Positions 1 to 64,000 of a stretch of DNA of 64,000 nucleotides are shown in pieces. The notes beneath the pieces are model-generated. The model saw only the letters and a program-made list of their open reading frames with translations, was not told the DNA's origin and made no database searches. The stretch comes from Holophagales bacterium (GTDB lineage Bacteria > Acidobacteriota > Thermoanaerobaculia > Multivoradales > Multivoraceae), in assembly GCA_009845425.1 (NCBI GenBank), contig VXZQ01000012.1, forward strand, positions 124,001 through 188,000, given 5' to 3'. The position numbers were made by a program, and so were the translations under genes. Each line of letters starts with the position of its first letter. Within the stretch, counting starts at the first letter, position 1.

Positions 1-263
1 TCTGGAACGAGGCCCTCTCTCGTGGCTGGGTGGCCGATCTCGCCGCGTCCGGCGCCGTCTTCGGGACCCCGGGCTGCGGTCCCTGCATGGGCAACCATCT
101 CGGCGTGCTGGCCCCGGGCGAAGTCTGCATCTCCAGCGCCAACCGGAACTTCCAGGGCCGGATGGGAGACCGGGGAGCCGAGATCTACCTGGCCTCTCCG
201 GCCGTCGTAGCGGCGAGCGCTATCGCCGGCAGGATCGTCCATCCCCGGGAGGTGGTCGAGTGA
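1..263 (+). CDS. 3-isopropylmalate dehydratase / homoaconitase large subunit, C-terminal fragment
   Basis: The reading frame is open from the window edge (first full codon at base 3) to TGA at 261-263, so this is only the C-terminal part of a larger aconitase-family protein. The visible residues include [17 protein letters not shown] and FQGRMGD. These are the hallmark of the large subunit of isopropylmalate dehydratase or homoaconitase, and GCGPCMG carries two cysteines of the 4Fe-4S cluster. The partner small subunit follows with a 4-base GTGA overlap, so the two are translationally coupled. Whether the substrate is isopropylmalate (leucine) or homocitrate (lysine) cannot be told from this fragment. 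The downstream dehydrogenase leans toward the homoisocitrate/isocitrate side. The GTG at base 30 is internal. Confidence 0.9.
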
Positions 264-778
264 ACGATCCGGTGGATGTGGCGGAGCGTTTCCGTGGCCG
301 CGTGTTCCGCTACGGCGACCACGTGAACACGGACGTCATCTTTCCCGGCCGCTACACCTATACGAAGAGCCGGCCGGAAGATGTCGCTCCCCACGCTCTG
401 GAGGACCTCGACCCGACCTTTGTCGAGCGCGTGCGACCCGGCGACGTGATCGTCGCCGGCTGGAACTGGGGCTGCGGTTCGAGCCGCGAGCAGGCGGCGG
501 TCTGCCTGCGGTACTCCGGTGTCGGCGCGGTGGTCGCGCGCAGCTTCGGCCGCATCTTCTACCGCAATGCGCTGAACAACGGTTTGCTCGCGATCGTCTG
601 CCCGGGGGCGGTGGACGCCCTGGAGGAGGGCGCCGAGGTGGAGATCGATCTCGAAGCGTCCGCGATCCGCTGCGGCGAGGCCGCCTACGGCTTCTCGCCC
701 TTCAGCACGGCCGTGCGCTCCATGATCGCGGCCGGCGGCCTGATCGAGCAGACGAAGCGCCGGCTGGCGGCGGGGTAG
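260..778 (+). CDS. 3-isopropylmalate dehydratase / homoaconitase small subunit (LeuD/LysU-like)
   Basis: This 172-residue protein has the length and swivel-domain motifs of the small subunit of isopropylmalate dehydratase or homoaconitase. [10 protein letters not shown] lies near residue 24, GCGSSREQA near residue 72 (the substrate-binding loop), and [16 protein letters not shown] near 94. It pairs with the large subunit just upstream to form the cytoplasmic hydro-lyase that isomerises 2-isopropylmalate or dehydrates/hydrates homocitrate. The start is the GTG that overlaps the upstream stop (GTGA), and no closer alternative is needed. Substrate assignment is an inference from the operon: the next gene carries ENTEGLY, not the loop usual in LeuB. 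Confidence 0.92.
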
Positions 779-785
779 CGGCGGC

Positions 786-1814
786 GTGACAGGGAGCCAA
801 GGCGATCTGGCGACTGGACCCGTCCGCCTCGCTCTGATCGGCGGCGACGGCATCGGCCCGGAGGTTGTCGACGCAGCGGTACGGGTCGTCGACGCAGTCT
901 GCGGCGACCGGATCGAATGGGTCGAGGCCGAGATGGGCTGGGGCACCTTCGAGCGCACCGGTCGCGCGCTGCCCGCGACTACCGTCGAGATCCTCGAACG
1001 CTGCGCCGGCGCCATGTTCGGCGCCGTTTCCTCGCCGAGCCATGCGGTCGACGGATATCGGAGTCCGATCGTCGAGCTGCGGCGACGCCTGGACCTCTAT
1101 GCGAACGTGCGGCCGCTCAAGAGCGGCGCCGTCGACGCCGTCGTCGTGCGTGAGAACACGGAAGGCTTGTACGCTGGCCGCGAACGTTGGGAACGGGAAG
1201 CCGAGGTGGCGATCGCGGAGCGGGTCATCAGCCGCCGGGCGACGGAGCGCATCGTCCGCTTCGCCTGCGAACTGGCGCTGTCACGGGCGGCCCAACGGCG
1301 CAGCCCGGCCCGTCTGACCGTCGTCCACAAGGCGAACGTCCTGCGCGTGAGTGACGGCCTGTTCCGCGAGACGGCGCTCGACGTCGCGGCCGGCTTCCCG
1401 GGGATCGAAGTCGAGGAGCAGCTCGTCGACTCGATGGTCTACCGGCTCATCCTCGAACCGGAGCGCTACGACGTGATCGTCGCGCCGAATCTCTACGGCG
1501 ACATTCTGAGCGACGCGGGCGCTGCTCTCGTTGGCGGTCTCGGCGTCGTCGGCTCGGCCAACTGCGGCGAGCGCTTCTGCCTTGCCGAGCCGGTGCACGG
1601 TAGCGCTCCCGACATCGCGGGAGGTGGGATTGCAAATCCGGTCGCGGCCGTTTCGGCCGCCGCGCTGCTCCTTGAGCGGGTCAGCCTCGCCGACGCCGCG
1701 GTCCGGATTGACGAGCTGGTTGAGAACTGCCGAAAGAACGGCCCAAGGACTCCCGACCGGGGCGGCGACGCCACGACAGAGGACGTCGTCGCTTACCTGC
1801 TGGCTCGGGTCTGA
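786..1814 (+). CDS. Isocitrate/isopropylmalate dehydrogenase family (homoisocitrate or isopropylmalate dehydrogenase)
   Basis: This 342-residue beta-decarboxylating dehydrogenase starts at GTG, seven bases after the small subunit stop. It has GGDGIGPEV near the N terminus, RRRLDLYANVRP near residue 100, VVRENTEGLYAGRE near 120, a Lys/Asn pair in HKANVLR near 180, the metal-binding PNLYGDILSD near 240, and the NAD-site HGSAPDIAG near 270. The family oxidises and decarboxylates 3-isopropylmalate, isocitrate, homoisocitrate or tartrate. ENTEGLY is typical of the isocitrate/homoisocitrate branch, whereas LeuB usually has a different loop there. With the upstream dehydratase this could serve leucine or alpha-aminoadipate lysine synthesis. 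The motif favours the latter, but I cannot decide. Confidence 0.85.
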   Translation: MTGSQGDLATGPVRLALIGGDGIGPEVVDAAVRVVDAVCGDRIEWVEAEMGWGTFERTGRALPATTVEILERCAGAMFGAVSSPSHAVDGYRSPIVELRRRLDLYANVRPLKSGAVDAVVVRENTEGLYAGRERWEREAEVAIAERVISRRATERIVRFACELALSRAAQRRSPARLTVVHKANVLRVSDGLFRETALDVAAGFPGIEVEEQLVDSMVYRLILEPERYDVIVAPNLYGDILSDAGAALVGGLGVVGSANCGERFCLAEPVHGSAPDIAGGGIANPVAAVSAAALLLERVSLADAAVRIDELVENCRKNGPRTPDRGGDATTEDVVAYLLARV

Positions 1815-4800
1815 CTACTGCTGGAACCAGAACGGCTTGCGCTGCACCTTCTCGCCGGCGACTTCGTTCATCGACAGGGCGTCGAAGATGCGGCCGCCGA
1901 CCATGACGTACCGGACGAGCTCCGAGCTCCGCAGGTTCTCGAGCGGGTTCTGCTCGAGGACGATCAGATCGGCGAGCTTGCCGGCTTCGAGCGAGCCGAG
2001 GTCGGCTTCCATGCCGATGTAGCGGGCGCCGTTGATCGTGCCGGCGATCAGGGCCCGGTGGGGTGACATCCCGCCCTGCTCGAACATCCACATCTCCCAG
2101 TGCGCGGCGAGGCCCTCGCGCTGGCCGTGGGCGCCGAGCATGATCGGGACGCCGGCCTGGTCCAGGACGTTGGTGACCTGGGCGGCCAGGATGTGGTTGT
2201 ACTCCCCTTCCGGCGCCTTCTGGCGGCGGCGGGAGCGGGCGTCGATCACCTCCTGCGGCACGTAGTTGAGCAGCCGCTCGTTGGCCCAGACGTCCGTGTG
2301 CTCGTACCAGTAGTCCTCGCCCTGGATGCCGCCGTAGGCCACCCCCAGGGTGGGCGTGTTGCCGACCCGGCTGCTGCCCCAGAACTGGATGACGTCGTCG
2401 TAGATCGCGCCCACCGAGAGCGAGTGCTCGATGCCGGTGTGGCCGTCGGCGACCATCGTCATGTTGTGCTGGAACAGGGCGCCGCCCTCGTTGACGACGA
2501 GCATGCCGAGGTCCTGTGCCGCGGCGACGATCATCTGGCGCTGGTCGCGCCGCGGCTGGTTGTAGCTCTTGACGCTGATCGCGCCGACCTTCTGCAGGCG
2601 GCGCAGGTGCTGGACCGCGTCGTCGGGTTCCTCGACGATCGCGCGGAAGGAACCGAGAGCGCCGTAGAGGATCGTGCCGGTGGCGAACAGCCGCGGGCCG
2701 ACGATCACGCCCGCCTGCTGCATTTCGCTGGCGGCGAAGAAGGTGCTCGTGTCGGTCGAGGGGTCGTGGGCCGTCGTCACGCCGAAGGTGAGGGTCGCGT
2801 AGAGCTCCGAGTTCTGCTGCGGGATGACCTCCTGGCTGCCTTGGGGCCCGTGCCAGTGGACGTCGATCAGACCGGGCATGACGGTCAGACCGGAGGCGTC
2901 GATCACCGTGGCGCCGGCCGGTACATCGACCTGGCGGGACGGGCCGACGGCCGCGATCCGGTCGCCGTCGACGACGACCGTGCCGCGGCGGATGATCTCC
3001 ATGTTGTCTTCGCCGGCCATCGTGATCAGGCGGGCGTTCGTGATCGCGATCACATCGTCGGGGCGGTAGGCGTCCACGTCGAAGCCGAGGTCGATGCCAA
3101 CCTGCTGCTCTTCCGCTTCGTCGTCTGCCTGGCTGTCCTCGCCGGCTTCTTCCGTTGCGGCAAACACATCCTTGAGCTCGCGCTCGAACAGTTCCGGCCC
3201 CAGCGCCCAGTAGAGCGTCGAGCTGTCGCCTGAGAAGTGGAGGTAGGTACCGTCGTCGGTCGAGACGTTGCGCACCGGCAGGCCTGGCGTGGCCGGTCCG
3301 ACCTCGATCGCCCTGGATGCCGGTGTGAACGGCACGACGTGGGCGTCGAAACGTTCGGCGAAGGCCAGCCAGCGGCCGTCCGGCGACACTCGCATCTCGG
3401 TGGCCACCTTGCTGCCGGCATGATCGCGCGGCCCGGCCTCGCCGACGCTTGAGAGCGGCAGGCTGCGGAGCAACTGCCGGTCCCATCGCTGGGGCGCGGT
3501 GAAGTAGACGCGCTCGGAATCGGCGCCGAAGTGCGGGTTGGAGCCGGATCGCGAGAAGCGCACCGGCGCGCTCTCGCCGCTGGCATCGATCCGGTAGAGG
3601 CCCGGATCCTTGGACCAGAGGGGACTCAGGATGCCGCCGCTGCGGCTCTTGCGGTAGACCACCGTCTCGCCGTCCGGCGAGAAGGCCGGTTCGAGGTAGA
3701 AGCCGGGATCGGGGGTGAGCTTGCGTGCTTCGCCGCCGGAGGCGGGCGCGATGCGAACCGAGCCCAGGTCCTCGTCGTGCCAGGTCGTGTAGACGATCCA
3801 CTCGCCGTCGCGCGACCAGGACGGGTAGAACTCGAAGTGGTCGTTCTGGGTCGTCAGTCGCCGCGGCTCGCCGACTTCGCCGGTCTCGGGATTGCGGCTG
3901 CGGGTCCACAGCCGGCCGAGGCTCTGGAAGACGACCTGGTCGCCGGCGGGGGAAACCTGGATCCAGCGCAGCATCTTCGTCCGGAACGTCTCCGGCGCCG
4001 CTTCGAAGTCGAACGCGAGCGCCCGCTTCATCCGGTGGATCGCCCGGACGCGGAACGGGATGGCCTCGACCTCGAGCGTTTCGACGTCGATCCGGTGGAG
4101 GCCACCCCGTGCCCAGAAGACGATCGAGCGGCTGTCCGGCGTCCAGGCCATCGTCGAATAGACGCCGTGGACGGCCCAGATCTCCTGCATGTCCCGGTCG
4201 AGCGCGTCGTAGATGGGGATGTTCTCGCCGCTTCGCAGATCGTGGAGGAAGAGGTGACTCTGGAAGCGGATGCGGCGGACGAAGGCGAGGTACTTGCCGT
4301 CCGGCGACGGGGTCGGCCGCACCGCGCCGCCGGGGCCGGCGATCACCGACTCGATGTCGCCGGTCTCGCGGTCGATGCGGCGGATGGAGTAGATGCCCTC
4401 GGCCGCGTTCTTGCCGTACTGGAACGTGCCGCCCGGGGTCGTGTCCTGGCTGAAGTAGACGTACCGCCCATCGGGCGAGAAGGCGGGTTCGCCGAGGTCC
4501 TTCTGCTCGTTCGGTTTCTCGTTCAACTGCAGGCCCGAGCCCTCGCCGCTGGCGTGGTAGAGCCAGATCTCGCCGCTGCCGAGCGACCGGGTCGAGACGA
4601 AGTGCTTGCGGGCGGCGATGAAGCGCCCGTCCGGGCTCCAGACCGGGTTGTTGACGAGCCGGAAGTCCTCGCGGCTGATCTGCCGCGGCTCGCCGCCGTC
4701 CGCGGGAATCGTCCACACGTTGTCGCCGCCGCTCCGGTCGCTGATGAAGGCGATCTCGGAGCCGTCCGGGCTGAACCGCGGCATCATGTCCCACACCATG

Positions 4801-5069
4801 CCGTTCGTCAGCGCTTCGGCCTCGCCGCCGCCGATCGGCAGCATGTAGAGGTCGCCCAGCAGGTCGAAGACGATCCGCTCGCCGTCGGGTGAGACGTCGA
4901 GGTTCAGCCACGTGCCCTCGGTCACATCGAGCTCGAACTCGTACTCGTCCCCGGGTGGGTCGTTGACGTCCCACTCGTCGTCGGCGAAGGCGGGGACGGC
5001 CGCGAGCGCCAGGAGCAAGCAGGTAGAGAGCTGAAACCGAAGGCTGGAGCACAGGGATAGGCGTGTCAT
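1815..5069 (-). CDS. Exported amidohydrolase with N-terminal TolB/WD40-like beta-propeller
   Basis: This 1084-residue protein has a signal peptide (ATG, then a hydrophobic stretch ending AVPAFA). Residues about 40-640 carry many 'SPDG' blades (for example FSPDGSEIAF and WSPDGRFIAA), the signature of PD40/TolB-type propellers. An acidic linker near 655 leads into an amidohydrolase domain. That domain has GLIDVHWHG (HxH metal ligands), SVKSY (possible bridging lysine), HTGIEHS and LGAHGQ. This fusion is common in soil and marine bacteria and is annotated as a Xaa-Pro/imidazolonepropionase-like amidohydrolase; the true substrate is unknown. The stop codon abuts the stop of the plus-strand dehydrogenase. 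A promoter-like TAGACT lies eight bases before the ATG. Confidence 0.88.
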   Translation of the reverse strand: MTRLSLCSSLRFQLSTCLLLALAAVPAFADDEWDVNDPPGDEYEFELDVTEGTWLNLDVSPDGERIVFDLLGDLYMLPIGGGEAEALTNGMVWDMMPRFSPDGSEIAFISDRSGGDNVWTIPADGGEPRQISREDFRLVNNPVWSPDGRFIAARKHFVSTRSLGSGEIWLYHASGEGSGLQLNEKPNEQKDLGEPAFSPDGRYVYFSQDTTPGGTFQYGKNAAEGIYSIRRIDRETGDIESVIAGPGGAVRPTPSPDGKYLAFVRRIRFQSHLFLHDLRSGENIPIYDALDRDMQEIWAVHGVYSTMAWTPDSRSIVFWARGGLHRIDVETLEVEAIPFRVRAIHRMKRALAFDFEAAPETFRTKMLRWIQVSPAGDQVVFQSLGRLWTRSRNPETGEVGEPRRLTTQNDHFEFYPSWSRDGEWIVYTTWHDEDLGSVRIAPASGGEARKLTPDPGFYLEPAFSPDGETVVYRKSRSGGILSPLWSKDPGLYRIDASGESAPVRFSRSGSNPHFGADSERVYFTAPQRWDRQLLRSLPLSSVGEAGPRDHAGSKVATEMRVSPDGRWLAFAERFDAHVVPFTPASRAIEVGPATPGLPVRNVSTDDGTYLHFSGDSSTLYWALGPELFERELKDVFAATEEAGEDSQADDEAEEQQVGIDLGFDVDAYRPDDVIAITNARLITMAGEDNMEIIRRGTVVVDGDRIAAVGPSRQVDVPAGATVIDASGLTVMPGLIDVHWHGPQGSQEVIPQQNSELYATLTFGVTTAHDPSTDTSTFFAASEMQQAGVIVGPRLFATGTILYGALGSFRAIVEEPDDAVQHLRRLQKVGAISVKSYNQPRRDQRQMIVAAAQDLGMLVVNEGGALFQHNMTMVADGHTGIEHSLSVGAIYDDVIQFWGSSRVGNTPTLGVAYGGIQGEDYWYEHTDVWANERLLNYVPQEVIDARSRRRQKAPEGEYNHILAAQVTNVLDQAGVPIMLGAHGQREGLAAHWEMWMFEQGGMSPHRALIAGTINGARYIGMEADLGSLEAGKLADLIVLEQNPLENLRSSELVRYVMVGGRIFDALSMNEVAGEKVQRKPFWFQQ

Positions 5070-5081
5070 CCGGCGAGTCTA

Positions 5082-5096
5082 CGACCTGGAAGGTCG
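5082..5096. repeat. 15-bp palindrome between two minus-strand genes
   Basis: CGACCT-GGA-AGGTCG is a perfect 6-bp inverted repeat with a 3-base centre. It lies in the 46-base gap between the DUF5916 gene stop and the amidohydrolase start. It could be an operator for the amidohydrolase gene or a weak terminator of the DUF5916 gene. There is no T-tract. Confidence 0.35.
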
Positions 5097-5115
5097 ACTG
5101 AAGCCGGAGCGGCTG

Positions 5116-7329
5116 CTACGGCTGCCAGAGGTAGTTGAACTTGACGATCAGCTCGCGGCGGGCCGTTTCCCGGGCGGTGAAGATCGGGGCGTCCCAGTTG
5201 TGGTTGTAGACGACGAACAGGTTGGCGCCGGGCTTGTAGATCCAGTTGAAGCGGACATTGACGCCGGCCAGTTGAGCCGCGTCGTTGTACTGCGCCAGCG
5301 TGTTGAGGCGGAGGTCCGGGCTGAAGGCGGCGTCGAGGCGGACGGTGTAGATCGTGGCGGTGAAGTCGCCCTGCGGCAGCATGACGTCGTTGTAGTTCCA
5401 CTGGAACTCGGTCAGCAGGTGGCGCGACAGGCGGACGTAGCTCGACAGGACGTAGCTCCGACGGTCGCCGCCGAAGAACTCGCCGACGTTGATGTTGCCG
5501 CGCCAGGCCAGCCTCCGTCCCTGGTTGGAGAACCCCCGCAGGAAGATCGAATCGAACTCGTAGAGGCCCGCGGGGATCGCGATCCCCGGACTGATCTCGA
5601 AGGGCTCGAAGAGCTGCTCGACGTCGTTGACGAACGCCAGGCGAAAGCGGTCGTCGCCGGTGGTGCGCATGCCGACGGGGGCCAGGAGGAGCTTGCGGCT
5701 CTCCACCCGGCCCAGGCTCTCGCGCTCGAAGTAGTCGAGTTCCGCTTCGAGCGTCACGCTACGGACGACACCGCGGTTGATCCGCGGTTCCCAGCGCACC
5801 CTCGGGTTGTAGCGGCGAAAGTCCCGGCGCAAGAGAAAGCCGGAGCCGGGATCGAAGCCGGACTGGGCCTCCATCAGATCGACGTTGGCGCGCAGGGTGC
5901 GCGTCGTGTAGGCCCACCCGGCGCCGAGGGCCCCGGTATCGTCGCTCGGCCCTTGGTCCTCGCTGGCGGCCCCGAACAGGTAGAACTGCGACTGCCGGTT
6001 CGGCTTGTAGTCGACGTCGACGCCGTAGAGCCGGTTGCCTTCTCCGCCGCGCGGATCGAGTTCGGTGTAGATCATGCCGACGCTCGAACGCTCCCCGAGA
6101 TCGCGCTTGAGCCGGAAGACGCTGTGTTGCGTGGCGGCGGTCGCAGGCCGGTCGCCGGCCGCCACGGCCTCGGTTCCCACGGTCAGCAGGCCGAGGTTCC
6201 AGGCGCCGGCGCGGCCGGTGAGGCGCGCGCCGACGTCGATCGGAACCGCCTCGCCGCCGGCGAGACCGATGCGTCTCGAGAAGAAGGCCTTCATCAGCGG
6301 CGGCTGCATGCCCGGCGGGGCTGGCGGACCGAACTCGAAGATACCCGCGTTCTCCAGGAAGAACTCCCTCTTCTCGGGGAAGAAGAGCGAGAAGCGGGTC
6401 AGGTTGACCTGCTGCTGGTCGACCTCCACCTGCGCGAAGTCCGTGTTGTAGGTGAGATCGAGGGTCAGCGACCGCGTCAGTCCCCACTTCACGTCGATGC
6501 CGCCGTCGATGTCGGTGGTCGTATCGCTTGCCGGATCGCGTGGCTCTTCCGCGGCCGAGGCCAGGAGGAAGGGCTTGACGTCGAGCCGTCGCCCCGGCTT
6601 GACGTTCGAGATGCCGGCGAGGTCGCCGGCGAGCGAGACCCGGTGGGCAGCGTACATGCGAGTGACGGCGGACATGCCGATCTCGCGTCCGATCGGCGCC
6701 CAGTAGCTCTCCTCGTTCGTCCGGCGGACCACCCGGCGGACGTTGAGCCCCCAGACACTCTGCGCCGGTTCGAAGCGCAGGGTCGTGAAGGGGATCGCGA
6801 CCTCGGCCTGCCAGCCCTCCGCCGTCACGCGGGCCGAGGCGGTCCAGACCCCGTTCCACTCGATGTTCTGGTCCTTGCCCTCGTCCGTAACCAGGGAGTC
6901 GGTGCGGGCGCCGAGCGGGTTGACTTCGAAGGTGACGCTGTTTCGCTGGTCATGGAAAGTGTCGAGCACGATCGCCAGCGAGTCGTCGTTGCCTCCGTGG
7001 TCGGAGTCGCGCTGGAGCTCCCTGGCGACGATCGCCTCGGGCTCCGGGTCGTGGGCGCGGATCCCGAAGTAGAGCGTCGTCTCGGTGTACAGGACGGAGA
7101 ACTCGGTCTGCTGCGCGGCCGGGCGGTTGTCTTCCGGCTCGCGGGCGGTGAAGCCGGTGGCGACGGGCGCCTGGTCCCACACGGCTTCGTCGAGCACGCC
7201 GTCGACGCGGATGGGCGTGTCGATGCGGAGGGCATCGACGGTCGGCCGCGGGCTGGCGCTCGTCTGCGCCGCGGCGGGGGAGTACAGAAGGCCGAAGGCG
7301 AGCAGAAGGCCCGCCACGGTGCGGCGCAA
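5116..7329 (-). CDS. CBM9-like / DUF5916 outer-membrane-associated protein
   Basis: This is a secreted protein of about 738 residues. After the signal peptide (hydrophobic run ending SPAAAQ), residues about 25-210 look like a family-9 carbohydrate-binding-like domain (IRVDGVLDEAVWDQAP, FGIRAHDPEPEAI). The rest is the DUF5916 region, with amphipathic strands ending in an aromatic residue (KFNYLWQP at the C terminus), as in outer-membrane beta-barrels. The frame is open back to 7422, but that part overlaps the upstream gene and does not look like a signal peptide. I therefore choose TTG at 7329 (RR then hydrophobic core), with GTG at 7317 as the alternative. An AGGAG sits just before the TTG, closer than usual. 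The family often accompanies exported hydrolases, and its exact role is unknown. Confidence 0.82.
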   Translation of the reverse strand: MRRTVAGLLLAFGLLYSPAAAQTSASPRPTVDALRIDTPIRVDGVLDEAVWDQAPVATGFTAREPEDNRPAAQQTEFSVLYTETTLYFGIRAHDPEPEAIVARELQRDSDHGGNDDSLAIVLDTFHDQRNSVTFEVNPLGARTDSLVTDEGKDQNIEWNGVWTASARVTAEGWQAEVAIPFTTLRFEPAQSVWGLNVRRVVRRTNEESYWAPIGREIGMSAVTRMYAAHRVSLAGDLAGISNVKPGRRLDVKPFLLASAAEEPRDPASDTTTDIDGGIDVKWGLTRSLTLDLTYNTDFAQVEVDQQQVNLTRFSLFFPEKREFFLENAGIFEFGPPAPPGMQPPLMKAFFSRRIGLAGGEAVPIDVGARLTGRAGAWNLGLLTVGTEAVAAGDRPATAATQHSVFRLKRDLGERSSVGMIYTELDPRGGEGNRLYGVDVDYKPNRQSQFYLFGAASEDQGPSDDTGALGAGWAYTTRTLRANVDLMEAQSGFDPGSGFLLRRDFRRYNPRVRWEPRINRGVVRSVTLEAELDYFERESLGRVESRKLLLAPVGMRTTGDDRFRLAFVNDVEQLFEPFEISPGIAIPAGLYEFDSIFLRGFSNQGRRLAWRGNINVGEFFGGDRRSYVLSSYVRLSRHLLTEFQWNYNDVMLPQGDFTATIYTVRLDAAFSPDLRLNTLAQYNDAAQLAGVNVRFNWIYKPGANLFVVYNHNWDAPIFTARETARRELIVKFNYLWQP

Positions 7330-7333
7330 GCTC

Positions 7334-9193
7334 CTAGACGGCCTTCGTTCGCTGGTCGGCGAGGCTGAACTCCTGGTGCCAGGTCGAGTCGCCGCCGTCG
7401 CCCTTGCGGTCGACGACCACATCGACGAGGAAGGGTTCGCCGGCGCGCGTGACCTCGATGCCGCGGCGGATCGCGGGCCGCAGGTCGGCCGCCGACTCGA
7501 CGGTGACGCCGTCGACGCCCTGGCTTCTGGCGAGGCCGGCGAAGTCGATGTCGGGATCGCCGAGGTGCATGCCGGTGTAGCGGTTCGCCGCCTTCATCCT
7601 GCCGTCGTAGCGGGCGTAGGCGAAGCGGACCGTCTGGTAGTTCCGGTTGTTCGTGACCACGGTCAGCACCGGCACGCCGTAGCGGGCCTGGCTCCAGAAG
7701 CCGGCGGCGCTGTACATGACCGAACCGTCGCCAATGTTGCAGACGACCTGCCGGTCGGGCTGGCCCAGTTTGGCGCCGGTCGCGGCGCCGATGCCCCAGC
7801 CGAGGCCGGCACCGGAGGTCGCGAGCCAGGTCTTCTCGTCGTCGCGGTGGCCGGTGGAGAAGAACTGGTTCGAGCCGCTCAGGTTTTCGCTGACGATGAT
7901 CGCGTTCGGGTCGAGTTCCGTCTCGAGGACGTGGCCTAGCTCGTCGGCGTGGATCGGGTTCCGGCCGATGCTGGCCGGGTCGAGCTGCGGCTGCCGGCGG
8001 GCGGAGTCGGCTCTCGAGGAGCGGATCTTCTTGCGGCGGTCGTCGGTCGTGAGCGATTCGACAGCCTCGACGAGCGCTTCGGCGGCGAGCTTCGCGTTCG
8101 CGACCACGGCACGGCCGAACGGCCGGTCGCCGCCGATGGCCCCGGTGTTCAGGCCGATCCAGGCACTTTGGGAGCCCTCCGCGTCGGGGCCGGCGGCGGC
8201 GGTACCGCCGATGTCGCCGACGCCGATGCGGAGCACGAAGTCGCGGCCGCGGCTGTTGTAGCCGCCGGCGAACAGCGGGTGCATGCGCGGGAAGTTGTGG
8301 AACGGCCAGTTCGCGTCGGCCACCGGAACGTGGAGTAGCTCCGCGAGCTCCAGCACCGCCTGCTGGGCGCCCGCCTTGCTGACCTCGTCGCCGACGTGGA
8401 GGATCGGCGCCTCCGCCTCGATCAGCATCCGCGCCACAGCCTCGATGTCCTCCGTGCGGGCGGGAATGTCGTCCGGAATGATGAAGGAGGGACGGTCGTG
8501 AATCGCGGCGGAGACGCCCTTGGCCTCCAGGGCGTGGTTGGCCAGGGCCAGGTAGGTGGGGCCGCCGGGCGCCGTCGTCGCCACCTTGAAGGCGCGCCGG
8601 AGCATGACCGGAATGGACTCCGGATCCCGCGTCTCCCAGGACATCTTCGTGAACTGCCGGTTCACGTCCTTCTGGTCGAAGCCGGGTCGGGCCGCCAGCA
8701 GCAGGTTGTCGTCCTGCATCTCGTTGTCGAGCAGGCCCGCGGTGACGATCAGGGCGGAGCCGTCGCGGCTCGAGTTGTAGAGCTGGCCCGCGGATTGGGC
8801 GGTGCCGGCGATCACGTGGACGTTCACCAGTGCCGGTTCGCCCGAGGCCTTGTGGTAGCCGTCGGCCATCGAGATGACGATCCCCTCGTGCAGCCCCATG
8901 ATGAGCTGCATCTTCGGCCGGTCGAGGAAAGCGTCGAACAGGCCGACCTCGAAGGAACCGGGGTTGGTGAACAGGAATCGGACGCCGGCCGCCTCCATCT
9001 GTTCGACCATCAGCTCGCCGCCGGTGCCGGTGGCGGTACGGCTGCCCGTCTCCGGATCGGCGTTCGCCGCCGCGGCCGCGGCGTTGGCGGTGGACTCCGC
9101 GATCGAGCCGGTCAGCCCCAGCGCAGTCAGCGCCTGAATGAACCCGCGGCGCGAGAGATCGTTGCGGAGGAAGCGGTAGACCAGTTCGTTCAC
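7334..9193 (-). CDS. Tat-signal-bearing thiamine diphosphate-dependent enzyme (acetolactate synthase / benzoylformate decarboxylase-like)
   Basis: This 619-residue protein begins with a twin-arginine-like leader (SRRGFIQAL at residues 14-22, then ALGLTGS and an Ala-rich cleavage region). A full ThDP-enzyme fold follows. The N-terminal Pyr domain has the catalytic glutamate in LHEGIVISMADGYHKASG (E103). A central domain comes next, then the PP domain with GDGSVMYSAAGFW and a following asparagine pair (TNNRNYQ) binding ThDP and Mg. The family decarboxylates 2-oxoacids. A Tat signal would put it in the periplasm with cofactor already bound, which is unusual for this fold. The start GTG has GGGAGGA upstream. 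The stop lies just upstream of the DUF5916 gene. The substrate is not predictable. Confidence 0.85.
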   Translation of the reverse strand: MNELVYRFLRNDLSRRGFIQALTALGLTGSIAESTANAAAAAANADPETGSRTATGTGGELMVEQMEAAGVRFLFTNPGSFEVGLFDAFLDRPKMQLIMGLHEGIVISMADGYHKASGEPALVNVHVIAGTAQSAGQLYNSSRDGSALIVTAGLLDNEMQDDNLLLAARPGFDQKDVNRQFTKMSWETRDPESIPVMLRRAFKVATTAPGGPTYLALANHALEAKGVSAAIHDRPSFIIPDDIPARTEDIEAVARMLIEAEAPILHVGDEVSKAGAQQAVLELAELLHVPVADANWPFHNFPRMHPLFAGGYNSRGRDFVLRIGVGDIGGTAAAGPDAEGSQSAWIGLNTGAIGGDRPFGRAVVANAKLAAEALVEAVESLTTDDRRKKIRSSRADSARRQPQLDPASIGRNPIHADELGHVLETELDPNAIIVSENLSGSNQFFSTGHRDDEKTWLATSGAGLGWGIGAATGAKLGQPDRQVVCNIGDGSVMYSAAGFWSQARYGVPVLTVVTNNRNYQTVRFAYARYDGRMKAANRYTGMHLGDPDIDFAGLARSQGVDGVTVESAADLRPAIRRGIEVTRAGEPFLVDVVVDRKGDGGDSTWHQEFSLADQRTKAV

Positions 9194-9253
9194 GGTGAGT
9201 CCTCCCGTTTGGTGCGCCTCTCAGGGCGCCGGCGTGCGATGCTGCGGGTCCAC

Positions 9254-9262
9254 AGCGTAACA
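9254..9262 (-). promoter_or_regulatory. Extended -10-like promoter motif for the ThDP enzyme gene
   Basis: On the minus strand this reads TGTTACGCT, about 60 bases before the GTG at 9193. The identical 9-mer precedes the selenoprotein gene (15886-15894). No convincing -35 box is visible. Confidence 0.4.
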
Positions 9263-9302
9263 GCCGGCGGCGACGTGGGCCGCGGCACGGTGAGCCGATC
9301 GC

Positions 9303-9311
9303 TGCTATGAT
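9303..9311 (+). promoter_or_regulatory. Extended -10 promoter of rpmB
   Basis: TGCTATGAT fits an extended -10 element (TG-n-TATGAT). It predicts a transcript start near 9318 and a leader of about 57 bases to the rpmB ATG. A clear -35 box is not visible. Confidence 0.5.
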
Positions 9312-9374
9312 CGCGCGCCGAACGAGACCGCCCCGACGCTCGCTGCCGCGACGTCGCGCTGATGGAGTCCTGAC

Positions 9375-9614
9375 ATGCCCAGAGTCTGCCGGATCACCGG
9401 CAAGAAGCCGCTGAGCGGCCACAACATCTCGCACGCGCACAACGTCACGAACAAGTGGCAGCGGCCGAACATCCAGACCAAGCGGCTGTATGTTCCCGAG
9501 TTGAAGCGGACGCTCAAGCTCAAGGTGTCGACCCGCGCGCTGCGCACGATCGACAAGAAGGGCCTGATGCCCTATCTGAAGAGCCGCGGTCTGACGCTCC
9601 GCGACATCACGTAA
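9375..9614 (+). CDS. rpmB: 50S ribosomal protein L28 (bL28)
   Basis: This is a complete 79-residue bL28. It opens MPRVCRITGKKPLSGHNISH, has the typical NKWQRPNIQ segment, and ends with the basic VSTRALRTIDKKGL region that contacts 23S rRNA. The ATG is preceded by GGAG at a normal distance. It stands alone, not next to rpmG, and converges on the flotillin gene four bases downstream of its stop. An extended -10 motif lies upstream at 9303-9311. Confidence 0.97.
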   Translation: MPRVCRITGKKPLSGHNISHAHNVTNKWQRPNIQTKRLYVPELKRTLKLKVSTRALRTIDKKGLMPYLKSRGLTLRDIT

Positions 9615-9618
9615 GCGC

Positions 9619-11052
9619 TCAGGGCACCGGATCGGCTGGCGGTTCCTCTTCCGCTGGAGTAGGGGGTTCCTCGCCGCTCTCGTCGCTTTCACGGGCGCCG
9701 AGGTACTCCGGCAGCTTGATGCCGACGTTCTTCGTCAGTTCGTGCAGCGGCGGCAGGGAACCGACCAGCCCGGAGACGAAGTCCGCGGTGGCCGTCTTGC
9801 CGTTCTCGCCGCGGCCGGCGTCCCAGACGGTCACGTTGTCGATCTTGAGACCGGCGATCGCCTTGACCTGCTCTTCGACAAGCTTGGGTAGCTGCTCGGT
9901 GGCCAGCAGGAGCGCCGCGTTGTCGGCGCCGCCGATCGCGTCGACGATCTGGTCGAAGCCCTCGGCCTTCTTCTTGAGGATCGCCTCGATACCTGCCGCT
10001 TCGGCTTCCTGGAGACGCTGAATCCGGTCGGCGTCTGCGTCGGTCAGCGACCGGATGCCGTCGGCCTCGCCGCGCTTCAGGCGACGGTTGCGCTCGGCCT
10101 CGGCCTCGGCCAGGGTGGCGATCTCCTCCTTCTTGATCTCGGCGGGGACGACGACGTCCGCCCGCTGGGTCGCCTGCTCACGGCTGGCGCGCGCGACCTC
10201 GGACTCCTGCTGCGCCGCGTAGGCTTCCTGCAGCGCCTGGGCGGCCTTGACCTTCTCGGCGGCTGAGGCGTCGCGCTCGGCCTCGGCCTCTTCCTTTCTC
10301 CGTTGAGAGTCGGACTGGGCCACCCGCACCGCGGATTCGTTCTCGCCCTCCTGGGCCGTCGCCCGGGCCTCGGCGACCTGGATGCGTCGGTCGCGCTCCG
10401 CTGCCGCGGCGCCGACTTCGCCATCGCGTTCCTGCTCGGCGACCTTGACCTTCGCCTCGTTGATCGCCCGCGCCGCGGCCTCCTTGCCGAGCGCGTCGAT
10501 GTAGCCCGACTCGTCCGTGATGTCCTGGATGTTCACGTTGATCAGCCGCAGGCCGACCTTCTTCAGCTCGACTTCGACGCCGTTCGAGATGTTCTCGATC
10601 AGCTTGTCGCGGTCGGCGTTGATCTCCTCGATCGGCATCGTCGCCAGGACCACTCGCATCTGGCCGAAGATGATGTCGCGGGCGAGCGCCGACACGCGCT
10701 CCATCTGCATGCCCAGCAGGCGCTCGGCCGCGTTCTCCATCACTCCGGATTCGGTCGAGATACCGACGGTGAACGTCGACGGGCAGTTCACGCGGATGTT
10801 CTGCTTCGACAGCGCGCCGGTCAGGTTGATGTCCATCGTCATCGGCTCGAGATCGAGGAACTGGTGCGCCTGCAGGATAGGCACGATGAATGCGGCACCG
10901 CCGTGGTAGCACTTGGCCGAGCCGGCGCCGCCGATCTTCCCGTAGACAACCAGGATGCGGTCGGAGGGGCAGCGCCGGTAGCGGCTCGAGAGCGCGAAGA
11001 TGAGGATCAGGACGGCCGCGAGGGCGGACAGGATGAGGATGATCAGGTCCAC
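9619..11052 (-). CDS. Flotillin-family SPFH/Band 7 membrane protein
   Basis: This 477-residue protein has one N-terminal membrane segment (residues about 2-24). An SPFH domain follows (about 30-200; IRVNCPSTFTVGIS, GFIGAL-like oligomer surfaces), then a long Ala/Glu/Arg-rich coiled coil (about 205-370; RDRRIQVAEARATAQEGEN). The C terminus is Pro/Glu-rich. Flotillins (FloT/YqiK type) scaffold ordered membrane microdomains. The next gene on the same strand encodes an NfeD-like membrane protein, the standard partner. The SPFH domain, coiled-coil repeats and length all agree with this call. Start is ATG at 11052. Confidence 0.92.
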   Translation of the reverse strand: MDLIILILSALAAVLILIFALSSRYRRCPSDRILVVYGKIGGAGSAKCYHGGAAFIVPILQAHQFLDLEPMTMDINLTGALSKQNIRVNCPSTFTVGISTESGVMENAAERLLGMQMERVSALARDIIFGQMRVVLATMPIEEINADRDKLIENISNGVEVELKKVGLRLINVNIQDITDESGYIDALGKEAAARAINEAKVKVAEQERDGEVGAAAAERDRRIQVAEARATAQEGENESAVRVAQSDSQRRKEEAEAERDASAAEKVKAAQALQEAYAAQQESEVARASREQATQRADVVVPAEIKKEEIATLAEAEAERNRRLKRGEADGIRSLTDADADRIQRLQEAEAAGIEAILKKKAEGFDQIVDAIGGADNAALLLATEQLPKLVEEQVKAIAGLKIDNVTVWDAGRGENGKTATADFVSGLVGSLPPLHELTKNVGIKLPEYLGARESDESGEEPPTPAEEEPPADPVP

Positions 11053-11073
11053 GTATGGATTCTCCTAGCTGAG

Positions 11074-11661
11074 CTACTTGGTTTCTTTCGGGTCGTCGGC
11101 TTCCGCGTCGAGGGGAGCGACGAGCAGGGTGTTCTGATCGAGGAGGTCGACGACGCGGATGCGGGCGAGAGTCGGCAGGTCCTGGTCATGCCGCGTCATC
11201 GCGGCGACCGTCCGCAGCCGGCCCTGGACCAGGACTTCGACCTGGCCGGGCTTCTCGAGACTCGCGCCGATCGGCGCGTAGACCTTGCCGGCCACGCCGA
11301 CCGCGTTCCTGTAGTCGATCGTGCCGCTGTGGCGCAGGCTCATCATCACGCGGATGATGAGGAACAGGATGCCGGCGAAGAGGAGACCGACAATCGTGCC
11401 GCCGATCGACGCGGCCAGCGTGGAGTACCCGGCGCGCATCATCACGACGCCGGTCCAGCCGAAGCCGGCCAGAAACCCGCTGACCGTGCGCATCGAGAGC
11501 AGCGACGTGCCTTCGCCCTCGGCCGCGTCGAAGATGTCGTCGAGCCCGAAGACCGTGAGAATGACCTGAATCAGCAGGGCCAGGGCGGAGACGATGCCGA
11601 GCGCGTAGAAGACCCGGTATGCCCCTTCCAGGGAGCCCCACCAGTCGCTGACTGCTTCCAT
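11074..11661 (-). CDS. NfeD/YuaF-like membrane protein with OB-fold tail, flotillin partner
   Basis: This 195-residue protein has three predicted membrane segments (about 18-40, 58-80 and 85-108) followed by a soluble beta-rich tail (about 115-185). The tail includes GVAGKVYAPI and GQVEVLVQGRLRTVAA, consistent with an OB-fold like the one in NfeD/YuaF/YqiJ proteins. It lies immediately upstream of the flotillin gene on the same strand (21-base gap), the conserved arrangement. The molecular function is unclear, but it is thought to modulate flotillin-containing domains. Assignment rests on topology and context more than on strong motifs. Confidence 0.75.
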   Translation of the reverse strand: MEAVSDWWGSLEGAYRVFYALGIVSALALLIQVILTVFGLDDIFDAAEGEGTSLLSMRTVSGFLAGFGWTGVVMMRAGYSTLAASIGGTIVGLLFAGILFLIIRVMMSLRHSGTIDYRNAVGVAGKVYAPIGASLEKPGQVEVLVQGRLRTVAAMTRHDQDLPTLARIRVVDLLDQNTLLVAPLDAEADDPKETK

Positions 11662-11711
11662 CGCTCCTCCCTCTTCCTTCTACGTGGTTTCGGAGTCCTT
11701 GGTTGAAGGCG

Positions 11712-13058
11712 TCAGGTGCTTCTTCCGGCTCGTTCGATGCCCCGCGCTTCGTCGACCCGGAGTAGCAGCAGGCCGCCAACCAGGAAGAACCCCAGGACGA
11801 CTGAGACGCCGGCCCTCTGGCCGTAGCCGGCCGTGATCAGGCCGAGCAGCAGCGGCCCGAGGAACGCGGTCGCCTTGCCGGAGAAGGCGAAGAACCCGAA
11901 GAACTCGGACTCATAACGTCTCGGCGCAAAGCGACCCATCAGCGACCGGCTCGCCGACTGTGTGGGACCGATGAACAGACCGGAAACCAGGACCGCGACC
12001 CAGAACACGGCCTTGCTCGTCGCCACGATCGCGACCAGCGTGGTCAGGGACAGGCCGATCAGGCTCCAGAGCACGGTAGTTCGGCCGCCGAGGCGGTCGT
12101 CGACGAGGCCGAAGAGGAAGGCGCCGAGTCCGGCGGTCACATTGAGCGAGATGCCGAAGAGGATGACCTCGCCGGTGTCCATGCCGAAGGTGCCGGCGGC
12201 GTAGACGCCCCCGAAGGCCATCATCGTGATCAGACCGTCGTTGTAGACGAGGCGCGCGATCAGGAAGCGGACGATGTCCTGGAAGTCGCGGATCCGGACG
12301 AGAGTGCGGCCAAGGTCGCGGAACGCATCACGGGTAGTCCCCGCGATGCCGCCGCCGGCCGCGTCGTTTCGGGCCGGCGCCGCGTCGCGGACCAGCAGGA
12401 GCATCGGCAGGCTGAAGAGCAGGAACCACCCGGCGACGAGAAGGTTCGAGGCGCGGACATTGAAGCCTCCCTCTGTGGCGAGCGGAACCCAGGGTTGGGT
12501 GTCGGGGAGACCGACGAGTCCGAGCAACGCCAGCACCAGGCTGAGCAGGCCGCCAGCGTAGCCGATGCCCCAGCCAATGCCGGAGATGCGGCCGATCGTC
12601 GCCGGGGTCGACAACTGCGGCAGGAAGGCGTTGTAGAACACCATTCCGACCTCGAAACCGACGTTCGCGACGACGAACAGGGTCAGAGCCGCCAGCACGG
12701 CGTTGACGCTTCCCGGAACGATGAAGGCGAGCCAGGCGGTCGCTCCGACCGAGATCAGGGTGGCCGCGGTGAGGAAACGGCGGCGGAGTCCCGCGCGGTC
12801 GGCCATCGCGCCCAAGACCGGCGAGACCAGCGCGATGATCAGGGAACTCGTCGTGACCCCGCGGGACCAGAGGACGGTGCCCCGATCCGCGTCCTCGGCG
12901 AACGTCTGGGTGAAGTAGGTGGCGTAGATGAACGTCACCACCAGCGTGGTGAACGCGGAGTTGGCCCAGTCGTAGAGACACCAGGACGCCACTGCTCCGC
13001 GGCGGCCGGCCGGTCTCGATTCGCTGGCGCCTCCTTCTAGAACGGCTCGTCCTCCCAC
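11712..13058 (-). CDS. MFS transporter, UMF1/Atg22-like
   Basis: This 448-residue protein has twelve hydrophobic segments. The N-terminal motif ASWCLYDWANSAFTTLV is diagnostic of the UMF1 (unknown major facilitator 1) family related to fungal Atg22 vacuolar amino-acid effluxers. The substrate is not known. The GTG at 13058 overlaps the crotonase gene by 22 bases and lacks a clear ribosome site. A good AAGGAGG near 13033 lies inside this extension, and another in-frame GTG at 12989 is an alternative start. The gene follows crotonase, serine hydroxymethyltransferase and the selenoprotein on the same strand, so it may be cotranscribed. Confidence 0.85.
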   Translation of the reverse strand: MGGRAVLEGGASESRPAGRRGAVASWCLYDWANSAFTTLVVTFIYATYFTQTFAEDADRGTVLWSRGVTTSSLIIALVSPVLGAMADRAGLRRRFLTAATLISVGATAWLAFIVPGSVNAVLAALTLFVVANVGFEVGMVFYNAFLPQLSTPATIGRISGIGWGIGYAGGLLSLVLALLGLVGLPDTQPWVPLATEGGFNVRASNLLVAGWFLLFSLPMLLLVRDAAPARNDAAGGGIAGTTRDAFRDLGRTLVRIRDFQDIVRFLIARLVYNDGLITMMAFGGVYAAGTFGMDTGEVILFGISLNVTAGLGAFLFGLVDDRLGGRTTVLWSLIGLSLTTLVAIVATSKAVFWVAVLVSGLFIGPTQSASRSLMGRFAPRRYESEFFGFFAFSGKATAFLGPLLLGLITAGYGQRAGVSVVLGFFLVGGLLLLRVDEARGIERAGRST

Positions 13059-13894
13059 CAGGGGAAGTAGGGCGGCATGTCGGAACTCACCTTCATCGGG
13101 AACTCGGCCGGGCGCTTCTCGAGGAAGGATGTCACGCCCTCCCTCGCGTCGTCACTCCTGCCACGAGTGTAGATGCCCTTCGACTCCACCCGGTGCGCCG
13201 CCATCGGCGACTCGGCATCGAGCCCCTTCCACAGCATGTGCCGCGTGATCGCGACCGAAACCGGCGAGGTGTTGGCCGCAATCTCCCGCGCCAGATCGCG
13301 CGCCGCGGGAAGCAGCTCGTCGGGCGGCAGAAGGCGGCTGACGAGGCCGGCTTCGAGCGCTTCCGAGGCCGGAAAGACCCGGCCGCTCAGCGCCCACTCG
13401 GATGCTCTGCCCATACCGACCAGTCGGGGCAGGAAGTAGCTGCTGCAGGCTTCGGGCACCATTCCCCGGCGCACGAAGACGAAGCCCATCCGCGCCTCGG
13501 TGGAGGCGAGGCGGACGTCCATCGGCAGGGTCATCGTGATCCCGACACCGACCGCCGGGCCGTTGATCGCGGCGATGATCGGCTTGCGAAGGGCGTAGAT
13601 CCGGAGCGACAGCACGCCGCCGCCGTCCCGGTAGTCGTCGAGGTCGGCGTTGGAACGGGCGAAGGTGTCGCCGCCTGAGGACAGATCGGCGCCGGCGCAG
13701 AACCCCCGGCCTTCTCCAGTGACGACGATGGCGCGGACGTTGTCGTCCGCGTCCGCACGGTCGAAGGCGTCCATCATCTCCGCCATCATCTGGCCATTGA
13801 AGGCGTTGAGACGCTCGGGCCGGTTCAGCGTGATCGTGAGGACGCCGTCCTCGAGTTCCTGGCAGGTCGCGCGGTCGTGCGGTTCAGGGGCCAT
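13037..13894 (-). CDS. Enoyl-CoA hydratase/isomerase (crotonase) family protein
   Basis: This 285-residue crotonase-fold protein has TLNRPERLNAFNGQM near residue 25, an oxyanion-hole pair in GRGFCAGADLS (near 65) and GPAVGVG (near 115), and an acid/base candidate in RRGMVPEA (near 147). This matches enoyl-CoA hydratases and isomerases of fatty-acid oxidation or related acyl-CoA metabolism. The C-terminal PPYFPWWEDEPF tail is typical of a subgroup widespread in actinobacteria and proteobacteria. It lies between serine hydroxymethyltransferase (30 bases upstream) and the MFS gene (overlapping), so an operon is likely. The exact acyl-CoA substrate cannot be inferred. Confidence 0.9.
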   Translation of the reverse strand: MAPEPHDRATCQELEDGVLTITLNRPERLNAFNGQMMAEMMDAFDRADADDNVRAIVVTGEGRGFCAGADLSSGGDTFARSNADLDDYRDGGGVLSLRIYALRKPIIAAINGPAVGVGITMTLPMDVRLASTEARMGFVFVRRGMVPEACSSYFLPRLVGMGRASEWALSGRVFPASEALEAGLVSRLLPPDELLPAARDLAREIAANTSPVSVAITRHMLWKGLDAESPMAAHRVESKGIYTRGRSDDAREGVTSFLEKRPAEFPMKVSSDMPPYFPWWEDEPF

Positions 13895-13924
13895 TTCGTC
13901 CTTCAGCCTCCTGGCTTTCGTGTT

Positions 13925-15214
13925 TCAGGGTCCACCGGCGCTCCCGTCTGATGGGGTCACGCCGGGTACGGGGAAGCGCAGGCAGAATCGTTCGATGTCC
14001 CTGCGCATGGCCTCGAGCCGGTCCTCGTCGCTGTGGCGCCGCAAGGCGTCGACGATCCATTCGCCGAGCAGCTTCATCTCGGCCTCTTCCATGCCGCGTG
14101 CGGTCGCGGCCGGACTGCCGAGGCGAATGCCGCTGGGCCGCAGGGGCGGCCGCGGATCGTCCGGGATCAACTGCTTGTTGACGGTGATCGACACCCGGTC
14201 CAGGGTTTCCTCGGCGACCCGGCCGTCGATGCCGAAGCTCTTCTGGGTGTCGAGCACCATCATGTGGTTCTCGGTGCCGCCGGTGACCAGTTCGGCGCCC
14301 CGCTTCATCAACTCGTCCGCCAGCACCCTGGCGTTGGTCAGCACCTGCCGCGCGTAGACCGCGAACTCCGGTTCGAGCGCCTTGCCCAGGGTGATCGCCA
14401 GGGCGGCCACGGCGTTCATGTGAGGGCCGCCCTGCAATCCCGGGAACACGGCCTTGTCGATCTTGAGGCGGTGTTCCGCGCGACACAGGATGAGGCCGCT
14501 CCGGGGCCCGCGCAGGGTCTTGTGACCGGTCGTCGTCATCACGTCGAAGCCGTGGTCGAGCGGGTTGTCCATCGCGTTGCCGGCGATCAGGCCGCCGATG
14601 TGGGAGACGTCGGCCATTGTCAGCGCGCCGACATCTTCCGCGACCTGCTTGAACTCGCGGTAGTCGTAGTCCCGCGGGTAGGACGAGTAGCCGCAGAGGA
14701 TCATCTTCGGCCTGTGCTTGCGGGCCTGGGCGAGCAGGGCGTCGAAGTCGATCGCGCCCTTGTTGGCCGGGTCGGTCCGGTAGCGGATGAAGTTGAAGAC
14801 CCGGCCCATGTGGGACACCGGCGCGCCGTGGGTGAGGTGGCCGCCGTGCGACAGGTCCATTGCCAGCACCGTGTCGCCCGGATCGAGGAAGGCGAAGTAG
14901 ACGGCCTGGTTCATCGGCGAGCCGGACAGCGCCTGGACGTTGGCGTGCTCGGCCCGGAACACCCTGCAGGCGCGCTCGATCGCCAGCCGCTCGACCGCGT
15001 CCGTGAACTCCTGGCCGCCGTAGTACCTGCGGCCGGGATAGCCCTCCGCGTACTTGTTCGTCAGCACCGAGCCGTTGGCCGCGAAGACCTCCGGGTAGGT
15101 GTAGTTCTCCGACGGGATCAGCTCGACGCCGCGCCGTTCGCGCTCCTCCTCGCCGGCGATCGCCGCCCACACCGCGGGATCGTTGCGCGCCAGCGCCTGT
15201 CGGTTCGAATCCAC
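13925..15214 (-). CDS. glyA: Serine hydroxymethyltransferase
   Basis: This 429-residue pyridoxal-phosphate enzyme interconverts serine and glycine with tetrahydrofolate as one-carbon carrier. It has LIPSENYTYPEV near 32, NKYAEGYPGRRYYGG near 53, MADVSHIGGLIAG near 200 and TTTGHKTLRGPRSG near 227, with the Schiff-base lysine at K232. Length and motif order are normal. The chosen GTG start follows the selenoprotein stop after 43 bases. The gene probably belongs to the sulfatase-redoxin-glyA-crotonase run on the minus strand, although the redoxin appears to have its own promoter. Confidence 0.96.
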   Translation of the reverse strand: MDSNRQALARNDPAVWAAIAGEEERERRGVELIPSENYTYPEVFAANGSVLTNKYAEGYPGRRYYGGQEFTDAVERLAIERACRVFRAEHANVQALSGSPMNQAVYFAFLDPGDTVLAMDLSHGGHLTHGAPVSHMGRVFNFIRYRTDPANKGAIDFDALLAQARKHRPKMILCGYSSYPRDYDYREFKQVAEDVGALTMADVSHIGGLIAGNAMDNPLDHGFDVMTTTGHKTLRGPRSGLILCRAEHRLKIDKAVFPGLQGGPHMNAVAALAITLGKALEPEFAVYARQVLTNARVLADELMKRGAELVTGGTENHMMVLDTQKSFGIDGRVAEETLDRVSITVNKQLIPDDPRPPLRPSGIRLGSPAATARGMEEAEMKLLGEWIVDALRRHSDEDRLEAMRRDIERFCLRFPVPGVTPSDGSAGGP

Positions 15215-15257
15215 TACGCGGTCGGCCGCCGGCGACCGCGGCCACCGGCAGCGTCAG

Positions 15258-15878
15258 CTACTTGAGCGCCGCTTTCGCGGCCTCGAGCAGAACCGCCTCC
15301 GGGAGACGGACCCTGAAGTCCGGGTTCACGTAATGGAAGGCGATCCGGCCGTCCGTGTCGAGCACGAAGACGGCGGGCACCGGCAGCATGTGGTGATCGT
15401 CGCCTGCGTACTCTTCGAGGTCGAGCTGGTAGCTCTCCCGGTAGGTCCGCACCATCTCCTCGTTGCGGAAGGCGATGCCGAACGCCTGCGAGGCCGCCAT
15501 GCCCCGATCCGAGAGGAGCCGGTACTTCAGCTCGTTCTTGTCGACGGTGGCGTGCAGTTGCGCGACGATGTCCGGTGAGACCGCGAACAACTGATAGCCG
15601 AGGTTGATCAGATCCTGCTCTATCTCCTGCAACTGACCCAGTTGCGTGTTGCAGTACGGTCACCAGCCGCCGCGGTAGAAGATGAGAATCGTCGGCTGGG
15701 CCCTGGCCGCGGCGGCCAGGTCGACGACACCGCCGTCGGCGGCGGGGAGTTCGACTTCGGGGACGTCGCTGCCGACCAGGAGCGGCCGGACTTCCTCCGC
15801 GGTCGTCGGCACGTCTGCGGGAAGCGCGGGAGAGGCGCAAACCAGGGCCGCGCCAGCCAGGAAAGCTCTCGTTTTCAT
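15258..15878 (-). CDS. Redoxin (AhpC/TSA-like) selenoprotein with in-frame TGA at the active site
   Basis: Reading through the TGA at 15660-15662 joins two ORF pieces in one frame into a 206-residue thioredoxin-fold peroxidase-like protein. The N-terminal piece is an export signal (MKTRAFLAGAALVCASPALPA) plus a redoxin start ending ILIFYRGGW. The next codon is TGA, followed by PYCNTQLGQLQEIEQDL. In this family the motif is FYRGGWCPYC, so TGA replaces the peroxidatic cysteine, giving WUPYC with the second Cys retained. The remainder continues as a normal redoxin (QLFAVSPD, VPAVFVLDTDGRIAFHY). A strong hairpin follows the TGA at SECIS distance. A nonsense mutation is the alternative, but the TGA falling exactly on the catalytic Cys with a hairpin makes selenocysteine far likelier. 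Confidence 0.88.
15629..15645 (-). promoter_or_regulatory. Bacterial SECIS-like hairpin
   Basis: On the minus strand, beginning 15 bases after the TGA, GCAACTG-GGT-CAGTTGC forms a perfect 7-bp stem with a GGT loop. Bacterial SECIS elements sit just downstream of UGA with a short stem and a G (often GGU) at the start of the loop. The E. coli fdhF minimal element is also 17 bases and starts at a similar distance. An outer competing pair, CTGCAAC/GTTGCAG (15627-15633 with 15648-15654), is also possible. Confidence 0.75.
15660..15662 (-). other. Probable selenocysteine codon (TGA)
   Basis: This in-frame TGA sits between codons for FYRGGW and PYCNTQ of the redoxin gene, at the position of the family's catalytic cysteine. 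TGA acts as an ordinary stop elsewhere in the window (for example 1812-1814), so this is not a genome-wide code change. Confidence 0.85.
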
Positions 15879-17611
15879 GGCCCGGAGCGTAACACGCGGG
15901 CGGCCTGCCGGCGCTCACGAATCTCGTCCCAGGGGACCACGCCGGTGCGGGCGGCCCAGTCGTTCCAGAGAGCGGCGAGCGCGGCGACCTGCCCCGGTTC
16001 GTCGGCGGCAAGGTCATGGGCCTCCGTCCGGTCCGTCACCAGGTCGTAGAGCTCCCATTCACCGGGATAGCGGGACACGAGCTTCCACTTGCCGGAGCGT
16101 ACGGCGCGGTTGCCCTCGTGTTCCCAGAACACCGCCTCGCGTTCGAGCGGCTGGTCCTGGAACGCCGGCAGCAGGCTCGTTCCCTCGACCGGAATCGAGT
16201 CGTCACCGGCTCGGCTGCTCGGGTGGGGCGCACCCGCGGCGTCGAGCGCGGTCGCCATCAGGTCGATGACGTGAGCGACTTCGCGCACGATGCCGCCGCC
16301 GTCGGCGATCCGCGCCGGCCAGTGGACGATCAGCGGCGAGGCGATCCCGCCTTCGTGTACCCAGTGCTTGTACAGGCGGAACGGCGTGTTGCTCGCGTGC
16401 GCCCAGTGCGGGCCGTAGCTCTGGTAGCTCGACTCCGGCCCGGGCAGGACGCTCGTGTCGTTGCCGACGGCCACCGGGCTGCCGTCCAGGGCCTGCTTCG
16501 GGATGGCGAGACCCGTCCAGCGGTCCGTCAGGACTTCGGCGCAACCGCCGTTGTCGGCGAGGAACAGGATCAGCGTGTTGTCGAGCCGGCCGGTTTTCTC
16601 GAGCGCCGCGACGACCTCGCCGATTCCGCGGTCCATGCTGTCGACCTGCGCGGCGTAGACCTCCATCGCGCGCTCGAACCAGGGCCGTTCCTGGTCGGGA
16701 ACGTCCTCCCAGGCGGGCACTCTCGGGTCGCGTTCGGCGATCGGCCAGTCGGCGTCGATCAGCCCCAGTTCGATCAGGCGCCTGCGGCGCTCCGTGCGAA
16801 TCGCATCCCAGCCGGCGGCGTAGCGTCCCCGATAGCGGGCGATGTCGTCCGGCAACGCGTGCAGCGGCCAGTGCGGCGCCGTGTGGGCCACGTACAGAAA
16901 CAGTGGGTCGCCGCTCCGGTCGCCTGCCGCGTGCTCGCGCACGAACCGCACCGCGTGTTCCGAGATCGCATCCGTGTAGTAGTAGACGGGGGCTTCCGGG
17001 TCGTCCGGCGGCGTGAGTTCGACGGGTTCGTTGTCCTCCGTGAGGGAGATCGGGTCGTAGAAGCTGCCGGCGCCGTGAATCGTGCCGTAGAACCGGTCGA
17101 AGCCGCGCTGTCGCGGCCAGTTGTGGGTCGAGGTGAGTTCGTCGTTGCCGCTCCAGTGGCCCACGTGACGGGTGACGTGCCATTTTCCCGACATGTACGT
17201 GCCGTAGCCCGCGGCTCGCAGCGCCTCGGCGACGGTGATCGCATTGGCCGCGAGGTCGCCGCGGTAACCAGGCAACCCATCGTCACCCATCATGTGGCCG
17301 ACACCGGCCTGGTGCGCGTAGAGGCCGGTCAGCAGGGAGGCGCGGGTCGGGCAGCAGCGGGCCGTGTTGTAGAAGTGGCTGAAGCGCAGCCCGTGCGAGG
17401 CGAGGCGGTCGAGGTTGGGCGTGTCGATCTCGCTGCCGTAGCTGCCCAGGTCGGAGAAGCCCATGTCGTCGGCCATGATGAGGACGATGTCGGGCCGAGG
17501 CGCGGAGTCCGTGCCGCCGCAGCCGAGGACGGTCAGCCCGGTCGTCGTGAGCGCTACGGCGAGGGCGATGCCACCGGCCGGCATCTTGCATGATGAAATC
17601 GTACGGCGCAT
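15875..17611 (-). CDS. Lipoprotein sulfatase (formylglycine type)
   Basis: This 578-residue arylsulfatase-family protein starts at ATG 17611. It has a lipoprotein signal (basic MRRTISSCK, then a hydrophobic run ending TVLGC, Cys31). DIVLIMADDMGFSDLG provides metal-binding aspartates, and CCPTRASLLTG at residues 86-96 has the C-x-P-x-R sulfatase signature in which Cys86 becomes formylglycine. GKWHVTRH follows, and a C-terminal ELYDLVTDRTEAHDLA is typical. It would hydrolyse sulfate esters, for example of polysaccharides, at the cell surface. Its last codons overlap the selenoprotein start (ATGA), suggesting coupling. The frame is open to 17698, but that extension lacks a signal sequence. Methionine at 17584 is another start. 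Confidence 0.92.
   Translation of the reverse strand: MRRTISSCKMPAGGIALAVALTTTGLTVLGCGGTDSAPRPDIVLIMADDMGFSDLGSYGSEIDTPNLDRLASHGLRFSHFYNTARCCPTRASLLTGLYAHQAGVGHMMGDDGLPGYRGDLAANAITVAEALRAAGYGTYMSGKWHVTRHVGHWSGNDELTSTHNWPRQRGFDRFYGTIHGAGSFYDPISLTEDNEPVELTPPDDPEAPVYYYTDAISEHAVRFVREHAAGDRSGDPLFLYVAHTAPHWPLHALPDDIARYRGRYAAGWDAIRTERRRRLIELGLIDADWPIAERDPRVPAWEDVPDQERPWFERAMEVYAAQVDSMDRGIGEVVAALEKTGRLDNTLILFLADNGGCAEVLTDRWTGLAIPKQALDGSPVAVGNDTSVLPGPESSYQSYGPHWAHASNTPFRLYKHWVHEGGIASPLIVHWPARIADGGGIVREVAHVIDLMATALDAAGAPHPSSRAGDDSIPVEGTSLLPAFQDQPLEREAVFWEHEGNRAVRSGKWKLVSRYPGEWELYDLVTDRTEAHDLAADEPGQVAALAALWNDWAARTGVVPWDEIRERRQAARVLRSGP
15886..15894 (-). promoter_or_regulatory. Extended -10-like motif just upstream of the selenoprotein start
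   Basis: TGTTACGCT on the minus strand ends seven bases before the ATG at 15878. If used, transcription would start at or next to the A of ATG, giving a leaderless message. It lies inside the end of the sulfatase gene. Confidence 0.4.
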
Positions 17612-20600
17612 GGACGGAGTGTACTTAGACAGCAGGTTGAGACGCGGTGGACCCGTGGCCTGCTTGCTGACCGTCGCGACGCTCGTTTTCGTCGCCACTC
17701 CTGCCGAGGGTCAGCGCCTGCTCACGCTGGTGCCGCGGGCGACTCAGCCCGCAACCGTGGCCGCCCAGGACTTCGGGCCGGACATCCCTCCGATCGCGGT
17801 TCAGGTCGACCTGGAGCTGCTGCGCAGCGAGCCCGGCCGGCTGGAACTGCCGACGCCGGACGGCCGGGTCCTGTCGGTGGACCTCAGCGTCTTCGAGGAT
17901 CGGGGCGGCGGCGATCTCATGTGGTCGGGCGGTTTCGCGGGCGCCGACCACGACAGCGTCGTGCTGACCGTGGAAGGCGGCCGCCTCGTCGGGTGGTTCG
18001 GTGAGCCCGGCGGCGTGAGGTACCGGATCAGCGCCCGGCCCGACGGTGACGGTCGGATGGCCGGCGGGACCGGCTTGCCGGGTCCGGAGCCGGAGGCCTT
18101 CTGTTCCGTGGGTGGGGGTTCCGATCCACGCCTCCTGGGTCCGGCACGTCTTCCCGCCGAAGCGATGGCGGTCGATCTGCCCGCACGAGTGGAGGCGGCC
18201 CAGAACCACGAACAGCTCGACATTCTGGTCGTGTACACGAGGACGGCGGCTTCGAATTGGGCGGATCAGGGAGGCGCCCGAGCGGCGATTCGAAGCGCCG
18301 GCGACTACCTGAACATGGTCCTGCGGAACGGCAACGTAGGGGTGAGCGCGAGAATCGTCCACATGGCCCAGCTCTCGGGGCTGGACCGTGTCGGCAGAGA
18401 CGGCGACGGTCTGTACGGAACTTCGATCATCACGCAGTTGCGGTACGACGGGGAGGCGCTGCGCCTGCGACGGGAGCACGGCGCCGATCTGGTTCATCTC
18501 TTCACCGGGGAGTCTCCCTGGGCGCTTGGAGGCGCCTGTGGACAGCACTACCTTCTGTTTCGCGACGAGACGGCCGAGGAGTTCTCGGAGTTCGCCTACG
18601 GTTGGACCTCGAACGCCTGTTCCGACGATGGACCGATCTTCGCCCACGAAATCGGCCACGGGCTGGGCGCTCACCATGACCCCGCGAACGGCGGTTCTCC
18701 GCGGACCGCTTTCAGGCCGTATGCCTTCGGGCACGGCAATCTCGATCGCATCCCGAACGTCGGGACGATCATGAGCTACACCGGCCAGGGCGAACCGTAC
18801 CTGTCGAGCGTGCGCGTCAAGCCGCAGGGCCGGGTGATCGGCATCGCCAACGAACGGGAGAACGAACGGGCCCTGCGCGAGAGCATCCACATAGGCGTCC
18901 ACTACGGAGACTCCGTTGAACCCCTGCCGGAGAACGCTCCCGCGGCGCCGACGAACCTCGTGGTCCGGATGGCCGACGATATCTCGGTGCGGCTGTTGTG
19001 GCAGGACAACGCACCCGACGCCGATGGCTACGAAGTGACGTTCTGGCAGTGGGGCGAAACGGGGGAACCGTGGACGCGACGGTTCGAGGAGCGGAGGTCG
19101 GCGATCCTCGACCTGCCAGTGGCCGGGGCGGGTACCCGTTACTTCTTCTTCGTCAGGGCGGTCAGTGGGGAAAGCACCTACTCAGCGAGAAGCAGCACGG
19201 TCACGCTGGCGGTTCCGGGCGCGGAGCCGGCTCCGCCGTCGGGACTCGCCTGGCGCCCGGTCGCCGAGCAGGATCCCATCCGCACGGGGACGAACTCGGC
19301 CCGCGTGAGCTGGGTCGACAACTCGGACGACGAAGCTCGCTTCGAGGTTCAGCTCCTGTACCGGGGAGTGCTGCAGCGCCGAAAGTTCGTCTCTGCGGAC
19401 AGTGAGTCGACCCTCCTGACGAGCCTCTTCCCGGACATCACCTACAGCGTTCGGGTCTATGCACACGGCACCACCGGCACTTCCGCCAGCAGAGGGTCGC
19501 TCATCCTCCGGTCGCCGCCGCTGCGGGGCCCCCGGCCCGTCTCCGGCCTGACCGCGAGGGCGACAGGCGCCACCTCCGCTCGCTTGACCTGGCAGGACAA
19601 CTCGTCCGACGAAACAGGCTTCCGGGTGTTGGCCTTCGTCTCGGGTTGGTATGGCCTGTTCGAGGCCGATGCCAACAGCGAATCGATCGAGATCGAGGGC
19701 CTGGCCCGCGGCGGTGCGTACTTCTTTTTCGTCCTGCCGTACAACGATGCTGGCGTGGGTGAGCGCAGCTTTGCGAGGTTGGGATTGGGGGCGCCGGGCC
19801 GCGGCCCGGCGGCGCCGACCGGGCTCGACTGGGGCTTTGAGGGCGGCGTCGCCAGACTGACCTGGAAAGACAACTCACCCGGAGCGGCCGGTTTCGAGAT
19901 CCAGTCGCGGCCCGAGTACGACCGCCAGGACACGACCGTGGTGGGTGGCGGCCGTTGGAAGCGAGTCGCTCTGGTCCCGGCAGGCCCCACTTCCTTTGCC
20001 CTCGACCGCAGCGAAGACATCGACTACCGTGTGTTCGCTTACGACGACTCGGGCTACTCGCGCGCGAGCAACACGGTCAGGGGGATGCCGGCACCGAGCG
20101 GCGACCCGCCGGAGGAGGATGGCGGACTGATGGTCGTTCCATCGGGTGAGACCTCGGTCGAGCTGACCTGGACCGGCAGGTGGGCGCGCGCGGCGCGGGG
20201 ACCGCTGAGGATCGAGGCGCGGAACCCGGCGAACGGCTGGATCGAGGTGGCGACGGCCGAACCGACCGCCAGCGGCACGACGGTCGTCGGGCTGCAGCCC
20301 GAGACGCCTTACACGTTTCGGCTTCGGTCCGGGGCGGCGGACTACTCTCCGGAGGCCAGTGTCACCACCGGCGCCTTCCGGGGCGCTTGCCGGCAGGGGG
20401 CCGACTATCTCTGTCTCCATGGCGGACGCTTCGAGGTCAGGACGCACTGGAGCAAGCCGGACGTGCTGGAGGAGTTCGGTGCGGGCACGGCCGTGCCGGT
20501 CGACATCTCGGACGAGTCCGGCCTGTTCTGGTTCTTTGATTCCGGGAACATCGAGCTGATCGTCAAGGTCCTCGACGGACGCACGACCAACGGCAGCTAC

Positions 20601-21215
20601 TGGGTCTTCTTCGGCGCGCTGTCCGATGTCGAGTACTGGATCACGGTGAGAGACGCGGAGTCGGGCGGGCGGCGGACGTACCACAACCCGCCGAAGGAAG
20701 TTTGCGGCCAGAAGGACCTGCTGGCGTTCAGCGACTTGACCGGCGGGACGGTGCTTTCCGGTACGGCCGACTCCATCGCGGGCCGCCCGGGTTTCGACCT
20801 GCTGCGGATGAACGTGGCGTCTCTCGACGTGTCCGGTATCGACCTGGCGAGCGACGGCTCAGGTCACTGCGATTCGAGTGACGAGCGGCTGTGCCTGCTC
20901 GACGACCGGTTCTCGGTCGAGGTGGAGTTCGTCGACCCGAACGTCGATGCGGACATGCCACAGGCCGCCAGAGTGATTCCCTCGCTGACGACGGGAAAGA
21001 CGGGCTTCTTCTGGTTCTTCAGCCGCTCGAACGTCGAGCTGGCGGTGAAGATGCTGGACGGTCGCGAGGTGAACGACAGGTTCTGGTTCCTTTACGGAGG
21101 CCTCTCGGACGTGGAGTACACGATCACGGTCACGGACACGGTGACCGGCACTCCCCGGACCTACCGCAACGAGCCGGGGAGCATCTGTGGCGAGATCGAC
21201 ATCGAGGCGTTCTGA
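17610..21215 (+). CDS. Secreted reprolysin-like zinc metalloprotease with fibronectin type III repeats and tandem C-terminal domains
   Basis: This protein of about 1201 residues has a signal peptide (RLRRGGPVACLLTVATLVFV, then ATPAEGQ). A propeptide-like region runs to about residue 190. The metzincin catalytic domain has HEIGHGLGAHHD near 346 (HExxHxxGxxH zinc site) and a Met-turn GTIMSYTGQ near 388. About five fibronectin type III-like modules follow (residues about 440-920; repeated LxWxDN motifs such as LLWQDNAPD and LTWQDNSSD). Two copies of a 100-residue domain with FWFF, KVLDG and DVEYxITV motifs end the protein. The start ATG at 17610 overlaps the divergent sulfatase ATG, and TTG at 17637 would also give a good signal peptide. 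It is probably an extracellular protease for polymer degradation or host contact. Confidence 0.85.
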   Translation: MDGVYLDSRLRRGGPVACLLTVATLVFVATPAEGQRLLTLVPRATQPATVAAQDFGPDIPPIAVQVDLELLRSEPGRLELPTPDGRVLSVDLSVFEDRGGGDLMWSGGFAGADHDSVVLTVEGGRLVGWFGEPGGVRYRISARPDGDGRMAGGTGLPGPEPEAFCSVGGGSDPRLLGPARLPAEAMAVDLPARVEAAQNHEQLDILVVYTRTAASNWADQGGARAAIRSAGDYLNMVLRNGNVGVSARIVHMAQLSGLDRVGRDGDGLYGTSIITQLRYDGEALRLRREHGADLVHLFTGESPWALGGACGQHYLLFRDETAEEFSEFAYGWTSNACSDDGPIFAHEIGHGLGAHHDPANGGSPRTAFRPYAFGHGNLDRIPNVGTIMSYTGQGEPYLSSVRVKPQGRVIGIANERENERALRESIHIGVHYGDSVEPLPENAPAAPTNLVVRMADDISVRLLWQDNAPDADGYEVTFWQWGETGEPWTRRFEERRSAILDLPVAGAGTRYFFFVRAVSGESTYSARSSTVTLAVPGAEPAPPSGLAWRPVAEQDPIRTGTNSARVSWVDNSDDEARFEVQLLYRGVLQRRKFVSADSESTLLTSLFPDITYSVRVYAHGTTGTSASRGSLILRSPPLRGPRPVSGLTARATGATSARLTWQDNSSDETGFRVLAFVSGWYGLFEADANSESIEIEGLARGGAYFFFVLPYNDAGVGERSFARLGLGAPGRGPAAPTGLDWGFEGGVARLTWKDNSPGAAGFEIQSRPEYDRQDTTVVGGGRWKRVALVPAGPTSFALDRSEDIDYRVFAYDDSGYSRASNTVRGMPAPSGDPPEEDGGLMVVPSGETSVELTWTGRWARAARGPLRIEARNPANGWIEVATAEPTASGTTVVGLQPETPYTFRLRSGAADYSPEASVTTGAFRGACRQGADYLCLHGGRFEVRTHWSKPDVLEEFGAGTAVPVDISDESGLFWFFDSGNIELIVKVLDGRTTNGSYWVFFGALSDVEYWITVRDAESGGRRTYHNPPKEVCGQKDLLAFSDLTGGTVLSGTADSIAGRPGFDLLRMNVASLDVSGIDLASDGSGHCDSSDERLCLLDDRFSVEVEFVDPNVDADMPQAARVIPSLTTGKTGFFWFFSRSNVELAVKMLDGREVNDRFWFLYGGLSDVEYTITVTDTVTGTPRTYRNEPGSICGEIDIEAF

Positions 21216-21233
21216 GTAACGAGGCGTTCTGAG

Positions 21234-21713
21234 TTGGACCGCGATACGTACCGAAGCCTGATCGGACAGTTCGCGACCGGCGTCACGGTCGTGACGACGA
21301 ACGTGGACGGCAGGCTCCACGGAATGACGGCGAACGCCGTCTGCTCGCTGTCGCTCGAACCGCTGCAGCTTCTCGTGTGCGTGGACCGGGAGTCGAATTG
21401 CTACCGGCAGATGCAGCGGGCGGAGGCCTTCGGCCTCAGTATCCTTGCGTCCGACCAGGAGGAGATCTCGAGCACGTTCGCCCGCACGACCACGCCGGCG
21501 GCGGGCTCGCTGCTGGGCGTCGCCTTCCGGCAGGGAAGCCTGGGTGAGCCCCTGATCGAGAACGCGTTGGCCCACCTCGGGTGCCGGATCGCGGAGCGGA
21601 TCGACGGCGGCGATCACATCATCGTAATCGGAGACGTGGTCGCCGGGGAACGGCTGCGCGACGCGGAGCCGCTCCTGTTCTACGGCGGCCGCTACGCCCG
21701 GCTGGGCGGCTGA
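21234..21713 (+). CDS. Flavin reductase family protein (NADH:FMN oxidoreductase-like)
   Basis: This 159-residue protein has the split-barrel FMN-binding fold of flavin reductases: FATGVTVVTTNVDGRLHGMTANAVCSLS-type N-terminal sequence (residues 11-40), LLVCVDRESNCY near 45 and LGCRIAERIDGGDHIIVIGDV near 115. Members reduce flavin for a two-component monooxygenase or act alone. The start is TTG at 21234. It is 18 bases past the metalloprotease stop and converges on the glutamate-cysteine ligase-like gene. A luciferase-like monooxygenase, a possible client, lies 2 kb downstream. Confidence 0.9.
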   Translation: MDRDTYRSLIGQFATGVTVVTTNVDGRLHGMTANAVCSLSLEPLQLLVCVDRESNCYRQMQRAEAFGLSILASDQEEISSTFARTTTPAAGSLLGVAFRQGSLGEPLIENALAHLGCRIAERIDGGDHIIVIGDVVAGERLRDAEPLLFYGGRYARLGG

Positions 21714-21730
21714 CCTGGCGCGGACTGCCG

Positions 21731-22885
21731 TCAGGCGACCAGGGGGCAGCTCGGATCGAAGTCCCGGTCCAGTGCCGCCAGTTCGACGATCGCCTCCTGG
21801 ATGACCTGCTGGGGCGTCGCCCCCTGATCCACGCGACGCAGCCACTGGATCGCCGGGTTGCCCTGAGTGAGCACCCCTTCGATCGGTTCGAGCAGCGGGG
21901 CGAAGCCGTGACGATCCGCCGTCTCGGCGACATCGTCAAGCAGGTGGCGAACCCAGTCGCGAAACGTGAGCGATCGGCCGTCGACCCAGTTCACGCCGAC
22001 CGCGTCGAGGCTCTTCGTGCCCGCGGCGCGCTCGTTGCCGGCGGCCAGCGCCTCGAGTTCCGGTGAGGACCGGTCGCGTAGCGGATCGAGGTCGGGCTGT
22101 TCCAGCACCTGCCAGACCCGGGCCTCGTAGAGCGCGGTGACCGCCTGCAGGACATGGGGGTCGCTGATCCGGTCGCAGATCCGGAGTTCCAGACGGTCCA
22201 GGATCCGTGGAGTCGCCGGTCCGTTCGGCCGGATGCCGAGCCACAGGTGCCGTTGGTTCTGCATCGTGCCGCTCTCGAGCTGTTCGTCCATCCAGACCGC
22301 GAATGTGGCGGCGTCCGGGAAGAACGGCACCCGTTCCGGGGTCAGCGGGAAGCGAAGCCAGCGACTCGAGTGCTGGCCGGTCGGTTTGCCGGCGAGAAAG
22401 GGCGACGCGGCGGTCAGGGCCAGGAAGAGCGCCGCTTCGAGACGCAACACGCGGTAGGTCCGGAGCAGTTCGTCCGGTTCGTCGATGCCGAGGTTGATGT
22501 GCGTGGAAGCAGTGACTACGCGGTTGCCGTAGGCGTTCCGGATGTAGCGGTAGTAGGGGTTGTTCGGGTCGGAGAAGTGGAAGGAGTCGGGGTCGGCCAG
22601 GGATAGCGCGCCGCCCGGCACCAGGGTACAGCCGTGCTCGGCCTCCAGGTAGCGCCGCAGGGCGCAGCGCTTCGCCATCAGGCGGTCGATCAGGACCTGG
22701 TAGCTCCGGTAGGGCGCGGTCGTGAACTCGACGTTCCGGCCGTCCGGCTCCGTCGTGTAGCCGTCCATCGCCTCCTTGACCTGGGCCGAGAGCGGCAGCA
22801 CGTGGCCGTCGGCGGTGCCGGTGTAGACCTCCTCTTCGAGGCCCTTCAGTAACTGCCGGTGCAGCGATAGTTGGTCTGCGGTCAT
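21731..22885 (-). CDS. Glutamate-cysteine ligase-like protein (GCS2 family)
   Basis: This 384-residue protein resembles the GCS2-type glutamate-cysteine ligases of cyanobacteria and proteobacteria. EEEVYTG is near residue 17, EFTTAPYRSYQ near 53, VTASTHINLGIDEPDELL near 123, and RPNGPATPRILDRLELRICD near 217, the conserved substrate/ATP region. It would form gamma-glutamylcysteine, the first step of glutathione or a related thiol. No glutathione synthetase is nearby, so a different gamma-glutamyl product is possible. A 7-bp palindrome and a -10-like TGCTAGAGT overlap upstream (22912-22929). Confidence 0.78.
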   Translation of the reverse strand: MTADQLSLHRQLLKGLEEEVYTGTADGHVLPLSAQVKEAMDGYTTEPDGRNVEFTTAPYRSYQVLIDRLMAKRCALRRYLEAEHGCTLVPGGALSLADPDSFHFSDPNNPYYRYIRNAYGNRVVTASTHINLGIDEPDELLRTYRVLRLEAALFLALTAASPFLAGKPTGQHSSRWLRFPLTPERVPFFPDAATFAVWMDEQLESGTMQNQRHLWLGIRPNGPATPRILDRLELRICDRISDPHVLQAVTALYEARVWQVLEQPDLDPLRDRSSPELEALAAGNERAAGTKSLDAVGVNWVDGRSLTFRDWVRHLLDDVAETADRHGFAPLLEPIEGVLTQGNPAIQWLRRVDQGATPQQVIQEAIVELAALDRDFDPSCPLVA

Positions 22886-22911
22886 CGAGCTGCGGCGCCG
22901 GTCAGGGCGGT

Positions 22912-22929
22912 GACTCTAGCAGTAGAGTC
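22912..22929. promoter_or_regulatory. Palindrome overlapping the -10 region of the glutamate-cysteine ligase-like gene
   Basis: GACTCTA-GCAG-TAGAGTC is a perfect 7-bp inverted repeat in the divergent gap. On the minus strand it contains TGCTAGAGT, a plausible extended -10 for the gene starting at 22885. It is a good operator candidate. Confidence 0.45.
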
Positions 22930-22979
22930 GCGGCGTCCGCGCCGCGCTGATGCACGGGGAACAGGCCTGCTCCACAAGT

Positions 22980-22988
22980 TGCTACGAT
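22980..22988 (+). promoter_or_regulatory. Extended -10 motif for the short-chain dehydrogenase gene
   Basis: TGCTACGAT ends nine bases before the ATG at 22998. Transcription would begin a few bases before the start codon, and no Shine-Dalgarno sequence is visible, so the message is probably leaderless or nearly so. Confidence 0.45.
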
Positions 22989-22997
22989 CGCCGGCCC

Positions 22998-23771
22998 ATG
23001 GAGATACAGGGCAGGAACTGCGTCGTCACCGGCGGCGCCAGTGGCATCGGCAGGGCGCTGTGCCGGCGGTTCGCCGCAGGCGGCGCCAGGGGAGTGGTGG
23101 TCGCCGATCGTGATGGAGACGGAGCCGCGGCGGTGGCCGAGGAGATAGGCGATGGCGCCATCGCGGTCACCGTGGACGTTGCGATGGAGGAAGAGGTTCA
23201 GGACATGGTCGCCCTGGCGGAGGCCGCCTTCGGCGACGTCGACCTGATGTTCTCGAACGCCGGTATCGGCACCGGCGGCGGCGTGGACGTGAGCGACGAG
23301 GCCTGGCAGGACATCTGGGAGATCAACGTGATGTCCCACATCTACGCGGCGCGCGCGGTGTTGCCCAAGATGATCGAGCGTGGCGAGGGCTACATCGCGA
23401 GCACGTCCTCGGCTGCGGGCCTGCTCTCGCAGATCGGATCGGCGCCGTACGCGGTGACCAAGCACGCGGCGGTCGCCCTGGCGGAGTGGATTGCCATTAC
23501 GCACGGCCACGAGGGCATTCGCGTGTCGGTCCTGTGCCCGCAGGCGGTGCGCACCGCGATGACGGCCGGCGGTCCCGGAGTGGCTGGCGTCGACGGGATG
23601 ATGGAGGCCGAAGAGGTCGCGGACATCGTTGTGCGCGCGATCGAACAGGAGCGCTTTCTCATCCTGCCACACCCGCAGGTCCAGGAGTACATGCGCCGCA
23701 AGACCGCAGACTACGATCGCTGGCTCAACGGCATGAGGCGGCTTCGCGAACGATTCCTGGCAGGCGCCTGA
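22998..23771 (+). CDS. Short-chain dehydrogenase/reductase (SDR)
   Basis: This 257-residue classical SDR has the NAD(P) site VVTGGASGIGRAL near residue 8, SNAGIG near 84, a catalytic Ser in STSSAAGL near 135 and the YAVTK catalytic Tyr/Lys near 151. The start is ATG at 22998 (MEIQGRN). The frame is open to 22950, but that extension covers the promoter-like TGCTACGAT and has no typical sequence. The substrate is unknown. The C terminus with LRERFLAGA is common in a subgroup annotated as SDR family oxidoreductases. A luciferase-like monooxygenase follows 47 bases later. Confidence 0.92.
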   Translation: MEIQGRNCVVTGGASGIGRALCRRFAAGGARGVVVADRDGDGAAAVAEEIGDGAIAVTVDVAMEEEVQDMVALAEAAFGDVDLMFSNAGIGTGGGVDVSDEAWQDIWEINVMSHIYAARAVLPKMIERGEGYIASTSSAAGLLSQIGSAPYAVTKHAAVALAEWIAITHGHEGIRVSVLCPQAVRTAMTAGGPGVAGVDGMMEAEEVADIVVRAIEQERFLILPHPQVQEYMRRKTADYDRWLNGMRRLRERFLAGA

Positions 23772-23782
23772 CGCCGCCGCCC

Positions 23783-23791
23783 TGCTACGAC
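23783..23791 (+). promoter_or_regulatory. Extended -10-like motif for the luciferase-like monooxygenase gene
   Basis: TGCTACGAC lies 27 bases before the ATG at 23819, with GAGGAGG between them. It matches the motif in front of the preceding gene in eight of nine bases. Confidence 0.4.
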
Positions 23792-23818
23792 TGCCATTTC
23801 GCGAGGAGGTCCCTGAAG

Positions 23819-24742
23819 ATGAAGCTCGCCGTGGAGTTCCCGAGTGTCGTGTACCGCGAGGGTCCGGAGGCCGTCGCCCGATTGGCGACGGCGATGGACG
23901 AGATCGGCTTCGATCAGCTCGACATCTTCGACCACGTGGTCATGGGCCACGACACGGACGGTCGGGAGAAGAACCGCTACCCGGCCAAGATGCCGATCAT
24001 GGAGGCTCTCGCGACCCTGGGCTACATGGCGGCCTGCACTTCCCGCATCGGGCTCGGCACAGAGGTCCTCGTCCTGCCGCAGCGGGATCCAGTGCTGACG
24101 GCGAAGCAGGCGGCGACGCTGGATACGCTCTCCGGCGGTCGTTTGCGGCTGGGTCTCGGCGTCGGCTGGCAGGAGTCGGAGTACGAGGCCCTGGGCCAGA
24201 ACTTCAGGAACCGCGGTCGCCGCATGGACGAGGCGATCGAGGTGCTTCGAGCCTGCTGGAGCCAGGACCCGATCGACTTCGAGGGCGAGTTCTACCGGGT
24301 CGAGGCGATGGCGATGGAACCGAAGCCGCCGCGTGGCGCCGCGCTGCCGATCTGGATCGGCGGCCACAGCGAGGCGGCTCTTCGTCGCGCCGGGCGGCTC
24401 GCGGACGGCTGGATGGGAGTCGCTTCGCCGGAGCTGTTCGAGAACGGCGATCAGGCCATCGCCACGGTGCATCGGTACGCCGAGGAGGCCGGTCGGGATT
24501 CCTCGTCGCTCGAGTTCCAGGCTCAGGTGTCTCCGCCCCCGCGGCCCGGCAACGAAAGCGACCGGACCTTCTACACGGAGCCCGACCGGGTCGCCGCGGC
24601 CGCCGCGAAGCTCGGCGAGATGGGATTCGATGGCGTGGCGCTGAATCTGACCGGCCTGTTCCTGGCCGGCGCCCGAACGGTCGACGCGATGATCGACGGC
24701 GCGGCCGCGCTGCACGAGAAGCTGAGAGCCGAGCTGGGCTGA
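23819..24742 (+). CDS. LLM-class (luciferase-like, probably F420- or flavin-dependent) oxidoreductase
   Basis: This 307-residue TIM-barrel protein belongs to the bacterial luciferase-like superfamily: GFDQLDIFDHVVMGHD near residue 29, SRIGLGTEVLVLPQRDP near 75, KQAATLDTLSGGRLRLGLGVGW near 95 and IWIGGHSEAALRRAGRLADGW near 179. Many close relatives use coenzyme F420, but FMN cannot be excluded. ATG at 23819 follows GAGGAGG at a good distance. It is adjacent to the short-chain dehydrogenase but has its own promoter-like motif. The substrate is unknown. Confidence 0.9.
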   Translation: MKLAVEFPSVVYREGPEAVARLATAMDEIGFDQLDIFDHVVMGHDTDGREKNRYPAKMPIMEALATLGYMAACTSRIGLGTEVLVLPQRDPVLTAKQAATLDTLSGGRLRLGLGVGWQESEYEALGQNFRNRGRRMDEAIEVLRACWSQDPIDFEGEFYRVEAMAMEPKPPRGAALPIWIGGHSEAALRRAGRLADGWMGVASPELFENGDQAIATVHRYAEEAGRDSSSLEFQAQVSPPPRPGNESDRTFYTEPDRVAAAAAKLGEMGFDGVALNLTGLFLAGARTVDAMIDGAAALHEKLRAELG

Positions 24743-24745
24743 CCC

Positions 24746-24765
24746 GCCGGCGGGAGGCCGCCGGC
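24746..24765. terminator. Bidirectional hairpin terminator candidate
   Basis: GCCGGCGG-GAGG-CCGCCGGC, a perfect 8-bp stem with a 4-base loop, fills the 30-base gap between two convergent genes (stops at 24742 and 24773). There is no T-tract, as is common in very GC-rich genomes. Confidence 0.6.
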
Positions 24766-24772
24766 CCGCTCG

Positions 24773-25384
24773 TCAGCCCGCCATCATTCCTGTCCCGGCG
24801 TCGGCGTCGTCCTGGCTCTCCGCCTGTTTCCGGCGCCACTGGAGCCACGCGCCGATCATGAGCCAGGCGCCGATGGCGAGAAGGCCGACCGGCCAGAACT
24901 CCCACACGCGGTCCATGTCGTAGCCGAAGGTGTGGTCCAGCAGGAGGAGGAACCCCACGACGAAGAAGCCGACGCCCCACAACAGGCCGGACCGGCCCGC
25001 GGGCGCTACCGTTGCCTCGTCGTGGACGCCGAGGTCGGGCACATGACCACTTTCGATCAGGGTCGCCTGACGGTAGGCGTCGATCATGTTGAACAGCCAC
25101 ACGAAGGCAACCGCCATGCCGGCGAGGCCCACCTCGGTGGCGAGATAGACCGCAGCCAGGGCGGCAAGAAAGAACTTGATGCCGCGCATGTAAAGGCCGT
25201 TGTAGAGGTGGCCCAGGCCGGGAAGGAGGGCGAGGATCACGGTCACCACGTGGCGCGCGGTGATCTGTCCTGCCTCCCTTTGCGGCGAAGGCGGTTCGGT
25301 CACGCCGGGCGGAGGGGGCGGCGGCGCGTCGGCAGTCCCGCCGGTGACTGCGCCGGTGGTGCTCTGATCGGTCTCGGTCGTCAT
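24773..25384 (-). CDS. Integral membrane protein with LiaF/LiaI-like C-terminal helices
   Basis: This 203-residue protein has a Pro-rich N-terminal tail (residues about 1-35) and about four or five hydrophobic helices. The first part (VTVILALLPGLGHLYNGLYMRG, split around residue 55) resembles TM2-type membrane proteins. The last two helices (FGYDMDRVWEFWPVGLLAIG near 155) resemble the toast-rack-associated LiaI/LiaF-like membrane region that senses envelope stress in other bacteria. It overlaps the gene upstream by 4 bases (ATGA) in an operon led by an ECF sigma factor. It is therefore probably part of an envelope-stress circuit, but no enzyme function is visible. Confidence 0.7.
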   Translation of the reverse strand: MTTETDQSTTGAVTGGTADAPPPPPPGVTEPPSPQREAGQITARHVVTVILALLPGLGHLYNGLYMRGIKFFLAALAAVYLATEVGLAGMAVAFVWLFNMIDAYRQATLIESGHVPDLGVHDEATVAPAGRSGLLWGVGFFVVGFLLLLDHTFGYDMDRVWEFWPVGLLAIGAWLMIGAWLQWRRKQAESQDDADAGTGMMAG

Positions 25385-26016
25385 GCGAAGGTCCTCTCCA
25401 GGTCGGTGTAGCGACCGCGTGGGTCGGGGAGCGACTCGTTGGTCTCGGGTGGTTCCTCGCCCGCGTTCCAGGCGTCCAGCGGGAGCAGCTCGGTCAGGCC
25501 GCGGAATGCGTCGGCCGACGACTCGAAGGCCCCGCGGAACCAGGCCTGGACACGGTCCGTGGGCAGGGTCAGGGTGTTTTCGAACAGGTCGGTTGGCCGG
25601 AAGCGCTCCTGGAGCGCGTCGAAGCCGGCCTGCATCGACGAGCCGGCTCGAGCCGCCGGTTCGAGCACATGCTGTCCGGCGGCGGCGCGCAGCCCGGATG
25701 AGGCCTTGCGACCAAGAGCGACCGGATCGCCCACGGCGAGAGTGAGGGCAGCGGCCAGGAGATAGCTCGCGGCGACGGCGGCGGCCGGGCCGCGCCGGAC
25801 CCTGGCGACCGCGGGACGACGTATGGCGCGGCGTCGTGGAATCTCGAGCAGGCGCTGCACCAGGTCAGCCGAGGGTTCGAGACGCGGCCAGCGGACCGAT
25901 TCCAGGTCGACGGTGCGCGCCTCGCCGTCACGGTCGAGCGATTCTCCGAGCGCGATGTCGAGGAGTGACCGTCGGAGTTCGTCCGGTAGCCGGAAGTCGG
26001 CGCCGAGACGCTTCAT
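25381..26016 (-). CDS. Single-pass membrane protein, candidate anti-sigma factor
   Basis: This 211-residue protein has a basic soluble N-terminal half (about 1-95; LPDELRRSLLDIALGESL), one hydrophobic segment near residues 98-118 (AAAVAASYLLAAALTLAVG) and a C-terminal soluble half. It sits directly downstream of the ECF sigma gene with a 4-base overlap, the usual place of a transmembrane anti-sigma factor, and the topology fits. No zinc-binding HxxxCxxC motif is visible, so it would be a non-ZAS type if the idea is right. I do not recognise a named family. Confidence 0.6.
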   Translation of the reverse strand: MKRLGADFRLPDELRRSLLDIALGESLDRDGEARTVDLESVRWPRLEPSADLVQRLLEIPRRRAIRRPAVARVRRGPAAAVAASYLLAAALTLAVGDPVALGRKASSGLRAAAGQHVLEPAARAGSSMQAGFDALQERFRPTDLFENTLTLPTDRVQAWFRGAFESSADAFRGLTELLPLDAWNAGEEPPETNESLPDPRGRYTDLERTFA

Positions 26017-26615
26017 CGGTACGTCCCGTCGCGTGTCGGCGTCCGATCGCCGAGGGCGCGTCGGCGGCGGTCTACACGGCGCATCAGCTCGAGCCGCGCT
26101 CGCCGCAGTCGGGACTTCATCGTCCCCTCGGGGAGGTCGAGGAAGGCGCAGACGTCGGCGTAGCTCAGGCCCTGCAGGTCGCGGAGCATCAGGATCTCGG
26201 CGAATGACTCCGGAAGCTCCTCGAGCGCCTGGTAGACCATGCGCAGCTTCTCCCTGCGCTCGGCGCGGGCGCTTGGGTCGCTGTGGCCAGGCTGGTGCTT
26301 CAGCACCTCGTCCGAGACGATGACCGACCTCCGCTCGGTCCGGGTGCGCCGGTAGTGGTCGACGCAGAGGTTGCGCGACAGGCGGAGGGTCCAGCCGGCA
26401 AGCGGCACGTCGCCGCGGTAGCGGTCGAGGTTGCGGTAGAGACGCAGGAAGATCTCCTGGGTCAGGTCCTCGGCCTCGGCCCTGTTGCCGGCGAACTGAA
26501 ACGCGATGTTGTAGATGCGCCGGCCGTAGCGCTCGATCAGCTCGGCCCAGGCGTCGGCGTGGCCGGCCGCTGCGCGCCGGGCGAGGAAGAGGTCGGGGTT
26601 GGGTGTGGCGGGCAT
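26013..26615 (-). CDS. RNA polymerase ECF-type sigma factor
   Basis: This sigma-70 family protein of 200 residues starts at ATG 26615 (MPATPNPDLF). Region 2 is present (YNIAFQFAGNRAEAEDLTQEIFLRLYRNL near 30-60), followed by the core-binding WTLRLSRNLCVDHYRR, and region 4 (LEELPESFAEILMLRDLQGLSYADVCAFLDLPEG, helix-turn-helix near 140-175). The frame extends to 26750, but that part would overlap the metG start and is not conserved-looking. It heads a three-gene operon with two membrane proteins. Divergent from metG, it shares a 115-base control region holding an inverted repeat. Confidence 0.92.
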   Translation of the reverse strand: MPATPNPDLFLARRAAAGHADAWAELIERYGRRIYNIAFQFAGNRAEAEDLTQEIFLRLYRNLDRYRGDVPLAGWTLRLSRNLCVDHYRRTRTERRSVIVSDEVLKHQPGHSDPSARAERREKLRMVYQALEELPESFAEILMLRDLQGLSYADVCAFLDLPEGTMKSRLRRARLELMRRVDRRRRALGDRTPTRDGTYR

Positions 26616-26635
26616 CGTTCTCTGATCAGGAAGAC

Positions 26636-26669
26636 GCAGGATGCCCGGCTGAAGTTGCCTGGATCCTGC
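26636..26669. promoter_or_regulatory. Inverted repeat in the ECF sigma / metG divergent control region
   Basis: GCAGGAT (26636-26642) and ATCCTGC (26663-26669) are perfect 7-bp inverted arms 20 bases apart. The right arm abuts TGCATAAT (26667-26674), a plausible -10 for metG. The layout suits an operator or a sigma-autoregulated promoter. Confidence 0.35.
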
Positions 26670-26730
26670 ATAATCCACCGTCCGATCTCCCCGTTCCGGC
26701 CGGGCCTGGCCCGGGCCAGGGGAACCCTCC

Positions 26731-28386
26731 ATGCCTGAACGACGACCCATCCTCGTTACGAACGCCCTGCCCTACGCCAACGGCCCGATTCATCTGGGTC
26801 ACATGGTGGAGGCGGTGCAGACGGACATCTGGTGCCGGCTGCAGCGGATGCGGGGCCGGGAGTGCTACAACGTCTGCGCCGAGGATGCGCACGGAACGCC
26901 GATCATGCTGCGCGCCGAGCGGGAGGGAGTCACGCCCGAGGAACTGATCGGCCGGATGGCGGAAGAGCATCTGGAGGACTATCGGGGCTTCTCGATTCAC
27001 TTCGACGACTACTACACGACGCACTCTCCCGAGAACCGGGAACTGGTCGAGGAGATCTACGGGCGGTTGTGTGATCGGGGATCGATCGACCGGCGAACGG
27101 TCCGCCAGTTCTACGACCCGGAGCGGGAGATGTTCCTGCCCGATCGTTTCATCAAGGGCACGTGCCCGCGCTGCGGAGCGAAGGACCAGAACGGCGACAG
27201 TTGCGACGAGTGCGGCTCGACCTATCAGCCTTCGGACCTCATCGATCCCCGGTCGATCGTCACCGGCGCACTGCCCGTCGAGAAGGAGTCCGAGCATCTG
27301 TTCCTCCGCCTCTCCGACTACGAGGAATTGCTGGCAGACTGGGTTGGCGATGGCCGCCTGCAGAGCGAGGTCGCCAACAAGCTCCAGGAGTGGTTCGACG
27401 ACGGGCTGCGCGACTGGGACATCTCCCGGGACGCGCCCTACTTCGGGTTCGAGATACCGGACGCTCCGAACAAGTACTTCTACGTCTGGGTCGACGCGCC
27501 GATCGGCTACATGGCCGCCTTCCGCCGATTCTGCGACCGGAACGGCGTGGGGTTCGAGGACTTCTGGGGGCCCGACAGCGATGCCGAGCTGTACCACTTC
27601 ATCGGCAAGGACATCCTCTACTTCCACTGCCTGTTCTGGCCGGCGATGCTCCACGGCGGCGGCTACCGAACGCCGTCGTCGGTGTTCGTCCACGGCTTCC
27701 TGACCGTCGACGGCGCCAAGATGTCGAAGTCGCGCGGCACCTTCGTCATGGCGCGCACCTACCTGGAGCACCTGGATCCGGAGGCTTTCCGTTACTACAT
27801 CGCGGCCAAGCTGGGCAACGGGCTCGCTGATATTGACCTCAACCTGGAGGACTTCGTCCTGCGGGTGAACTCGGATCTCGTCGGCAAGGTGGTGAACATC
27901 GCCAGCCGCTGCGCGGGCTTCCTGCATCGGCAGTTCGACGGCCGGCTGGCGGCGTCGCTCGACGCGCCCCAGCTGCCGGCGGCGGCCGCCGCCCAAGCGG
28001 AGGAGATCGCCAAGCTCTACGAGGGTCGCGACTACAACCGGGCGCTCCGCCACATCATTGGCCTCGCGGACCGCGCCAACCGCTACATCGACGAGCGGCG
28101 CCCCTGGGAGGCGGCGCGTGACCCGGAACGGGCCGAGGAGGTGCAGGCCGTCTGCACCACGGGCCTCGAGCTGTTCCGGCAGTTGGTCGTGTTCCTGAAG
28201 CCGGTCGTACCGGCGATAGCCGGGCGGGCCGAGACCTTTCTGAGGACGGGACCCCTGGTCTGGGACGACGTTCATACGCCGCTGCTGGACCGCGAGATCG
28301 GTACCTTCGAGCCGCTGCTCGTGCGAGTGCGGCCGGAACAGGTAGCGGCAATGATCGCGGCTTCCGGCGAGGACGGCGCCGAGTGA
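26731..28386 (+). CDS. metG: Methionyl-tRNA synthetase
   Basis: This 551-residue class I synthetase has the HIGH-type motif HLGH (in [15 protein letters not shown], near residue 15) and KMSKS (near 331). A four-cysteine zinc knuckle (CPRCG...CDECG, near 145-160) and the C-terminal anticodon-binding helices are also present. It lacks the extra EMAPII-like tRNA-binding domain seen in longer versions. The start ATG follows AGGGGA. It charges tRNA-Met in the cytoplasm. The neighbouring ABC-ATPase gene begins four bases after its stop. Confidence 0.97.
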
Positions 28387-28390
28387 GGCG

Positions 28391-29605
28391 ATGACGGCCG
28401 CCGCAACCGCGGTCGTGGCTGACCGTCTGACCAAGGTCTACAAGGTCTACGCCAGCCCCTGGGGGCGGCTGCGGGAGGCGGTGACGAGACGACCGGCGCA
28501 CGTGCCGTTCCGGGCGCTCGACGACGTCAGCTTCGAACTGCCCGCCGGCGAGGGGCTGGGCGTGGTGGGGGAGAACGGCGCAGGCAAGAGCACCCTGCTC
28601 AAGATCGTCGCCGGGGTGACCCGGCCGACCTCGGGGGAACTTGGCGTCCAGGGGAGGATCGCCTCCATCCTGGAGCTCGGCTCGGGCTTCCACCACGAGT
28701 TCACGGGGCGTCAGAACATCCGCCTGAGCGCCGCGATCGTGGGGCTGGACGAGCGGGAACTCAGGGAGAGGACCGGCGACATCATCGAGTTCAGTGAGCT
28801 GGGGCCTGCGATCGACCAGCCCGTCCGCTCGTACTCGACCGGTATGACGATGCGCCTCGGCTTCTCGATCGCCGTCCAGGTCGAACCGGACATCCTGGTC
28901 GTCGACGAGGCGCTCTCGGTCGGTGACGGCTACTTCCAGAAGAAGTGCATGGACCGGCTCCAGGGATTCGTCGCCGCCGGCGGTACCCTGCTGTTCTGCT
29001 CGCACGCGATGTACTACGTCACCGCGTTCTGCCAAAGAGCGCTGTGGCTCCGCCAGGGCGAAACGGCCGCCTCAGGGCCCGCGCTGGGCGTCGTCGGCGA
29101 GTACGAACGGTTCCTGATGGCCAAGAGTGGCGAGAGTGTCCGGGCGACAGACGAGGGCGCCGATCCGGCATCCGCGCAGGCCCGGATCGTGGCCATCCGG
29201 CCCCGCGGTGCTACCCGGCGGCGGGCTTCGGAACCCTGGGCCCTCGAGGTCGAGTGGGAGAGCCGGGAAGAGGAGTTGGGCTTCCATCTGGCGGTGGGCC
29301 TCGACACCGCGGACGGCGTCCAGGTCTGCGCGTTCACGACCGAGCGGGCCGGGCTTCTGCCAGTCAGGGGCAAGGGATGTCACCGGGCGGTGGTGACGGT
29401 ACCGCGGCTGCCCATGACGAAGGGGGACTACTCGGCCTGCGTGTTCCTGCTGGACGAGGAGTCCCTGCACGTCTACGACCGCAAGGTGGCGGCGAACGTG
29501 CTGGAGATCGAGGCCGGACGTTTCGAGCCGAGCCTGTTCGACGTGCCGCACGAGTGGGAACTCGATGGTGGGCGGCCCGGAGCCTCCGGGGAGGACGCTT
29601 CATGA
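28391..29605 (+). CDS. Polysaccharide-export-type ABC transporter ATP-binding protein (Wzt/TagH-like)
   Basis: This 404-residue protein has a full nucleotide-binding domain: Walker A GENGAGKST near residue 63, Q-loop region, signature SYSTGMTMRLGF near 148 and Walker B DILVVDEAL near 166. A C-terminal beta-rich extension (about 255-390) resembles the Wzt O-antigen-recognition domain. Such ATPases pair with a Wzm/TagG permease to export lipopolysaccharide O-chains or teichoic acid. No permease or glycosyltransferase is in the window, so it is an orphan ATPase here. Its stop overlaps the start of a hydroxyacid dehydrogenase gene (ATGA). Confidence 0.88.
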   Translation: MTAAATAVVADRLTKVYKVYASPWGRLREAVTRRPAHVPFRALDDVSFELPAGEGLGVVGENGAGKSTLLKIVAGVTRPTSGELGVQGRIASILELGSGFHHEFTGRQNIRLSAAIVGLDERELRERTGDIIEFSELGPAIDQPVRSYSTGMTMRLGFSIAVQVEPDILVVDEALSVGDGYFQKKCMDRLQGFVAAGGTLLFCSHAMYYVTAFCQRALWLRQGETAASGPALGVVGEYERFLMAKSGESVRATDEGADPASAQARIVAIRPRGATRRRASEPWALEVEWESREEELGFHLAVGLDTADGVQVCAFTTERAGLLPVRGKGCHRAVVTVPRLPMTKGDYSACVFLLDEESLHVYDRKVAANVLEIEAGRFEPSLFDVPHEWELDGGRPGASGEDAS

Positions 29606-30573
29606 AGGTACTCGTGACCCGGCCGATTCCGGAGCCGGCGGTCGAGCGGCTGCGCGCGGAGCCTGGGATCGAGACGCGGTTGCTGGAGGAGGACGCGGCG
29701 ATGGACCGTGCGGCGCTGCTCGACGCCGCGGCCGAGGCCGAGGTGATCCTGGCCCTGCTGACGGAGCGGATGGACGCGGAACTCCTCGACCGGGCGAGCA
29801 ACCTGCGCATGGTCGCGAACATGGCGGTCGGCTTCGACAACGTCGACATCGAGGCGGCTGAGGCCCGCGGCATCTGGGTCACGAACACGCCGGGCGTGCT
29901 CGACGGTGCCACCGCCGACCTGGCGATGGCGCTGCTGCTCGCGGCGGCTCGTCGATTGCCGGAAGCCGAGCGATTCCTGCGCGCCGGCCGCTACCGGCGC
30001 TGGGGACCGATGCTGCTGACGGGCCAGGAGGTTCACGGCCGGACGCTCGGCATCCTCGGCATGGGTCGCATCGGCGAGGCGGTCGCCCGCCGTGCCCGGC
30101 TCGGTTTCGGCATGGAGATTCTGTACTGGGATGAACGGGGGCGTCCGGAGCTGGAGCGCGAGCTCGGCGCGCGGCGTACCGACCTGAACGAGTTGCTCGG
30201 CGCCGCCGACTTCGTCTCCATCCACCTGCCGCTGACCGAAGGGACGACCGGCCTGATCGGCCGGGACGAACTCGCCCGGATGAAACCGACCGCGGTGCTG
30301 GTGAACACCGCCCGCGGGCCGATCGTCGACGAAGAAGCGCTGGCGGCGGCGCTTCGCTCGGGCGTCATCTGGGCCGCCGGCCTGGACGTCTTCGAACGCG
30401 AACCGGAGGTCCACGCGGACCTGCTCGACCTCGACAACGCGGTCCTGCTGCCCCACATCGCCAGCGCCTCGATCCCGACCCGCCTGGCCATGGCCCAACT
30501 CGCCGTGGACAACGTTCTGGCTCTGCACCGCGGCGAAGACCCGCCGACGCCCGTCGTCCGCGGTACACGTTGA
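29602..30573 (+). CDS. 2-hydroxyacid dehydrogenase (glyoxylate/hydroxypyruvate reductase-like, GyaR type)
   Basis: This 323-residue D-isomer-specific dehydrogenase has NMAVGFDNVDIEAA near 74, TPGVLDGATADLA near 96, the NAD-binding LGILGMGRIGEAVARRA near 147, the catalytic arginine region VNTARGPIVDEEAL near 235 and the Glu/His in LPHIASAS near 288. It would reduce glyoxylate, hydroxypyruvate or another 2-oxoacid. Start is ATG at 29602, overlapping the ABC-ATPase stop by four bases. The gene converges on the SUMF1-like gene across a 38-base gap. Confidence 0.92.
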   Translation: MKVLVTRPIPEPAVERLRAEPGIETRLLEEDAAMDRAALLDAAAEAEVILALLTERMDAELLDRASNLRMVANMAVGFDNVDIEAAEARGIWVTNTPGVLDGATADLAMALLLAAARRLPEAERFLRAGRYRRWGPMLLTGQEVHGRTLGILGMGRIGEAVARRARLGFGMEILYWDERGRPELERELGARRTDLNELLGAADFVSIHLPLTEGTTGLIGRDELARMKPTAVLVNTARGPIVDEEALAAALRSGVIWAAGLDVFEREPEVHADLLDLDNAVLLPHIASASIPTRLAMAQLAVDNVLALHRGEDPPTPVVRGTR

Positions 30574-30611
30574 AGGCCGCCCCTGACCCCATACGGGCTG
30601 GACGTCGTCGT

Positions 30612-31262
30612 CTAGCCTCGGATGCGGAAAGAGCGGGCGACCCGGAAGCCTGTTTCGTCGGATGCGAAACCGGGTGCTTCGTGTTTTATCGGGGCGGGGT
30701 GGAGTTCTTGTGGCAGGAGCCGGAACGAACCCCCACAAAGGACTCGTCGTTCGTCGCCAGGACCCTCGGCGACCCACTCCCAGACGCTGCCCAGCATGCC
30801 GTGAAGGCCGAAGTCGTTCGCCTGCCGGTGCTCAGGGTGCTGGACGCGGCCTTCGGAGTTCCGCGCGTGCCAGCAGTGGCGGTCGATGGCCTCCGGGGTG
30901 GCTGTCCAGGTGGGTTCTACGCCCGGCGCAGAGGAACCCCGGCATGCGTAGAGCCACTCCGTTCGCGTCGGCAGCCTCATCGGCTTGCGGGACACCTCGG
31001 CGTACCAGCGGCAGTAGCCGTCGGCCTGGTTCCAACTGATGCCGACGGCGAGATCCCGGTCGCCGGAAGAGAGGGGGGATCGTTGGTAGTCGGAATCGAA
31101 GGCCTCGTACTGCTCGTTCGTCACGGGCCACTTGCTGAGGTAGAAGGGTTCGACCGTCACCGTTCGTCCGCCGATCGGGACATCGCCGCCCGGCACGAGC
31201 CAGAGGATCGTGCGCGGGACGTGGGCGTAGGAGCGGGGCAGCGGGCGGCTGCTGCTGGCCAC
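30612..31262 (-). CDS. SUMF1/FGE-sulfatase-modifying-factor-like protein lacking the catalytic cysteines
   Basis: This 216-residue protein of the formylglycine-generating-enzyme fold (DUF323) has VPGGDVPIGG, EPFYLSKWPVTNEQYEAF near 40, AVGISWNQADGYCRWY near 72, RLPTRTEWLYACRG near 95 and a C-terminal LCGGSF...TGFRVARSFR. True FGE has two cysteines in the segment after the GGS, whereas this one reads GGSFRLLPQELHPAPIKHE with none. It is therefore probably a structural or ligand-binding relative, not the activator of the sulfatase at 15875-17611. The start GTG is 14 bases after the radical SAM stop. The longer upstream frame is antisense-frame shadow. Confidence 0.8.
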   Translation of the reverse strand: MASSSRPLPRSYAHVPRTILWLVPGGDVPIGGRTVTVEPFYLSKWPVTNEQYEAFDSDYQRSPLSSGDRDLAVGISWNQADGYCRWYAEVSRKPMRLPTRTEWLYACRGSSAPGVEPTWTATPEAIDRHCWHARNSEGRVQHPEHRQANDFGLHGMLGSVWEWVAEGPGDERRVLCGGSFRLLPQELHPAPIKHEAPGFASDETGFRVARSFRIRG

Positions 31263-31276
31263 GACGCCGGGACCGT

Positions 31277-32647
31277 TCAGGAGGGGCGGTTGCCGAACAC
31301 CTTGGGCGTCGGCATCCGGGCGCGGATCGACTCGAGTTCCTCGACGGTCACGGTCGAGATCCCGTTCTTGCGGCAGTGGGACTCGACCGAACGCACGACC
31401 ATGCCACGGACGAAGGCCGGCACCCGCTTCATGCGGGCTTCGGCTTCCGGCTCCCAGGCGATGCTGGTCGAGCTGTCCTCGCCGTAGCGGGCGAGAGAGG
31501 CCAGCCCCGTGCGGTCGCCGACTGCCTGCAGCTGATCCGCCGTGAACGAGCCGGGTTCGTGGGTGCAGAGCGGATCCTCCGCCATCAGGTCGCCGGTCAT
31601 CCCGAAGGCCCGGGCCCGGCAGCCGCCGCAGACCGTCGACAGTTCGCACGAGCCGCAGCGGCCGCCGAGATCGTTGCGACGCCGGATCGACTGGAAGAGG
31701 TCGGAGTCGTTCCACAGGTCCGAGAGCGTCGAGCGCTTCAGGTTGCCGCCGAACACTGGCAGGTAGGGGCAGGGCGTGACGTCGCCGTTGGGTCGGATCC
31801 CCATGTAGTGGGTTCCGGCCGGGCAGCCGCCGGCGCCGCCGTCGTACGCCTTGAGGAAGGGCGAGTCCGGATCTCCGGCGAGCAGTTGACGAACGTAGTG
31901 GGGGGCGCATTTCGCGTTGACCACCATGCGCCCGCGGTAGTTCCGCTGGATGGACGTGAGGGCGGCCAGCACGTTGTCGTAGTCGGCCGGCGACAGGTCC
32001 GAAACGAACTGGCCGCGGCCGGTCGGAACCAGGAAGTACAGGTTCCAGACCCGGGCCGCCAGTTCGCTGTAGGCGAACTCGGCGATCTCCTCGAGCTGAC
32101 CCCGGTTGTGCGCCCCGGCCGTCGTCTGGATGATGAAGGGCAACCCTGCCGTGGCGAGGTGCCCGGCGCCGTCGACCGTGTTCTGCCAGGCGCCGCGAAC
32201 CCGCCGGAAGCCGTCGTGAACCTCGGCGTCTAGGGCGTCGAGCGACAGGGCGAGGCCGCGGACGCCCTCGCCGGCCAGAATCCGGGCCAGGTTCTCGGTG
32301 ATCCGTACGCCGTTGCTGCCGACGACGACCCACAGATCCCGTTCGGCCGCATAGCGCACGATGTCGAGGATGTCCCGGCGCAGCAGCGGCTCTCCGCCGG
32401 TGAGGATGACCAGGGCTTCAGGTGCGAACTCGCAGATGTCGTCGATCACCTTGCGGCACTGGTCGGTCGAGAGTTCCGAGCGGTCCGCGAAGTTCGCCGT
32501 CTGGACCAGGGGCTTGCCGCCGGCGTCGAGGTAGCAGTGCTCGCAGGCCAGGTTGCAGCGATAGGTCAGGTTCCAGGAGATGACGTAGGGGCGCGCGAAC
32601 GCGGCCGGATTCACGCTCGCCTGCCGCTCCAGGGGTGACACGGTCAT
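31277..32647 (-). CDS. Radical SAM/SPASM protein related to NirJ/AhbD, with C-terminal PCP_red-like domain
   Basis: This 456-residue protein has a radical SAM 4Fe-4S motif CNLACEHCYL (C31, C35, C38) and GGEPLLRRDILDIV near 85. The SPASM region has cysteine spacing like NirJ/AhbD (GGCPAGTHYMGIRPNGDV then TPCPYLPVFGG; GRCGSCELSTVCGGCRAR). NirJ and AhbC/AhbD act on tetrapyrroles in haem d1 and alternative haem synthesis. Residues about 400-450 form a PCP_red-like module (WEPEAEARMKRVPAFVR then VTVEELESIRARM), resembling the tail of dark-operative protochlorophyllide reductase subunit B. It heads a run with a SUMF1-like gene. A tetrapyrrole or haem substrate is inference. Confidence 0.88.
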   Translation of the reverse strand: MTVSPLERQASVNPAAFARPYVISWNLTYRCNLACEHCYLDAGGKPLVQTANFADRSELSTDQCRKVIDDICEFAPEALVILTGGEPLLRRDILDIVRYAAERDLWVVVGSNGVRITENLARILAGEGVRGLALSLDALDAEVHDGFRRVRGAWQNTVDGAGHLATAGLPFIIQTTAGAHNRGQLEEIAEFAYSELAARVWNLYFLVPTGRGQFVSDLSPADYDNVLAALTSIQRNYRGRMVVNAKCAPHYVRQLLAGDPDSPFLKAYDGGAGGCPAGTHYMGIRPNGDVTPCPYLPVFGGNLKRSTLSDLWNDSDLFQSIRRRNDLGGRCGSCELSTVCGGCRARAFGMTGDLMAEDPLCTHEPGSFTADQLQAVGDRTGLASLARYGEDSSTSIAWEPEAEARMKRVPAFVRGMVVRSVESHCRKNGISTVTVEELESIRARMPTPKVFGNRPS

Positions 32648-32668
32648 CGGTAACTCCGGGTCGCGGGA

Positions 32669-33148
32669 TCAGGCGATGCCGAAGAACGAGCGGGCGCGTT
32701 CCAGGACGGCCGCGTCCACCTCTTCGTAGCCGTGGTCTTCGGCGAACTTCTCGATCCCCGCGACCGCCGAGGCGCGGACGATGTCCGGGATGTTGGCGAG
32801 CCGCTCGCGGGCCTCGGCGGTCCAGGGAATGCCCTCCGGGCCGCCGTTGCCGCCCTGGACCGGGTTGGCGTTCTCCCCGGCTTGCGTCCCGGTCACCGGA
32901 ACGCCCATGTCGGCGAGCATGCCGGTGAACGGGCACTTCGAGGCGGCGGCGGCTGTCTCGGGATCTTCGGAAGCGCCGATCTTCACCCCGAGCGACCCGA
33001 CGACCTGGGTCTCGTGCGGGTTCGTCATCATCGCCATCTCGGCCGAGCAGGCGGGACAGGCATAGACCAGGGCGACCGAACCGCCTTCGGGGCCGATCGC
33101 GTGCTTGAGCTTCATCTGCTCGTCGCAGGGTACGCAGAGGAACTTCAT
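32669..33148 (-). CDS. Small zinc-ribbon protein with a CPF motif and a PCP_red-like domain
   Basis: This 159-residue protein has C5xxC8 and C31xxC34 (CVPC...CPAC), a rubredoxin-like metal knuckle. KCPFTGML follows near residue 71, then a Gly-rich linker, then a PCP_red-like helix pair at about 106-157 (IPWTAEARERLANIPDIVR). The same CPF and PCP_red elements recur in the neighbouring radical SAM protein or the stress protein at 39062-41221. CP dipeptides can bind haem in other proteins. The gene is 12 bases from the Mrp-type ATPase and 21 from the radical SAM gene, all same strand. Function unknown; a metal or tetrapyrrole carrier is a guess. Confidence 0.8.
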   Translation of the reverse strand: MKFLCVPCDEQMKLKHAIGPEGGSVALVYACPACSAEMAMMTNPHETQVVGSLGVKIGASEDPETAAAASKCPFTGMLADMGVPVTGTQAGENANPVQGGNGGPEGIPWTAEARERLANIPDIVRASAVAGIEKFAEDHGYEEVDAAVLERARSFFGIA

Positions 33149-33160
33149 CAGGTCTCCGGA

Positions 33161-34039
33161 TCAGCCGGCCCGCCGCTCGGCGAGTCCGCTCAGGATGGAG
33201 TCGGCGGCGGCCTCGATCGCGGTGACGGCCGGCCCCCGCGGCAATTCCGGTTCGCCGGCATCGGAGGCCGCGGCCAGTCGCGGGTCGAACGGTATCGAAG
33301 CGAGCACGGGGAGTCCAAGCTCGGGCGCCGTGTCCACAGGCCCATCGAACAGGGTTCTGACCTCGTCGCAGCTTCCGCAGTAGTAGCCGCTCATGTTCTC
33401 GATCACGCCGAGAGTCACGTTCGGGGTTCGCCGCAGCGCGGCCGCCGACCGCGCCACGACGCCTCGCGCCAGTGCGGTCGGGATGGAGACGAGGACGAAA
33501 CGGGCCCCCGGTCCGAGGACCTCGGCGTACTGGAGCGTGCGCTCGGCGCCGGGGGGCAGGTCGACCAGGAGAACGTCGAGACGTCCCCAGTCGACCAGGC
33601 CGAGCAACTGCTGGAACAGGTTGAACTCTCGGGTGGCGCGCCAGACATGGGAGTCGCCGCGGGCAACGCTGGCGAAGTCCAGATCCTCCGATTCCGGCAC
33701 CGCCGAACCCATCGATACGACGCCGAGGCCCGTCGACGTGCGGGGCAGCGCCATGCCGCGGCCGCCTGGAAGGATGGCCGCGTTCTCGAGGCCGGCGAGG
33801 CGTGCCTGGCACGGGCCGTTCAGGTCGGCGTCGAGGACGGCGCAGCGGCGCCCGCGGCGCTCCATTGCCAGGGCCAGTTGCATCGTCAAGGTGCTCTTGC
33901 CGACGCCCCCCTTGCCCGAGCCGATGGCGAGGACGTGCTCGACGCCGGCCAGCGCCTCGGCGATGCGCTGCCGCTGCCGGCCGACCTGGCCGGCGATGTC
34001 GGAACCGCCGTCCTCGGTCAGGTCGAAGTAGCTCTTCAT
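33161..34039 (-). CDS. Mrp/NBP35-family (ParA-like) P-loop ATPase
   Basis: The true start is ATG at 34039 (MKSYFDLTEDGG). Upstream the frame is a shadow of the acetyltransferase gene. The 292-residue protein has the deviant Walker A GSGKGGVGKST near residue 40, a switch DADLNGPC, and CGSCDEVRTLF near 215, matching the C-terminal CxxC of Mrp/NBP35 iron-sulfur carriers. It lacks the N-terminal DUF59 of longer Mrp. Such proteins assemble or transfer Fe-S clusters. Adjacent to a radical SAM gene and a zinc-ribbon/PCP_red gene, it may supply clusters to that enzyme; this is inferred from proximity. Confidence 0.88.
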   Translation of the reverse strand: MKSYFDLTEDGGSDIAGQVGRQRQRIAEALAGVEHVLAIGSGKGGVGKSTLTMQLALAMERRGRRCAVLDADLNGPCQARLAGLENAAILPGGRGMALPRTSTGLGVVSMGSAVPESEDLDFASVARGDSHVWRATREFNLFQQLLGLVDWGRLDVLLVDLPPGAERTLQYAEVLGPGARFVLVSIPTALARGVVARSAAALRRTPNVTLGVIENMSGYYCGSCDEVRTLFDGPVDTAPELGLPVLASIPFDPRLAAASDAGEPELPRGPAVTAIEAAADSILSGLAERRAG

Positions 34040-34064
34040 CGCGCTAGGGAGAGTAACAAGTCTG

Positions 34065-34964
34065 CTACCCCGGAGCGGCTTCGCTCTCGTAGCGAATCGT
34101 CCTTGCGCCGGGCCTGAAGCCGTAGTCCTCGAGGCGGCCGGCGAGGGCCTCCGACGGATGGACCCGTGGCAGGTGGAGCGGACGCCCGGCACGATCCGAC
34201 GCGACGGCGAGCAGCGGGCGAACCAGCGCGGGATCGGGCATCTTGCCGCCGAGGGCGAGCGCCTCCAGCGGTGTCCCCGCGGGCGGATCCGCCAGGAAGG
34301 GCAGGGGCGCTTCCGCGTCGCTGTCGCTCCGGTGGAGCAGCCAGGCCTCGAAGCCCCGATCCGTGGCGATCGCAAGGCCGTGCGGCCGGTCACGGAGGTT
34401 CCGGACGCTCTGAGGAGCGCGCTGCCAGCAGCGGTCGAGCTCCGGGACGGCCTTGAAGTCCGTTTGCGAGACGAGCTCGGAGGCGGCAACGCCGGCGACC
34501 AGGTCGACACCGGGCACACCGGACGGCGCCTCGCCCGCGCGGGAGTAGTCGGTCAGGACATCTCGCTCGGTGAACCCGCAGGCTTCGAAGAAGCGGCGGC
34601 CGAGGGCGTCGTCTTCGGGTAGTTCGACGAGCATCAGGGTCGGTTCGAGGATGGCCATCTTCTGACTCAGGGAAGTCATCATGTGACGGGCGTGACCCTG
34701 GCGGCGGTGGTCCGGGTGGACGGCGACGTGGAGCACCAGGCTGGCGAGCGGTTCCCGCTTGGCGGCGATGAGGACGCCGATCGGGTCGGGTCCCTCGAAG
34801 GCGACCATGCAACTGCTGGTCCAGAGGTTCATCTCGCGGCCCAGTCGCTTCATGTGGTCCACCGTCAGCTTCCAGGGCCGGGCGCCGGAGCCGACGTTGC
34901 AGCGTTCGTACGCGTCGACGATGAGGGGCACGTCGTCCGAGCGGCAGAAGCGGTAGGCGGTCAC
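34065..34964 (-). CDS. GNAT-family N-acetyltransferase
   Basis: This 299-residue protein has an N-terminal GNAT domain with the acetyl-CoA pyrophosphate-binding motif VHPDHRRQGHARHMM near residue 89 and an FFEACGFTERD hook near 128. A C-terminal half, about 150 residues, is probably a second degenerate GNAT-like domain. The acceptor is unknown. It lies between the Mrp-like ATPase (25 bases) and an MFS transporter (3 bases) on the same strand. The cluster may be one operon, though the acetyltransferase has no obvious link to the radical SAM genes. Confidence 0.85.
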   Translation of the reverse strand: MTAYRFCRSDDVPLIVDAYERCNVGSGARPWKLTVDHMKRLGREMNLWTSSCMVAFEGPDPIGVLIAAKREPLASLVLHVAVHPDHRRQGHARHMMTSLSQKMAILEPTLMLVELPEDDALGRRFFEACGFTERDVLTDYSRAGEAPSGVPGVDLVAGVAASELVSQTDFKAVPELDRCWQRAPQSVRNLRDRPHGLAIATDRGFEAWLLHRSDSDAEAPLPFLADPPAGTPLEALALGGKMPDPALVRPLLAVASDRAGRPLHLPRVHPSEALAGRLEDYGFRPGARTIRYESEAAPG

Positions 34965-34967
34965 CCG

Positions 34968-36338
34968 TTACTCCGTTCTCGGCGCCGCCGCGGTCGCGAG
35001 CGTCGCGTGGGAGGACGCGGAGTCGCTCGGCTCCTGTTCGGGTACGCGGAGGATCAGGAGGATCAGCATGGAGAAGAGGTACAGGCCGACGAACGTGGTG
35101 AAGGCCAGGTCGTAGCTGTGGAAACGATCGTAGACGTAACCCGCGAAGGGGACGCCGAGCACCTGGATCGGCAGCAGCAAGGGGCTCATCAGGCCCATCA
35201 CGCGGCCGAAGGAACGGCGCCCGAAACAGGCCCCGATCAGCGTTCCCCACAGCGGCATGATGCCGCCCATGCCGAGGCCGAAGACGGCGACGGCGCCGAG
35301 GACCGCCGGATAGCTCTCGGCTCGCAGCAGGCCGGCGGCGCCGGAGCCCATCAGGCCGACCGCGAGCCACAGGGCGCCACGACTGCTGAGCCGGTCGCTG
35401 ATCCACCCGAACACGACCTTGCCCAGCACGCCCATGGCCGCGATGGTGGACAGGCAGAAGGCCGCCTCGACCGGCGGGAAGCCCAGATCCGTCGCGTGCG
35501 CGATGATGTGGGTGAGGATGGCGGAGTTGGCGCAGAAGCACATCGACACGATCAGGACGATGACCCAGAAGTTGCGGTTCGCCAGCGGCTGCATCCACTC
35601 GAGCCGGGGCCTTCTGGGCGGGGCGCCGCCGGCCGTCGGCAGGGGCGCGACGGGTTCGACGCCCGCCGGACCTTCGCCAGCCGCCGGCGCCGGCGTCCAG
35701 TCTCCGGCCAGGGAGGTCGCCGCCCCGTCGGGGTGCAGGCCGACGTCCTCGGGACGGTCGACGACCCAGCGGCGCACCGCCGGCAGGACGAAGAGAAGCG
35801 TCAACGCGCCGTAGAGCACGAAGGTGCCGCGCCAGCCGATGAGGTCGATCAGGCGCGTCGCCACCGGGGCCATCACGACGCCCGAAAGGGAGATGCCCAT
35901 CGTGGCGATGCCGAGCGCCATGGCGCGCTGGCGGACGAACCAGTTGGCGACCAGGGTGGAGGCGGTCACGCCACCGATCAGCGCCGCTCCGAGGGCCAGG
36001 AAGGTGCCCAGGACCAGATAGAACTGGACCAGGTTCTGGACGGTCGCCGTCAGCAGCAGGCCGAGCGCCAGCAGCCAGGCGCCCGCCGTCATGATCCGCT
36101 TCGCGTGTCCCTGGTCCAGGGCATGACCCAGGAACGGTGCGACCAGGCCGTTCGTCACGCCGAAGATGGCGACGCCGATGCCGACGCCGACCCGGCCGCC
36201 TCCGAACTCGGAGGTCAGGGCGACGAAGAAGGCGCTGAACGAGTAGAAGCCGAAACCGACGGAGACGAACAGCGCCAGAAAGGAGACGAAGATGATCTTC
36301 CAGCCATGGAAGATCGGGCCGGTGGGGGGAGTCGGCAG
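34968..36338 (-). CDS. MFS transporter with unclear (non-ATG) start
   Basis: The coding frame clearly extends beyond its first ATG/GTG/TTG (GTG at 36158). Before it lies a classic first transmembrane helix (IFHGWKIIFVSF and on, through FSAFFVALTSEFGGG). No ATG, GTG or TTG exists in frame between this helix and the stop of the amidohydrolase gene just upstream. I place the start at the CTG at 36338, giving 456 residues and twelve helices, including TNGLVAPFLGHALDQGHAKR and FLGHAL-type loops. It resembles oxalate/formate or monocarboxylate MFS families. The substrate is unknown. A frameshift or sequencing error near the start is the alternative. Confidence 0.8.
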   Translation of the reverse strand: MPTPPTGPIFHGWKIIFVSFLALFVSVGFGFYSFSAFFVALTSEFGGGRVGVGIGVAIFGVTNGLVAPFLGHALDQGHAKRIMTAGAWLLALGLLLTATVQNLVQFYLVLGTFLALGAALIGGVTASTLVANWFVRQRAMALGIATMGISLSGVVMAPVATRLIDLIGWRGTFVLYGALTLLFVLPAVRRWVVDRPEDVGLHPDGAATSLAGDWTPAPAAGEGPAGVEPVAPLPTAGGAPPRRPRLEWMQPLANRNFWVIVLIVSMCFCANSAILTHIIAHATDLGFPPVEAAFCLSTIAAMGVLGKVVFGWISDRLSSRGALWLAVGLMGSGAAGLLRAESYPAVLGAVAVFGLGMGGIMPLWGTLIGACFGRRSFGRVMGLMSPLLLPIQVLGVPFAGYVYDRFHSYDLAFTTFVGLYLFSMLILLILRVPEQEPSDSASSHATLATAAAPRTE

Positions 36339-36342
36339 GGCG

Positions 36343-37227
36343 CTAGGCCAGGAGATCGTCCAGCTTGAAGACGGCCGCCGCGTTCTCGCGCAGGAACTTC
36401 GGCCAGATGTGGTCGCGCAGCGGCAGGTCGTCCATCTCCGTGAAGATGCGTTCGTAGGAAAGGCCGGGGAAGTAGCCCGCGTACATGAACTTGTTCGGTC
36501 CCCTCTTGTTGGCGAACTCGATCACGCTGCTGGGGTAGTGCTTGGGCGCCCAGGCCGAGGGCGAGTAGTAGAGGTTCGGCCACTTGAGCATCAGCTTGAC
36601 GCAGAGGTCGGTCCAGGGATCGCCGCCGTGGCGCATGACGACGCGGAGTTCCGGGAAGAACCAGGCGACTTCGTCGAGCAGGCCGGGGTACTGGCACTTG
36701 TAGGGGACTCGCGGCCCCGGCACGCCGACCAGCATGTTGATCGGGATGTCGAGCTCGATGCACTTGGCGTAGATCGGATAGAAGCGCTTGTCGTCGATCG
36801 GCACCTGGGGATAGGCCAGGCACGGCGCGGCCGACGCGGCCCGGATGGCGGGGTGGAGGTCGACGGTCGCCTCGAGCGCGCGGACGCCGTCCATGCCGGC
36901 GTTCGGATCGACGCCGACGGCGCCGAAGAAGCGCCCGGGGAACTCCTCGAACACCTTGAGCGCCGGCTCCGGGTTCTGGGCGCTGACGCCGATCTGGGCG
37001 ATGCGGACGCCGAACGCGTCCATCATCGCGACGACGTCGGCCGCCGTCCAGGCCCTGTCCATGCGCCGTCCGGCATCCTTGAACAGGTACTGGGCCGGAT
37101 GGTGGGAGAAGTCCTCCGTCCCGCGGTCGCGGCTGAGCCGGCGCACGGCCTCCATGCCCATGCCGGCGCCGCCGGCCGGGATGTCGAGGAACAGGTCGAC
37201 GACGCCGATGTCCTTTGGTCTGGTCAT
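36343..37227 (-). CDS. Amidohydrolase-2 family TIM-barrel metal-dependent hydrolase
   Basis: This 294-residue protein resembles the amidohydrolase-2 family (aminocarboxymuconate-semialdehyde-decarboxylase-like). Recognisable points are DLFLDIPAG near the N terminus, RFFGAVGVDPNAG near 95, IPINMLVGVPGPR near 160 and VVMRHGGDPWTDL near 190, which carries a histidine of the metal or substrate site. The C-terminal motif KFLRENAAAVFKLDD is common in this family. The N-terminal HxH is not evident, as in some divergent members. Start ATG at 37227 has AGGAG upstream. Substrate unknown. It is adjacent to the MFS gene, so it may process the transported compound. Confidence 0.82.
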   Translation of the reverse strand: MTRPKDIGVVDLFLDIPAGGAGMGMEAVRRLSRDRGTEDFSHHPAQYLFKDAGRRMDRAWTAADVVAMMDAFGVRIAQIGVSAQNPEPALKVFEEFPGRFFGAVGVDPNAGMDGVRALEATVDLHPAIRAASAAPCLAYPQVPIDDKRFYPIYAKCIELDIPINMLVGVPGPRVPYKCQYPGLLDEVAWFFPELRVVMRHGGDPWTDLCVKLMLKWPNLYYSPSAWAPKHYPSSVIEFANKRGPNKFMYAGYFPGLSYERIFTEMDDLPLRDHIWPKFLRENAAAVFKLDDLLA

Positions 37228-37240
37228 CTTCGCTCCTGGT

Positions 37241-39061
37241 TCAGTCCGAGTTGGCGCCTGTGCTTCCGGCGGCGGTTGCCATGACTTCGATGGCGGCCTC
37301 ACGCATCGTGACCGCGAGCGTGCGGCCGTCCGGGCTCGCGCTCGGCTGAAGGGCGCCGATGGTGCCGGTCGTGACCTGTTCCGTCGCGCCGGTGGGGATG
37401 TCCACGCGCCACACCTGGAAGGGACCGAAGCCGTCGTTGCGCGAGTAGAAGAGCGCCGCTCCGTCGGCGCTCCACTCGGGTGCGCTGTACGGCTCGCCAT
37501 TGACGAAGGAGAGAACGGCCGTGGGGGTCCCACCCGCGGCCGGCACCGTGTAGACGGTGACGCGTCCGTCCTCGAACGAGCGTCCGTAGAAGGCCAGCCG
37601 CTCGCCGTCCGGCGAGAAGCGGGCCCCCATGGCATAGCCCTGGAACCCGTCGAGCGGGACGCGGACAGGGTCGCCGATCGCAAGCCCCGTCGCGGGATCG
37701 ATCGCGACCGTGTAGACGGATCCCGGGTTCCCCTCGGACGGCGGGCCGTGGCTGCTGAAGGCAAGCGTCCGTCCGTCCGGGCTCCAGTCCGGCTCGCCGG
37801 TGTCCGCGCCCGGTCCGAACCGCGTGAGTCGGGTGGGTGTTTCGCGTCCGTCAACCGGAACGAGCCAGATGTCGTCGCTCTGCTCCAGGTGCCCGTGGAA
37901 GGCGAGCCACCGGCCGTCGGGCGACCACGCGGCGCCGTAGTCCTCGTGCTCCTCCGAGAGGAGCGTCCGGACCGTACCCGTCGGGACGCCCTCCGCGTCG
38001 AGGTCGACAGCGCCCAGGTCGAAGTCGATCGGCATACGGAGGCGTCGCCAGGAGAACGTGGTGAAACCAAGCGCCCCTCCGTCGGGGCGCCAGGAAGGCA
38101 GAAAGGCGCTCGTGCCGCCCGCCGTCGTCACGTCGACGGGTTCCCCTCCGGTCACCGGAACGAGGCCCACCGCGGTGCGGGTGTGGTACACGCTGAGGGC
38201 GACGCGACCGTCGGCCAGCGGCGTGACCGCGAGCACGTCATGGTCGTCGTGCGTCAGCCGCTCGGCCGGGCTGCCGTCCAGCGGCACGCGCCAGCCGACC
38301 AGGAACGAGTCGTCGGGCCCCGCTGCCGCGAGATAGAGCGCGTCTCCCGTGGGGGACCACTCCACGCGGCTGTCCCATCCGAACCGGAAGTCGGCGGCGA
38401 GCGGGCGCGTCTCGCCCGTCGCGATCGCCGACACGGCCAGGTCCGCGCGGTATCCGCCGGCGACCTGAAGGAACGCGACCGAGCGTCCGTCGGGAGATCG
38501 AACGGGCGCGGCCCATCCTTCCGCGCTCTCGACGAGCACGGTCGCGTCGTCGAGTCCCGGGGCATACGCGACCCACGCGGTGTCGTCGCCCGCGTGTCGT
38601 AGCGCGGTCACGGTCCCGTCGGGCAGCAGTCGCGGATGGTCGACGCGGGCGTTTCCGGGATCCACGATGCGCGATTCCTGGCCGGTCGCCGGGTCCAGGG
38701 TCCAGACCCCGTGATGTTCGGCCCGGCGGTCGACGTACACGACGCGCGAACCGTCGGGCGACCAGGTCACCCGGAACCGTTCCGCCGGCGTCGTCGTCAA
38801 CAGACGACCCACCCCCGTCGCGACGTCGTAGACCGTCAGCGATCTGGCGCCCGCGGCAAAGTCGGCGAACACGACCCGGTCGGCGGCCGGTGACGGGATG
38901 CCCGGGTAGGCGTCGTAGAGGTCCGTGTGGACGTGTCGCGCAAGCACGACGTCCGAGAGCTCTTCGGCCTCGTTTCCGCACGCAGACACCGCGAGCAGCG
39001 CTACCGCCAGCAGGCAGCGGGACACAGCCCACCGACGCTGTGACCGCCGCGGAGACTGCAC
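37241..39061 (-). CDS. TolB-type beta-propeller lipoprotein
   Basis: This 606-residue protein starts at GTG, immediately after the stress-protein stop. A lipoprotein signal comes first (RRWAVSRCLLAVALLAVSAC, then GNEAEE, lipobox near Cys28). The rest is built from repeated WSPDG/FSPDG blades (for example VTWSPDGSRVVYV, ARFSPDGERLAFY), a PD40/TolB-like propeller of roughly eleven to twelve blades. Such propellers are usually periplasmic or cell-surface protein-interaction scaffolds, sometimes part of polysaccharide utilisation or peptidase systems. No catalytic residues are visible. It is between the amidohydrolase-2 gene and the PCP_red stress protein, all on the minus strand. Confidence 0.85.
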   Translation of the reverse strand: MQSPRRSQRRWAVSRCLLAVALLAVSACGNEAEELSDVVLARHVHTDLYDAYPGIPSPAADRVVFADFAAGARSLTVYDVATGVGRLLTTTPAERFRVTWSPDGSRVVYVDRRAEHHGVWTLDPATGQESRIVDPGNARVDHPRLLPDGTVTALRHAGDDTAWVAYAPGLDDATVLVESAEGWAAPVRSPDGRSVAFLQVAGGYRADLAVSAIATGETRPLAADFRFGWDSRVEWSPTGDALYLAAAGPDDSFLVGWRVPLDGSPAERLTHDDHDVLAVTPLADGRVALSVYHTRTAVGLVPVTGGEPVDVTTAGGTSAFLPSWRPDGGALGFTTFSWRRLRMPIDFDLGAVDLDAEGVPTGTVRTLLSEEHEDYGAAWSPDGRWLAFHGHLEQSDDIWLVPVDGRETPTRLTRFGPGADTGEPDWSPDGRTLAFSSHGPPSEGNPGSVYTVAIDPATGLAIGDPVRVPLDGFQGYAMGARFSPDGERLAFYGRSFEDGRVTVYTVPAAGGTPTAVLSFVNGEPYSAPEWSADGAALFYSRNDGFGPFQVWRVDIPTGATEQVTTGTIGALQPSASPDGRTLAVTMREAAIEVMATAAGSTGANSD

Positions 39062-41221
39062 TCAGGCTTCCGGTTCGCCGGCCTTGCGCTTCTCGTCAAG
39101 GGCCGACATCAGGCCGACCTCATTCAGGTAGGTGCCGGCCTTCGCGTCCCTGGCCGCCTCGACCTGCGCCTCACTCGCGCCGGCCTCGGCGAGCGCGGAG
39201 AAGGGGCATCTGCCGGCGCCCTGAGCGGCCTTTGCTTCGGCCTCGGCCACTTCGGTTGCCGGGGTGCCTTCATCCTTGCCGATCTCGTAGGCCGCGATCA
39301 TCTGCTCCATCAGCTTGCGGCCGAGTTCGATGCCCTCTTCGACCGTCTTGATGCCGATCCGGGAGACGTGCTTCTCGCGGGCCACGAGTTCGACACGCTC
39401 CTGGGTGCGGTCGCGCATGAAGCCGGCGGGAACCCGGAGGATGCGCTCGACGGCTTCGGCGGTCCACTCGAAGCTCGAGAGGAGCGGCACGCGGTCGTCG
39501 TCGCGGGCGATCAGCTTGCGCTCGTCCGCGGACGCTTCGGCGGCGCCGCTGCCGTTGGCCTCGGTCGCCTGCACGCGGGCCTCGATCGTCACCGGCTCGC
39601 CGGTCTCGTCCTCGATCATCACGCGGGCGAACTCGAAGGTGACGGTGGGCAGCTTGCTCATCCGCGCCTTCTTCTCGATCCGCGCCTTGGCGCGGCGGCG
39701 GCGGTAGGCGTCCTCGATCGTCTTGAGCGCCAGGCGCGCGTCGGCGGTCCACTTCAGCTTGCGGCCGTCGTAGGTGGTCTCGACCTCGAGGCCTCCCTCC
39801 ATCTCAGCGATCCGTTCCAGCATCTCCTCAGTGATCTGCTCGAAGGAGTCGCTGCCGCAGACGCCGCAGCGGACGGGGTCGGGCTCGGCCGAGGTGACGC
39901 CGCACTTGCGGCAGATGAAGGTGGGCCGGCTGCGTGCGAGCTGCAGAGCGACCTTCTCGGCCAGGGCTTCCGTCTCGCGGGCGGTGTACTTCGGCATGTA
40001 GCGGTCCATCGCCTCGTCGAGCACGTCGCTGGAGATCACGCTGTGACCCTGTTCGACCGCCAGGCGGTAGAGGGCGGTGCGGGCGATGCCGCGCACCTGC
40101 TCGGGCACCCGCTTGAAGCGCTCCTCGGCTTCGGGGGTCCAGCGGATGCTCTCCTCGGCCTTGACGTCGAGTTCCGGGTACTCCAGGCGGGTGGTCAGGA
40201 GCAGGTCGCAGGGGCAGGCGCGGAGCAGGTTCTCGGCGTTGCTGCCGAGTCCGGACTCGCTGTCGTCGCTGTGGACGCCGACGCGGCCGATGACGAGCAT
40301 CCAGGGATCGATCTTGCGGGCGTGGTCGAGGACCTTCTGGAACGCCTTGCCGTCGAGCAGCGTCTTCGTCAACTCGACGCCGACCTCGGTCGCCATCGTC
40401 TCGGCGACGTCCAGGTGGGACTGGTAAATCTGCGCCAGACCGGTGTCGATGATCTCCTCGTGGAGCTGGTTCTGCTCCTCGAAGCGGAAGATCTTGGCCG
40501 CGCGCTCGGTCAGCACGTTGACGACGCCCTTGAACACCGAGTAGTGGAGGTAGGGGTCGTAGACCGAGATCGCCTCGACCTTCTTGCCGAAGGTCTTCGC
40601 CAGGTCGATCGCGGTCATCAAGGCGCCGAAGGACTGGGGCGAGCCGTCGACGCCGACCAGGATCGTGTCGCGGCCGTCGGCTTCAGCCTGATGCCCGTTG
40701 CCGTTGCCGTTCGCCGCCCCGGCCTTCGCCGGCAGCCGCTTGATGACCAGCACGTCCCGGTCGGCGGTGCGGGCGACCCGCTCGCAGACCGAGCCGATCT
40801 GGGTGTCGCGGACGCGGCCGATGCCCATCACGCCGAGCACCGTCAGGTCGTAGCCCGACTCACGGATGTCGCGCACGATCTCGACGTGGTGCTTGCCGTC
40901 CATCATCTTCGGCTCGAAGTCGAGGCCGGCGTCGTCGCAGACCGCCTTCATCGGCTCGAGGTAGCTCTCGGAGATGAGCTCCAGGCCCATCGTGATCAGC
41001 GAGTCGTGGATCTTCCGCTGGCGGTCGAGTTCCGTCTCCTCCAGGTACTCGTCCGGCAGGGTGTACTCCATCTGCTTGAACCGGTAGTCGTGCATGCTGG
41101 CCGCGTAGACGTGGCAGCCGACCATCGTGGAGTCGAACTTGCGGCCCAGCTCGACCGCCGAAGCGATCGCCTGGTTCGAGTAGTCCGAGTTGTCGACGGG
41201 GACGTAGATCGTCTTGTACAT
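39062..41221 (-). CDS. Tandem universal-stress protein fused to three PCP_red-like domains and a zinc ribbon
   Basis: This 719-residue protein has two UspA domains. The first (residues 1-160) contains GVMGIGRVRDTQIGS, matching the ATP-binding G-x2-G-x9-G(S/T) motif, and the second (about 186-345) contains a related GRVGVHSD...GS. PCP_red-like modules follow at about 359-409 (RWTPEAEERFKRVPEQVR), 489-540 and 584-640. Between the first two is a zinc knuckle C437xxC440...C452xxC455 (CRKC...CGVC). The tail carries GRCPFSAL near 671, echoing KCPFTGML in the small protein at 32669. No enzyme activity is obvious. It is just downstream of the respiratory operon and separated from it by a pair of direct repeats. 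Confidence 0.85.
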   Translation of the reverse strand: MYKTIYVPVDNSDYSNQAIASAVELGRKFDSTMVGCHVYAASMHDYRFKQMEYTLPDEYLEETELDRQRKIHDSLITMGLELISESYLEPMKAVCDDAGLDFEPKMMDGKHHVEIVRDIRESGYDLTVLGVMGIGRVRDTQIGSVCERVARTADRDVLVIKRLPAKAGAANGNGNGHQAEADGRDTILVGVDGSPQSFGALMTAIDLAKTFGKKVEAISVYDPYLHYSVFKGVVNVLTERAAKIFRFEEQNQLHEEIIDTGLAQIYQSHLDVAETMATEVGVELTKTLLDGKAFQKVLDHARKIDPWMLVIGRVGVHSDDSESGLGSNAENLLRACPCDLLLTTRLEYPELDVKAEESIRWTPEAEERFKRVPEQVRGIARTALYRLAVEQGHSVISSDVLDEAMDRYMPKYTARETEALAEKVALQLARSRPTFICRKCGVTSAEPDPVRCGVCGSDSFEQITEEMLERIAEMEGGLEVETTYDGRKLKWTADARLALKTIEDAYRRRRAKARIEKKARMSKLPTVTFEFARVMIEDETGEPVTIEARVQATEANGSGAAEASADERKLIARDDDRVPLLSSFEWTAEAVERILRVPAGFMRDRTQERVELVAREKHVSRIGIKTVEEGIELGRKLMEQMIAAYEIGKDEGTPATEVAEAEAKAAQGAGRCPFSALAEAGASEAQVEAARDAKAGTYLNEVGLMSALDEKRKAGEPEA

Positions 41222-41241
41222 GGTGGTGTCTCTTGTGTTGA

Positions 41242-41290
41242 CGGAGTGTCGGGTCAGAGAGATTCGGTTTCTGCCGGAGAGTCGGGTCAG
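41242..41290. repeat. Pair of 16-bp direct repeats upstream of the stress-protein gene
   Basis: CGGAGTGTCGGGTCAG (41242-41257) and CGGAGAGTCGGGTCAG (41275-41290) match in 15 of 16 bases. Their 33-base spacing is about three helical turns, so they could be tandem sites for a regulator of the USP/PCP_red gene (start at 41221). The right copy overlaps the stop codon of the cytochrome gene. Confidence 0.55.
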
Positions 41291-43065
41291 ACGGCGGGGG
41301 CCTCGGTTGCGGTGAGGCTGGCCGCCGCGGTTTCTTCGTCGGCGGCCTGCTGGCGGGCCCGCCGGCGGACCAGGAAGACGACCAGCAGCTCGACGACGAG
41401 CACGATCAGGGCGGCACGGAGCACGGGACCCGCTACGGCCTGCTCGACGCTCGGTTCAGTGTAGACGTAGAACCAGGAGGACAGGGCCCGCTTGTTGCCG
41501 CGTTCGCGGTTGAAGCCGTCCCAGACGCTGAAGGCGACCGGCGTGTACTGCTCCTCGGCGAAGCTGACGCCGGCTCGCGACGAGCGCCGCCGCTTGTAGG
41601 TCACGGTCCACGCGCCCTGGTCGTAGGAGGTCACCGCCTCGACGATGTCCGCCTCGGTCGCTTCGATCGAGTCGCTGCCGCGGCTCCGGAAGGTGTCCGC
41701 GACGCCGTAGGTCAGGTTGACGAACCAGAGATCGACCGGGTTCTGGGCGTCGCCGTACAGGAAGTACGGTTTGAGTTCGGGAGTCTCTTCGGGCGCCAGC
41801 GAGGCCGGGAACTGCAGCGCCACGGCGTCCGAGAACTCGGCGCCGCCGGCGCCCGCGTCGGCGGTTCCGAAGAAGTCGTCGCCGCCGTCGCCGAAGAAGT
41901 CGTCGCCGCTGTCGCCGAAGAAGTCGTCTTCCGGCGGCGCTTCCTCGCCGCCGAAGTCACCGAAGAAGTCGTCGGAGTCGCCACTATCGTCGGCCGCGTC
42001 GCCGCCAATGCCGTTGTCCTCGTCCCACATCGGCACTTCCAGGCTCGGGTTGTTGCGGCCCGAGGTGTCGGCGCGCAGATCGTGCCAGCGGACCCGGAAC
42101 GCGATCTCGTCGCGGTTGTAGATCGCCTGGGCCTCGATCGAGGTGACGGAGGGGAAGAAGTTGCGCCCCGGTTCGGTGATCTGGCCGACAAGGGGGAACC
42201 GCGTCATCGGCGCGGATTCGAAGAGGGCGTCGAGTGTTTCCCCATCCTGCAGGTCGATCGGCTCCTCCGAGTAGACGGCCGTGATCAGGGTGCCGTAGTT
42301 GGGATCGTCCGCGTCGCCCAGGGAATGGACGTAGTTCACCAGGTGCTGGCGGTCCTCGACTTCAAGCGAGTCGGCGTAGGACGGCATCGGCGTGCCGTTC
42401 AGCCCGGTGGAGAACGTGCGGTAGATGTCCTCCTTGGTCGGGCCGCCGCGGTAGGTCCAGCGCTGGGTCAGGTCGGCGACCTTGATCGGGTCGCCCTTGT
42501 CGTTGACGAGGGTCGGCGCCGAGGGGCCGTCGCCGCGTCCGACCTCGCCGTGGCAGGCCGCGCAACCCTGCTCCTCGTAGACCACGCGGCCCCGGGCGAT
42601 CGATTCCTCGGTCGACTCGAGCGGTCGCGGAATGTCGATCGGCTCGGCGTAGCGGTCGGGGTTCTCGAAGGCGGACGAGAAGGACTTGATGTAGTAGATG
42701 ACGTTCTGGACCTCGGCGCTGGTCAGGTTCGGCCAGCCCGGCATCGAGGTGTAGGGGGCTCCGATCTCGATGATCCGGCGCAGGTCGTCGTCCGTCGGCA
42801 GCGTGCCGTTCGGTGTGGTCCGGAACTTGTACGTGCCGGTCGTGAAGTCGCGCGGCTTCGGCTGGACGCGCGGCGTGGCGTAGCCGTTGCCGTCGCCGGT
42901 GTCGCCGTGGCACTGGCCGCAGTACTTGTCATAGACGATCTTGCCGCCCGCCCGCTGCTCTTCCGTGCCGAGGTCGACCTGGCCGCTGGTGGGCAGCGCC
43001 ACGAGCAGAGCGGCGGCGGCGAGCGTCGCCGCAGCCTGTGTGCGTCGCCTGGCGTGTGCGGTCAT
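41287..43065 (-). CDS. Membrane-anchored dihaem cytochrome c with ethylbenzene-dehydrogenase-like haem domain
   Basis: This 592-residue protein starts at ATG 43065 (MTAHARRRTQ, signal peptide to about residue 28). It has two c-type haem motifs, CGQCH at 49-53 and CAACH near 160. A domain like the haem-binding subunit of ethylbenzene dehydrogenase/NxrC follows (AIYNRDEIAFRVRWHDLRAD, then YTPVAFSVWDGFNRERGNK). A C-terminal membrane anchor (VLRAALIVLVVELLVVFLV) ends it. An acidic insertion made of DDFFGD repeats (about 385-435) interrupts the haem domain. It overlaps the next cytochrome gene (TGATG). It is probably a periplasmic electron carrier of the respiratory cluster. An additional b haem in the dehydrogenase-like domain is inferred from the family. 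Confidence 0.85.
   Translation of the reverse strand: MTAHARRRTQAAATLAAAALLVALPTSGQVDLGTEEQRAGGKIVYDKYCGQCHGDTGDGNGYATPRVQPKPRDFTTGTYKFRTTPNGTLPTDDDLRRIIEIGAPYTSMPGWPNLTSAEVQNVIYYIKSFSSAFENPDRYAEPIDIPRPLESTEESIARGRVVYEEQGCAACHGEVGRGDGPSAPTLVNDKGDPIKVADLTQRWTYRGGPTKEDIYRTFSTGLNGTPMPSYADSLEVEDRQHLVNYVHSLGDADDPNYGTLITAVYSEEPIDLQDGETLDALFESAPMTRFPLVGQITEPGRNFFPSVTSIEAQAIYNRDEIAFRVRWHDLRADTSGRNNPSLEVPMWDEDNGIGGDAADDSGDSDDFFGDFGGEEAPPEDDFFGDSGDDFFGDGGDDFFGTADAGAGGAEFSDAVALQFPASLAPEETPELKPYFLYGDAQNPVDLWFVNLTYGVADTFRSRGSDSIEATEADIVEAVTSYDQGAWTVTYKRRRSSRAGVSFAEEQYTPVAFSVWDGFNRERGNKRALSSWFYVYTEPSVEQAVAGPVLRAALIVLVVELLVVFLVRRRARQQAADEETAAASLTATEAPAV
41869..41973. repeat. 24-bp minisatellite encoding DDFFGD repeats
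   Basis: The 12-mer GAAGAAGTCGTC recurs at 41869, 41893, 41917 and 41962; the first three are exactly 24 bases apart. On the coding strand this gives repeated DDFFGD units inside the haem-domain cytochrome. It looks like in-frame expansion of a short repeat. Confidence 0.75.
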
Positions 43066-43883
43066 CAGTGCTGCCCCAGGGCACGCGGCTCGTAGCCGTT
43101 GAAGTCGTAGATGAACAGGTTGACGTCCCACATCTCCTCGGTGGTCAGGAACTTCTCCCAGGCGGGCATGGCGCTGTCCCAGGGCGTGCCGCCGGCTGGC
43201 ATGCCGGGACCGCCCTTGGCGATCCGCCAGTGAACGAACGAGGATTGCAGGGCCGGCAGCGTGCCGACGTCGTTGAAGTTGCTGGGCACCGGGTTCAGGC
43301 CGTGGGCGAACATGCCGTCGCCTCCCATGCCGTCGCCGTGGCACCAGAAGCAGTTCTCGTAGTAGACCCGGCGGCCGTTCTCCACATGCTTCCCGTACAG
43401 CTCCGGGTCGTCGTGCTTGTAGTGGAGGTACGGATTCTCGGCCGTCGCCATGTCGATCGTCTCGTCGTGAACGGTGAGTTCATTGGGCGGCGGCGGATGG
43501 ATCTCGCGGCCGAATCCGGGCGCCTCGAGCGGCATGGTCAGGTCGGCGTAGGCGTTGTAGGCCGCCAGCCCGGGAAGGGCGACGAGGAGTCCCGCGAGGG
43601 CGAGGCGATGGCGTGGTTCGAGGATCAGCCGCTTGATCGGCTGAACGGTCTCCGCCAGCCGCTCGCGGCCCGAAGACGCGTAGGCGACGAGCGCCAGCAC
43701 GGTGATTGCCAGGTAGATCGTTGCGACGGACTGCGGGATCGGAACCACGAAGCCGAACTTGAAGAAGGCCCACAGGCCGACCAGACTGTAAAGGAGCCAG
43801 GCGAGGGTGTGGGCCCGCCGCCAGACGAGTAGTCCGCCGATCGCGGCCAGGACGAGAACAACAGGAAGGTTGAGTCCCCACAT
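43065..43883 (-). CDS. Membrane-bound monohaem cytochrome c
   Basis: This 272-residue protein has three or four hydrophobic helices in its N-terminal half (about 5-22, 28-46, 55-70, 92-110), then a periplasmic cytochrome c domain. The single haem motif CFWCH is near residue 175, with HGDGMGGDGMFAHGL after it. Possible distal methionines lie in GGPGMPAG or DSAMPAWE. It probably passes electrons within the respiratory cluster. Start ATG 43883; the stop overlaps the following cytochrome start. A 120-base gap containing a small hairpin separates it from the upstream cytochrome gene. Confidence 0.85.
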   Translation of the reverse strand: MWGLNLPVVLVLAAIGGLLVWRRAHTLAWLLYSLVGLWAFFKFGFVVPIPQSVATIYLAITVLALVAYASSGRERLAETVQPIKRLILEPRHRLALAGLLVALPGLAAYNAYADLTMPLEAPGFGREIHPPPPNELTVHDETIDMATAENPYLHYKHDDPELYGKHVENGRRVYYENCFWCHGDGMGGDGMFAHGLNPVPSNFNDVGTLPALQSSFVHWRIAKGGPGMPAGGTPWDSAMPAWEKFLTTEEMWDVNLFIYDFNGYEPRALGQH

Positions 43884-43978
43884 GGTCAGTTTCCGGAAGT
43901 TGGCGGGGCAGAAGGTTGGCTGCGCAAGAGGCAGACACTCTTCAAAACAGTGGCGGGCTGGAGGTTGTTCCTCATTCG

Positions 43979-43994
43979 TTCAGAGATTTCTGAA
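43979..43994. repeat. Small perfect hairpin inside the respiratory cluster
   Basis: TTCAGA-GATT-TCTGAA, a 6-bp stem with a 4-base loop, lies 10 bases beyond the stop (on the minus strand) of the CX3CH cytochrome gene, in the 120-base gap before the next gene. This gap is locally less GC-rich than the rest. It may attenuate transcription or protect mRNA. Confidence 0.4.
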
Positions 43995-44003
43995 AGTTGA
44001 TTC

Positions 44004-44489
44004 TCAATAGCCGAGATCGGTGGCCAGGGTCACCGTCGGCGTTCCACCCAGGCTCTGCAGCCAGGCGATCACTGCTTTCATTTCGTCTTCCGAGAGGCTG
44101 ATGGGCGGCTGGTCTATCGGCTGCATTCCATCCGCGAAGCCGGGAACGATGAAGGCCGCCGGTTCGTAGAGGGACTGGGCCAGGTACTCGAGGCCGGAGA
44201 GCCCTTCGATCTGGGTCGCGGCGCGGGCGCCGATTCCGTCCAGGTCCGGGTAGCGGAGCGGACCGCTCTGTCCGACCGTATGGCAGCCGACCAGGCACTG
44301 CCCCTTTCCGCTGGCGAGTTCCGCGCCGACCGCGACCAGATCCTCCGTCGTCATCTCGGCGCTGATCAGCACGGGCGGCGGCGGGTGGGCCTCCTTCTGC
44401 GGCACGATCTGGCCCAGGTACATGTAGAAGGCCGTCGTGCCAACCACCAGCAGCACCAGCCGCAGCGGCATGGGGATGCTCAGCTTCAT
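44004..44489 (-). CDS. Membrane-anchored cytochrome c with an unusual CX3CH haem motif
   Basis: This 161-residue protein has an N-terminal membrane anchor (residues about 8-27). A short linker rich in Pro follows, then a cytochrome c-like domain. Its only haem-attachment candidate is CLVGCH at 65-70, with three rather than two residues between the cysteines. A methionine in GFADGMQPIDQPP near 120 is a plausible sixth ligand. The rest (AVIAWLQSLGG at the C terminus) is typical of mono-haem cytochrome c. The start overlaps the upstream CydA-like gene stop (ATGA), so it is probably translated with it. Confidence 0.85.
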   Translation of the reverse strand: MKLSIPMPLRLVLLVVGTTAFYMYLGQIVPQKEAHPPPPVLISAEMTTEDLVAVGAELASGKGQCLVGCHTVGQSGPLRYPDLDGIGARAATQIEGLSGLEYLAQSLYEPAAFIVPGFADGMQPIDQPPISLSEDEMKAVIAWLQSLGGTPTVTLATDLGY

Positions 44490-46420
44490 GCCGCCTGCCC
44501 CCCTTCGAGCCGGCCGCCGCCGTCAGCGACCGGCTTCGGTTCCCAGTCCTTCTTCCCGCCGAGGCTGCTGAGCCAGAAGACGACGCCGAGCAGGCCGAAG
44601 AAGATGAGAACGGTGACGGACACGACTTGCGTTGCGAAGCCGAGGGTCGGCGTGTAGGCGTCCGGCGAGGTGTCCAGGATCACGCCATACACGTGCCATT
44701 CCTGGCGTAGCCCGGAACGGACGTACCCCATCAATCCCATCAGCCAGGTGAAGCTGAGCGCGATGAAGATGAGGGCGTACTGGGAAACCGCCGGCATCTT
44801 GCCCCATTTGGTCTCGCCCGACTGGGCGGCGTTGCGGTACAGGGGCAGGTCGATCACGGTGATCACCACCAGCGCGGCGAGCACCGAGTAGACCTGCGGA
44901 ATCGCGAAGCGGATGCGCGTGGCCGCGTCGACGTAGTAGCCGTAGACGCCATAGAAGATGACCAGGGCTGCCGCCGAGGAGAACACGATCGCCTGGGCGC
45001 GGGTGAGGAGATCCCTGTGCGGATGGATCGACTGCCTGCCGGTCCGGCGGTAGAGCAGGAAGCTCATGTAGGTCGAGAGGATCAGGATGTTGACCGCCGT
45101 GTTCTTGGCCGACATCTGTCCCAGGTAGGAGAGCTGCGGGTGGCTGCTGCCGCCCATCGCGGCGATCTCGGATACCGATGAGATGGCGTAGCGCGGCGTC
45201 GCCCAGACCGCGAAGCAGAGGGCGATCGCGATCAGCAACCACTTGATGAACTTCTGGAAGTGGACTCCGCCCTCCATGCGGCCCATCCCCAGCCAGAGGT
45301 AGTAGTTCGCGCCCAGGAACAGGTTGCCGATGAGAGCCGCCTGGATGACGAAGAGCCAGGAGAACGTGCCACCCATCATCTGGATGCCCAGGGTCTGGCT
45401 GAAGGCGTAGATCTCGGCCGCCAGGTAGTAGCCCGCGAACGGCAGAGGCAGGAAGGCGATGATGGCGACGAAGTTGCCGACGTAGCCCATCCAGTCGAAG
45501 TGGGCCTTCTCCTCGTCGGTCTTCGCTTGCAGGTAGCGGAAGGCCGCGTAGGCGGCGGCGATCGAGCCGCCGAAGGCGACGTTGGCGATGATCCGGTGGA
45601 TGTTGATCGGCATCCAGGTGTAGTTGAAGAAGGCGTCCCGGAGGCTCAGGAGAGCGCCGCTCTCCGAGACGGCGGAGACGAAGTCCGGGACGCCGTCGCC
45701 ATTCTCGTCCGCTCCCCGCGTTCCCGGCGACATCATGAAAGTGAGCCAGGCGTTGGCGATGAACATGATCGCGGTGCCCACGATGTTCAGCATGAAGCCC
45801 AGGAACAGGTGCATCTTCGGCCCGAACTTGCCCCAGCCGTAGTAGTAGCTGTAGAGGAACAGCGCCTCCAGGAAGAACAGCAGGACGTAGGGCAGGAACG
45901 TCGGCGAGAAAATGTGCATCAGGTAGTTCGTGAACTTCGGGTAGAGGATGATCAGCCCGAAGGTCAGGAAGGCCCCGAAGGTGGCGGTCATCGAGAACGA
46001 GACGGAGAGCAGCTTCGTGAACTCGTAAGCGAGCTTGTTGTAGCGCTCCTCCTTCTTCACGTAGCCGACGAACTCGATGATGAAGGCGAACAGCGGCACC
46101 GCGAGGACGAACGCCGCGAACAGCAGATGTAGCTGGGCCAGCACCCAGACGGTGACCCGGCTGCCGACGAACGGCACGGCGCGGTACTCGGCCTCCTCGT
46201 AGGGTCTGGCCCGCGCTTCGGCCTCATCCGCGGCCTGCTCGTCGGCGATGCCCTGCTGGCGTGGCGTGAGCTCGGCCTCGCCCTGCTCTTCCTGGGCGGC
46301 GACCTGCCGGTCCGGCTGGCGGTACTCGTTGTCCACGAGGAAACCGCCCAGACGCACCGTGACGATCACGGACACGAAGGCGAGAACGCCGATGCCGAAG
46401 AGGATCCTGTTTCTGTTCAT
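44486..46420 (-). CDS. Divergent cytochrome bd oxidase subunit I (CydA)-like protein
   Basis: This 644-residue protein has an N-terminal transmembrane helix (7-24), a charged linker of about 60 residues, then nine or more helices of the CydA fold. It conserves a histidine in AQLHLLFAAF (H98, aligned with CydA H19) and one in INIHRIIANVAFGG (H275, aligned with H186). A glutamate is conserved in FFLEALFLYS (E185, aligned with E107). The E99-equivalent is proline (P177) and the GRQPW motif has become GLRQEW near 585, so canonical haem-d oxidase chemistry is doubtful. No CydB gene follows. The gene lies in an alternative-complex-III-like operon where NrfD-like subunits are expected. A ribosome site GGGGAA precedes the ATG. 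Confidence 0.8.
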   Translation of the reverse strand: MNRNRILFGIGVLAFVSVIVTVRLGGFLVDNEYRQPDRQVAAQEEQGEAELTPRQQGIADEQAADEAEARARPYEEAEYRAVPFVGSRVTVWVLAQLHLLFAAFVLAVPLFAFIIEFVGYVKKEERYNKLAYEFTKLLSVSFSMTATFGAFLTFGLIILYPKFTNYLMHIFSPTFLPYVLLFFLEALFLYSYYYGWGKFGPKMHLFLGFMLNIVGTAIMFIANAWLTFMMSPGTRGADENGDGVPDFVSAVSESGALLSLRDAFFNYTWMPINIHRIIANVAFGGSIAAAYAAFRYLQAKTDEEKAHFDWMGYVGNFVAIIAFLPLPFAGYYLAAEIYAFSQTLGIQMMGGTFSWLFVIQAALIGNLFLGANYYLWLGMGRMEGGVHFQKFIKWLLIAIALCFAVWATPRYAISSVSEIAAMGGSSHPQLSYLGQMSAKNTAVNILILSTYMSFLLYRRTGRQSIHPHRDLLTRAQAIVFSSAAALVIFYGVYGYYVDAATRIRFAIPQVYSVLAALVVITVIDLPLYRNAAQSGETKWGKMPAVSQYALIFIALSFTWLMGLMGYVRSGLRQEWHVYGVILDTSPDAYTPTLGFATQVVSVTVLIFFGLLGVVFWLSSLGGKKDWEPKPVADGGGRLEGGQAA

Positions 46421-46434
46421 CTGTTCCCCGGGCG

Positions 46435-47022
46435 CTACTGGCGCGCCGCCCGCTCCGCCTGCATCGTTCGGCGTTCCTGCTGCAGCTCACGGACGTAGGC
46501 GACGACCGCCCAGCGGTCCTCGACCGTGAGCGGATAGCGGTACCCCGCCATCAGGCCGACGCCGTTCGTGATCACGTCGTACATCCGGCCGTCGTTGTAG
46601 GCGGCGATCCGCTCGTCGTGGAGCGAGGCCGTGGGCGTGCTCGCCCGCTCGAACAGGATGCCCTGGCCCGTGCCGCGCTCGTCGTGGCAAGGCTGGCAGT
46701 AGATCGCGTAGCGGTTCTCGCCGCGGGCGAGGACGTCGCCGGTAACCGCGATGGGAGAAGTCTCCAGGAAGTAGCCCGCGTCGTCGCGGCCGAACAGCAG
46801 GCGGTGGTCGACGTCGAGCTGCCCGCGGGCCACGGTGCCCACGACGGGCTGGCGCATCGCCATGCCGTCGTAGAAGAAGGCGCTCGCCTCCTGCGGGTCG
46901 TAGCGCTCCTGGTAGTCCATGTTCGGGTTGGGGTGGATCGGCGGGAAGGGCGACGGCATACCCCGGCAGCCGAGCAGGAGCAGGACGGTGGCCAGGGCCG
47001 CGGCTTCGGGCAGCCGGCGCAT
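46435..47022 (-). CDS. actE: Alternative complex III monohaem cytochrome c lipoprotein (ActE-like)
   Basis: This 195-residue lipoprotein (MRRLPEAAALATVLLLLGC) has a single CQPCH motif near residue 112. The family's pattern is FFYDGMAMRQPV, then GTVARGQL and ENRYAIYCQPCHDE, with a methionine in NGVGLMAGYRYPLT near 160. It matches ActE of alternative complex III, the quinol-to-cytochrome c oxidoreductase. Start ATG 47022 overlaps the ActB stop (TGATG), and the CydA-like gene follows after 14 bases. In a standard operon ActC and ActD come between ActB and ActE; here they do not. Confidence 0.9.
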   Translation of the reverse strand: MRRLPEAAALATVLLLLGCRGMPSPFPPIHPNPNMDYQERYDPQEASAFFYDGMAMRQPVVGTVARGQLDVDHRLLFGRDDAGYFLETSPIAVTGDVLARGENRYAIYCQPCHDERGTGQGILFERASTPTASLHDERIAAYNDGRMYDVITNGVGLMAGYRYPLTVEDRWAVVAYVRELQQERRTMQAERAARQ

Positions 47023-50000
47023 CAGTGCGCGTCCTCGCCGCCGCCGTGGTCTTCGGCGGGTGGCGGCGCCGGCGTGATCTCGCGGTTCGGGTGGCGGATC
47101 TTCGCGAGGTAGGTCGTCCGGGGCTTCGTGTGCAGGTCGTCGAGCAGGTTGTAGTTGCGGGGGCTCGCCTTCGCCTGGGAAACGCCGCTCGCCGCGTCCG
47201 TGATGTCGCCAAAGCGGATCGCCTCGGCCGGGCAGGCCTGCTGGCACGCAGTGACGACGTCGCCGTCGGCCAGGCCCCGCCCGTCCTGCTTGGCGTCGAC
47301 CTTGGCGCGGCTGATGCGCTGGACGCAGTACGTGCACTTCTCCATGACGCCCCGGGAACGGATCGTGACGTCCGGGTTCTTGCCCAGCTTCATCACCTCG
47401 GGAGTGTCCTTGGTGAAGTTGAAGTAGTTGAAGCGCCGCACCTTGTAGGGACAGTTGTTCGAGCAGTAGCGGGTGCCGATGCAACGGTTGTAGACCATCG
47501 CATTCAGCCCTTCGCTGTCGTGCACGGTGGCCGCGACCGGGCAGACCTGCTCGCAGGGCGCGTTCTCGCACTGCATGCAGGGCACCGGCTGGAAACTCGT
47601 CTGAGGCTCGGAAGGGAGGTCGTGGACGAGGTCCCGGAGCATGCCGCGTGATTCTCCCTCGTCGGAGAAGTAGCGGTCGATGCGGAGCCAGTGCATCTCC
47701 CGGCCCTCCATCACCTGCTCCTTGCCGACGATCGGCACGTTGTTCTCGCTCTGGCATGCGATCATGCAGGCGTTGCAGCCGACGCAGGCGTTCAGGTCGA
47801 TCGTCATGCCCCACTGCGGCGAGTCCTTGTAGGTCCACTCGTCCCACATCGAGTTCTCGTGCGGCTTCTCGCTGTGGGCGGTCGCGAAGTCGGGATGCGC
47901 CTCGAAGTAGTCGAGGTCGGCCTCGCGGACGATCGGGCGCCCCTCCATCGAGTGGTGGTCCTGGGTCTGCGCCAGCGGGTACGTGCCGCCGGTCGGGCTG
48001 AGCGTGCCGCGGGCGAGATCGGGCGCTTCCGAGCTGCGCAGCAGGTAGACGTTGCGGCCGGGAGCGCGGCCCTTCGTGTTGGCGGCGCTCGCGATCCGGC
48101 CCGGAAAGTCGCGGCCGTAGCCGAGGTCGAGCGTCACCGTGTTGTCGGCCTGTCCCGGCACCTGCCAGACGGGCAGCTCGAGCTCGCGCCCGCCGGAGGC
48201 CACCGTGACGAGGTCCTCGTTCTCGAGGCCCAGCGCTCCGGCGGTGGTGGGGCTGATCAGGGCGGCGTTGTCCCAGGTCAGCTTGGTCATCGCGTCCGGC
48301 AGCTCCTGCAGCCAGCCATTGTTGGCGAAGCGACCGTCGTGGACCGCCGGGGAACACCGGAAGACGATCTCCAGGTCGTCGCTCGCGGCGATCGCCTGGG
48401 CGGCCTCGCCCGCGGCTCGCACCGCGGCCGCGCCATCATCAGGGGCGATGGCGGGGAGATCGGCCGCCGGCGCGGCGCTGCCGTCCAGCAGGCCGTCGTG
48501 CAGGACCTTGCGCCAGGCCTTTTCGAACTCGGAGAGCGCGACGGGAAACGGCAGCGACATCGGGTCGACCGGGACGGCCTCCTCCGCTTCGGCCTCTTCG
48601 CCGGAGGCGTCGTCGTCCGCGGCCGCGTCGGCTTCCGCCCCGGGTTCTGGCGAGGCCCCGGCGACGGGCGCCTCGTCGGCGTCCTCCTCGAGCGGCAGAC
48701 CGAGGATCCCGGACCAGGTCTCACGAACCAGGTCGCGGCCATCGCGGGATTCGCCCAGAGCGGCCAGCGCCAGCACTTCGACCAGGCTCTTTGCGCCGTA
48801 GAGCGGCTCGATCAGAGGCTGGACGACGCTGGCCGTGCCATCGGTGGCGCGGGCGTCGCCCCAGCTCTCGAGATAGTGGGCGAGCGGCACGTGCCAGCGG
48901 GCGAAACGGCTCGTTTCGTCCCGGTAGGCGCCGACGTGGATGACCGCGCCAGTGCTGCCCAGGCTCTCCAGGGCGGCGGAGAAGTCGAGGTCGGTGGGAG
49001 CGTTGTAGGCGGGGTTGGCGCCCAGGACCAGCAGACGGTCGACCGCGCCTTCGTGGATCGCCGCCGCCAGGGCGGCAAGATCCGCGTCGCTCGAGCTACC
49101 GCTGTCGGACGTCCGGTGGTACGTCACCGTCGAGCCTGCATTGCCGAGCGCCGAGTTCAGGGCGTAGACGGCGGCGTGGACGGCCGCGGGCTGGCGGTTG
49201 CCGGCGACGATCAGGCCGGCGCCGCGGTGGGCGATCAGGTCCTGCGCCAGCGCGTCGACCCAGGCGTCGTCGATGTCCGCGGCCGGCGCCCCGCCGTCAA
49301 GCGGCAGTTCCAGGCCGTGTCCCGCGAGTGCGCTGCCGAGCCGGGCGACGAAGGCCGCGACCCGGCCGCTCTGCACTCGCAGGCGGTGGTCCGCGTTCGC
49401 CGCCGTGACCGAGTGGACGCCGTCGACGGCGTAGTGGCGCAGCGGGCTGCCGCCGCCTTCCTCGTTCACGCGTCGGCCACGGGAGTACCCGCGCAGGTTG
49501 CGGACGCCGTCCCCCTCGGTGCTGAGAAAGTCGGAATCCAGAGTCAGCAGGACTTGCGCGCGGTCGACGTGGTACAGCGCGTGGAAGTGCTCACCGGCGG
49601 CGAGCGTCGTTCCCCGGTCGGCGTTCTCCTCGCTCACCGGTTCCCAGGTGACCCAGCGCGCCTGTGGATAGCGGTCGAGCAACGCTTCCTTGAGCCGGAC
49701 CAGGGTCGGCGACGAGGACGGCTCGGCGAGGATGGCGAAGCCGGTGCCGTCGGCCGCGGGGCCGAGGTTGCCTTCGGTCCAGGCGGCCACGAAGTCGTCC
49801 CAGGAAGACGCCTCGTTGGCGAAGCGCACGGACTTCGACCGGTCCGGGTCGTACAGGTCGAGCATCGAGGACTGAGCCCACACGCTCGACGCGCCTTCCG
49901 AGAACGGATGGAGCTCGTTGCCTTCGACCTTGGTCGGCCGGCCCTCGTGGCTCTCCACCAGCAGACCGAGCGCGCGGCCGCCGAATGGCATCGTGGTGGC

Positions 50001-50297
50001 GTAGGCCAGCGGAACGCCGGGGACCATGCCCTCCGGAGCGTCGACGTAGGGGACGATGTGCTCGACCGGGCGCCGGATGATGTCGCAGCCGGTCAGGCCG
50101 GCGAGCGACGCGGTCCCACCCAGCATGGCGAGCACGCTGCGCCGGCTGACGCCGTCCCGCAGCAACTCGGGCGGCGCTTCGGACGCACGCTCCGGGAACT
50201 CACGGTGCAGGAAGTCGGCCGACCGGGAGTCTCCCTGGAGCTGCTCCAGGCTGCGCCAGTAGGTCTTGTCCGGTCGCTTGCCGTTGCCCGCGCTCAT
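47022..50297 (-). CDS. actB: Alternative complex III ActB: molybdopterin-oxidoreductase-like and 4Fe-4S ferredoxin fusion
   Basis: This 1091-residue protein starts at ATG 50297 (MSAGNGKRPD) with a twin-arginine signal (DGVSRRSVLAML, R52-R53) and, as in ActB, a following Cys that suggests a lipoprotein or membrane link. The large N-terminal part is molybdopterin-oxidoreductase-like (an Asp/Glu-rich insertion near 590). The C-terminal third carries four 4Fe-4S motifs: NACVGCNACMIAC near 830, CMQCENAPCEQVCP near 890, GTRYCSNNCPYK near 930 and CTYCVQRIS with CQQACP near 955-995. In the family the molybdenum site is lost. It overlaps ActA by four bases and ActE by one. Confidence 0.92.
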   Translation of the reverse strand: MSAGNGKRPDKTYWRSLEQLQGDSRSADFLHREFPERASEAPPELLRDGVSRRSVLAMLGGTASLAGLTGCDIIRRPVEHIVPYVDAPEGMVPGVPLAYATTMPFGGRALGLLVESHEGRPTKVEGNELHPFSEGASSVWAQSSMLDLYDPDRSKSVRFANEASSWDDFVAAWTEGNLGPAADGTGFAILAEPSSSPTLVRLKEALLDRYPQARWVTWEPVSEENADRGTTLAAGEHFHALYHVDRAQVLLTLDSDFLSTEGDGVRNLRGYSRGRRVNEEGGGSPLRHYAVDGVHSVTAANADHRLRVQSGRVAAFVARLGSALAGHGLELPLDGGAPAADIDDAWVDALAQDLIAHRGAGLIVAGNRQPAAVHAAVYALNSALGNAGSTVTYHRTSDSGSSSDADLAALAAAIHEGAVDRLLVLGANPAYNAPTDLDFSAALESLGSTGAVIHVGAYRDETSRFARWHVPLAHYLESWGDARATDGTASVVQPLIEPLYGAKSLVEVLALAALGESRDGRDLVRETWSGILGLPLEEDADEAPVAGASPEPGAEADAAADDDASGEEAEAEEAVPVDPMSLPFPVALSEFEKAWRKVLHDGLLDGSAAPAADLPAIAPDDGAAAVRAAGEAAQAIAASDDLEIVFRCSPAVHDGRFANNGWLQELPDAMTKLTWDNAALISPTTAGALGLENEDLVTVASGGRELELPVWQVPGQADNTVTLDLGYGRDFPGRIASAANTKGRAPGRNVYLLRSSEAPDLARGTLSPTGGTYPLAQTQDHHSMEGRPIVREADLDYFEAHPDFATAHSEKPHENSMWDEWTYKDSPQWGMTIDLNACVGCNACMIACQSENNVPIVGKEQVMEGREMHWLRIDRYFSDEGESRGMLRDLVHDLPSEPQTSFQPVPCMQCENAPCEQVCPVAATVHDSEGLNAMVYNRCIGTRYCSNNCPYKVRRFNYFNFTKDTPEVMKLGKNPDVTIRSRGVMEKCTYCVQRISRAKVDAKQDGRGLADGDVVTACQQACPAEAIRFGDITDAASGVSQAKASPRNYNLLDDLHTKPRTTYLAKIRHPNREITPAPPPAEDHGGGEDAH

Positions 50298-50941
50298 CGG
50301 TGGCACCCCGTGCAGTCCTCGGGCGGCGCGAGCGACCGTTCCGTGATCGCCAGTGCGGCGAAGGCCGCGTGGTCGCCGGTCGGTATCCACTCCATGTCGG
50401 TCACCGCCTCGAGCGGCCGCAGATGCGGACCCGGGTCGCGGTGACAGTCGAGGCACCAGCTCATGCTCAGGGACTCCGCCTGGTAAACGACTTCCATCTC
50501 ATGGACGGGGCCGTGACAGCTCCGGCAGCCGACGCCGGCTCCGACATGAACGCTGTGGTCGAAAAAGGCGTAGTCGGGCAGGTTGTGAATCCGTACCCAG
50601 CGCATCGGACGATCCTGCTCGATGCTCCTGCGAATCGGCTCCAGCAACTCGCTGTCGCGGACAGCGACGTGGTGGCAGTTCATGCAGACCTGGGTCGGGG
50701 GCACGTTGGAGACCGCCGACTCCTCGACCGAGGCGTGGCAGTAGCGGCAGTCGAGGCCGAGTTCGCCCACGTGGAGGGCGTGGCTGTATGGCACCGGCTG
50801 CGCCGGGCGGTAGCCGACGTCCGTGTACTCGGGCGAGAAAAACCACCAGATGCCCCCCACGACGACGGCGCCGACGATCGGCAGGGCGACCGCCGCGTAC
50901 AGCGGTAGCCTGAGGGTCCACTTGGGGAAGATCTGCGGCAA
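50294..50941 (-). CDS. actA: Alternative complex III pentahaem cytochrome c (ActA-like)
   Basis: I place the start at TTG 50941, giving a 215-residue protein with MPQIFPKWTLRLPLYAAVAL and a single membrane anchor. ActA usually begins with a similar short basic stretch and an anchor. Five CxxCH motifs follow: CRYCH near 79, CMNCH near 97, CRSCH, CLDCH near 175 and CTGCH near the C terminus. The frame is open to 51133, but that would overlap the divergent SCO gene. AAGG lies 9-12 bases before the TTG, within a possible hairpin stem. It opens the respiratory operon: ActA, ActB, ActE, CydA-like, and three further cytochromes. Confidence 0.9.
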   Translation of the reverse strand: MPQIFPKWTLRLPLYAAVALPIVGAVVVGGIWWFFSPEYTDVGYRPAQPVPYSHALHVGELGLDCRYCHASVEESAVSNVPPTQVCMNCHHVAVRDSELLEPIRRSIEQDRPMRWVRIHNLPDYAFFDHSVHVGAGVGCRSCHGPVHEMEVVYQAESLSMSWCLDCHRDPGPHLRPLEAVTDMEWIPTGDHAAFAALAITERSLAPPEDCTGCHR

Positions 50942-50946
50942 GTTTC

Positions 50947-50976
50947 CGTACCTTGAAGCAGGGTACGAAGCCCTGC
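50947..50976. promoter_or_regulatory. Overlapping inverted repeats in the actA leader
   Basis: CGTACC (50947-50952) with GGTACG (50962-50967), and GCAGGG (50958-50963) with CCCTGC (50971-50976), are two 6-bp inverted repeats. They share bases 50962-50963 and their arms interleave, so the two hairpins exclude each other. On the minus strand the first covers the AAGG before the actA TTG, so translation could be controlled. Confidence 0.35.
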
Positions 50977-51051
50977 CTGTCCTGCGGTCGCGCGGAGTGT
51001 ACAGCGTGGGTTCGAGGCGGTCAAAGCCCGGCCTCCGGATAGGCTCGAGCC

Positions 51052-51720
51052 ATGTCCGAGGAGCGGCTTTCCGGTCCTGATGAGGGAGTGCAGAAGCCCC
51101 GCCGACACCCCCTGAAGCCCAGCCTGAACCCATGGGTTCTCGCGGCGCTGGCAGGTCTCGTCCTGATCCCGGCGATCAGGCCGTTGCTCCGGTTCGAGCC
51201 CGACCCGCCGCCGGTGCTGCGGCAGTTGCCCGACTGGCGACTGGTCGACCAGAACGGTGAGTCGTTCGGTAGCGGCGATCTGGCGGGCGAGGTCTACGTG
51301 GCCTCCTTCCTGTTCACACGCTGCGCCACGGTCTGTCCGCGCCTCACGGCCTCGCTGCGCCAGCTGGACCGGCGCTACCGCGAGGAGGGGGTCGAGGGCG
51401 TGAGACTGGTCAGCTTTTCAGTCGATCCGGAGCACGACACGCCGGAGCGGTTACGCGACTATGCCGGGAGCCGGAGCCTGGACCTGGAGCGGTGGAGCCT
51501 CCTCACCGGCGCCGAGCGGGAGGTGCGCTCGATAGTCGTCGACGGTTTCGCCCTGCCCATGGGAGAACGGCTGGACCTGGCCGGCGGTCTGGTCGACGTC
51601 GCGCACGCGGCGCGGCTGGCCCTCGTGGACCGCGACGGCGGCGTCCGTGGCTACTATGGCTCGGACGCCGTCGGCGTGGACGAGGTCTTCCACCGCACCC
51701 GGCAGATCCTCGCGGAGTAG
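51052..51720 (+). CDS. SCO1/SenC-family copper chaperone
   Basis: This 222-residue protein has a membrane anchor (about 28-45) and a thioredoxin-like domain. The copper-binding CxxxC motif is in TRCATVCPRL (C91, C95), and a partner histidine candidate lies in VDVAHAARLALVD near 190. The VSFSVDPEHDTPERL stretch near 122 is a family hallmark. SCO proteins deliver copper to the CuA site of haem-copper oxidases. No such oxidase is in the window, but the gene is divergent from ActA, and alternative complex III often precedes a caa3 oxidase in other genomes. Confidence 0.92.
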   Translation: MSEERLSGPDEGVQKPRRHPLKPSLNPWVLAALAGLVLIPAIRPLLRFEPDPPPVLRQLPDWRLVDQNGESFGSGDLAGEVYVASFLFTRCATVCPRLTASLRQLDRRYREEGVEGVRLVSFSVDPEHDTPERLRDYAGSRSLDLERWSLLTGAEREVRSIVVDGFALPMGERLDLAGGLVDVAHAARLALVDRDGGVRGYYGSDAVGVDEVFHRTRQILAE

Positions 51721-51725
51721 CGCTG

Positions 51726-52853
51726 TCAGGCCTCGGCCCGCTCCCGCTGTTCCGGCGGTTCCATCTCCAGGATCCACTGGCGGATCAGTTCCACCGCCTC
51801 GACATCGACGAGACCGCGGCCCAGTTCGGGCATCATGATGCCCGGGTGCGTCGACTCGATCCGGTAGACGAGGATCGATTCGTCGGGTTCGCCGGGGACG
51901 ACTCCGTACAGGCGGTCGCCGGTGCCCTGGCCGGCGGCGACGGGGTGCTTGTAGATGCCCAGCCGGGTCCGGTCCCGGTGCCCCTTGCGGAGATCGAGGC
52001 CCGAGGTGCGGCCGCTGCCCGTGAGGTTGTGACAATGGGCGCAGTTGATGTCGAGCCAGGTGCGCGCGCGCTTATCGACACTGCCGGAGGGGGCGACGTT
52101 CCAGACCGGCGCCCGCGGCGCTTCCGCGGCCGGCGGCGCGCCCTCGAGAAAGCCGATGCGCCGCCATCGTTCGAGCTGGTTCTCCCGAAGGGTCGTTCCG
52201 TCCTGGTCGGGGTAGGTGTACTCGCGGTTCAGTAGCGCCGCCTGAGGCCCGATCGGCAGTACGCGCTCGCCGTCCGTCCGGTGGCAGGTCTTGCACTGGT
52301 TCGCGTTCGGCACCCGGTACGTGTGCTCGATCCTCGCGCCCCCGGCGTCGATCCATGACACCTCGAGCGGCCCGCCCACGATCGCGAGTTCAGCGTCGGT
52401 CAGATCAGCGTTCCAGATGTACGGCAGGCCCACCCAGCCGCCCGCCTCGTGGACCAGCAGCCTGGTTTCGAGCGGCCGCAGGCCTTCTTCGGGAACCCTG
52501 AAATCCCTCGGGTAGGCGAAGGTCTTCGAGATGACCGTGCCGACAGGGAACTCGAACGGGCCTTCCTCGCGGTACAGGGCGGGTTCGACGTCGCCGCCGG
52601 GCTTCTCCGCCAGGCGCACGAATCGGAACTTCAGCGCGTAGTCCGAGAACAGGGCCGTGTTCAGGTCGTAGGGTTCGACGCCGGCGGCCGGGACGTGGCT
52701 CGCCAGCTCCCCGGCGAACAGTCCCCAGGCGGAGAGCTTCGCCGGGTATCGGGCGAACGGCCCCTGCCCGGAACCGCTCTCCCCGGCGGCGCAACCCGCC
52801 AGCGTGAGTGCGGCGATCGCCAGTGCCGCGTGTTGTGCGCTACGGGGCGCCAC
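51726..52853 (-). CDS. SO2930-family dihaem cytochrome c lipoprotein
   Basis: The start GTG 52853 gives a 375-residue lipoprotein (VAPRSAQHAALAIAALTLAGC). It matches the SO2930-type dihaem cytochrome family (TIGR03806-like): DLNTALFSDYALKFRFVRL near 58, GTVISKTFAYPRDF near 98, the first haem motif CKTCH near 186 and the second CAHCH near 270, and HPGIMMPELGR near 335. This family is usually paired with a parallel beta-helix lipoprotein, here directly upstream with a 14-base overlap. Electron partner and physiological role are unknown. The frame is open to 52901, but that part overlaps the neighbour further and has no signal-like features. Confidence 0.9.
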   Translation of the reverse strand: MAPRSAQHAALAIAALTLAGCAAGESGSGQGPFARYPAKLSAWGLFAGELASHVPAAGVEPYDLNTALFSDYALKFRFVRLAEKPGGDVEPALYREEGPFEFPVGTVISKTFAYPRDFRVPEEGLRPLETRLLVHEAGGWVGLPYIWNADLTDAELAIVGGPLEVSWIDAGGARIEHTYRVPNANQCKTCHRTDGERVLPIGPQAALLNREYTYPDQDGTTLRENQLERWRRIGFLEGAPPAAEAPRAPVWNVAPSGSVDKRARTWLDINCAHCHNLTGSGRTSGLDLRKGHRDRTRLGIYKHPVAAGQGTGDRLYGVVPGEPDESILVYRIESTHPGIMMPELGRGLVDVEAVELIRQWILEMEPPEQRERAEA

Positions 52854-54108
52854 CGGTCGCCGCGCCGAGATCGACCGGCTGGGGCACTGCCGGCAACGCA
52901 CCCTGATGCGCCGCCAGATCCGTGCTCACGTTCGGCTCGCCGCCCGCGAAGATGGAACCGAGATCGAGGTTCACGAAGTCCGCGTCACCGTTGTTCTCGA
53001 TGTACAGCCGCAGGTCCGCGGGTACCTCGCCTTCGACCAGCTTGTCCGGGTTCGAAACGCCGTCCCAGACGATGTCCGGGAAGGCGCCGCCCGCGAGGGC
53101 GACGAAGGCGTCCGCGAAGTCGCCGTTCGGGCCCTCGCCGCCGCCGACGAACTCGTTGTCGTGGATATAGACGCCCTCGGTGTAGGGGTCGTAGCCCGGG
53201 TCGTTGTACGCGCGGCCGGTCGAGAGGTAGGAGATGACCGCCAGGTTCGAGTTCTGGTTGTTGTGGATTCGGTTCCCGAACAGCTCGACGTTGTCGCTCG
53301 CCATCACGATGATCCCCGAGCCGGCCGGGATCGTCGACACGATCGCGCCTTCCTTGCCGAAGTTCGGCAGGTTGTTCTCAACGATGTCGTTGTCGTAGAC
53401 GCGGGCGTCGCGGCCGTCCTTGACGGGCAGTTCCGGCAGCGAGAAGACGAGCAGGCCGCCGGTGTTGCCGTGGGCCCGGTTGCCGTAGACGTCGGCGCCG
53501 GTCGTGTTCTCGATCTCGATGCCGGCCACGTTCTCCCAGACCTCGTTGCGCCGGACGACGACGTTGGCGGACTGGCCCACGTAGATGCCGGCGTCCGAGG
53601 CGCCGCGCACCTGGCTGTTCTCGATCAGAACGTTCGTGACCTGGACCGGATAGAGCCCGTAGGCGCCGTTGTTCGTGTCGGGTCCGTTCGTCCATTCGAC
53701 CCGGACACTCCGGAAGGCGGCACCGGTGGTGCCCTCCACCTTGATGCCGTCGCCCCTCGTGTTCTCGACCGCGAGGTTCTCGACCGTGAAGTCGTCGGCG
53801 GTGGCGAGGATCCCTTCGCCGCCTGTCCCCGGGGCCTGCGACGAGAAGTCGAGAATCGTGTCGTCCATCCCCTGGCCGCGCAGGGTAACGCCCTCGACGT
53901 CCAGGGAGAGGGTGGCGTCGAGTTCGAAGCGTCCGGCCGCGAGTTCGATGACCGCTCCGGGCTCGGCCGTCAGCAACGCCTCCTGGAGCGTCCGGTGGTC
54001 ATTGTCTCCGGGACGCAGCGTGGCGTCCTCCTGCGCGCAGGCTGCAAGCGTGAGCAGGCAGACCGAGGTGCAGAGGCAGTGTGTCCAAATGGCAGAGGGG
54101 TGCTTCAT
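52840..54108 (-). CDS. Parallel beta-helix repeat lipoprotein (partner of the dihaem cytochrome)
   Basis: This 422-residue protein starts with a lipoprotein signal (HCLCTSVCLLTLAAC, Cys near 24). Residues about 45-330 form a right-handed beta-helix of repeated short turns rich in Asn/Gly (NLAVENTRGDGIKVEGTTG-type, NEVWENVAGIEIENTTG). It resembles the TIGR03805-like family that sits beside SO2930-type cytochromes. Polysaccharide-binding or lyase-like proteins share this fold, but no catalytic residue is obvious. It reads toward the cytochrome, with a 14-base overlap. Confidence 0.88.
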   Translation of the reverse strand: MKHPSAIWTHCLCTSVCLLTLAACAQEDATLRPGDNDHRTLQEALLTAEPGAVIELAAGRFELDATLSLDVEGVTLRGQGMDDTILDFSSQAPGTGGEGILATADDFTVENLAVENTRGDGIKVEGTTGAAFRSVRVEWTNGPDTNNGAYGLYPVQVTNVLIENSQVRGASDAGIYVGQSANVVVRRNEVWENVAGIEIENTTGADVYGNRAHGNTGGLLVFSLPELPVKDGRDARVYDNDIVENNLPNFGKEGAIVSTIPAGSGIIVMASDNVELFGNRIHNNQNSNLAVISYLSTGRAYNDPGYDPYTEGVYIHDNEFVGGGEGPNGDFADAFVALAGGAFPDIVWDGVSNPDKLVEGEVPADLRLYIENNGDADFVNLDLGSIFAGGEPNVSTDLAAHQGALPAVPQPVDLGAATGGAP

Positions 54109-54182
54109 GGCTGGGGTTCCATCTCCGGGTCGTTACCTGGCCGGTCGAGTCGTGCCATCATAGCCCTGAAGGGGGAGACTTC

Positions 54183-54701
54183 ATGGCCCGAAAGATCGTA
54201 CTCGCCGCCCTCGTTGCCGGCCTCGCGGGCGCGGCGGCCGCGTGGGACGATGGACCGGTTCCGGAGCCGGAACCGATCGGCACGATGAGCGAGCTCATGA
54301 TCAAGCTCATGTATCCGGCCTCCGACGCCATCCTCTACGTCGAGAGTCGGGCCCCGACCAACGAGGTCGAGTGGAACGAGCTGCAGGCGCAGGCGCTCCT
54401 CCTCGCCGAGTCGGCCAACCTGATCATGATGCCGAGCCGCGTGGTCGGCGACGCCGACGAGTGGATGCGGGACGCCCGGCTGATGTTCGATGCGGGCGCC
54501 GCGGCCTACGAGGCGGCTCTCGAGCAGGACCTGGAAGCGCTGATCGCCCTGAACGAGCAGGTCTACATGTCCTGCGTCGTGTGCCATCGCCGCACCCGGC
54601 CCGACTACGGGAGGAACTACAAGCGCTTCGAGGGTCCGCCGGTCGAGGCCCTTCCTCCCGCGGGAGAAGCGCCCCCTGCGGAAGAAGCCGGCGCGCCATA
54701 G
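54183..54701 (+). CDS. Small monohaem cytochrome (cytochrome c'-like)
   Basis: This 172-residue protein starts at ATG 54183, preceded by GGGGGAG. It has a signal peptide (MARKIVLAALVAGLAGAAAA), a mostly helical domain, and a C-terminal CVVCH haem motif near residue 138 followed by an Arg/Pro-rich, then Pro/Glu-rich tail. The late position of the haem motif in a helical protein is typical of class II cytochromes (c'), which bind small ligands or act as electron carriers. The tail (PPAEEAGAP) is low complexity. The promoter-like TGCCATCAT at 54153-54161 precedes it. Confidence 0.8.
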   Translation: MARKIVLAALVAGLAGAAAAWDDGPVPEPEPIGTMSELMIKLMYPASDAILYVESRAPTNEVEWNELQAQALLLAESANLIMMPSRVVGDADEWMRDARLMFDAGAAAYEAALEQDLEALIALNEQVYMSCVVCHRRTRPDYGRNYKRFEGPPVEALPPAGEAPPAEEAGAP

Positions 54702-54732
54702 GCGGCCGCTCCGGCCGTTGCGAGGGCGACGC

Positions 54733-54741
54733 TGCTACGAT
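54733..54741 (+). promoter_or_regulatory. Extended -10 motif for the alpha/beta hydrolase gene
   Basis: TGCTACGAT, identical to the motif at 22980-22988. It ends 28 bases before the GTG at 54770, with AGGAGG in between. It argues against the ATG at 54739, which lies inside the motif. Confidence 0.5.
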
Positions 54742-54769
54742 GGCGCGCCCAACTGCAGGAGGTCAGAAC

Positions 54770-55705
54770 GTGAAGTTGATCGAAGCTCGCAGGCGTTCGG
54801 TTCGGTGCGCGGCGTTGCTGCTCGCGGTGGCGGTCTTTCCCGTCGGGCTCGCGGCCGACGATTCCAACGCGGACGTCTGGGACCGGGTCGAGCACCACAC
54901 GGTGAAGAACGGCGATGTTGGCATCCACTACGTCACCCTCGGAGAGGGTGAGCCGGTCCTCTTCATCCACGGCTTTCCCGACATCTGGTACAGCTACCGC
55001 CACCAGATGGCGGCACTCGAGGGAGACTTCCGCGCGGCGGCAATGGACCTTCGCGGTTACAACCGGAGCGACCAGCCGAAGCGGGTCGAGGACTACGCCA
55101 TGCCTCATCTGCTGGCAGACGTGGCGGCCGTGGTCGAGGATCTCGGCGCGCCTATCAACCTGGTCGGCCACGACTGGGGCGGTGCCATCGCGTGGCGGTT
55201 CGCGATCGAGAATCCGGACAAGATCAAGCGGCTGATCATCATGAACCTCACCCACCCCCGCGGCTATGCGAACGTGATCGCGAACGCGACCGAGGAGCAG
55301 CGTCGCAACGTGCAGTACGCCCGCAACTTCGCGTCGTCCGAGCCGGACGGCAGCCCGGTGCCGGAGGGGCTGCTCGGCCGTTACGAGAGCGAGGGCGAGA
55401 AGGTGGCCGGCCACTACCGCGAGGCGTTCTCCCGCTCCTACTGGGACGGCATGCTGAACTACTACCGGGCGAACTACGGCGGTGTCGCGGCGGGCGGCGA
55501 GCTGCCGAACCTCAAGATGCCGGTCCTCCAGTTTCACGGACTGAAGGACACGGCGGTGGACAAGGACGGACTCAAGAACACCTGGGACTGGGTCGACCGC
55601 GACTACACCCTGGTCACGGTTCCGACGGTCGGCCACTGGGTCCAGTTGGAGGCCGCGGACCTCGTCTCGAACACGATGCGCGCCTGGCTGCTGGCCAGGC
55701 ATTGA
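54770..55705 (+). CDS. Exported alpha/beta hydrolase, epoxide-hydrolase-like
   Basis: The start GTG 54770, with AGGAGG upstream, gives a 311-residue protein with signal peptide (MKLIEARRRSVRCAALLLAVAV then FPVGLAADD). Catalytic features are HGFPDIWYSYRHQM (oxyanion region), the nucleophile in LVGHDWGGAI (D135), the acid in FHGLKDTAVD (near 255) and the base in TVGHWVQLEAAD (near 288). An Asp nucleophile in GHDWGG is typical of soluble epoxide hydrolases and haloalkane dehalogenases. With a signal peptide, the enzyme is likely periplasmic. The NIPSNAP lipoprotein gene follows after 22 bases. Confidence 0.9.
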   Translation: MKLIEARRRSVRCAALLLAVAVFPVGLAADDSNADVWDRVEHHTVKNGDVGIHYVTLGEGEPVLFIHGFPDIWYSYRHQMAALEGDFRAAAMDLRGYNRSDQPKRVEDYAMPHLLADVAAVVEDLGAPINLVGHDWGGAIAWRFAIENPDKIKRLIIMNLTHPRGYANVIANATEEQRRNVQYARNFASSEPDGSPVPEGLLGRYESEGEKVAGHYREAFSRSYWDGMLNYYRANYGGVAAGGELPNLKMPVLQFHGLKDTAVDKDGLKNTWDWVDRDYTLVTVPTVGHWVQLEAADLVSNTMRAWLLARH

Positions 55706-55727
55706 GGACGCCACAGGAGATCGCAGC

Positions 55728-56603
55728 ATGTCGATGACACAGAAAACCAGGCATTCCCTTCCGGTCTTCCTGACTGTTGCCGCGGCGGCCGTCCTGATCC
55801 TGGCCTGCGCACCGGCCGAAGCGCCGGTGGCGGAGGATGCCGCGCCCGCCGAGCAGGCCGCGGCGGACAGCGAGCCGGCGCGGGAGTACTACGAGATCCG
55901 CCGTTACCGCCTGGCCGACGAGGACAGCCGGCAGACCGTCCTCGCCTATCTGGAGAATGCCTTGGTGCCGGGTCTCAACCGGGCCGGGATCGACCGGGTG
56001 GGCGTGTTCGGAGTCGAGCCGCCCGCCGAGGCGGACGAGCCGGTCGACCCGGTGGATGCGCTCTCCCTGTGGGCGATCATCGCGTTCCCGACGATCGATG
56101 ACTTCACAGCGATGAAGTCGACGCTCGAGGCCGACGCCGAGTACCTGGAGGCCGCGGCGCCGATGTACGCGACGCCGAGGCAGGAGCCGATCTACGAACG
56201 CCTGGAGAGCTGGTTCCTGCGGGCCTTCAAGGGTATGCCGGTGATGGAACTGCCGTCCCAAACCGCGGCCGGAGAGGACCGGATCTTCGAACTGCGCCTG
56301 TACGAGAGCCACAACGAGGAGACCGCCCGCCGCAAGGTCCACATGTTCGACAACGGTGAGATCGACATCATGCGGGATGTCGAGATGGCGCCCCTGCTGT
56401 TTGGCGAACTCCTGATCGGGGAGGACGTGCCGGCTCTCGTCTACATCCTGTCGGCGTCCGACATGGAGGCGCACCGCGAGCACTGGCAGGCGTTCGGCGG
56501 CCATCCCGAATGGATCCGGATGCGCGACATGGACTACTACAAGGGGACCGTCTCGCGGATCGAGAACGTGTTCCTGCGGCCGACCGCGTTCTCCCAGATC
56601 TGA
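55728..56603 (+). CDS. NIPSNAP-family lipoprotein
   Basis: This 291-residue protein has a lipoprotein signal (LPVFLTVAAAAVLILAC) and a Glu/Ala-rich linker. Two ferredoxin-like NIPSNAP modules follow: YYEIRRYRLADEDSRQTVLAYL near 55 and IFELRLYESHNEETARRKVHMF near 188, each with a dimeric alpha/beta-barrel pattern. NIPSNAP proteins are often found with oxidoreductases, but their function is poorly defined. Membrane-anchored versions are less usual. The gene follows the hydrolase on the plus strand and ends right against the pseudopilin gene on the minus strand. Confidence 0.87.
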   Translation: MSMTQKTRHSLPVFLTVAAAAVLILACAPAEAPVAEDAAPAEQAAADSEPAREYYEIRRYRLADEDSRQTVLAYLENALVPGLNRAGIDRVGVFGVEPPAEADEPVDPVDALSLWAIIAFPTIDDFTAMKSTLEADAEYLEAAAPMYATPRQEPIYERLESWFLRAFKGMPVMELPSQTAAGEDRIFELRLYESHNEETARRKVHMFDNGEIDIMRDVEMAPLLFGELLIGEDVPALVYILSASDMEAHREHWQAFGGHPEWIRMRDMDYYKGTVSRIENVFLRPTAFSQI

Positions 56604-57179
56604 CTACTCGTCCGTGTCGACCTCGGCGGCGCTGCCCGGCCAGCGCACCCAGTAGCCATCGGCCCAGACCAGGTCCTCGTTGAAGTCGGTACCGCGGAAC
56701 GCGCCGATCTCGTAGGTGGATTGCGGCTGCTCGGTGTTCGAGCCGTCGCGCCCGCCGCTCCAGATGCCGATGACCTGGGTGCCGAGCAGCTGGTCCGAAC
56801 CGGCGAAGCCGAACCGGTACGGGTTGTTCCAGCCGTCTCGTTCGGGTACGTCCTGCAGGTAGAAGAACGTGTTCGACGGACGGAGCAGGGCGGAGAGGTC
56901 CGCGTGGGAGAAGTCGGGATAGGTGAACTCGCTCCAACTGAACGTGGCGGTCGTGCTCGAGCCGGCGGCCGCGGCGCTGACCTGGTCGGTCAGCCACTGC
57001 ATCCAGGCGGAGCCCACGGCCTTCATGTCGGCCTGGGTGCGGGTCTGGTTCGCGTTCTGCAGCCCGGTCATCAGGTTCGGCACCAGCAGCGCGGAGATGA
57101 TGCCGATGATCGCCACGACGATCAGGAGTTCGATCAGGGTGAAGCCGGCTTGCCGGCTGTGGGAGCGCGCTCCGGTCAT
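56604..57179 (-). CDS. Type IV pilin-like / type II secretion pseudopilin
   Basis: This 191-residue protein has a prepilin leader (MTGARSHSRQAG) and the N-methylated helix start FTLIELLIVVAIIGIISALLVPN, the prepilin peptidase site being after the Gly. The remainder is a small globular domain (SWSEFTYPDFSHADL, then YRFGFAGSDQLLG). This is a type II secretion or minor-pilin pseudopilin. No other pilus or secretion genes lie nearby, so it may function with machinery encoded elsewhere. AAGGAG precedes the ATG by nine bases. It converges directly on the NIPSNAP gene. Confidence 0.93.
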   Translation of the reverse strand: MTGARSHSRQAGFTLIELLIVVAIIGIISALLVPNLMTGLQNANQTRTQADMKAVGSAWMQWLTDQVSAAAAGSSTTATFSWSEFTYPDFSHADLSALLRPSNTFFYLQDVPERDGWNNPYRFGFAGSDQLLGTQVIGIWSGGRDGSNTEQPQSTYEIGAFRGTDFNEDLVWADGYWVRWPGSAAEVDTDE

Positions 57180-57377
57180 CTTCGTGCTCCTTGATGTGAA
57201 TTGAGGTCCGACCGCGGCGGGTCTTGGGGGGGCGCTTCGCCGGCGGCTTACAGGATGATACGGGGCGGAGGGCCGCGGCGTCCAAGCGGCCGGTCGCCCC
57301 AGTCTGCCCGCAACCTTCGGCAGGAGGGCTTACTCTTTCTGTACCTGTAGGATACGCCCGTTCGGCAAACCGCTCGA

Positions 57378-58820
57378 GTGGGTCCGGTGGACTTCAGCCT
57401 CTACGACTTCGATCCTGCGATCTACGACGAGATGTTCGTCGGGGAGGGAGAGCCTCGCGATCACTGCCGGGCGGTCGTCGAGGCGCTCAGGGAACTGCCC
57501 GACGACGACCTGAACACGATCCAGGAACGGGTGACGCGCTCGTTCTCCCAGGAGGGGATCACCTTCACCGTCTACGGCGACGAGGAGGCGGAGGAACGGA
57601 TCATCCCGATCGACTGCGTGCCGCGCCTGCTCGCCCTGGCGGAGTGGCGGGAACTCGAAGCCGGTCTGGTGCAGCGGATCCGGACGCTCAACCTGTTCCT
57701 CGCCGATGTCTACGGCGACTGCCGCGTCGTCAGGGACGGCGTGATTCCCGCCGACGTCATCCTCGGCTGCCCGCAATACCGGCTGGCGATGCGCGGAGTC
57801 AATGTGCCCAATGATGTCTGGGTGACGATCTGCGGCACGGACATCGTCCGTACGCACGAGGGCTTCATGGTGCTGGAGGACAACCTGCGCGTGCCCTCGG
57901 GCGTGTCGTACATGATCGCGAATCGCAAGGCGGTGAAGGCCGGCCTTCGCCGGCTCTACCGGCGTTCCCGGGTTCAGGACGTCGAGCAGTACGGCAGCCT
58001 GTTGCGGCAGACCCTCTGCGAGCTGTCGCCCGGCGGCCGCCCGGATCCGTGCCTGGCTTTGCTCACTCCCGGCACCTACAACTCGGCGTTCTACGAGCAC
58101 ATGTTCCTGGCTCACGAGATCGGCGCCGAACTCGTCGAAGGGCAGGACCTGCTGGTAAACGACGGGTTCGTCTACATGCGGACGACTTCCGGCCTCCGGC
58201 GCGTCGACGTGATCTACCGACGCGTGGACGACGATTTCCTCGACCCGCTCGTCTTCCGCGAGGACTCCCTGCTGGGCGTTCCGGGCCTGATGAACGCGTT
58301 CAAGCGCGGCAACGTGGCCCTGGCCAACGCTCCGGGAACGGGCGTGGCCGACGACAAGAGCGTCTACGCCTACGTGCCCGACATGGTGCGCTACTACCTG
58401 GGCGAGGAGCCCCTGCTCCAGAACGTCGACACCCGCCTCTGCCGGCGGCCGGAGGATCTCGAGTACACGCTGGACAACCTGGAGCGCCTGGTGGTCAAGC
58501 GGGTCGGCGAGTCGGGTGGCTACGGCATGCTGGTCGGTCCGCACTCGACGCCGGAAGAGCGGGACGAGTACGCGAAGACGCTCCGGGCCGATCCCGCGGA
58601 CTTCATTTCGCAGCCCACCCTGGCGCTGTCGCGGTCGCCCTGCCTGATCGACGGCCACGCGGAGCCGCGCCACGTCGATCTCCGGCCCTTCGTGCTGACC
58701 GGGAACGAGACCCGCATCGTACCCGGGGCGTTCTGCCGGGTCGCCCTGCGAAGGGGCAGCCTGGTCGTGAATTCGAGCCAGGGCGGCGGCGGCAAGGACC
58801 TCTGGGTGGTCGACCTCTGA
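57378..58820 (+). CDS. Circularly permuted ATP-grasp protein (DUF407-like)
   Basis: This 480-residue protein matches the circularly permuted ATP-grasp family: YDFDPAIYDEMFVGEGEPRDH near the N terminus, EGITFTVYGDEEAEERIIP near 60, EGFMVLEDNLRVPSGVSYM near 163, then late blocks RVGESGGYGMLVG near 375 and LVVNSSQGGGGKDLWVVD at the C terminus. Such proteins are thought to ligate amino-acid-like units. They commonly travel with an alpha-E and a transglutaminase-like protein, exactly as here. GTG at 57378 and GTG at 57387 are both plausible starts. A TAGGAT -10-like site lies at 57348. Confidence 0.9.
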   Translation: MGPVDFSLYDFDPAIYDEMFVGEGEPRDHCRAVVEALRELPDDDLNTIQERVTRSFSQEGITFTVYGDEEAEERIIPIDCVPRLLALAEWRELEAGLVQRIRTLNLFLADVYGDCRVVRDGVIPADVILGCPQYRLAMRGVNVPNDVWVTICGTDIVRTHEGFMVLEDNLRVPSGVSYMIANRKAVKAGLRRLYRRSRVQDVEQYGSLLRQTLCELSPGGRPDPCLALLTPGTYNSAFYEHMFLAHEIGAELVEGQDLLVNDGFVYMRTTSGLRRVDVIYRRVDDDFLDPLVFREDSLLGVPGLMNAFKRGNVALANAPGTGVADDKSVYAYVPDMVRYYLGEEPLLQNVDTRLCRRPEDLEYTLDNLERLVVKRVGESGGYGMLVGPHSTPEERDEYAKTLRADPADFISQPTLALSRSPCLIDGHAEPRHVDLRPFVLTGNETRIVPGAFCRVALRRGSLVVNSSQGGGGKDLWVVDL

Positions 58821-59782
58821 TGCTCGCGCGCAGCGCCCAGGGCGTCTACTGGATGGCCCGGTACCTGGCCAGGGCCGGCTATCTGAGCCGCCTGCTGGAG
58901 TTGCAGGTGCAGTTTCTGGTCGACCGTTCGGTCGAGGAGATCCACTTCGGCTGGAAACGGATCTACCGTTGCATGAAGCGGTTGCCGCCACCGGGCGAGC
59001 AGTTCCTGCCGGAGGCGGACGAGTTCGCCCTGGCGGACTCCTTCACCCTGGCGGACGACCTGACCTTCGAGCGTTCGAACCCTGATTCGGTGTGGAGCGC
59101 CATAGCGAGCGGGCGCGAGAACGCCCGCCAGATGCGTCATTGCATCAGCGGCGAGATGTGGACCTGCCTGAACGCCGCCTGGCTGCGGATTCGGGATCTC
59201 GAGGCCGTCGACATCTGGAGGACGCCGGAGGTCTTCTACGCACAGACCCGCAGCGAGATCCACAACTTCGTCGGCGTCGCGGACGCGACGATGTACCGCG
59301 GCGCTGCCTGGCGGTTCATGCGCCTCGGCCGCGCCATCGAGCGAGCGCAGCTCGCGGTGTCCCTGCTGCTGGCTCAGATCGACCTGAGCCGGCAGACGGA
59401 GCGGCGAACCCTTGGCTGGGCGAGCATGCTGCGCACCCACCACGCTCTGGAGGCCTACGGTCGCGTCCACGGGATCGAGATGAAGCCGGACCGGGTGCTG
59501 GATCTGCTGGTCGCCGATCCGTCCCTGCCGGGATCCGTGCTCGCCACGGTGCAGGCCGCGGCGACGGAACTCGGGGGCCTCGGCGGGGGGCCGGGCGTCG
59601 AAGCCGACGCCGCTGCCCGGCGGTTGGCCGGTCGGGCCGAAGCGCTCATCCTCTACGACTGGCCGGAAGCTTCAGCGCCCGAGGAACTGCTGGAACGGGT
59701 CGATCGATCCGCCCGCGATCTGCACGACGCCGTGCTCGGCGCCTTCGTCGACTACGCGATCGAGGATTCTCCGCTGCGGTGA
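58820..59782 (+). CDS. Alpha-E domain protein
   Basis: This 320-residue all-helical protein starts at ATG 58820, overlapping the ATP-grasp stop by one base. The N-terminal MLARSAQGVYWMARYLARAG is characteristic of the alpha-E family. Later helical repeats include NFVGVADATMYRGAAWRFM near 155 and RAIERAQLAVSLLLAQI near 174. The family is conserved next to circularly permuted ATP-grasp and transglutaminase genes and is believed to act with them in making a peptide-like compound or modifying one. It overlaps the transglutaminase gene by 4 bases. Confidence 0.9.
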   Translation: MLARSAQGVYWMARYLARAGYLSRLLELQVQFLVDRSVEEIHFGWKRIYRCMKRLPPPGEQFLPEADEFALADSFTLADDLTFERSNPDSVWSAIASGRENARQMRHCISGEMWTCLNAAWLRIRDLEAVDIWRTPEVFYAQTRSEIHNFVGVADATMYRGAAWRFMRLGRAIERAQLAVSLLLAQIDLSRQTERRTLGWASMLRTHHALEAYGRVHGIEMKPDRVLDLLVADPSLPGSVLATVQAAATELGGLGGGPGVEADAAARRLAGRAEALILYDWPEASAPEELLERVDRSARDLHDAVLGAFVDYAIEDSPLR

Positions 59783-60687
59783 CGTCGACCCGCCCGCTCC
59801 GCTACGACGTTGAGCATCGGACGAGATACGAGTACTCGGACAGCGTCCGCGGTTGCGTTCTGCTGCTCTGCCTGCAGCCGGCGCCGACATTGGGTCAGAC
59901 CGTGCGGCGTTTCGAGATCGAGACCATTCCGGCCGCGTCTCTGAGTCCCGAGCGGGACTGCTTCGGCAACCGCCGCCACGTTCTCAATGTCCATCGGCGG
60001 CACGAGGAGCTCGTGATCATCTCCCGGTTCCGGGCGGAACTCCCCGCGGCGTCGAGCGTGGACCCGGTCGGCGACTGGGAGGAAGTGCGAAGCGTCGGCC
60101 AACTTCCGGAGTACTGGCATTTCGTCGAGCCCAGCGCGCTCGCCCGGCCGTCCCTGGCGCTCGAGGACTTCGTCCGCAGCGAGGGGTTCCGCCCGGAGGA
60201 CGGTCCGATGGAGAGTCTGGTCCGGCTGTCCGACGGGATCCGCGAGCGTTTCGAGTACGAGCCTGGCAGCACCGCGGCCGATTCGCCGATCGAGCACCTG
60301 CTGGAGTCGGGTCGTGGCGTGTGCCAGGACTACGCCCACCTGATGATCGCGATCGCCCGTTCCTGGGGTCTCCCCTCCCGCTACGTGTCGGGCTATCTCC
60401 ACAACACGGGCCGGGCCGGCGAAAGAGTGACGGCCGGCGCCAGTCACGCGTGGGTAGAATGCTGGCTGCCGGGGGCCGGCTGGGTCGGCTTCGATCCAAC
60501 AAACACGACCTTCAGCGATCAGCGGCACATTCGCGTGGCCGCTGGCCGGGACTATGCCGACGTCTCTCCCACGCGAGGGGTGTTTCAGGGTGCCGGGGAT
60601 GCGCGAATCGCGGTGGATGTGATAGTGAATGCAGTTGATCAGACGCGACTTAGCGGAAGAAACGGCAACGGGAGGCAGAGAGTATGA
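59779..60687 (+). CDS. Transglutaminase-like cysteine protease/transferase
   Basis: The start GTG 59779 gives a 302-residue protein: an N-terminal beta-rich domain (RYDVEHRTRYEYSDSVRGCV) and a transglutaminase core with the catalytic Cys in SGRGVCQDYAHLMIAIARSW near 180. The His/Asp pair is in GASHAWVECWLPGAGWVGFDP near 230. Members hydrolyse or transfer peptide bonds and commonly accompany alpha-E and ATP-grasp genes, forming a three-gene set. Its last codons overlap the STAS gene (ATGA), linking this set to the sigma-regulation module. Confidence 0.92.
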   Translation: MTSTRPLRYDVEHRTRYEYSDSVRGCVLLLCLQPAPTLGQTVRRFEIETIPAASLSPERDCFGNRRHVLNVHRRHEELVIISRFRAELPAASSVDPVGDWEEVRSVGQLPEYWHFVEPSALARPSLALEDFVRSEGFRPEDGPMESLVRLSDGIRERFEYEPGSTAADSPIEHLLESGRGVCQDYAHLMIAIARSWGLPSRYVSGYLHNTGRAGERVTAGASHAWVECWLPGAGWVGFDPTNTTFSDQRHIRVAAGRDYADVSPTRGVFQGAGDARIAVDVIVNAVDQTRLSGRNGNGRQRV

Positions 60688-61019
60688 ACGTCCAGGTGGA
60701 GAATCACGACAAGGTTCTTGTAGCCAAAGTCGAGGGCCGGGTCGACAGCTCGAACTCCCAGGACTTTGAACGCCAGTTGCAGGGGGCGATCGGTGAGGAC
60801 GTGAAGGCCGTGGTCATCGATCTCGGTCAACTCGCCTACATCAGCAGCGCCGGCCTGAGGGTCGTCCTGCTGGTCGCCAAGACCCTCGGTCAGCGCAACG
60901 TGAGCATCTCTCTCTGCGCGCTGAGCGATCCCGTTCAGTCGGTGTTCGAGATCAGCGGCTTCAACCGCATCATCCAGATCTACGACTCGCAGGCCGACGC
61001 CCTGGCGGCGGCGGGGTAG
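60684..61019 (+). CDS. STAS-domain anti-sigma factor antagonist
   Basis: This 111-residue SpoIIAA/RsbV-like STAS protein contains VAKVEGRVDSSNSQDFERQL near 13 and the phosphorylation motif LAYISSAGLRVVLL near 50, where S55 aligns with the regulated serine. When dephosphorylated it would bind the anti-sigma kinase and free a sigma factor. It directly precedes a receiver-SpoIIE phosphatase and an RsbW-like kinase gene, completing a partner-switching triad. ATG overlaps the upstream transglutaminase stop by four bases. Confidence 0.93.
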   Translation: MNVQVENHDKVLVAKVEGRVDSSNSQDFERQLQGAIGEDVKAVVIDLGQLAYISSAGLRVVLLVAKTLGQRNVSISLCALSDPVQSVFEISGFNRIIQIYDSQADALAAAG

Positions 61020-61051
61020 AGGGTTCGAGCGCGGAAGGGGTGGTCGTCTAG

Positions 61052-62224
61052 GTGGGCGATCGGGACAGACCCGACTACAAGATCCTGGTCGTCGACGACG
61101 AGCCGGATCTGGAGCGGCTGGTTCGTCAGCGCATGCGGCGTCACATCCGCAAGGGCAAGTACGGCTTCGAGTTCGCCGGCAACGGCGTCGAGGCGCTGGA
61201 GGTCCTGACGGAGAACAAGGACATCGACATCGTGCTCTCCGACATCAACATGCCGAAGATGGACGGTCTGACCCTCTTGCAGCAGATCCCCGAGGTGAAC
61301 TCGGATCTTCGCTCGGTCATCGTCTCGGCGTACGGGGACATGGAGAACATCCGCACCGCCATGAACCGCGGCGCCTTCGACTTCGTCACCAAACCGATCG
61401 ACTTCACCGACCTCGAGGTCACGATCGAGCGGACGCTGCGACATCTCGACGAGTGGCGCGCCGCGCTCGCCTCGCGGGACAAGCTGGTGGCGATACAGAA
61501 CGAGCTCGATGTCGCGACGAAGATCCAGCAGTCGATCCTGCCGGACAAGTTCCCCCATGTAGACGGGTGTGAGGTCTACGGTTGCATGCACGCGGCACGC
61601 AACGTCGGGGGGGACTTCTTCGACGTGATCAACCTCGAGGCGGGACGGATCGGGCTTGCAGTAGCCGACGTGTCGGACAAGGGCGTGCCGGCGGCCCTGT
61701 TCATGATGTCGAGCCGGACGCTGCTCAAGGGAGCGGCAGTCGGCGTCGAGGATCCCGGGGCGGTCCTCCGGGAGGTGAACGACCTGCTGAACGAGACGAA
61801 CGACGCGGCGATGTTCGTCACCGTGTTCTACGGCGTCTACGATCCCTCGACCAGGATGCTCACCTTCTCCAACGGCGGGCACAACCCTCCGCTGGTGGTT
61901 CACCCAGACGGGAGTTCGGAGGAACTCGAACTGACGGGCGGCCTTGCCCTCGGGGCGATTCCCGGCTTCGAGTACGGGCAGGCCAGCGTTCGGCTGAGCC
62001 CGGGAGACCTGGTCGTCTTCTTCACGGACGGAGTCACCGAGGCGATCAACGTGTCGAACGAAGAGTTCGGCCTTGAGTCGCTTCAGGGTCTGTTCGCCGA
62101 CGGCCGGACTCCAACCGCCCGGGAAGCCGCCGAGATGATCCTGCAGGCCGTACAGGACTTCGCCGGCGAAGCACCGCAGTTCGACGATCTGACTTGCATG
62201 ACCTTGCGTGTCGCCGACGAGTGA
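61052..62224 (+). CDS. Response-regulator receiver / SpoIIE-type phosphatase (RsbU-like)
   Basis: This 390-residue protein starts at GTG. It has a receiver domain (ILVVDDEPDLERLV; phosphoacceptor Asp in IVLSDINMPKMDG near 66; KPIDF near 114), a short coiled linker, and a PP2C/SpoIIE phosphatase domain with NVGGDFFDVI and GLAVADVSDKGVPAALFM near 185-215 and later FSNGGHNPP near 272. It would dephosphorylate the STAS protein when its receiver is phosphorylated. Its stop overlaps the next gene's GTG by four bases. Confidence 0.94.
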   Translation: MGDRDRPDYKILVVDDEPDLERLVRQRMRRHIRKGKYGFEFAGNGVEALEVLTENKDIDIVLSDINMPKMDGLTLLQQIPEVNSDLRSVIVSAYGDMENIRTAMNRGAFDFVTKPIDFTDLEVTIERTLRHLDEWRAALASRDKLVAIQNELDVATKIQQSILPDKFPHVDGCEVYGCMHAARNVGGDFFDVINLEAGRIGLAVADVSDKGVPAALFMMSSRTLLKGAAVGVEDPGAVLREVNDLLNETNDAAMFVTVFYGVYDPSTRMLTFSNGGHNPPLVVHPDGSSEELELTGGLALGAIPGFEYGQASVRLSPGDLVVFFTDGVTEAINVSNEEFGLESLQGLFADGRTPTAREAAEMILQAVQDFAGEAPQFDDLTCMTLRVADE

Positions 62225-62640
62225 GCGCTACCCTCCAGCTCCGTGTTCCGAACCGGATCGAGGAACTTCCGGGTGTCTCGGAAGCCGTGGAGGCGCTCGG
62301 GCAGGAGGAGCGTTGGGCGCAGGACGTGACCTACGCGATCGTGCTGAGCCTGGAAGAAGTGGCGACGAACGTCGTGCGTCACGGCGGCGGTGAGCCCGGC
62401 AGCAGCGAGATCGAAATCGAGGTCACGTCGAGCGACGACGAGGTCCGGGTCGAGGTTCGCGATGACGGAAGGGCCTTCGACCCCTTCCACGAGGCTCCCG
62501 AACCGGACCTGGACGCGGCAGTCGAGGAACGGCAGATTGGCGGGCTGGGAGTCCATTTCGTGAAGGTCCTCATGGACGAGACTTCGTACAGCCGCGAGGG
62601 CGGCCGCAACCACGTCACCATGGTCAAGCGCCGGAGTTGA
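62221..62640 (+). CDS. RsbW-like anti-sigma / serine kinase (HATPase)
   Basis: This 139-residue GHKL ATPase starts at GTG 62221, overlapping the phosphatase stop. It has LSLEEVATNVVRHGG near 43 (the N box with its metal-binding Asn), RVEVRDDGRAFDPF near 76 and the G-box GGLGVHFVKVLMDE near 107. In partner-switching systems such a kinase phosphorylates the STAS antagonist or sequesters a sigma factor. The frame extends to 62194, but the STAS-phosphatase-kinase spacing favours the overlap start. Its end overlaps the start of the ligand-binding gene by four bases (TTGA). Confidence 0.92.
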   Translation: MSATLQLRVPNRIEELPGVSEAVEALGQEERWAQDVTYAIVLSLEEVATNVVRHGGGEPGSSEIEIEVTSSDDEVRVEVRDDGRAFDPFHEAPEPDLDAAVEERQIGGLGVHFVKVLMDETSYSREGGRNHVTMVKRRS

Positions 62641-63881
62641 ACCGCGGCACGGGACTGCTGAGAGCGATGCGCGCACGTGCTGCTCAGACAGCTCTGACCG
62701 CGTCAGCTTGTGCCGCGGCGGCGTTGCTCGCCGCGGTGCCCTCGGCGGCTCAGCCGGCGGCACCGCCGACTGAGCCGGAAGGGACGCCTGGCGTTACGGC
62801 CGAGCGCATCCTGTTCGGGCAGTCCGCCGCCTTCAGCGGTCCGGCTGCCGAACTGGGCAGAGGGATGCGGCTCGGCATCCAGGCGGCGTTCAAGGAGGCC
62901 AACGATGCCGGCGGCGTGCACGGCCGGCGCCTGGAACTCGTCACGGTGGATGACGGCTACGAGCCGGAGGCCGCGATCACGAACACGCGGCGCCTGATCG
63001 AGGACGAGGGTGTGTTCGCGCTGGTTGGCGGCGTCGGCACGCCAACCTCCCGCTCGGCGGTACCGGTTGCCGAGGAGGCGGGTGTGCCGTACATCGCTCC
63101 GTTCACCGGCGCGGGCTTTCTTCGCAACGAACCGCACGTGATCAACCTCCGCGCCTCCTACGCCCAGGAGACGGAGGAGATGGTGGAGCGCCTGACCAGG
63201 GACCTGGGCATCGAGCGGATCGCGGTCGTCATCCAGAACGACTCCTTCGGGCGTGCCGGCCTTGCGGGCGTTCGCGCCGCGTTCGACAGGCGGGGCATGG
63301 AGGCGGTCGCCATCGGCGTCTATCCACGGAACACAACCGCCGTCAAGACGGCCCTCGTGGACATCGAACTGGGGCGGCCCGAGGCCGTCATCATCGTGGG
63401 CGCCTATCAGCCGGTGGCCAGCCTGATCGCCTGGGCCCGGCACACAGGCCTGGATCCGGTGTTCATGACCCTGTCCTTCGTGGGCAGCAATGCCCTCGCG
63501 GAAGAACTCGGTCCGCGCGGCGCCGGTGTCTACGTCACCCAGGTCGTGCCGTTTCCGAGTGCGCGGAACTCGAGGGTCGCCACCGCCTACCGGCGTGCGC
63601 TGCGCGCCCATACACCCGGCGCCGAGCCCGGTTTCGTCTCGTTCGAGGGCTACCTTGCCGGACGTCTCGTGATCGAGGCGCTCGAGCGCTGCGGGACGAT
63701 GGTCGATCGCGACCGCTTCATCGAGGTCCTCCGCAGCGCCGGCTCGATCGACCTGAATGGCTTCCGCCTCGTGTTCGGCGACGGTGACAACCAGGGTTCG
63801 GACGCCGTGTTCCTGACCGTAATCGACGAACGGGGCCGGTATCGGCCCGCGACGCGTCTCGAAGCCGCGGTGAGCGAATGA
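62637..63881 (+). CDS. Periplasmic ligand-binding protein, Leu/Ile/Val-binding type (Peripla_BP_6)
   Basis: This 414-residue protein begins at TTG 62637, with a signal peptide (LTASACAAAALLAAVPSAAQ) and a Pro-rich linker. A type I periplasmic binding domain follows: ILFGQSAAFSGPAAELGRGMRLG near 58, YEPEAAITNTRRLI near 108, IAVVIQNDSFGRAGLAGV near 192 and FVSFEGYLAGRLVIEAL near 335. Such proteins usually feed branched-chain amino-acid ABC transporters, but no permease follows. Instead the next gene starts a membrane protein in a 4-base overlap, so this is probably the sensing partner of that protein. Confidence 0.92.
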   Translation: MNRGTGLLRAMRARAAQTALTASACAAAALLAAVPSAAQPAAPPTEPEGTPGVTAERILFGQSAAFSGPAAELGRGMRLGIQAAFKEANDAGGVHGRRLELVTVDDGYEPEAAITNTRRLIEDEGVFALVGGVGTPTSRSAVPVAEEAGVPYIAPFTGAGFLRNEPHVINLRASYAQETEEMVERLTRDLGIERIAVVIQNDSFGRAGLAGVRAAFDRRGMEAVAIGVYPRNTTAVKTALVDIELGRPEAVIIVGAYQPVASLIAWARHTGLDPVFMTLSFVGSNALAEELGPRGAGVYVTQVVPFPSARNSRVATAYRRALRAHTPGAEPGFVSFEGYLAGRLVIEALERCGTMVDRDRFIEVLRSAGSIDLNGFRLVFGDGDNQGSDAVFLTVIDERGRYRPATRLEAAVSE

Positions 63882-64000
63882 TCACGTGGTTCCGACGACT
63901 GGCCGAGGCCCGTTACAGGATCGCCACGCAGCTCTACGTTGGCATCGGCGGCGCGGCCGCGCTGACGCTCGCGGCCAGCCTCGTGGCGCTGTTCGCCTTC
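63878..64000 (+). CDS. N-terminal fragment of a membrane protein, probably a sensor (runs off the window)
   Basis: The open frame starts at ATG 63878, overlapping the binding-protein stop (ATGA), and continues past the window end. The 41 visible residues are a short basic cytoplasmic start (MITWFRRLAEARYRIATQLY) and a hydrophobic helix (VGIGGAAALTLAASLVALFAF). This is how many sensor histidine kinases and receptors begin. Coupling to a ligand-binding protein and to a receiver-phosphatase suggests a sensor, but the catalytic part is outside the window. Confidence 0.6.
   Translation, partial: MITWFRRLAEARYRIATQLYVGIGGAAALTLAASLVALFAF

Follow-up and report, generated by a model that had tools for sequence, protein, structure and literature searches.

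The OR-N family of the cytochrome bd superfamily, reportedly delineated by Murali et al. in 2021, is said to comprise the bd-like oxidases of Nitrospira and Nitrospina. The bd-like proteins of Nitrospina possess 14 transmembrane (TM) helices, three of which replace the Q-loop, and a role like that of alternative complex III (ACIII) has been suggested for them (PMC3578206). The placement of bd-like (OR-N) proteins beside ACIII has already been reported for Nitrospirales, in which a CydA of the OR-N5 type, called an oxygen reductase, is encoded directly downstream of ACIII (PMC12342949); most of these genomes are devoid of haem-copper oxidases, and the role of terminal oxidase is provisionally ascribed to their bd-like proteins (PMC10579370, PMC12342949). 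Judged by their description, the TO_3/TO_4 terminal oxidase clusters of 'Candidatus Manganitrophus' (PMC9040806) likewise combine a bd-like protein with complex III- or ACIII-like components. In the canonical enzyme of E. coli, H186 and M393 are the ligands of haem b558, E445 is a ligand of haem b595, and E99 is oriented toward haem d (PMC6853902). The locus described here displays a double loss of ligands, a split ACIII and a fixed gene order.

The window analysed here is a stretch of 64,000 nucleotides from contig VXZQ01000012.1 of a Holophagales bacterium. An ORF on its minus strand (44486-46420, ATG start) encodes a membrane protein of 644 aa, hereafter CydL, with a CydA fold consisting of an N-terminal TM anchor and ~14 core TM helices. 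Residues 87-336 match Pfam family PF01654 (90 bits). The AlphaFold2 model (built from 40 sequences; mean pLDDT 71.9, pTM 0.74), which contains no haem, comprises an N-terminal helix, a weak linker and ~14 TM helices, as counted from the helix list. The initial annotation had described an extra helix and a linker in front of the CydA core, and the model displays them as helix 3-32 and a polar linker extending to residue ~80, albeit with low confidence in this region. A Foldseek search with the model yielded ten significant PDB matches, all of them to CydA, and VIA-align superimposed CydA chains on residues ~80-627 with Z-scores of 21-24.6 over 343-359 residues. Only CydA chains exceeded Z 20; the next match was ActC of ACIII (Z 16), a similarity that may reflect only a common duplicated four-helix-bundle plan (PMC6303296). 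CydL is thus a member of the cytochrome bd superfamily by both sequence and fold similarity to CydA. Its relatives (51-98% identity) were found in 77 public loci that keep the gene order, and therefore the ORF is not a chance occurrence. A search of plasmid records gave one weak match only, covering 17%.

The conservation of haem-ligand residues was assessed in an alignment of 74 CydL sequences, including that of the window, and in a joint alignment of three groups (canonical CydA, 23 proteins; OR-C-like, 16; CydL, 16). As initially proposed, H98, E185 and H275 align with H19, E107 and H186 of E. coli CydA, and all three are invariant or nearly so in the family (H98 in 73/73 sequences with data, H275 in 74/74). 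In the joint alignment H19 and E107 are common to all three groups, as is R448, while H186 has been lost from the OR-C-like proteins only. The absence of E99 was likewise borne out: its position corresponds to P177 or Y178, according to which alignment is used, and none of the 74 family members has Glu there. A second loss had gone unremarked in the initial annotation, namely that of E445, which is replaced by Ser569 in the window and by Ser or Ala in all 72 family sequences with data. This site lies directly before the motif GLRQEW, the counterpart of GRQPW in CydA, as the annotation had indicated, which reads GLRQHW in most relatives. Both positions are Glu in 23/23 canonical CydA and 16/16 OR-C-like proteins of the joint alignment, in which CydL never has Glu at the E99 position and has S or A at that of E445. 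M393, the second b558 ligand, was not recovered in CydL, where the alignment is weak because of the extra helices. A check for the quinol loop revealed no Q-loop in CydL; additional TM helices fill the region. From the ligand roles established in E. coli it follows that CydL retains the b558 histidine and is without both glutamates of the canonical oxygen-site haems. Further residues that are invariant or nearly so include H204, H307, E336, M349, H427, K439, R502, D524 and H576; altogether, more than 20 His, Glu, Met, Arg, Lys, Gln or Asp positions are conserved to this degree across the 74 proteins, which come from several phyla.

CydL is consequently not a canonical quinol-oxidizing (qOR) bd oxidase: it shares with canonical CydA the fold, H19, E107, H186 and R448, but it lacks E99, E445, the Q-loop and CydB, contains extra helices, and its M393 equivalent was not recovered. 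No cydB gene is adjacent, in agreement with the initial annotation, and CydB (PF02322) was found nowhere in the genome (98% complete), which was searched for a partner in trans as well. A CydA' partner in the same genome was rejected, as the search for PF01654 gave a single match, and cytochrome b of the bc1 type was not found in this genome either; the same searches identified one COX1 (contig C8), two NrfD genes (contigs C6 and C8) and one full ActB (in the window). Nor is CydL a member of the OR-C family, since its residue pattern is the opposite. The proteins that we take to be OR-C (L130-L147), on the basis of their fused c haems and family knowledge rather than a tree, resemble CydL in the CydA fold, in the lack of the canonical b558 histidine/quinol-oxidase layout and in electron supply by c haems; however, they keep E99 and E445 and have lost H186, the reverse of CydL, and they carry a C-terminal c-haem domain, whereas CydL is without any CXXCH.

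The genes on the minus strand are arranged in the order ActA-ActB-ActE-CydL-c1-c2-cEB-Usp. ActA (50294-51133; QrcA, 72.5 bits) is a QrcA-like penta-haem cytochrome c with five CXXCH motifs, ActB (47022-50297) unites a molybdopterin-enzyme-like domain and a 4Fe-4S domain in one fused chain, similar to QrcB/QrcC, and ActE (46435-47022) is an ActE-like mono-haem cytochrome c with a lipoprotein-type N-terminus. Downstream of CydL, c1 (44004-44489) is a membrane-anchored cytochrome c with one haem bound at an unusual CLVGCH motif, c2 (43065-43883) is a membrane cytochrome c with a hydrophobic N-terminal region and a single CXXCH, and cEB (41287-43065) is a di-haem cytochrome c fused to a haem-b domain of the ethylbenzene-dehydrogenase/DMSO-reductase type II kind; a Usp-PCP_red protein (39062-41221) is the conserved downstream companion. 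The start of ActE overlaps the stop of ActB, the start of c1 overlaps the stop of CydL, and c2 and cEB overlap in the same manner, because of which we regard the genes from ActA to Usp as an operon by layout. CydL of the window has no CXXCH, and its N-terminal extension is free of c-haem motifs; such a motif does occur within the N-terminal extension in three relatives (L055, L056 and L057), so that a c haem adjoins CydL in those lineages, which are represented by one Lentisphaeria and two Fibrobacteres-labelled MAGs. As for c1, its CX3CH motif is CLVGCH in the window and in 12 close relatives, CLAACH in one further locus (L020) and CXXCH in the other relatives checked. Divergent from ActA is a SCO1/SenC copper chaperone (51052-51720, plus strand), and two genes beyond it lies a NosD-like beta-helix protein (52840-54108, minus strand).

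In the survey of 77 CydL loci drawn from genome_contigs, which are not independent (17 are close to the window, at >=89% identity), c1 is the next gene after CydL in 72/73 testable loci, c2 follows in 71/71 and cEB in 61/61. The upstream neighbors vary: ActB and ActE in 39/58 loci, CoxA and CoxB in 5/58 and neither pair in 14/58; ActC was never found between ActB and CydL in the surveyed loci. The titles of the CydL records name Acidobacteria, Deltaproteobacteria, Bacteroidetes, Calditrichia, Verrucomicrobia, Fibrobacteres and others, with the caveat that the names of MAGs can be wrong. A second, more distant CydL-like paralogue exists in L148 (G116 contig 1), L055 (90-842) and L150; the copy in L148 (the same gene as in L135) is likewise without E99 and E445, those in L055 and L150 are followed by c2 and cEB genes of their own, and L055 has both types in tandem.

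The remaining ACIII genes are found elsewhere in the same genome. Contig C8 encodes ActC-ActD-ActF-CoxA-CoxC-CoxB, and the 18 kb examined there contain no ActABE; all six ACIII genes are hence encoded, ActABE in the window and ActCDF on C8. In relatives the halves often lie together: one locus (L046) reads ActC-D-F-A-B-E-CydL in a single row, and in L045, L117/L118, L119/L120, L121/L122, L123/L124 and L125/L126 both halves lie within a few tens of kb. ActC has therefore not been lost, and the complementary ActCDF-Cox half places CydL, with its c-type partners, in a respiratory gene set of ACIII and aa3 oxidase. Compared with the described ACIII (ActABCDEF) and ACIII-aa3 supercomplex, the set has ActA, ActB and ActE here and ActC, ActD, ActF and Cox on C8; the described ACIII is without CydL and the three further c-type cytochromes. 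The possibility that CydL replaces ActC (NrfD), prompted by the absence of an NrfD gene from the operon, was considered and rejected as a sign of loss, with NrfD present in 30/30 CydL genomes tested and ActC-D-F encoded with Cox on C8, though it is conceivable that CydL binds ActABE in place of ActC, because the ActB of its own operon is the only full copy.

The CoxA of this set is not degenerate: HPEVY, HH and the haem histidines are present, and by eye CoxA and CoxB retain the haem, CuB and CuA residues. A COX1 match was absent from 2/30 CydL genomes, which the incompleteness of these MAGs could account for. Among 149 Acidobacteriota genomes, which were assigned to the CydL type by the bit score and range of their PF01654 matches, the CoxA subtype is present at >=70% identity in 9/10 CydL-type genomes and at >=60% in 14 genomes without CydL, two counts that lack phylogenetic independence; the latter 14 indicate that the oxidase does not need CydL. 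A separate Qrc/Psr-like operon with a penta-haem cytochrome, a molybdopterin-type enzyme, an Fe-S protein and NrfD occurs in L113 (G000 contig 6, 131000-150000).

The suggestion that CydL is a bd-superfamily member with different electron partners agrees well with the lack of CydB and of the Q-loop, with c-type cytochromes that are nearly always co-encoded, and with the c-haem motif within three CydL proteins. In view of the lost residues, the co-encoded haem-c proteins and the shared respiratory gene set, CydL probably transfers electrons instead of reducing oxygen by the usual route, and a canonical bd mechanism is unlikely. Our preferred reading, to which we assign a probability of about 50%, is that CydL relays electrons in the membrane as a b-type cytochrome linked to c-type cytochromes, within a chain of ACIII and aa3 oxidase. 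It would use the CydA fold to hold b-type haem, most likely without the canonical oxygen-reducing haem pair, and would presumably not reduce O2; it may exchange electrons, in either direction, with the periplasmic c-type haems of c1, c2, cEB and ActE, possibly by direct contact, and would work inside the ACIII/aa3-oxidase respiratory chain. The relay would probably be coupled to movement of charge or protons via the extra polar helices. A broader proposal is tentative, and we hold it to be rather doubtful as a whole: in several phyla, a protein of the bd-oxidase fold would have lost the oxygen site and been recruited into a split ACIII/aa3 assembly, where it relays electrons and possibly moves charge. 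His307, His427 and His576, invariant or nearly so, and many Met residues speak against a relay, as they could form another site. The view of related Nitrospirales proteins as putative terminal oxidases and the two CydL genomes without a COX1 match weigh against it too.

Among the alternatives, the most probable is that CydL reduces oxygen with electrons from cytochrome c, as an OR-N-type enzyme whose haem site would have been rebuilt without E99 and E445. By architecture and by its place beside ACIII, CydL comes nearest to OR-N, above all OR-N5, among the described groups, as compared via published descriptions rather than a tree: common to both are a CydA-like protein with ~14 TM helices and without Q-loop or CydB, cytochrome c partners and a location beside ACIII. 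The CydL model has the architecture of the Nitrospina proteins, with 14 TM helices including three for the Q-loop (PMC3578206), the OR-N5 CydA of Nitrospirales lies directly downstream of ACIII (PMC12342949), and H19, E107 and R448 are kept. However, CydL differs from OR-N5 in that its ACIII is split (ActABE with CydL, ActCDF with CoxACB) and a competent-looking aa3 oxidase belongs to the same gene set; both active-site glutamates are missing from every relative, whereas the OR-C-like proteins, in which H186 is also lost, keep both; and searches of the genome yielded neither CydB nor another CydA-like subunit. On balance we consider an oxygen reductase of this kind possible, if somewhat unlikely. 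The earlier remark that CydL is perhaps not an oxygen reductase is thus plausible and gains weight from the absence of E445 in addition to E99, yet a rebuilt oxygen site is compatible with the sequence.

Less probable still is that CydL acts as a quinone-reactive subunit, forming a further complex III-like module between quinone and c haems. The extra region harbors invariant charged and polar residues that could suit such a role (E336, Q342, Q360, R381, E418, H427, K439, R502, Q509 and D524), and an ACIII-like role has been proposed for the Nitrospina bd-like proteins (PMC3578206); CydL has, however, no Q-loop or other known quinol site, M393 was not recovered, and ActC, the usual quinone subunit of ACIII, is encoded elsewhere in the genome. 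The Z 16 match to quinone-binding ActC, the next-best fold, also fits this proposal unless it stems from the four-helix-bundle plan alone. That CydL is a decayed bd oxidase without function, as one might conclude if only the missing E99 and E445 were considered, is extremely improbable, being already contradicted by the polar and Met positions conserved across several phyla and by the fixed gene order.

In genome surveys, a protein that contains a CydA domain is readily tallied as an oxygen reductase, and if the CydL lineage is without the oxygen site, such surveys overstate the capacity for microaerobic life in Acidobacteriota, Bacteroidota and other groups. If the relay reading is true, a membrane protein of the CydA fold can relay electrons in conjunction with c-type cytochromes next to ACIII, which bears on the role of bd-like proteins in nitrite and manganese oxidisers.

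Farther downstream on the minus strand the window encodes three probable accessory proteins (31277-34039): a Mrp/ApbC-type Fe-S carrier ATPase (33161-34039), linked to the cluster in relatives, a small Cys-rich protein assigned to PCP_red by its match range (32678-33151) and a radical SAM/SPASM protein with a PCP_red tail (31277-32644), all three being conserved. Radical SAM, Mrp-type ATPase and PCP_red proteins recur downstream of CydL across phyla, and they may have a role, possibly a dedicated one, in haem maturation. A relative of the radical SAM protein (in L054) obtained its best scores with the haem-modifying enzymes NirJ2 and AhbD, below the equivalog cut-offs.
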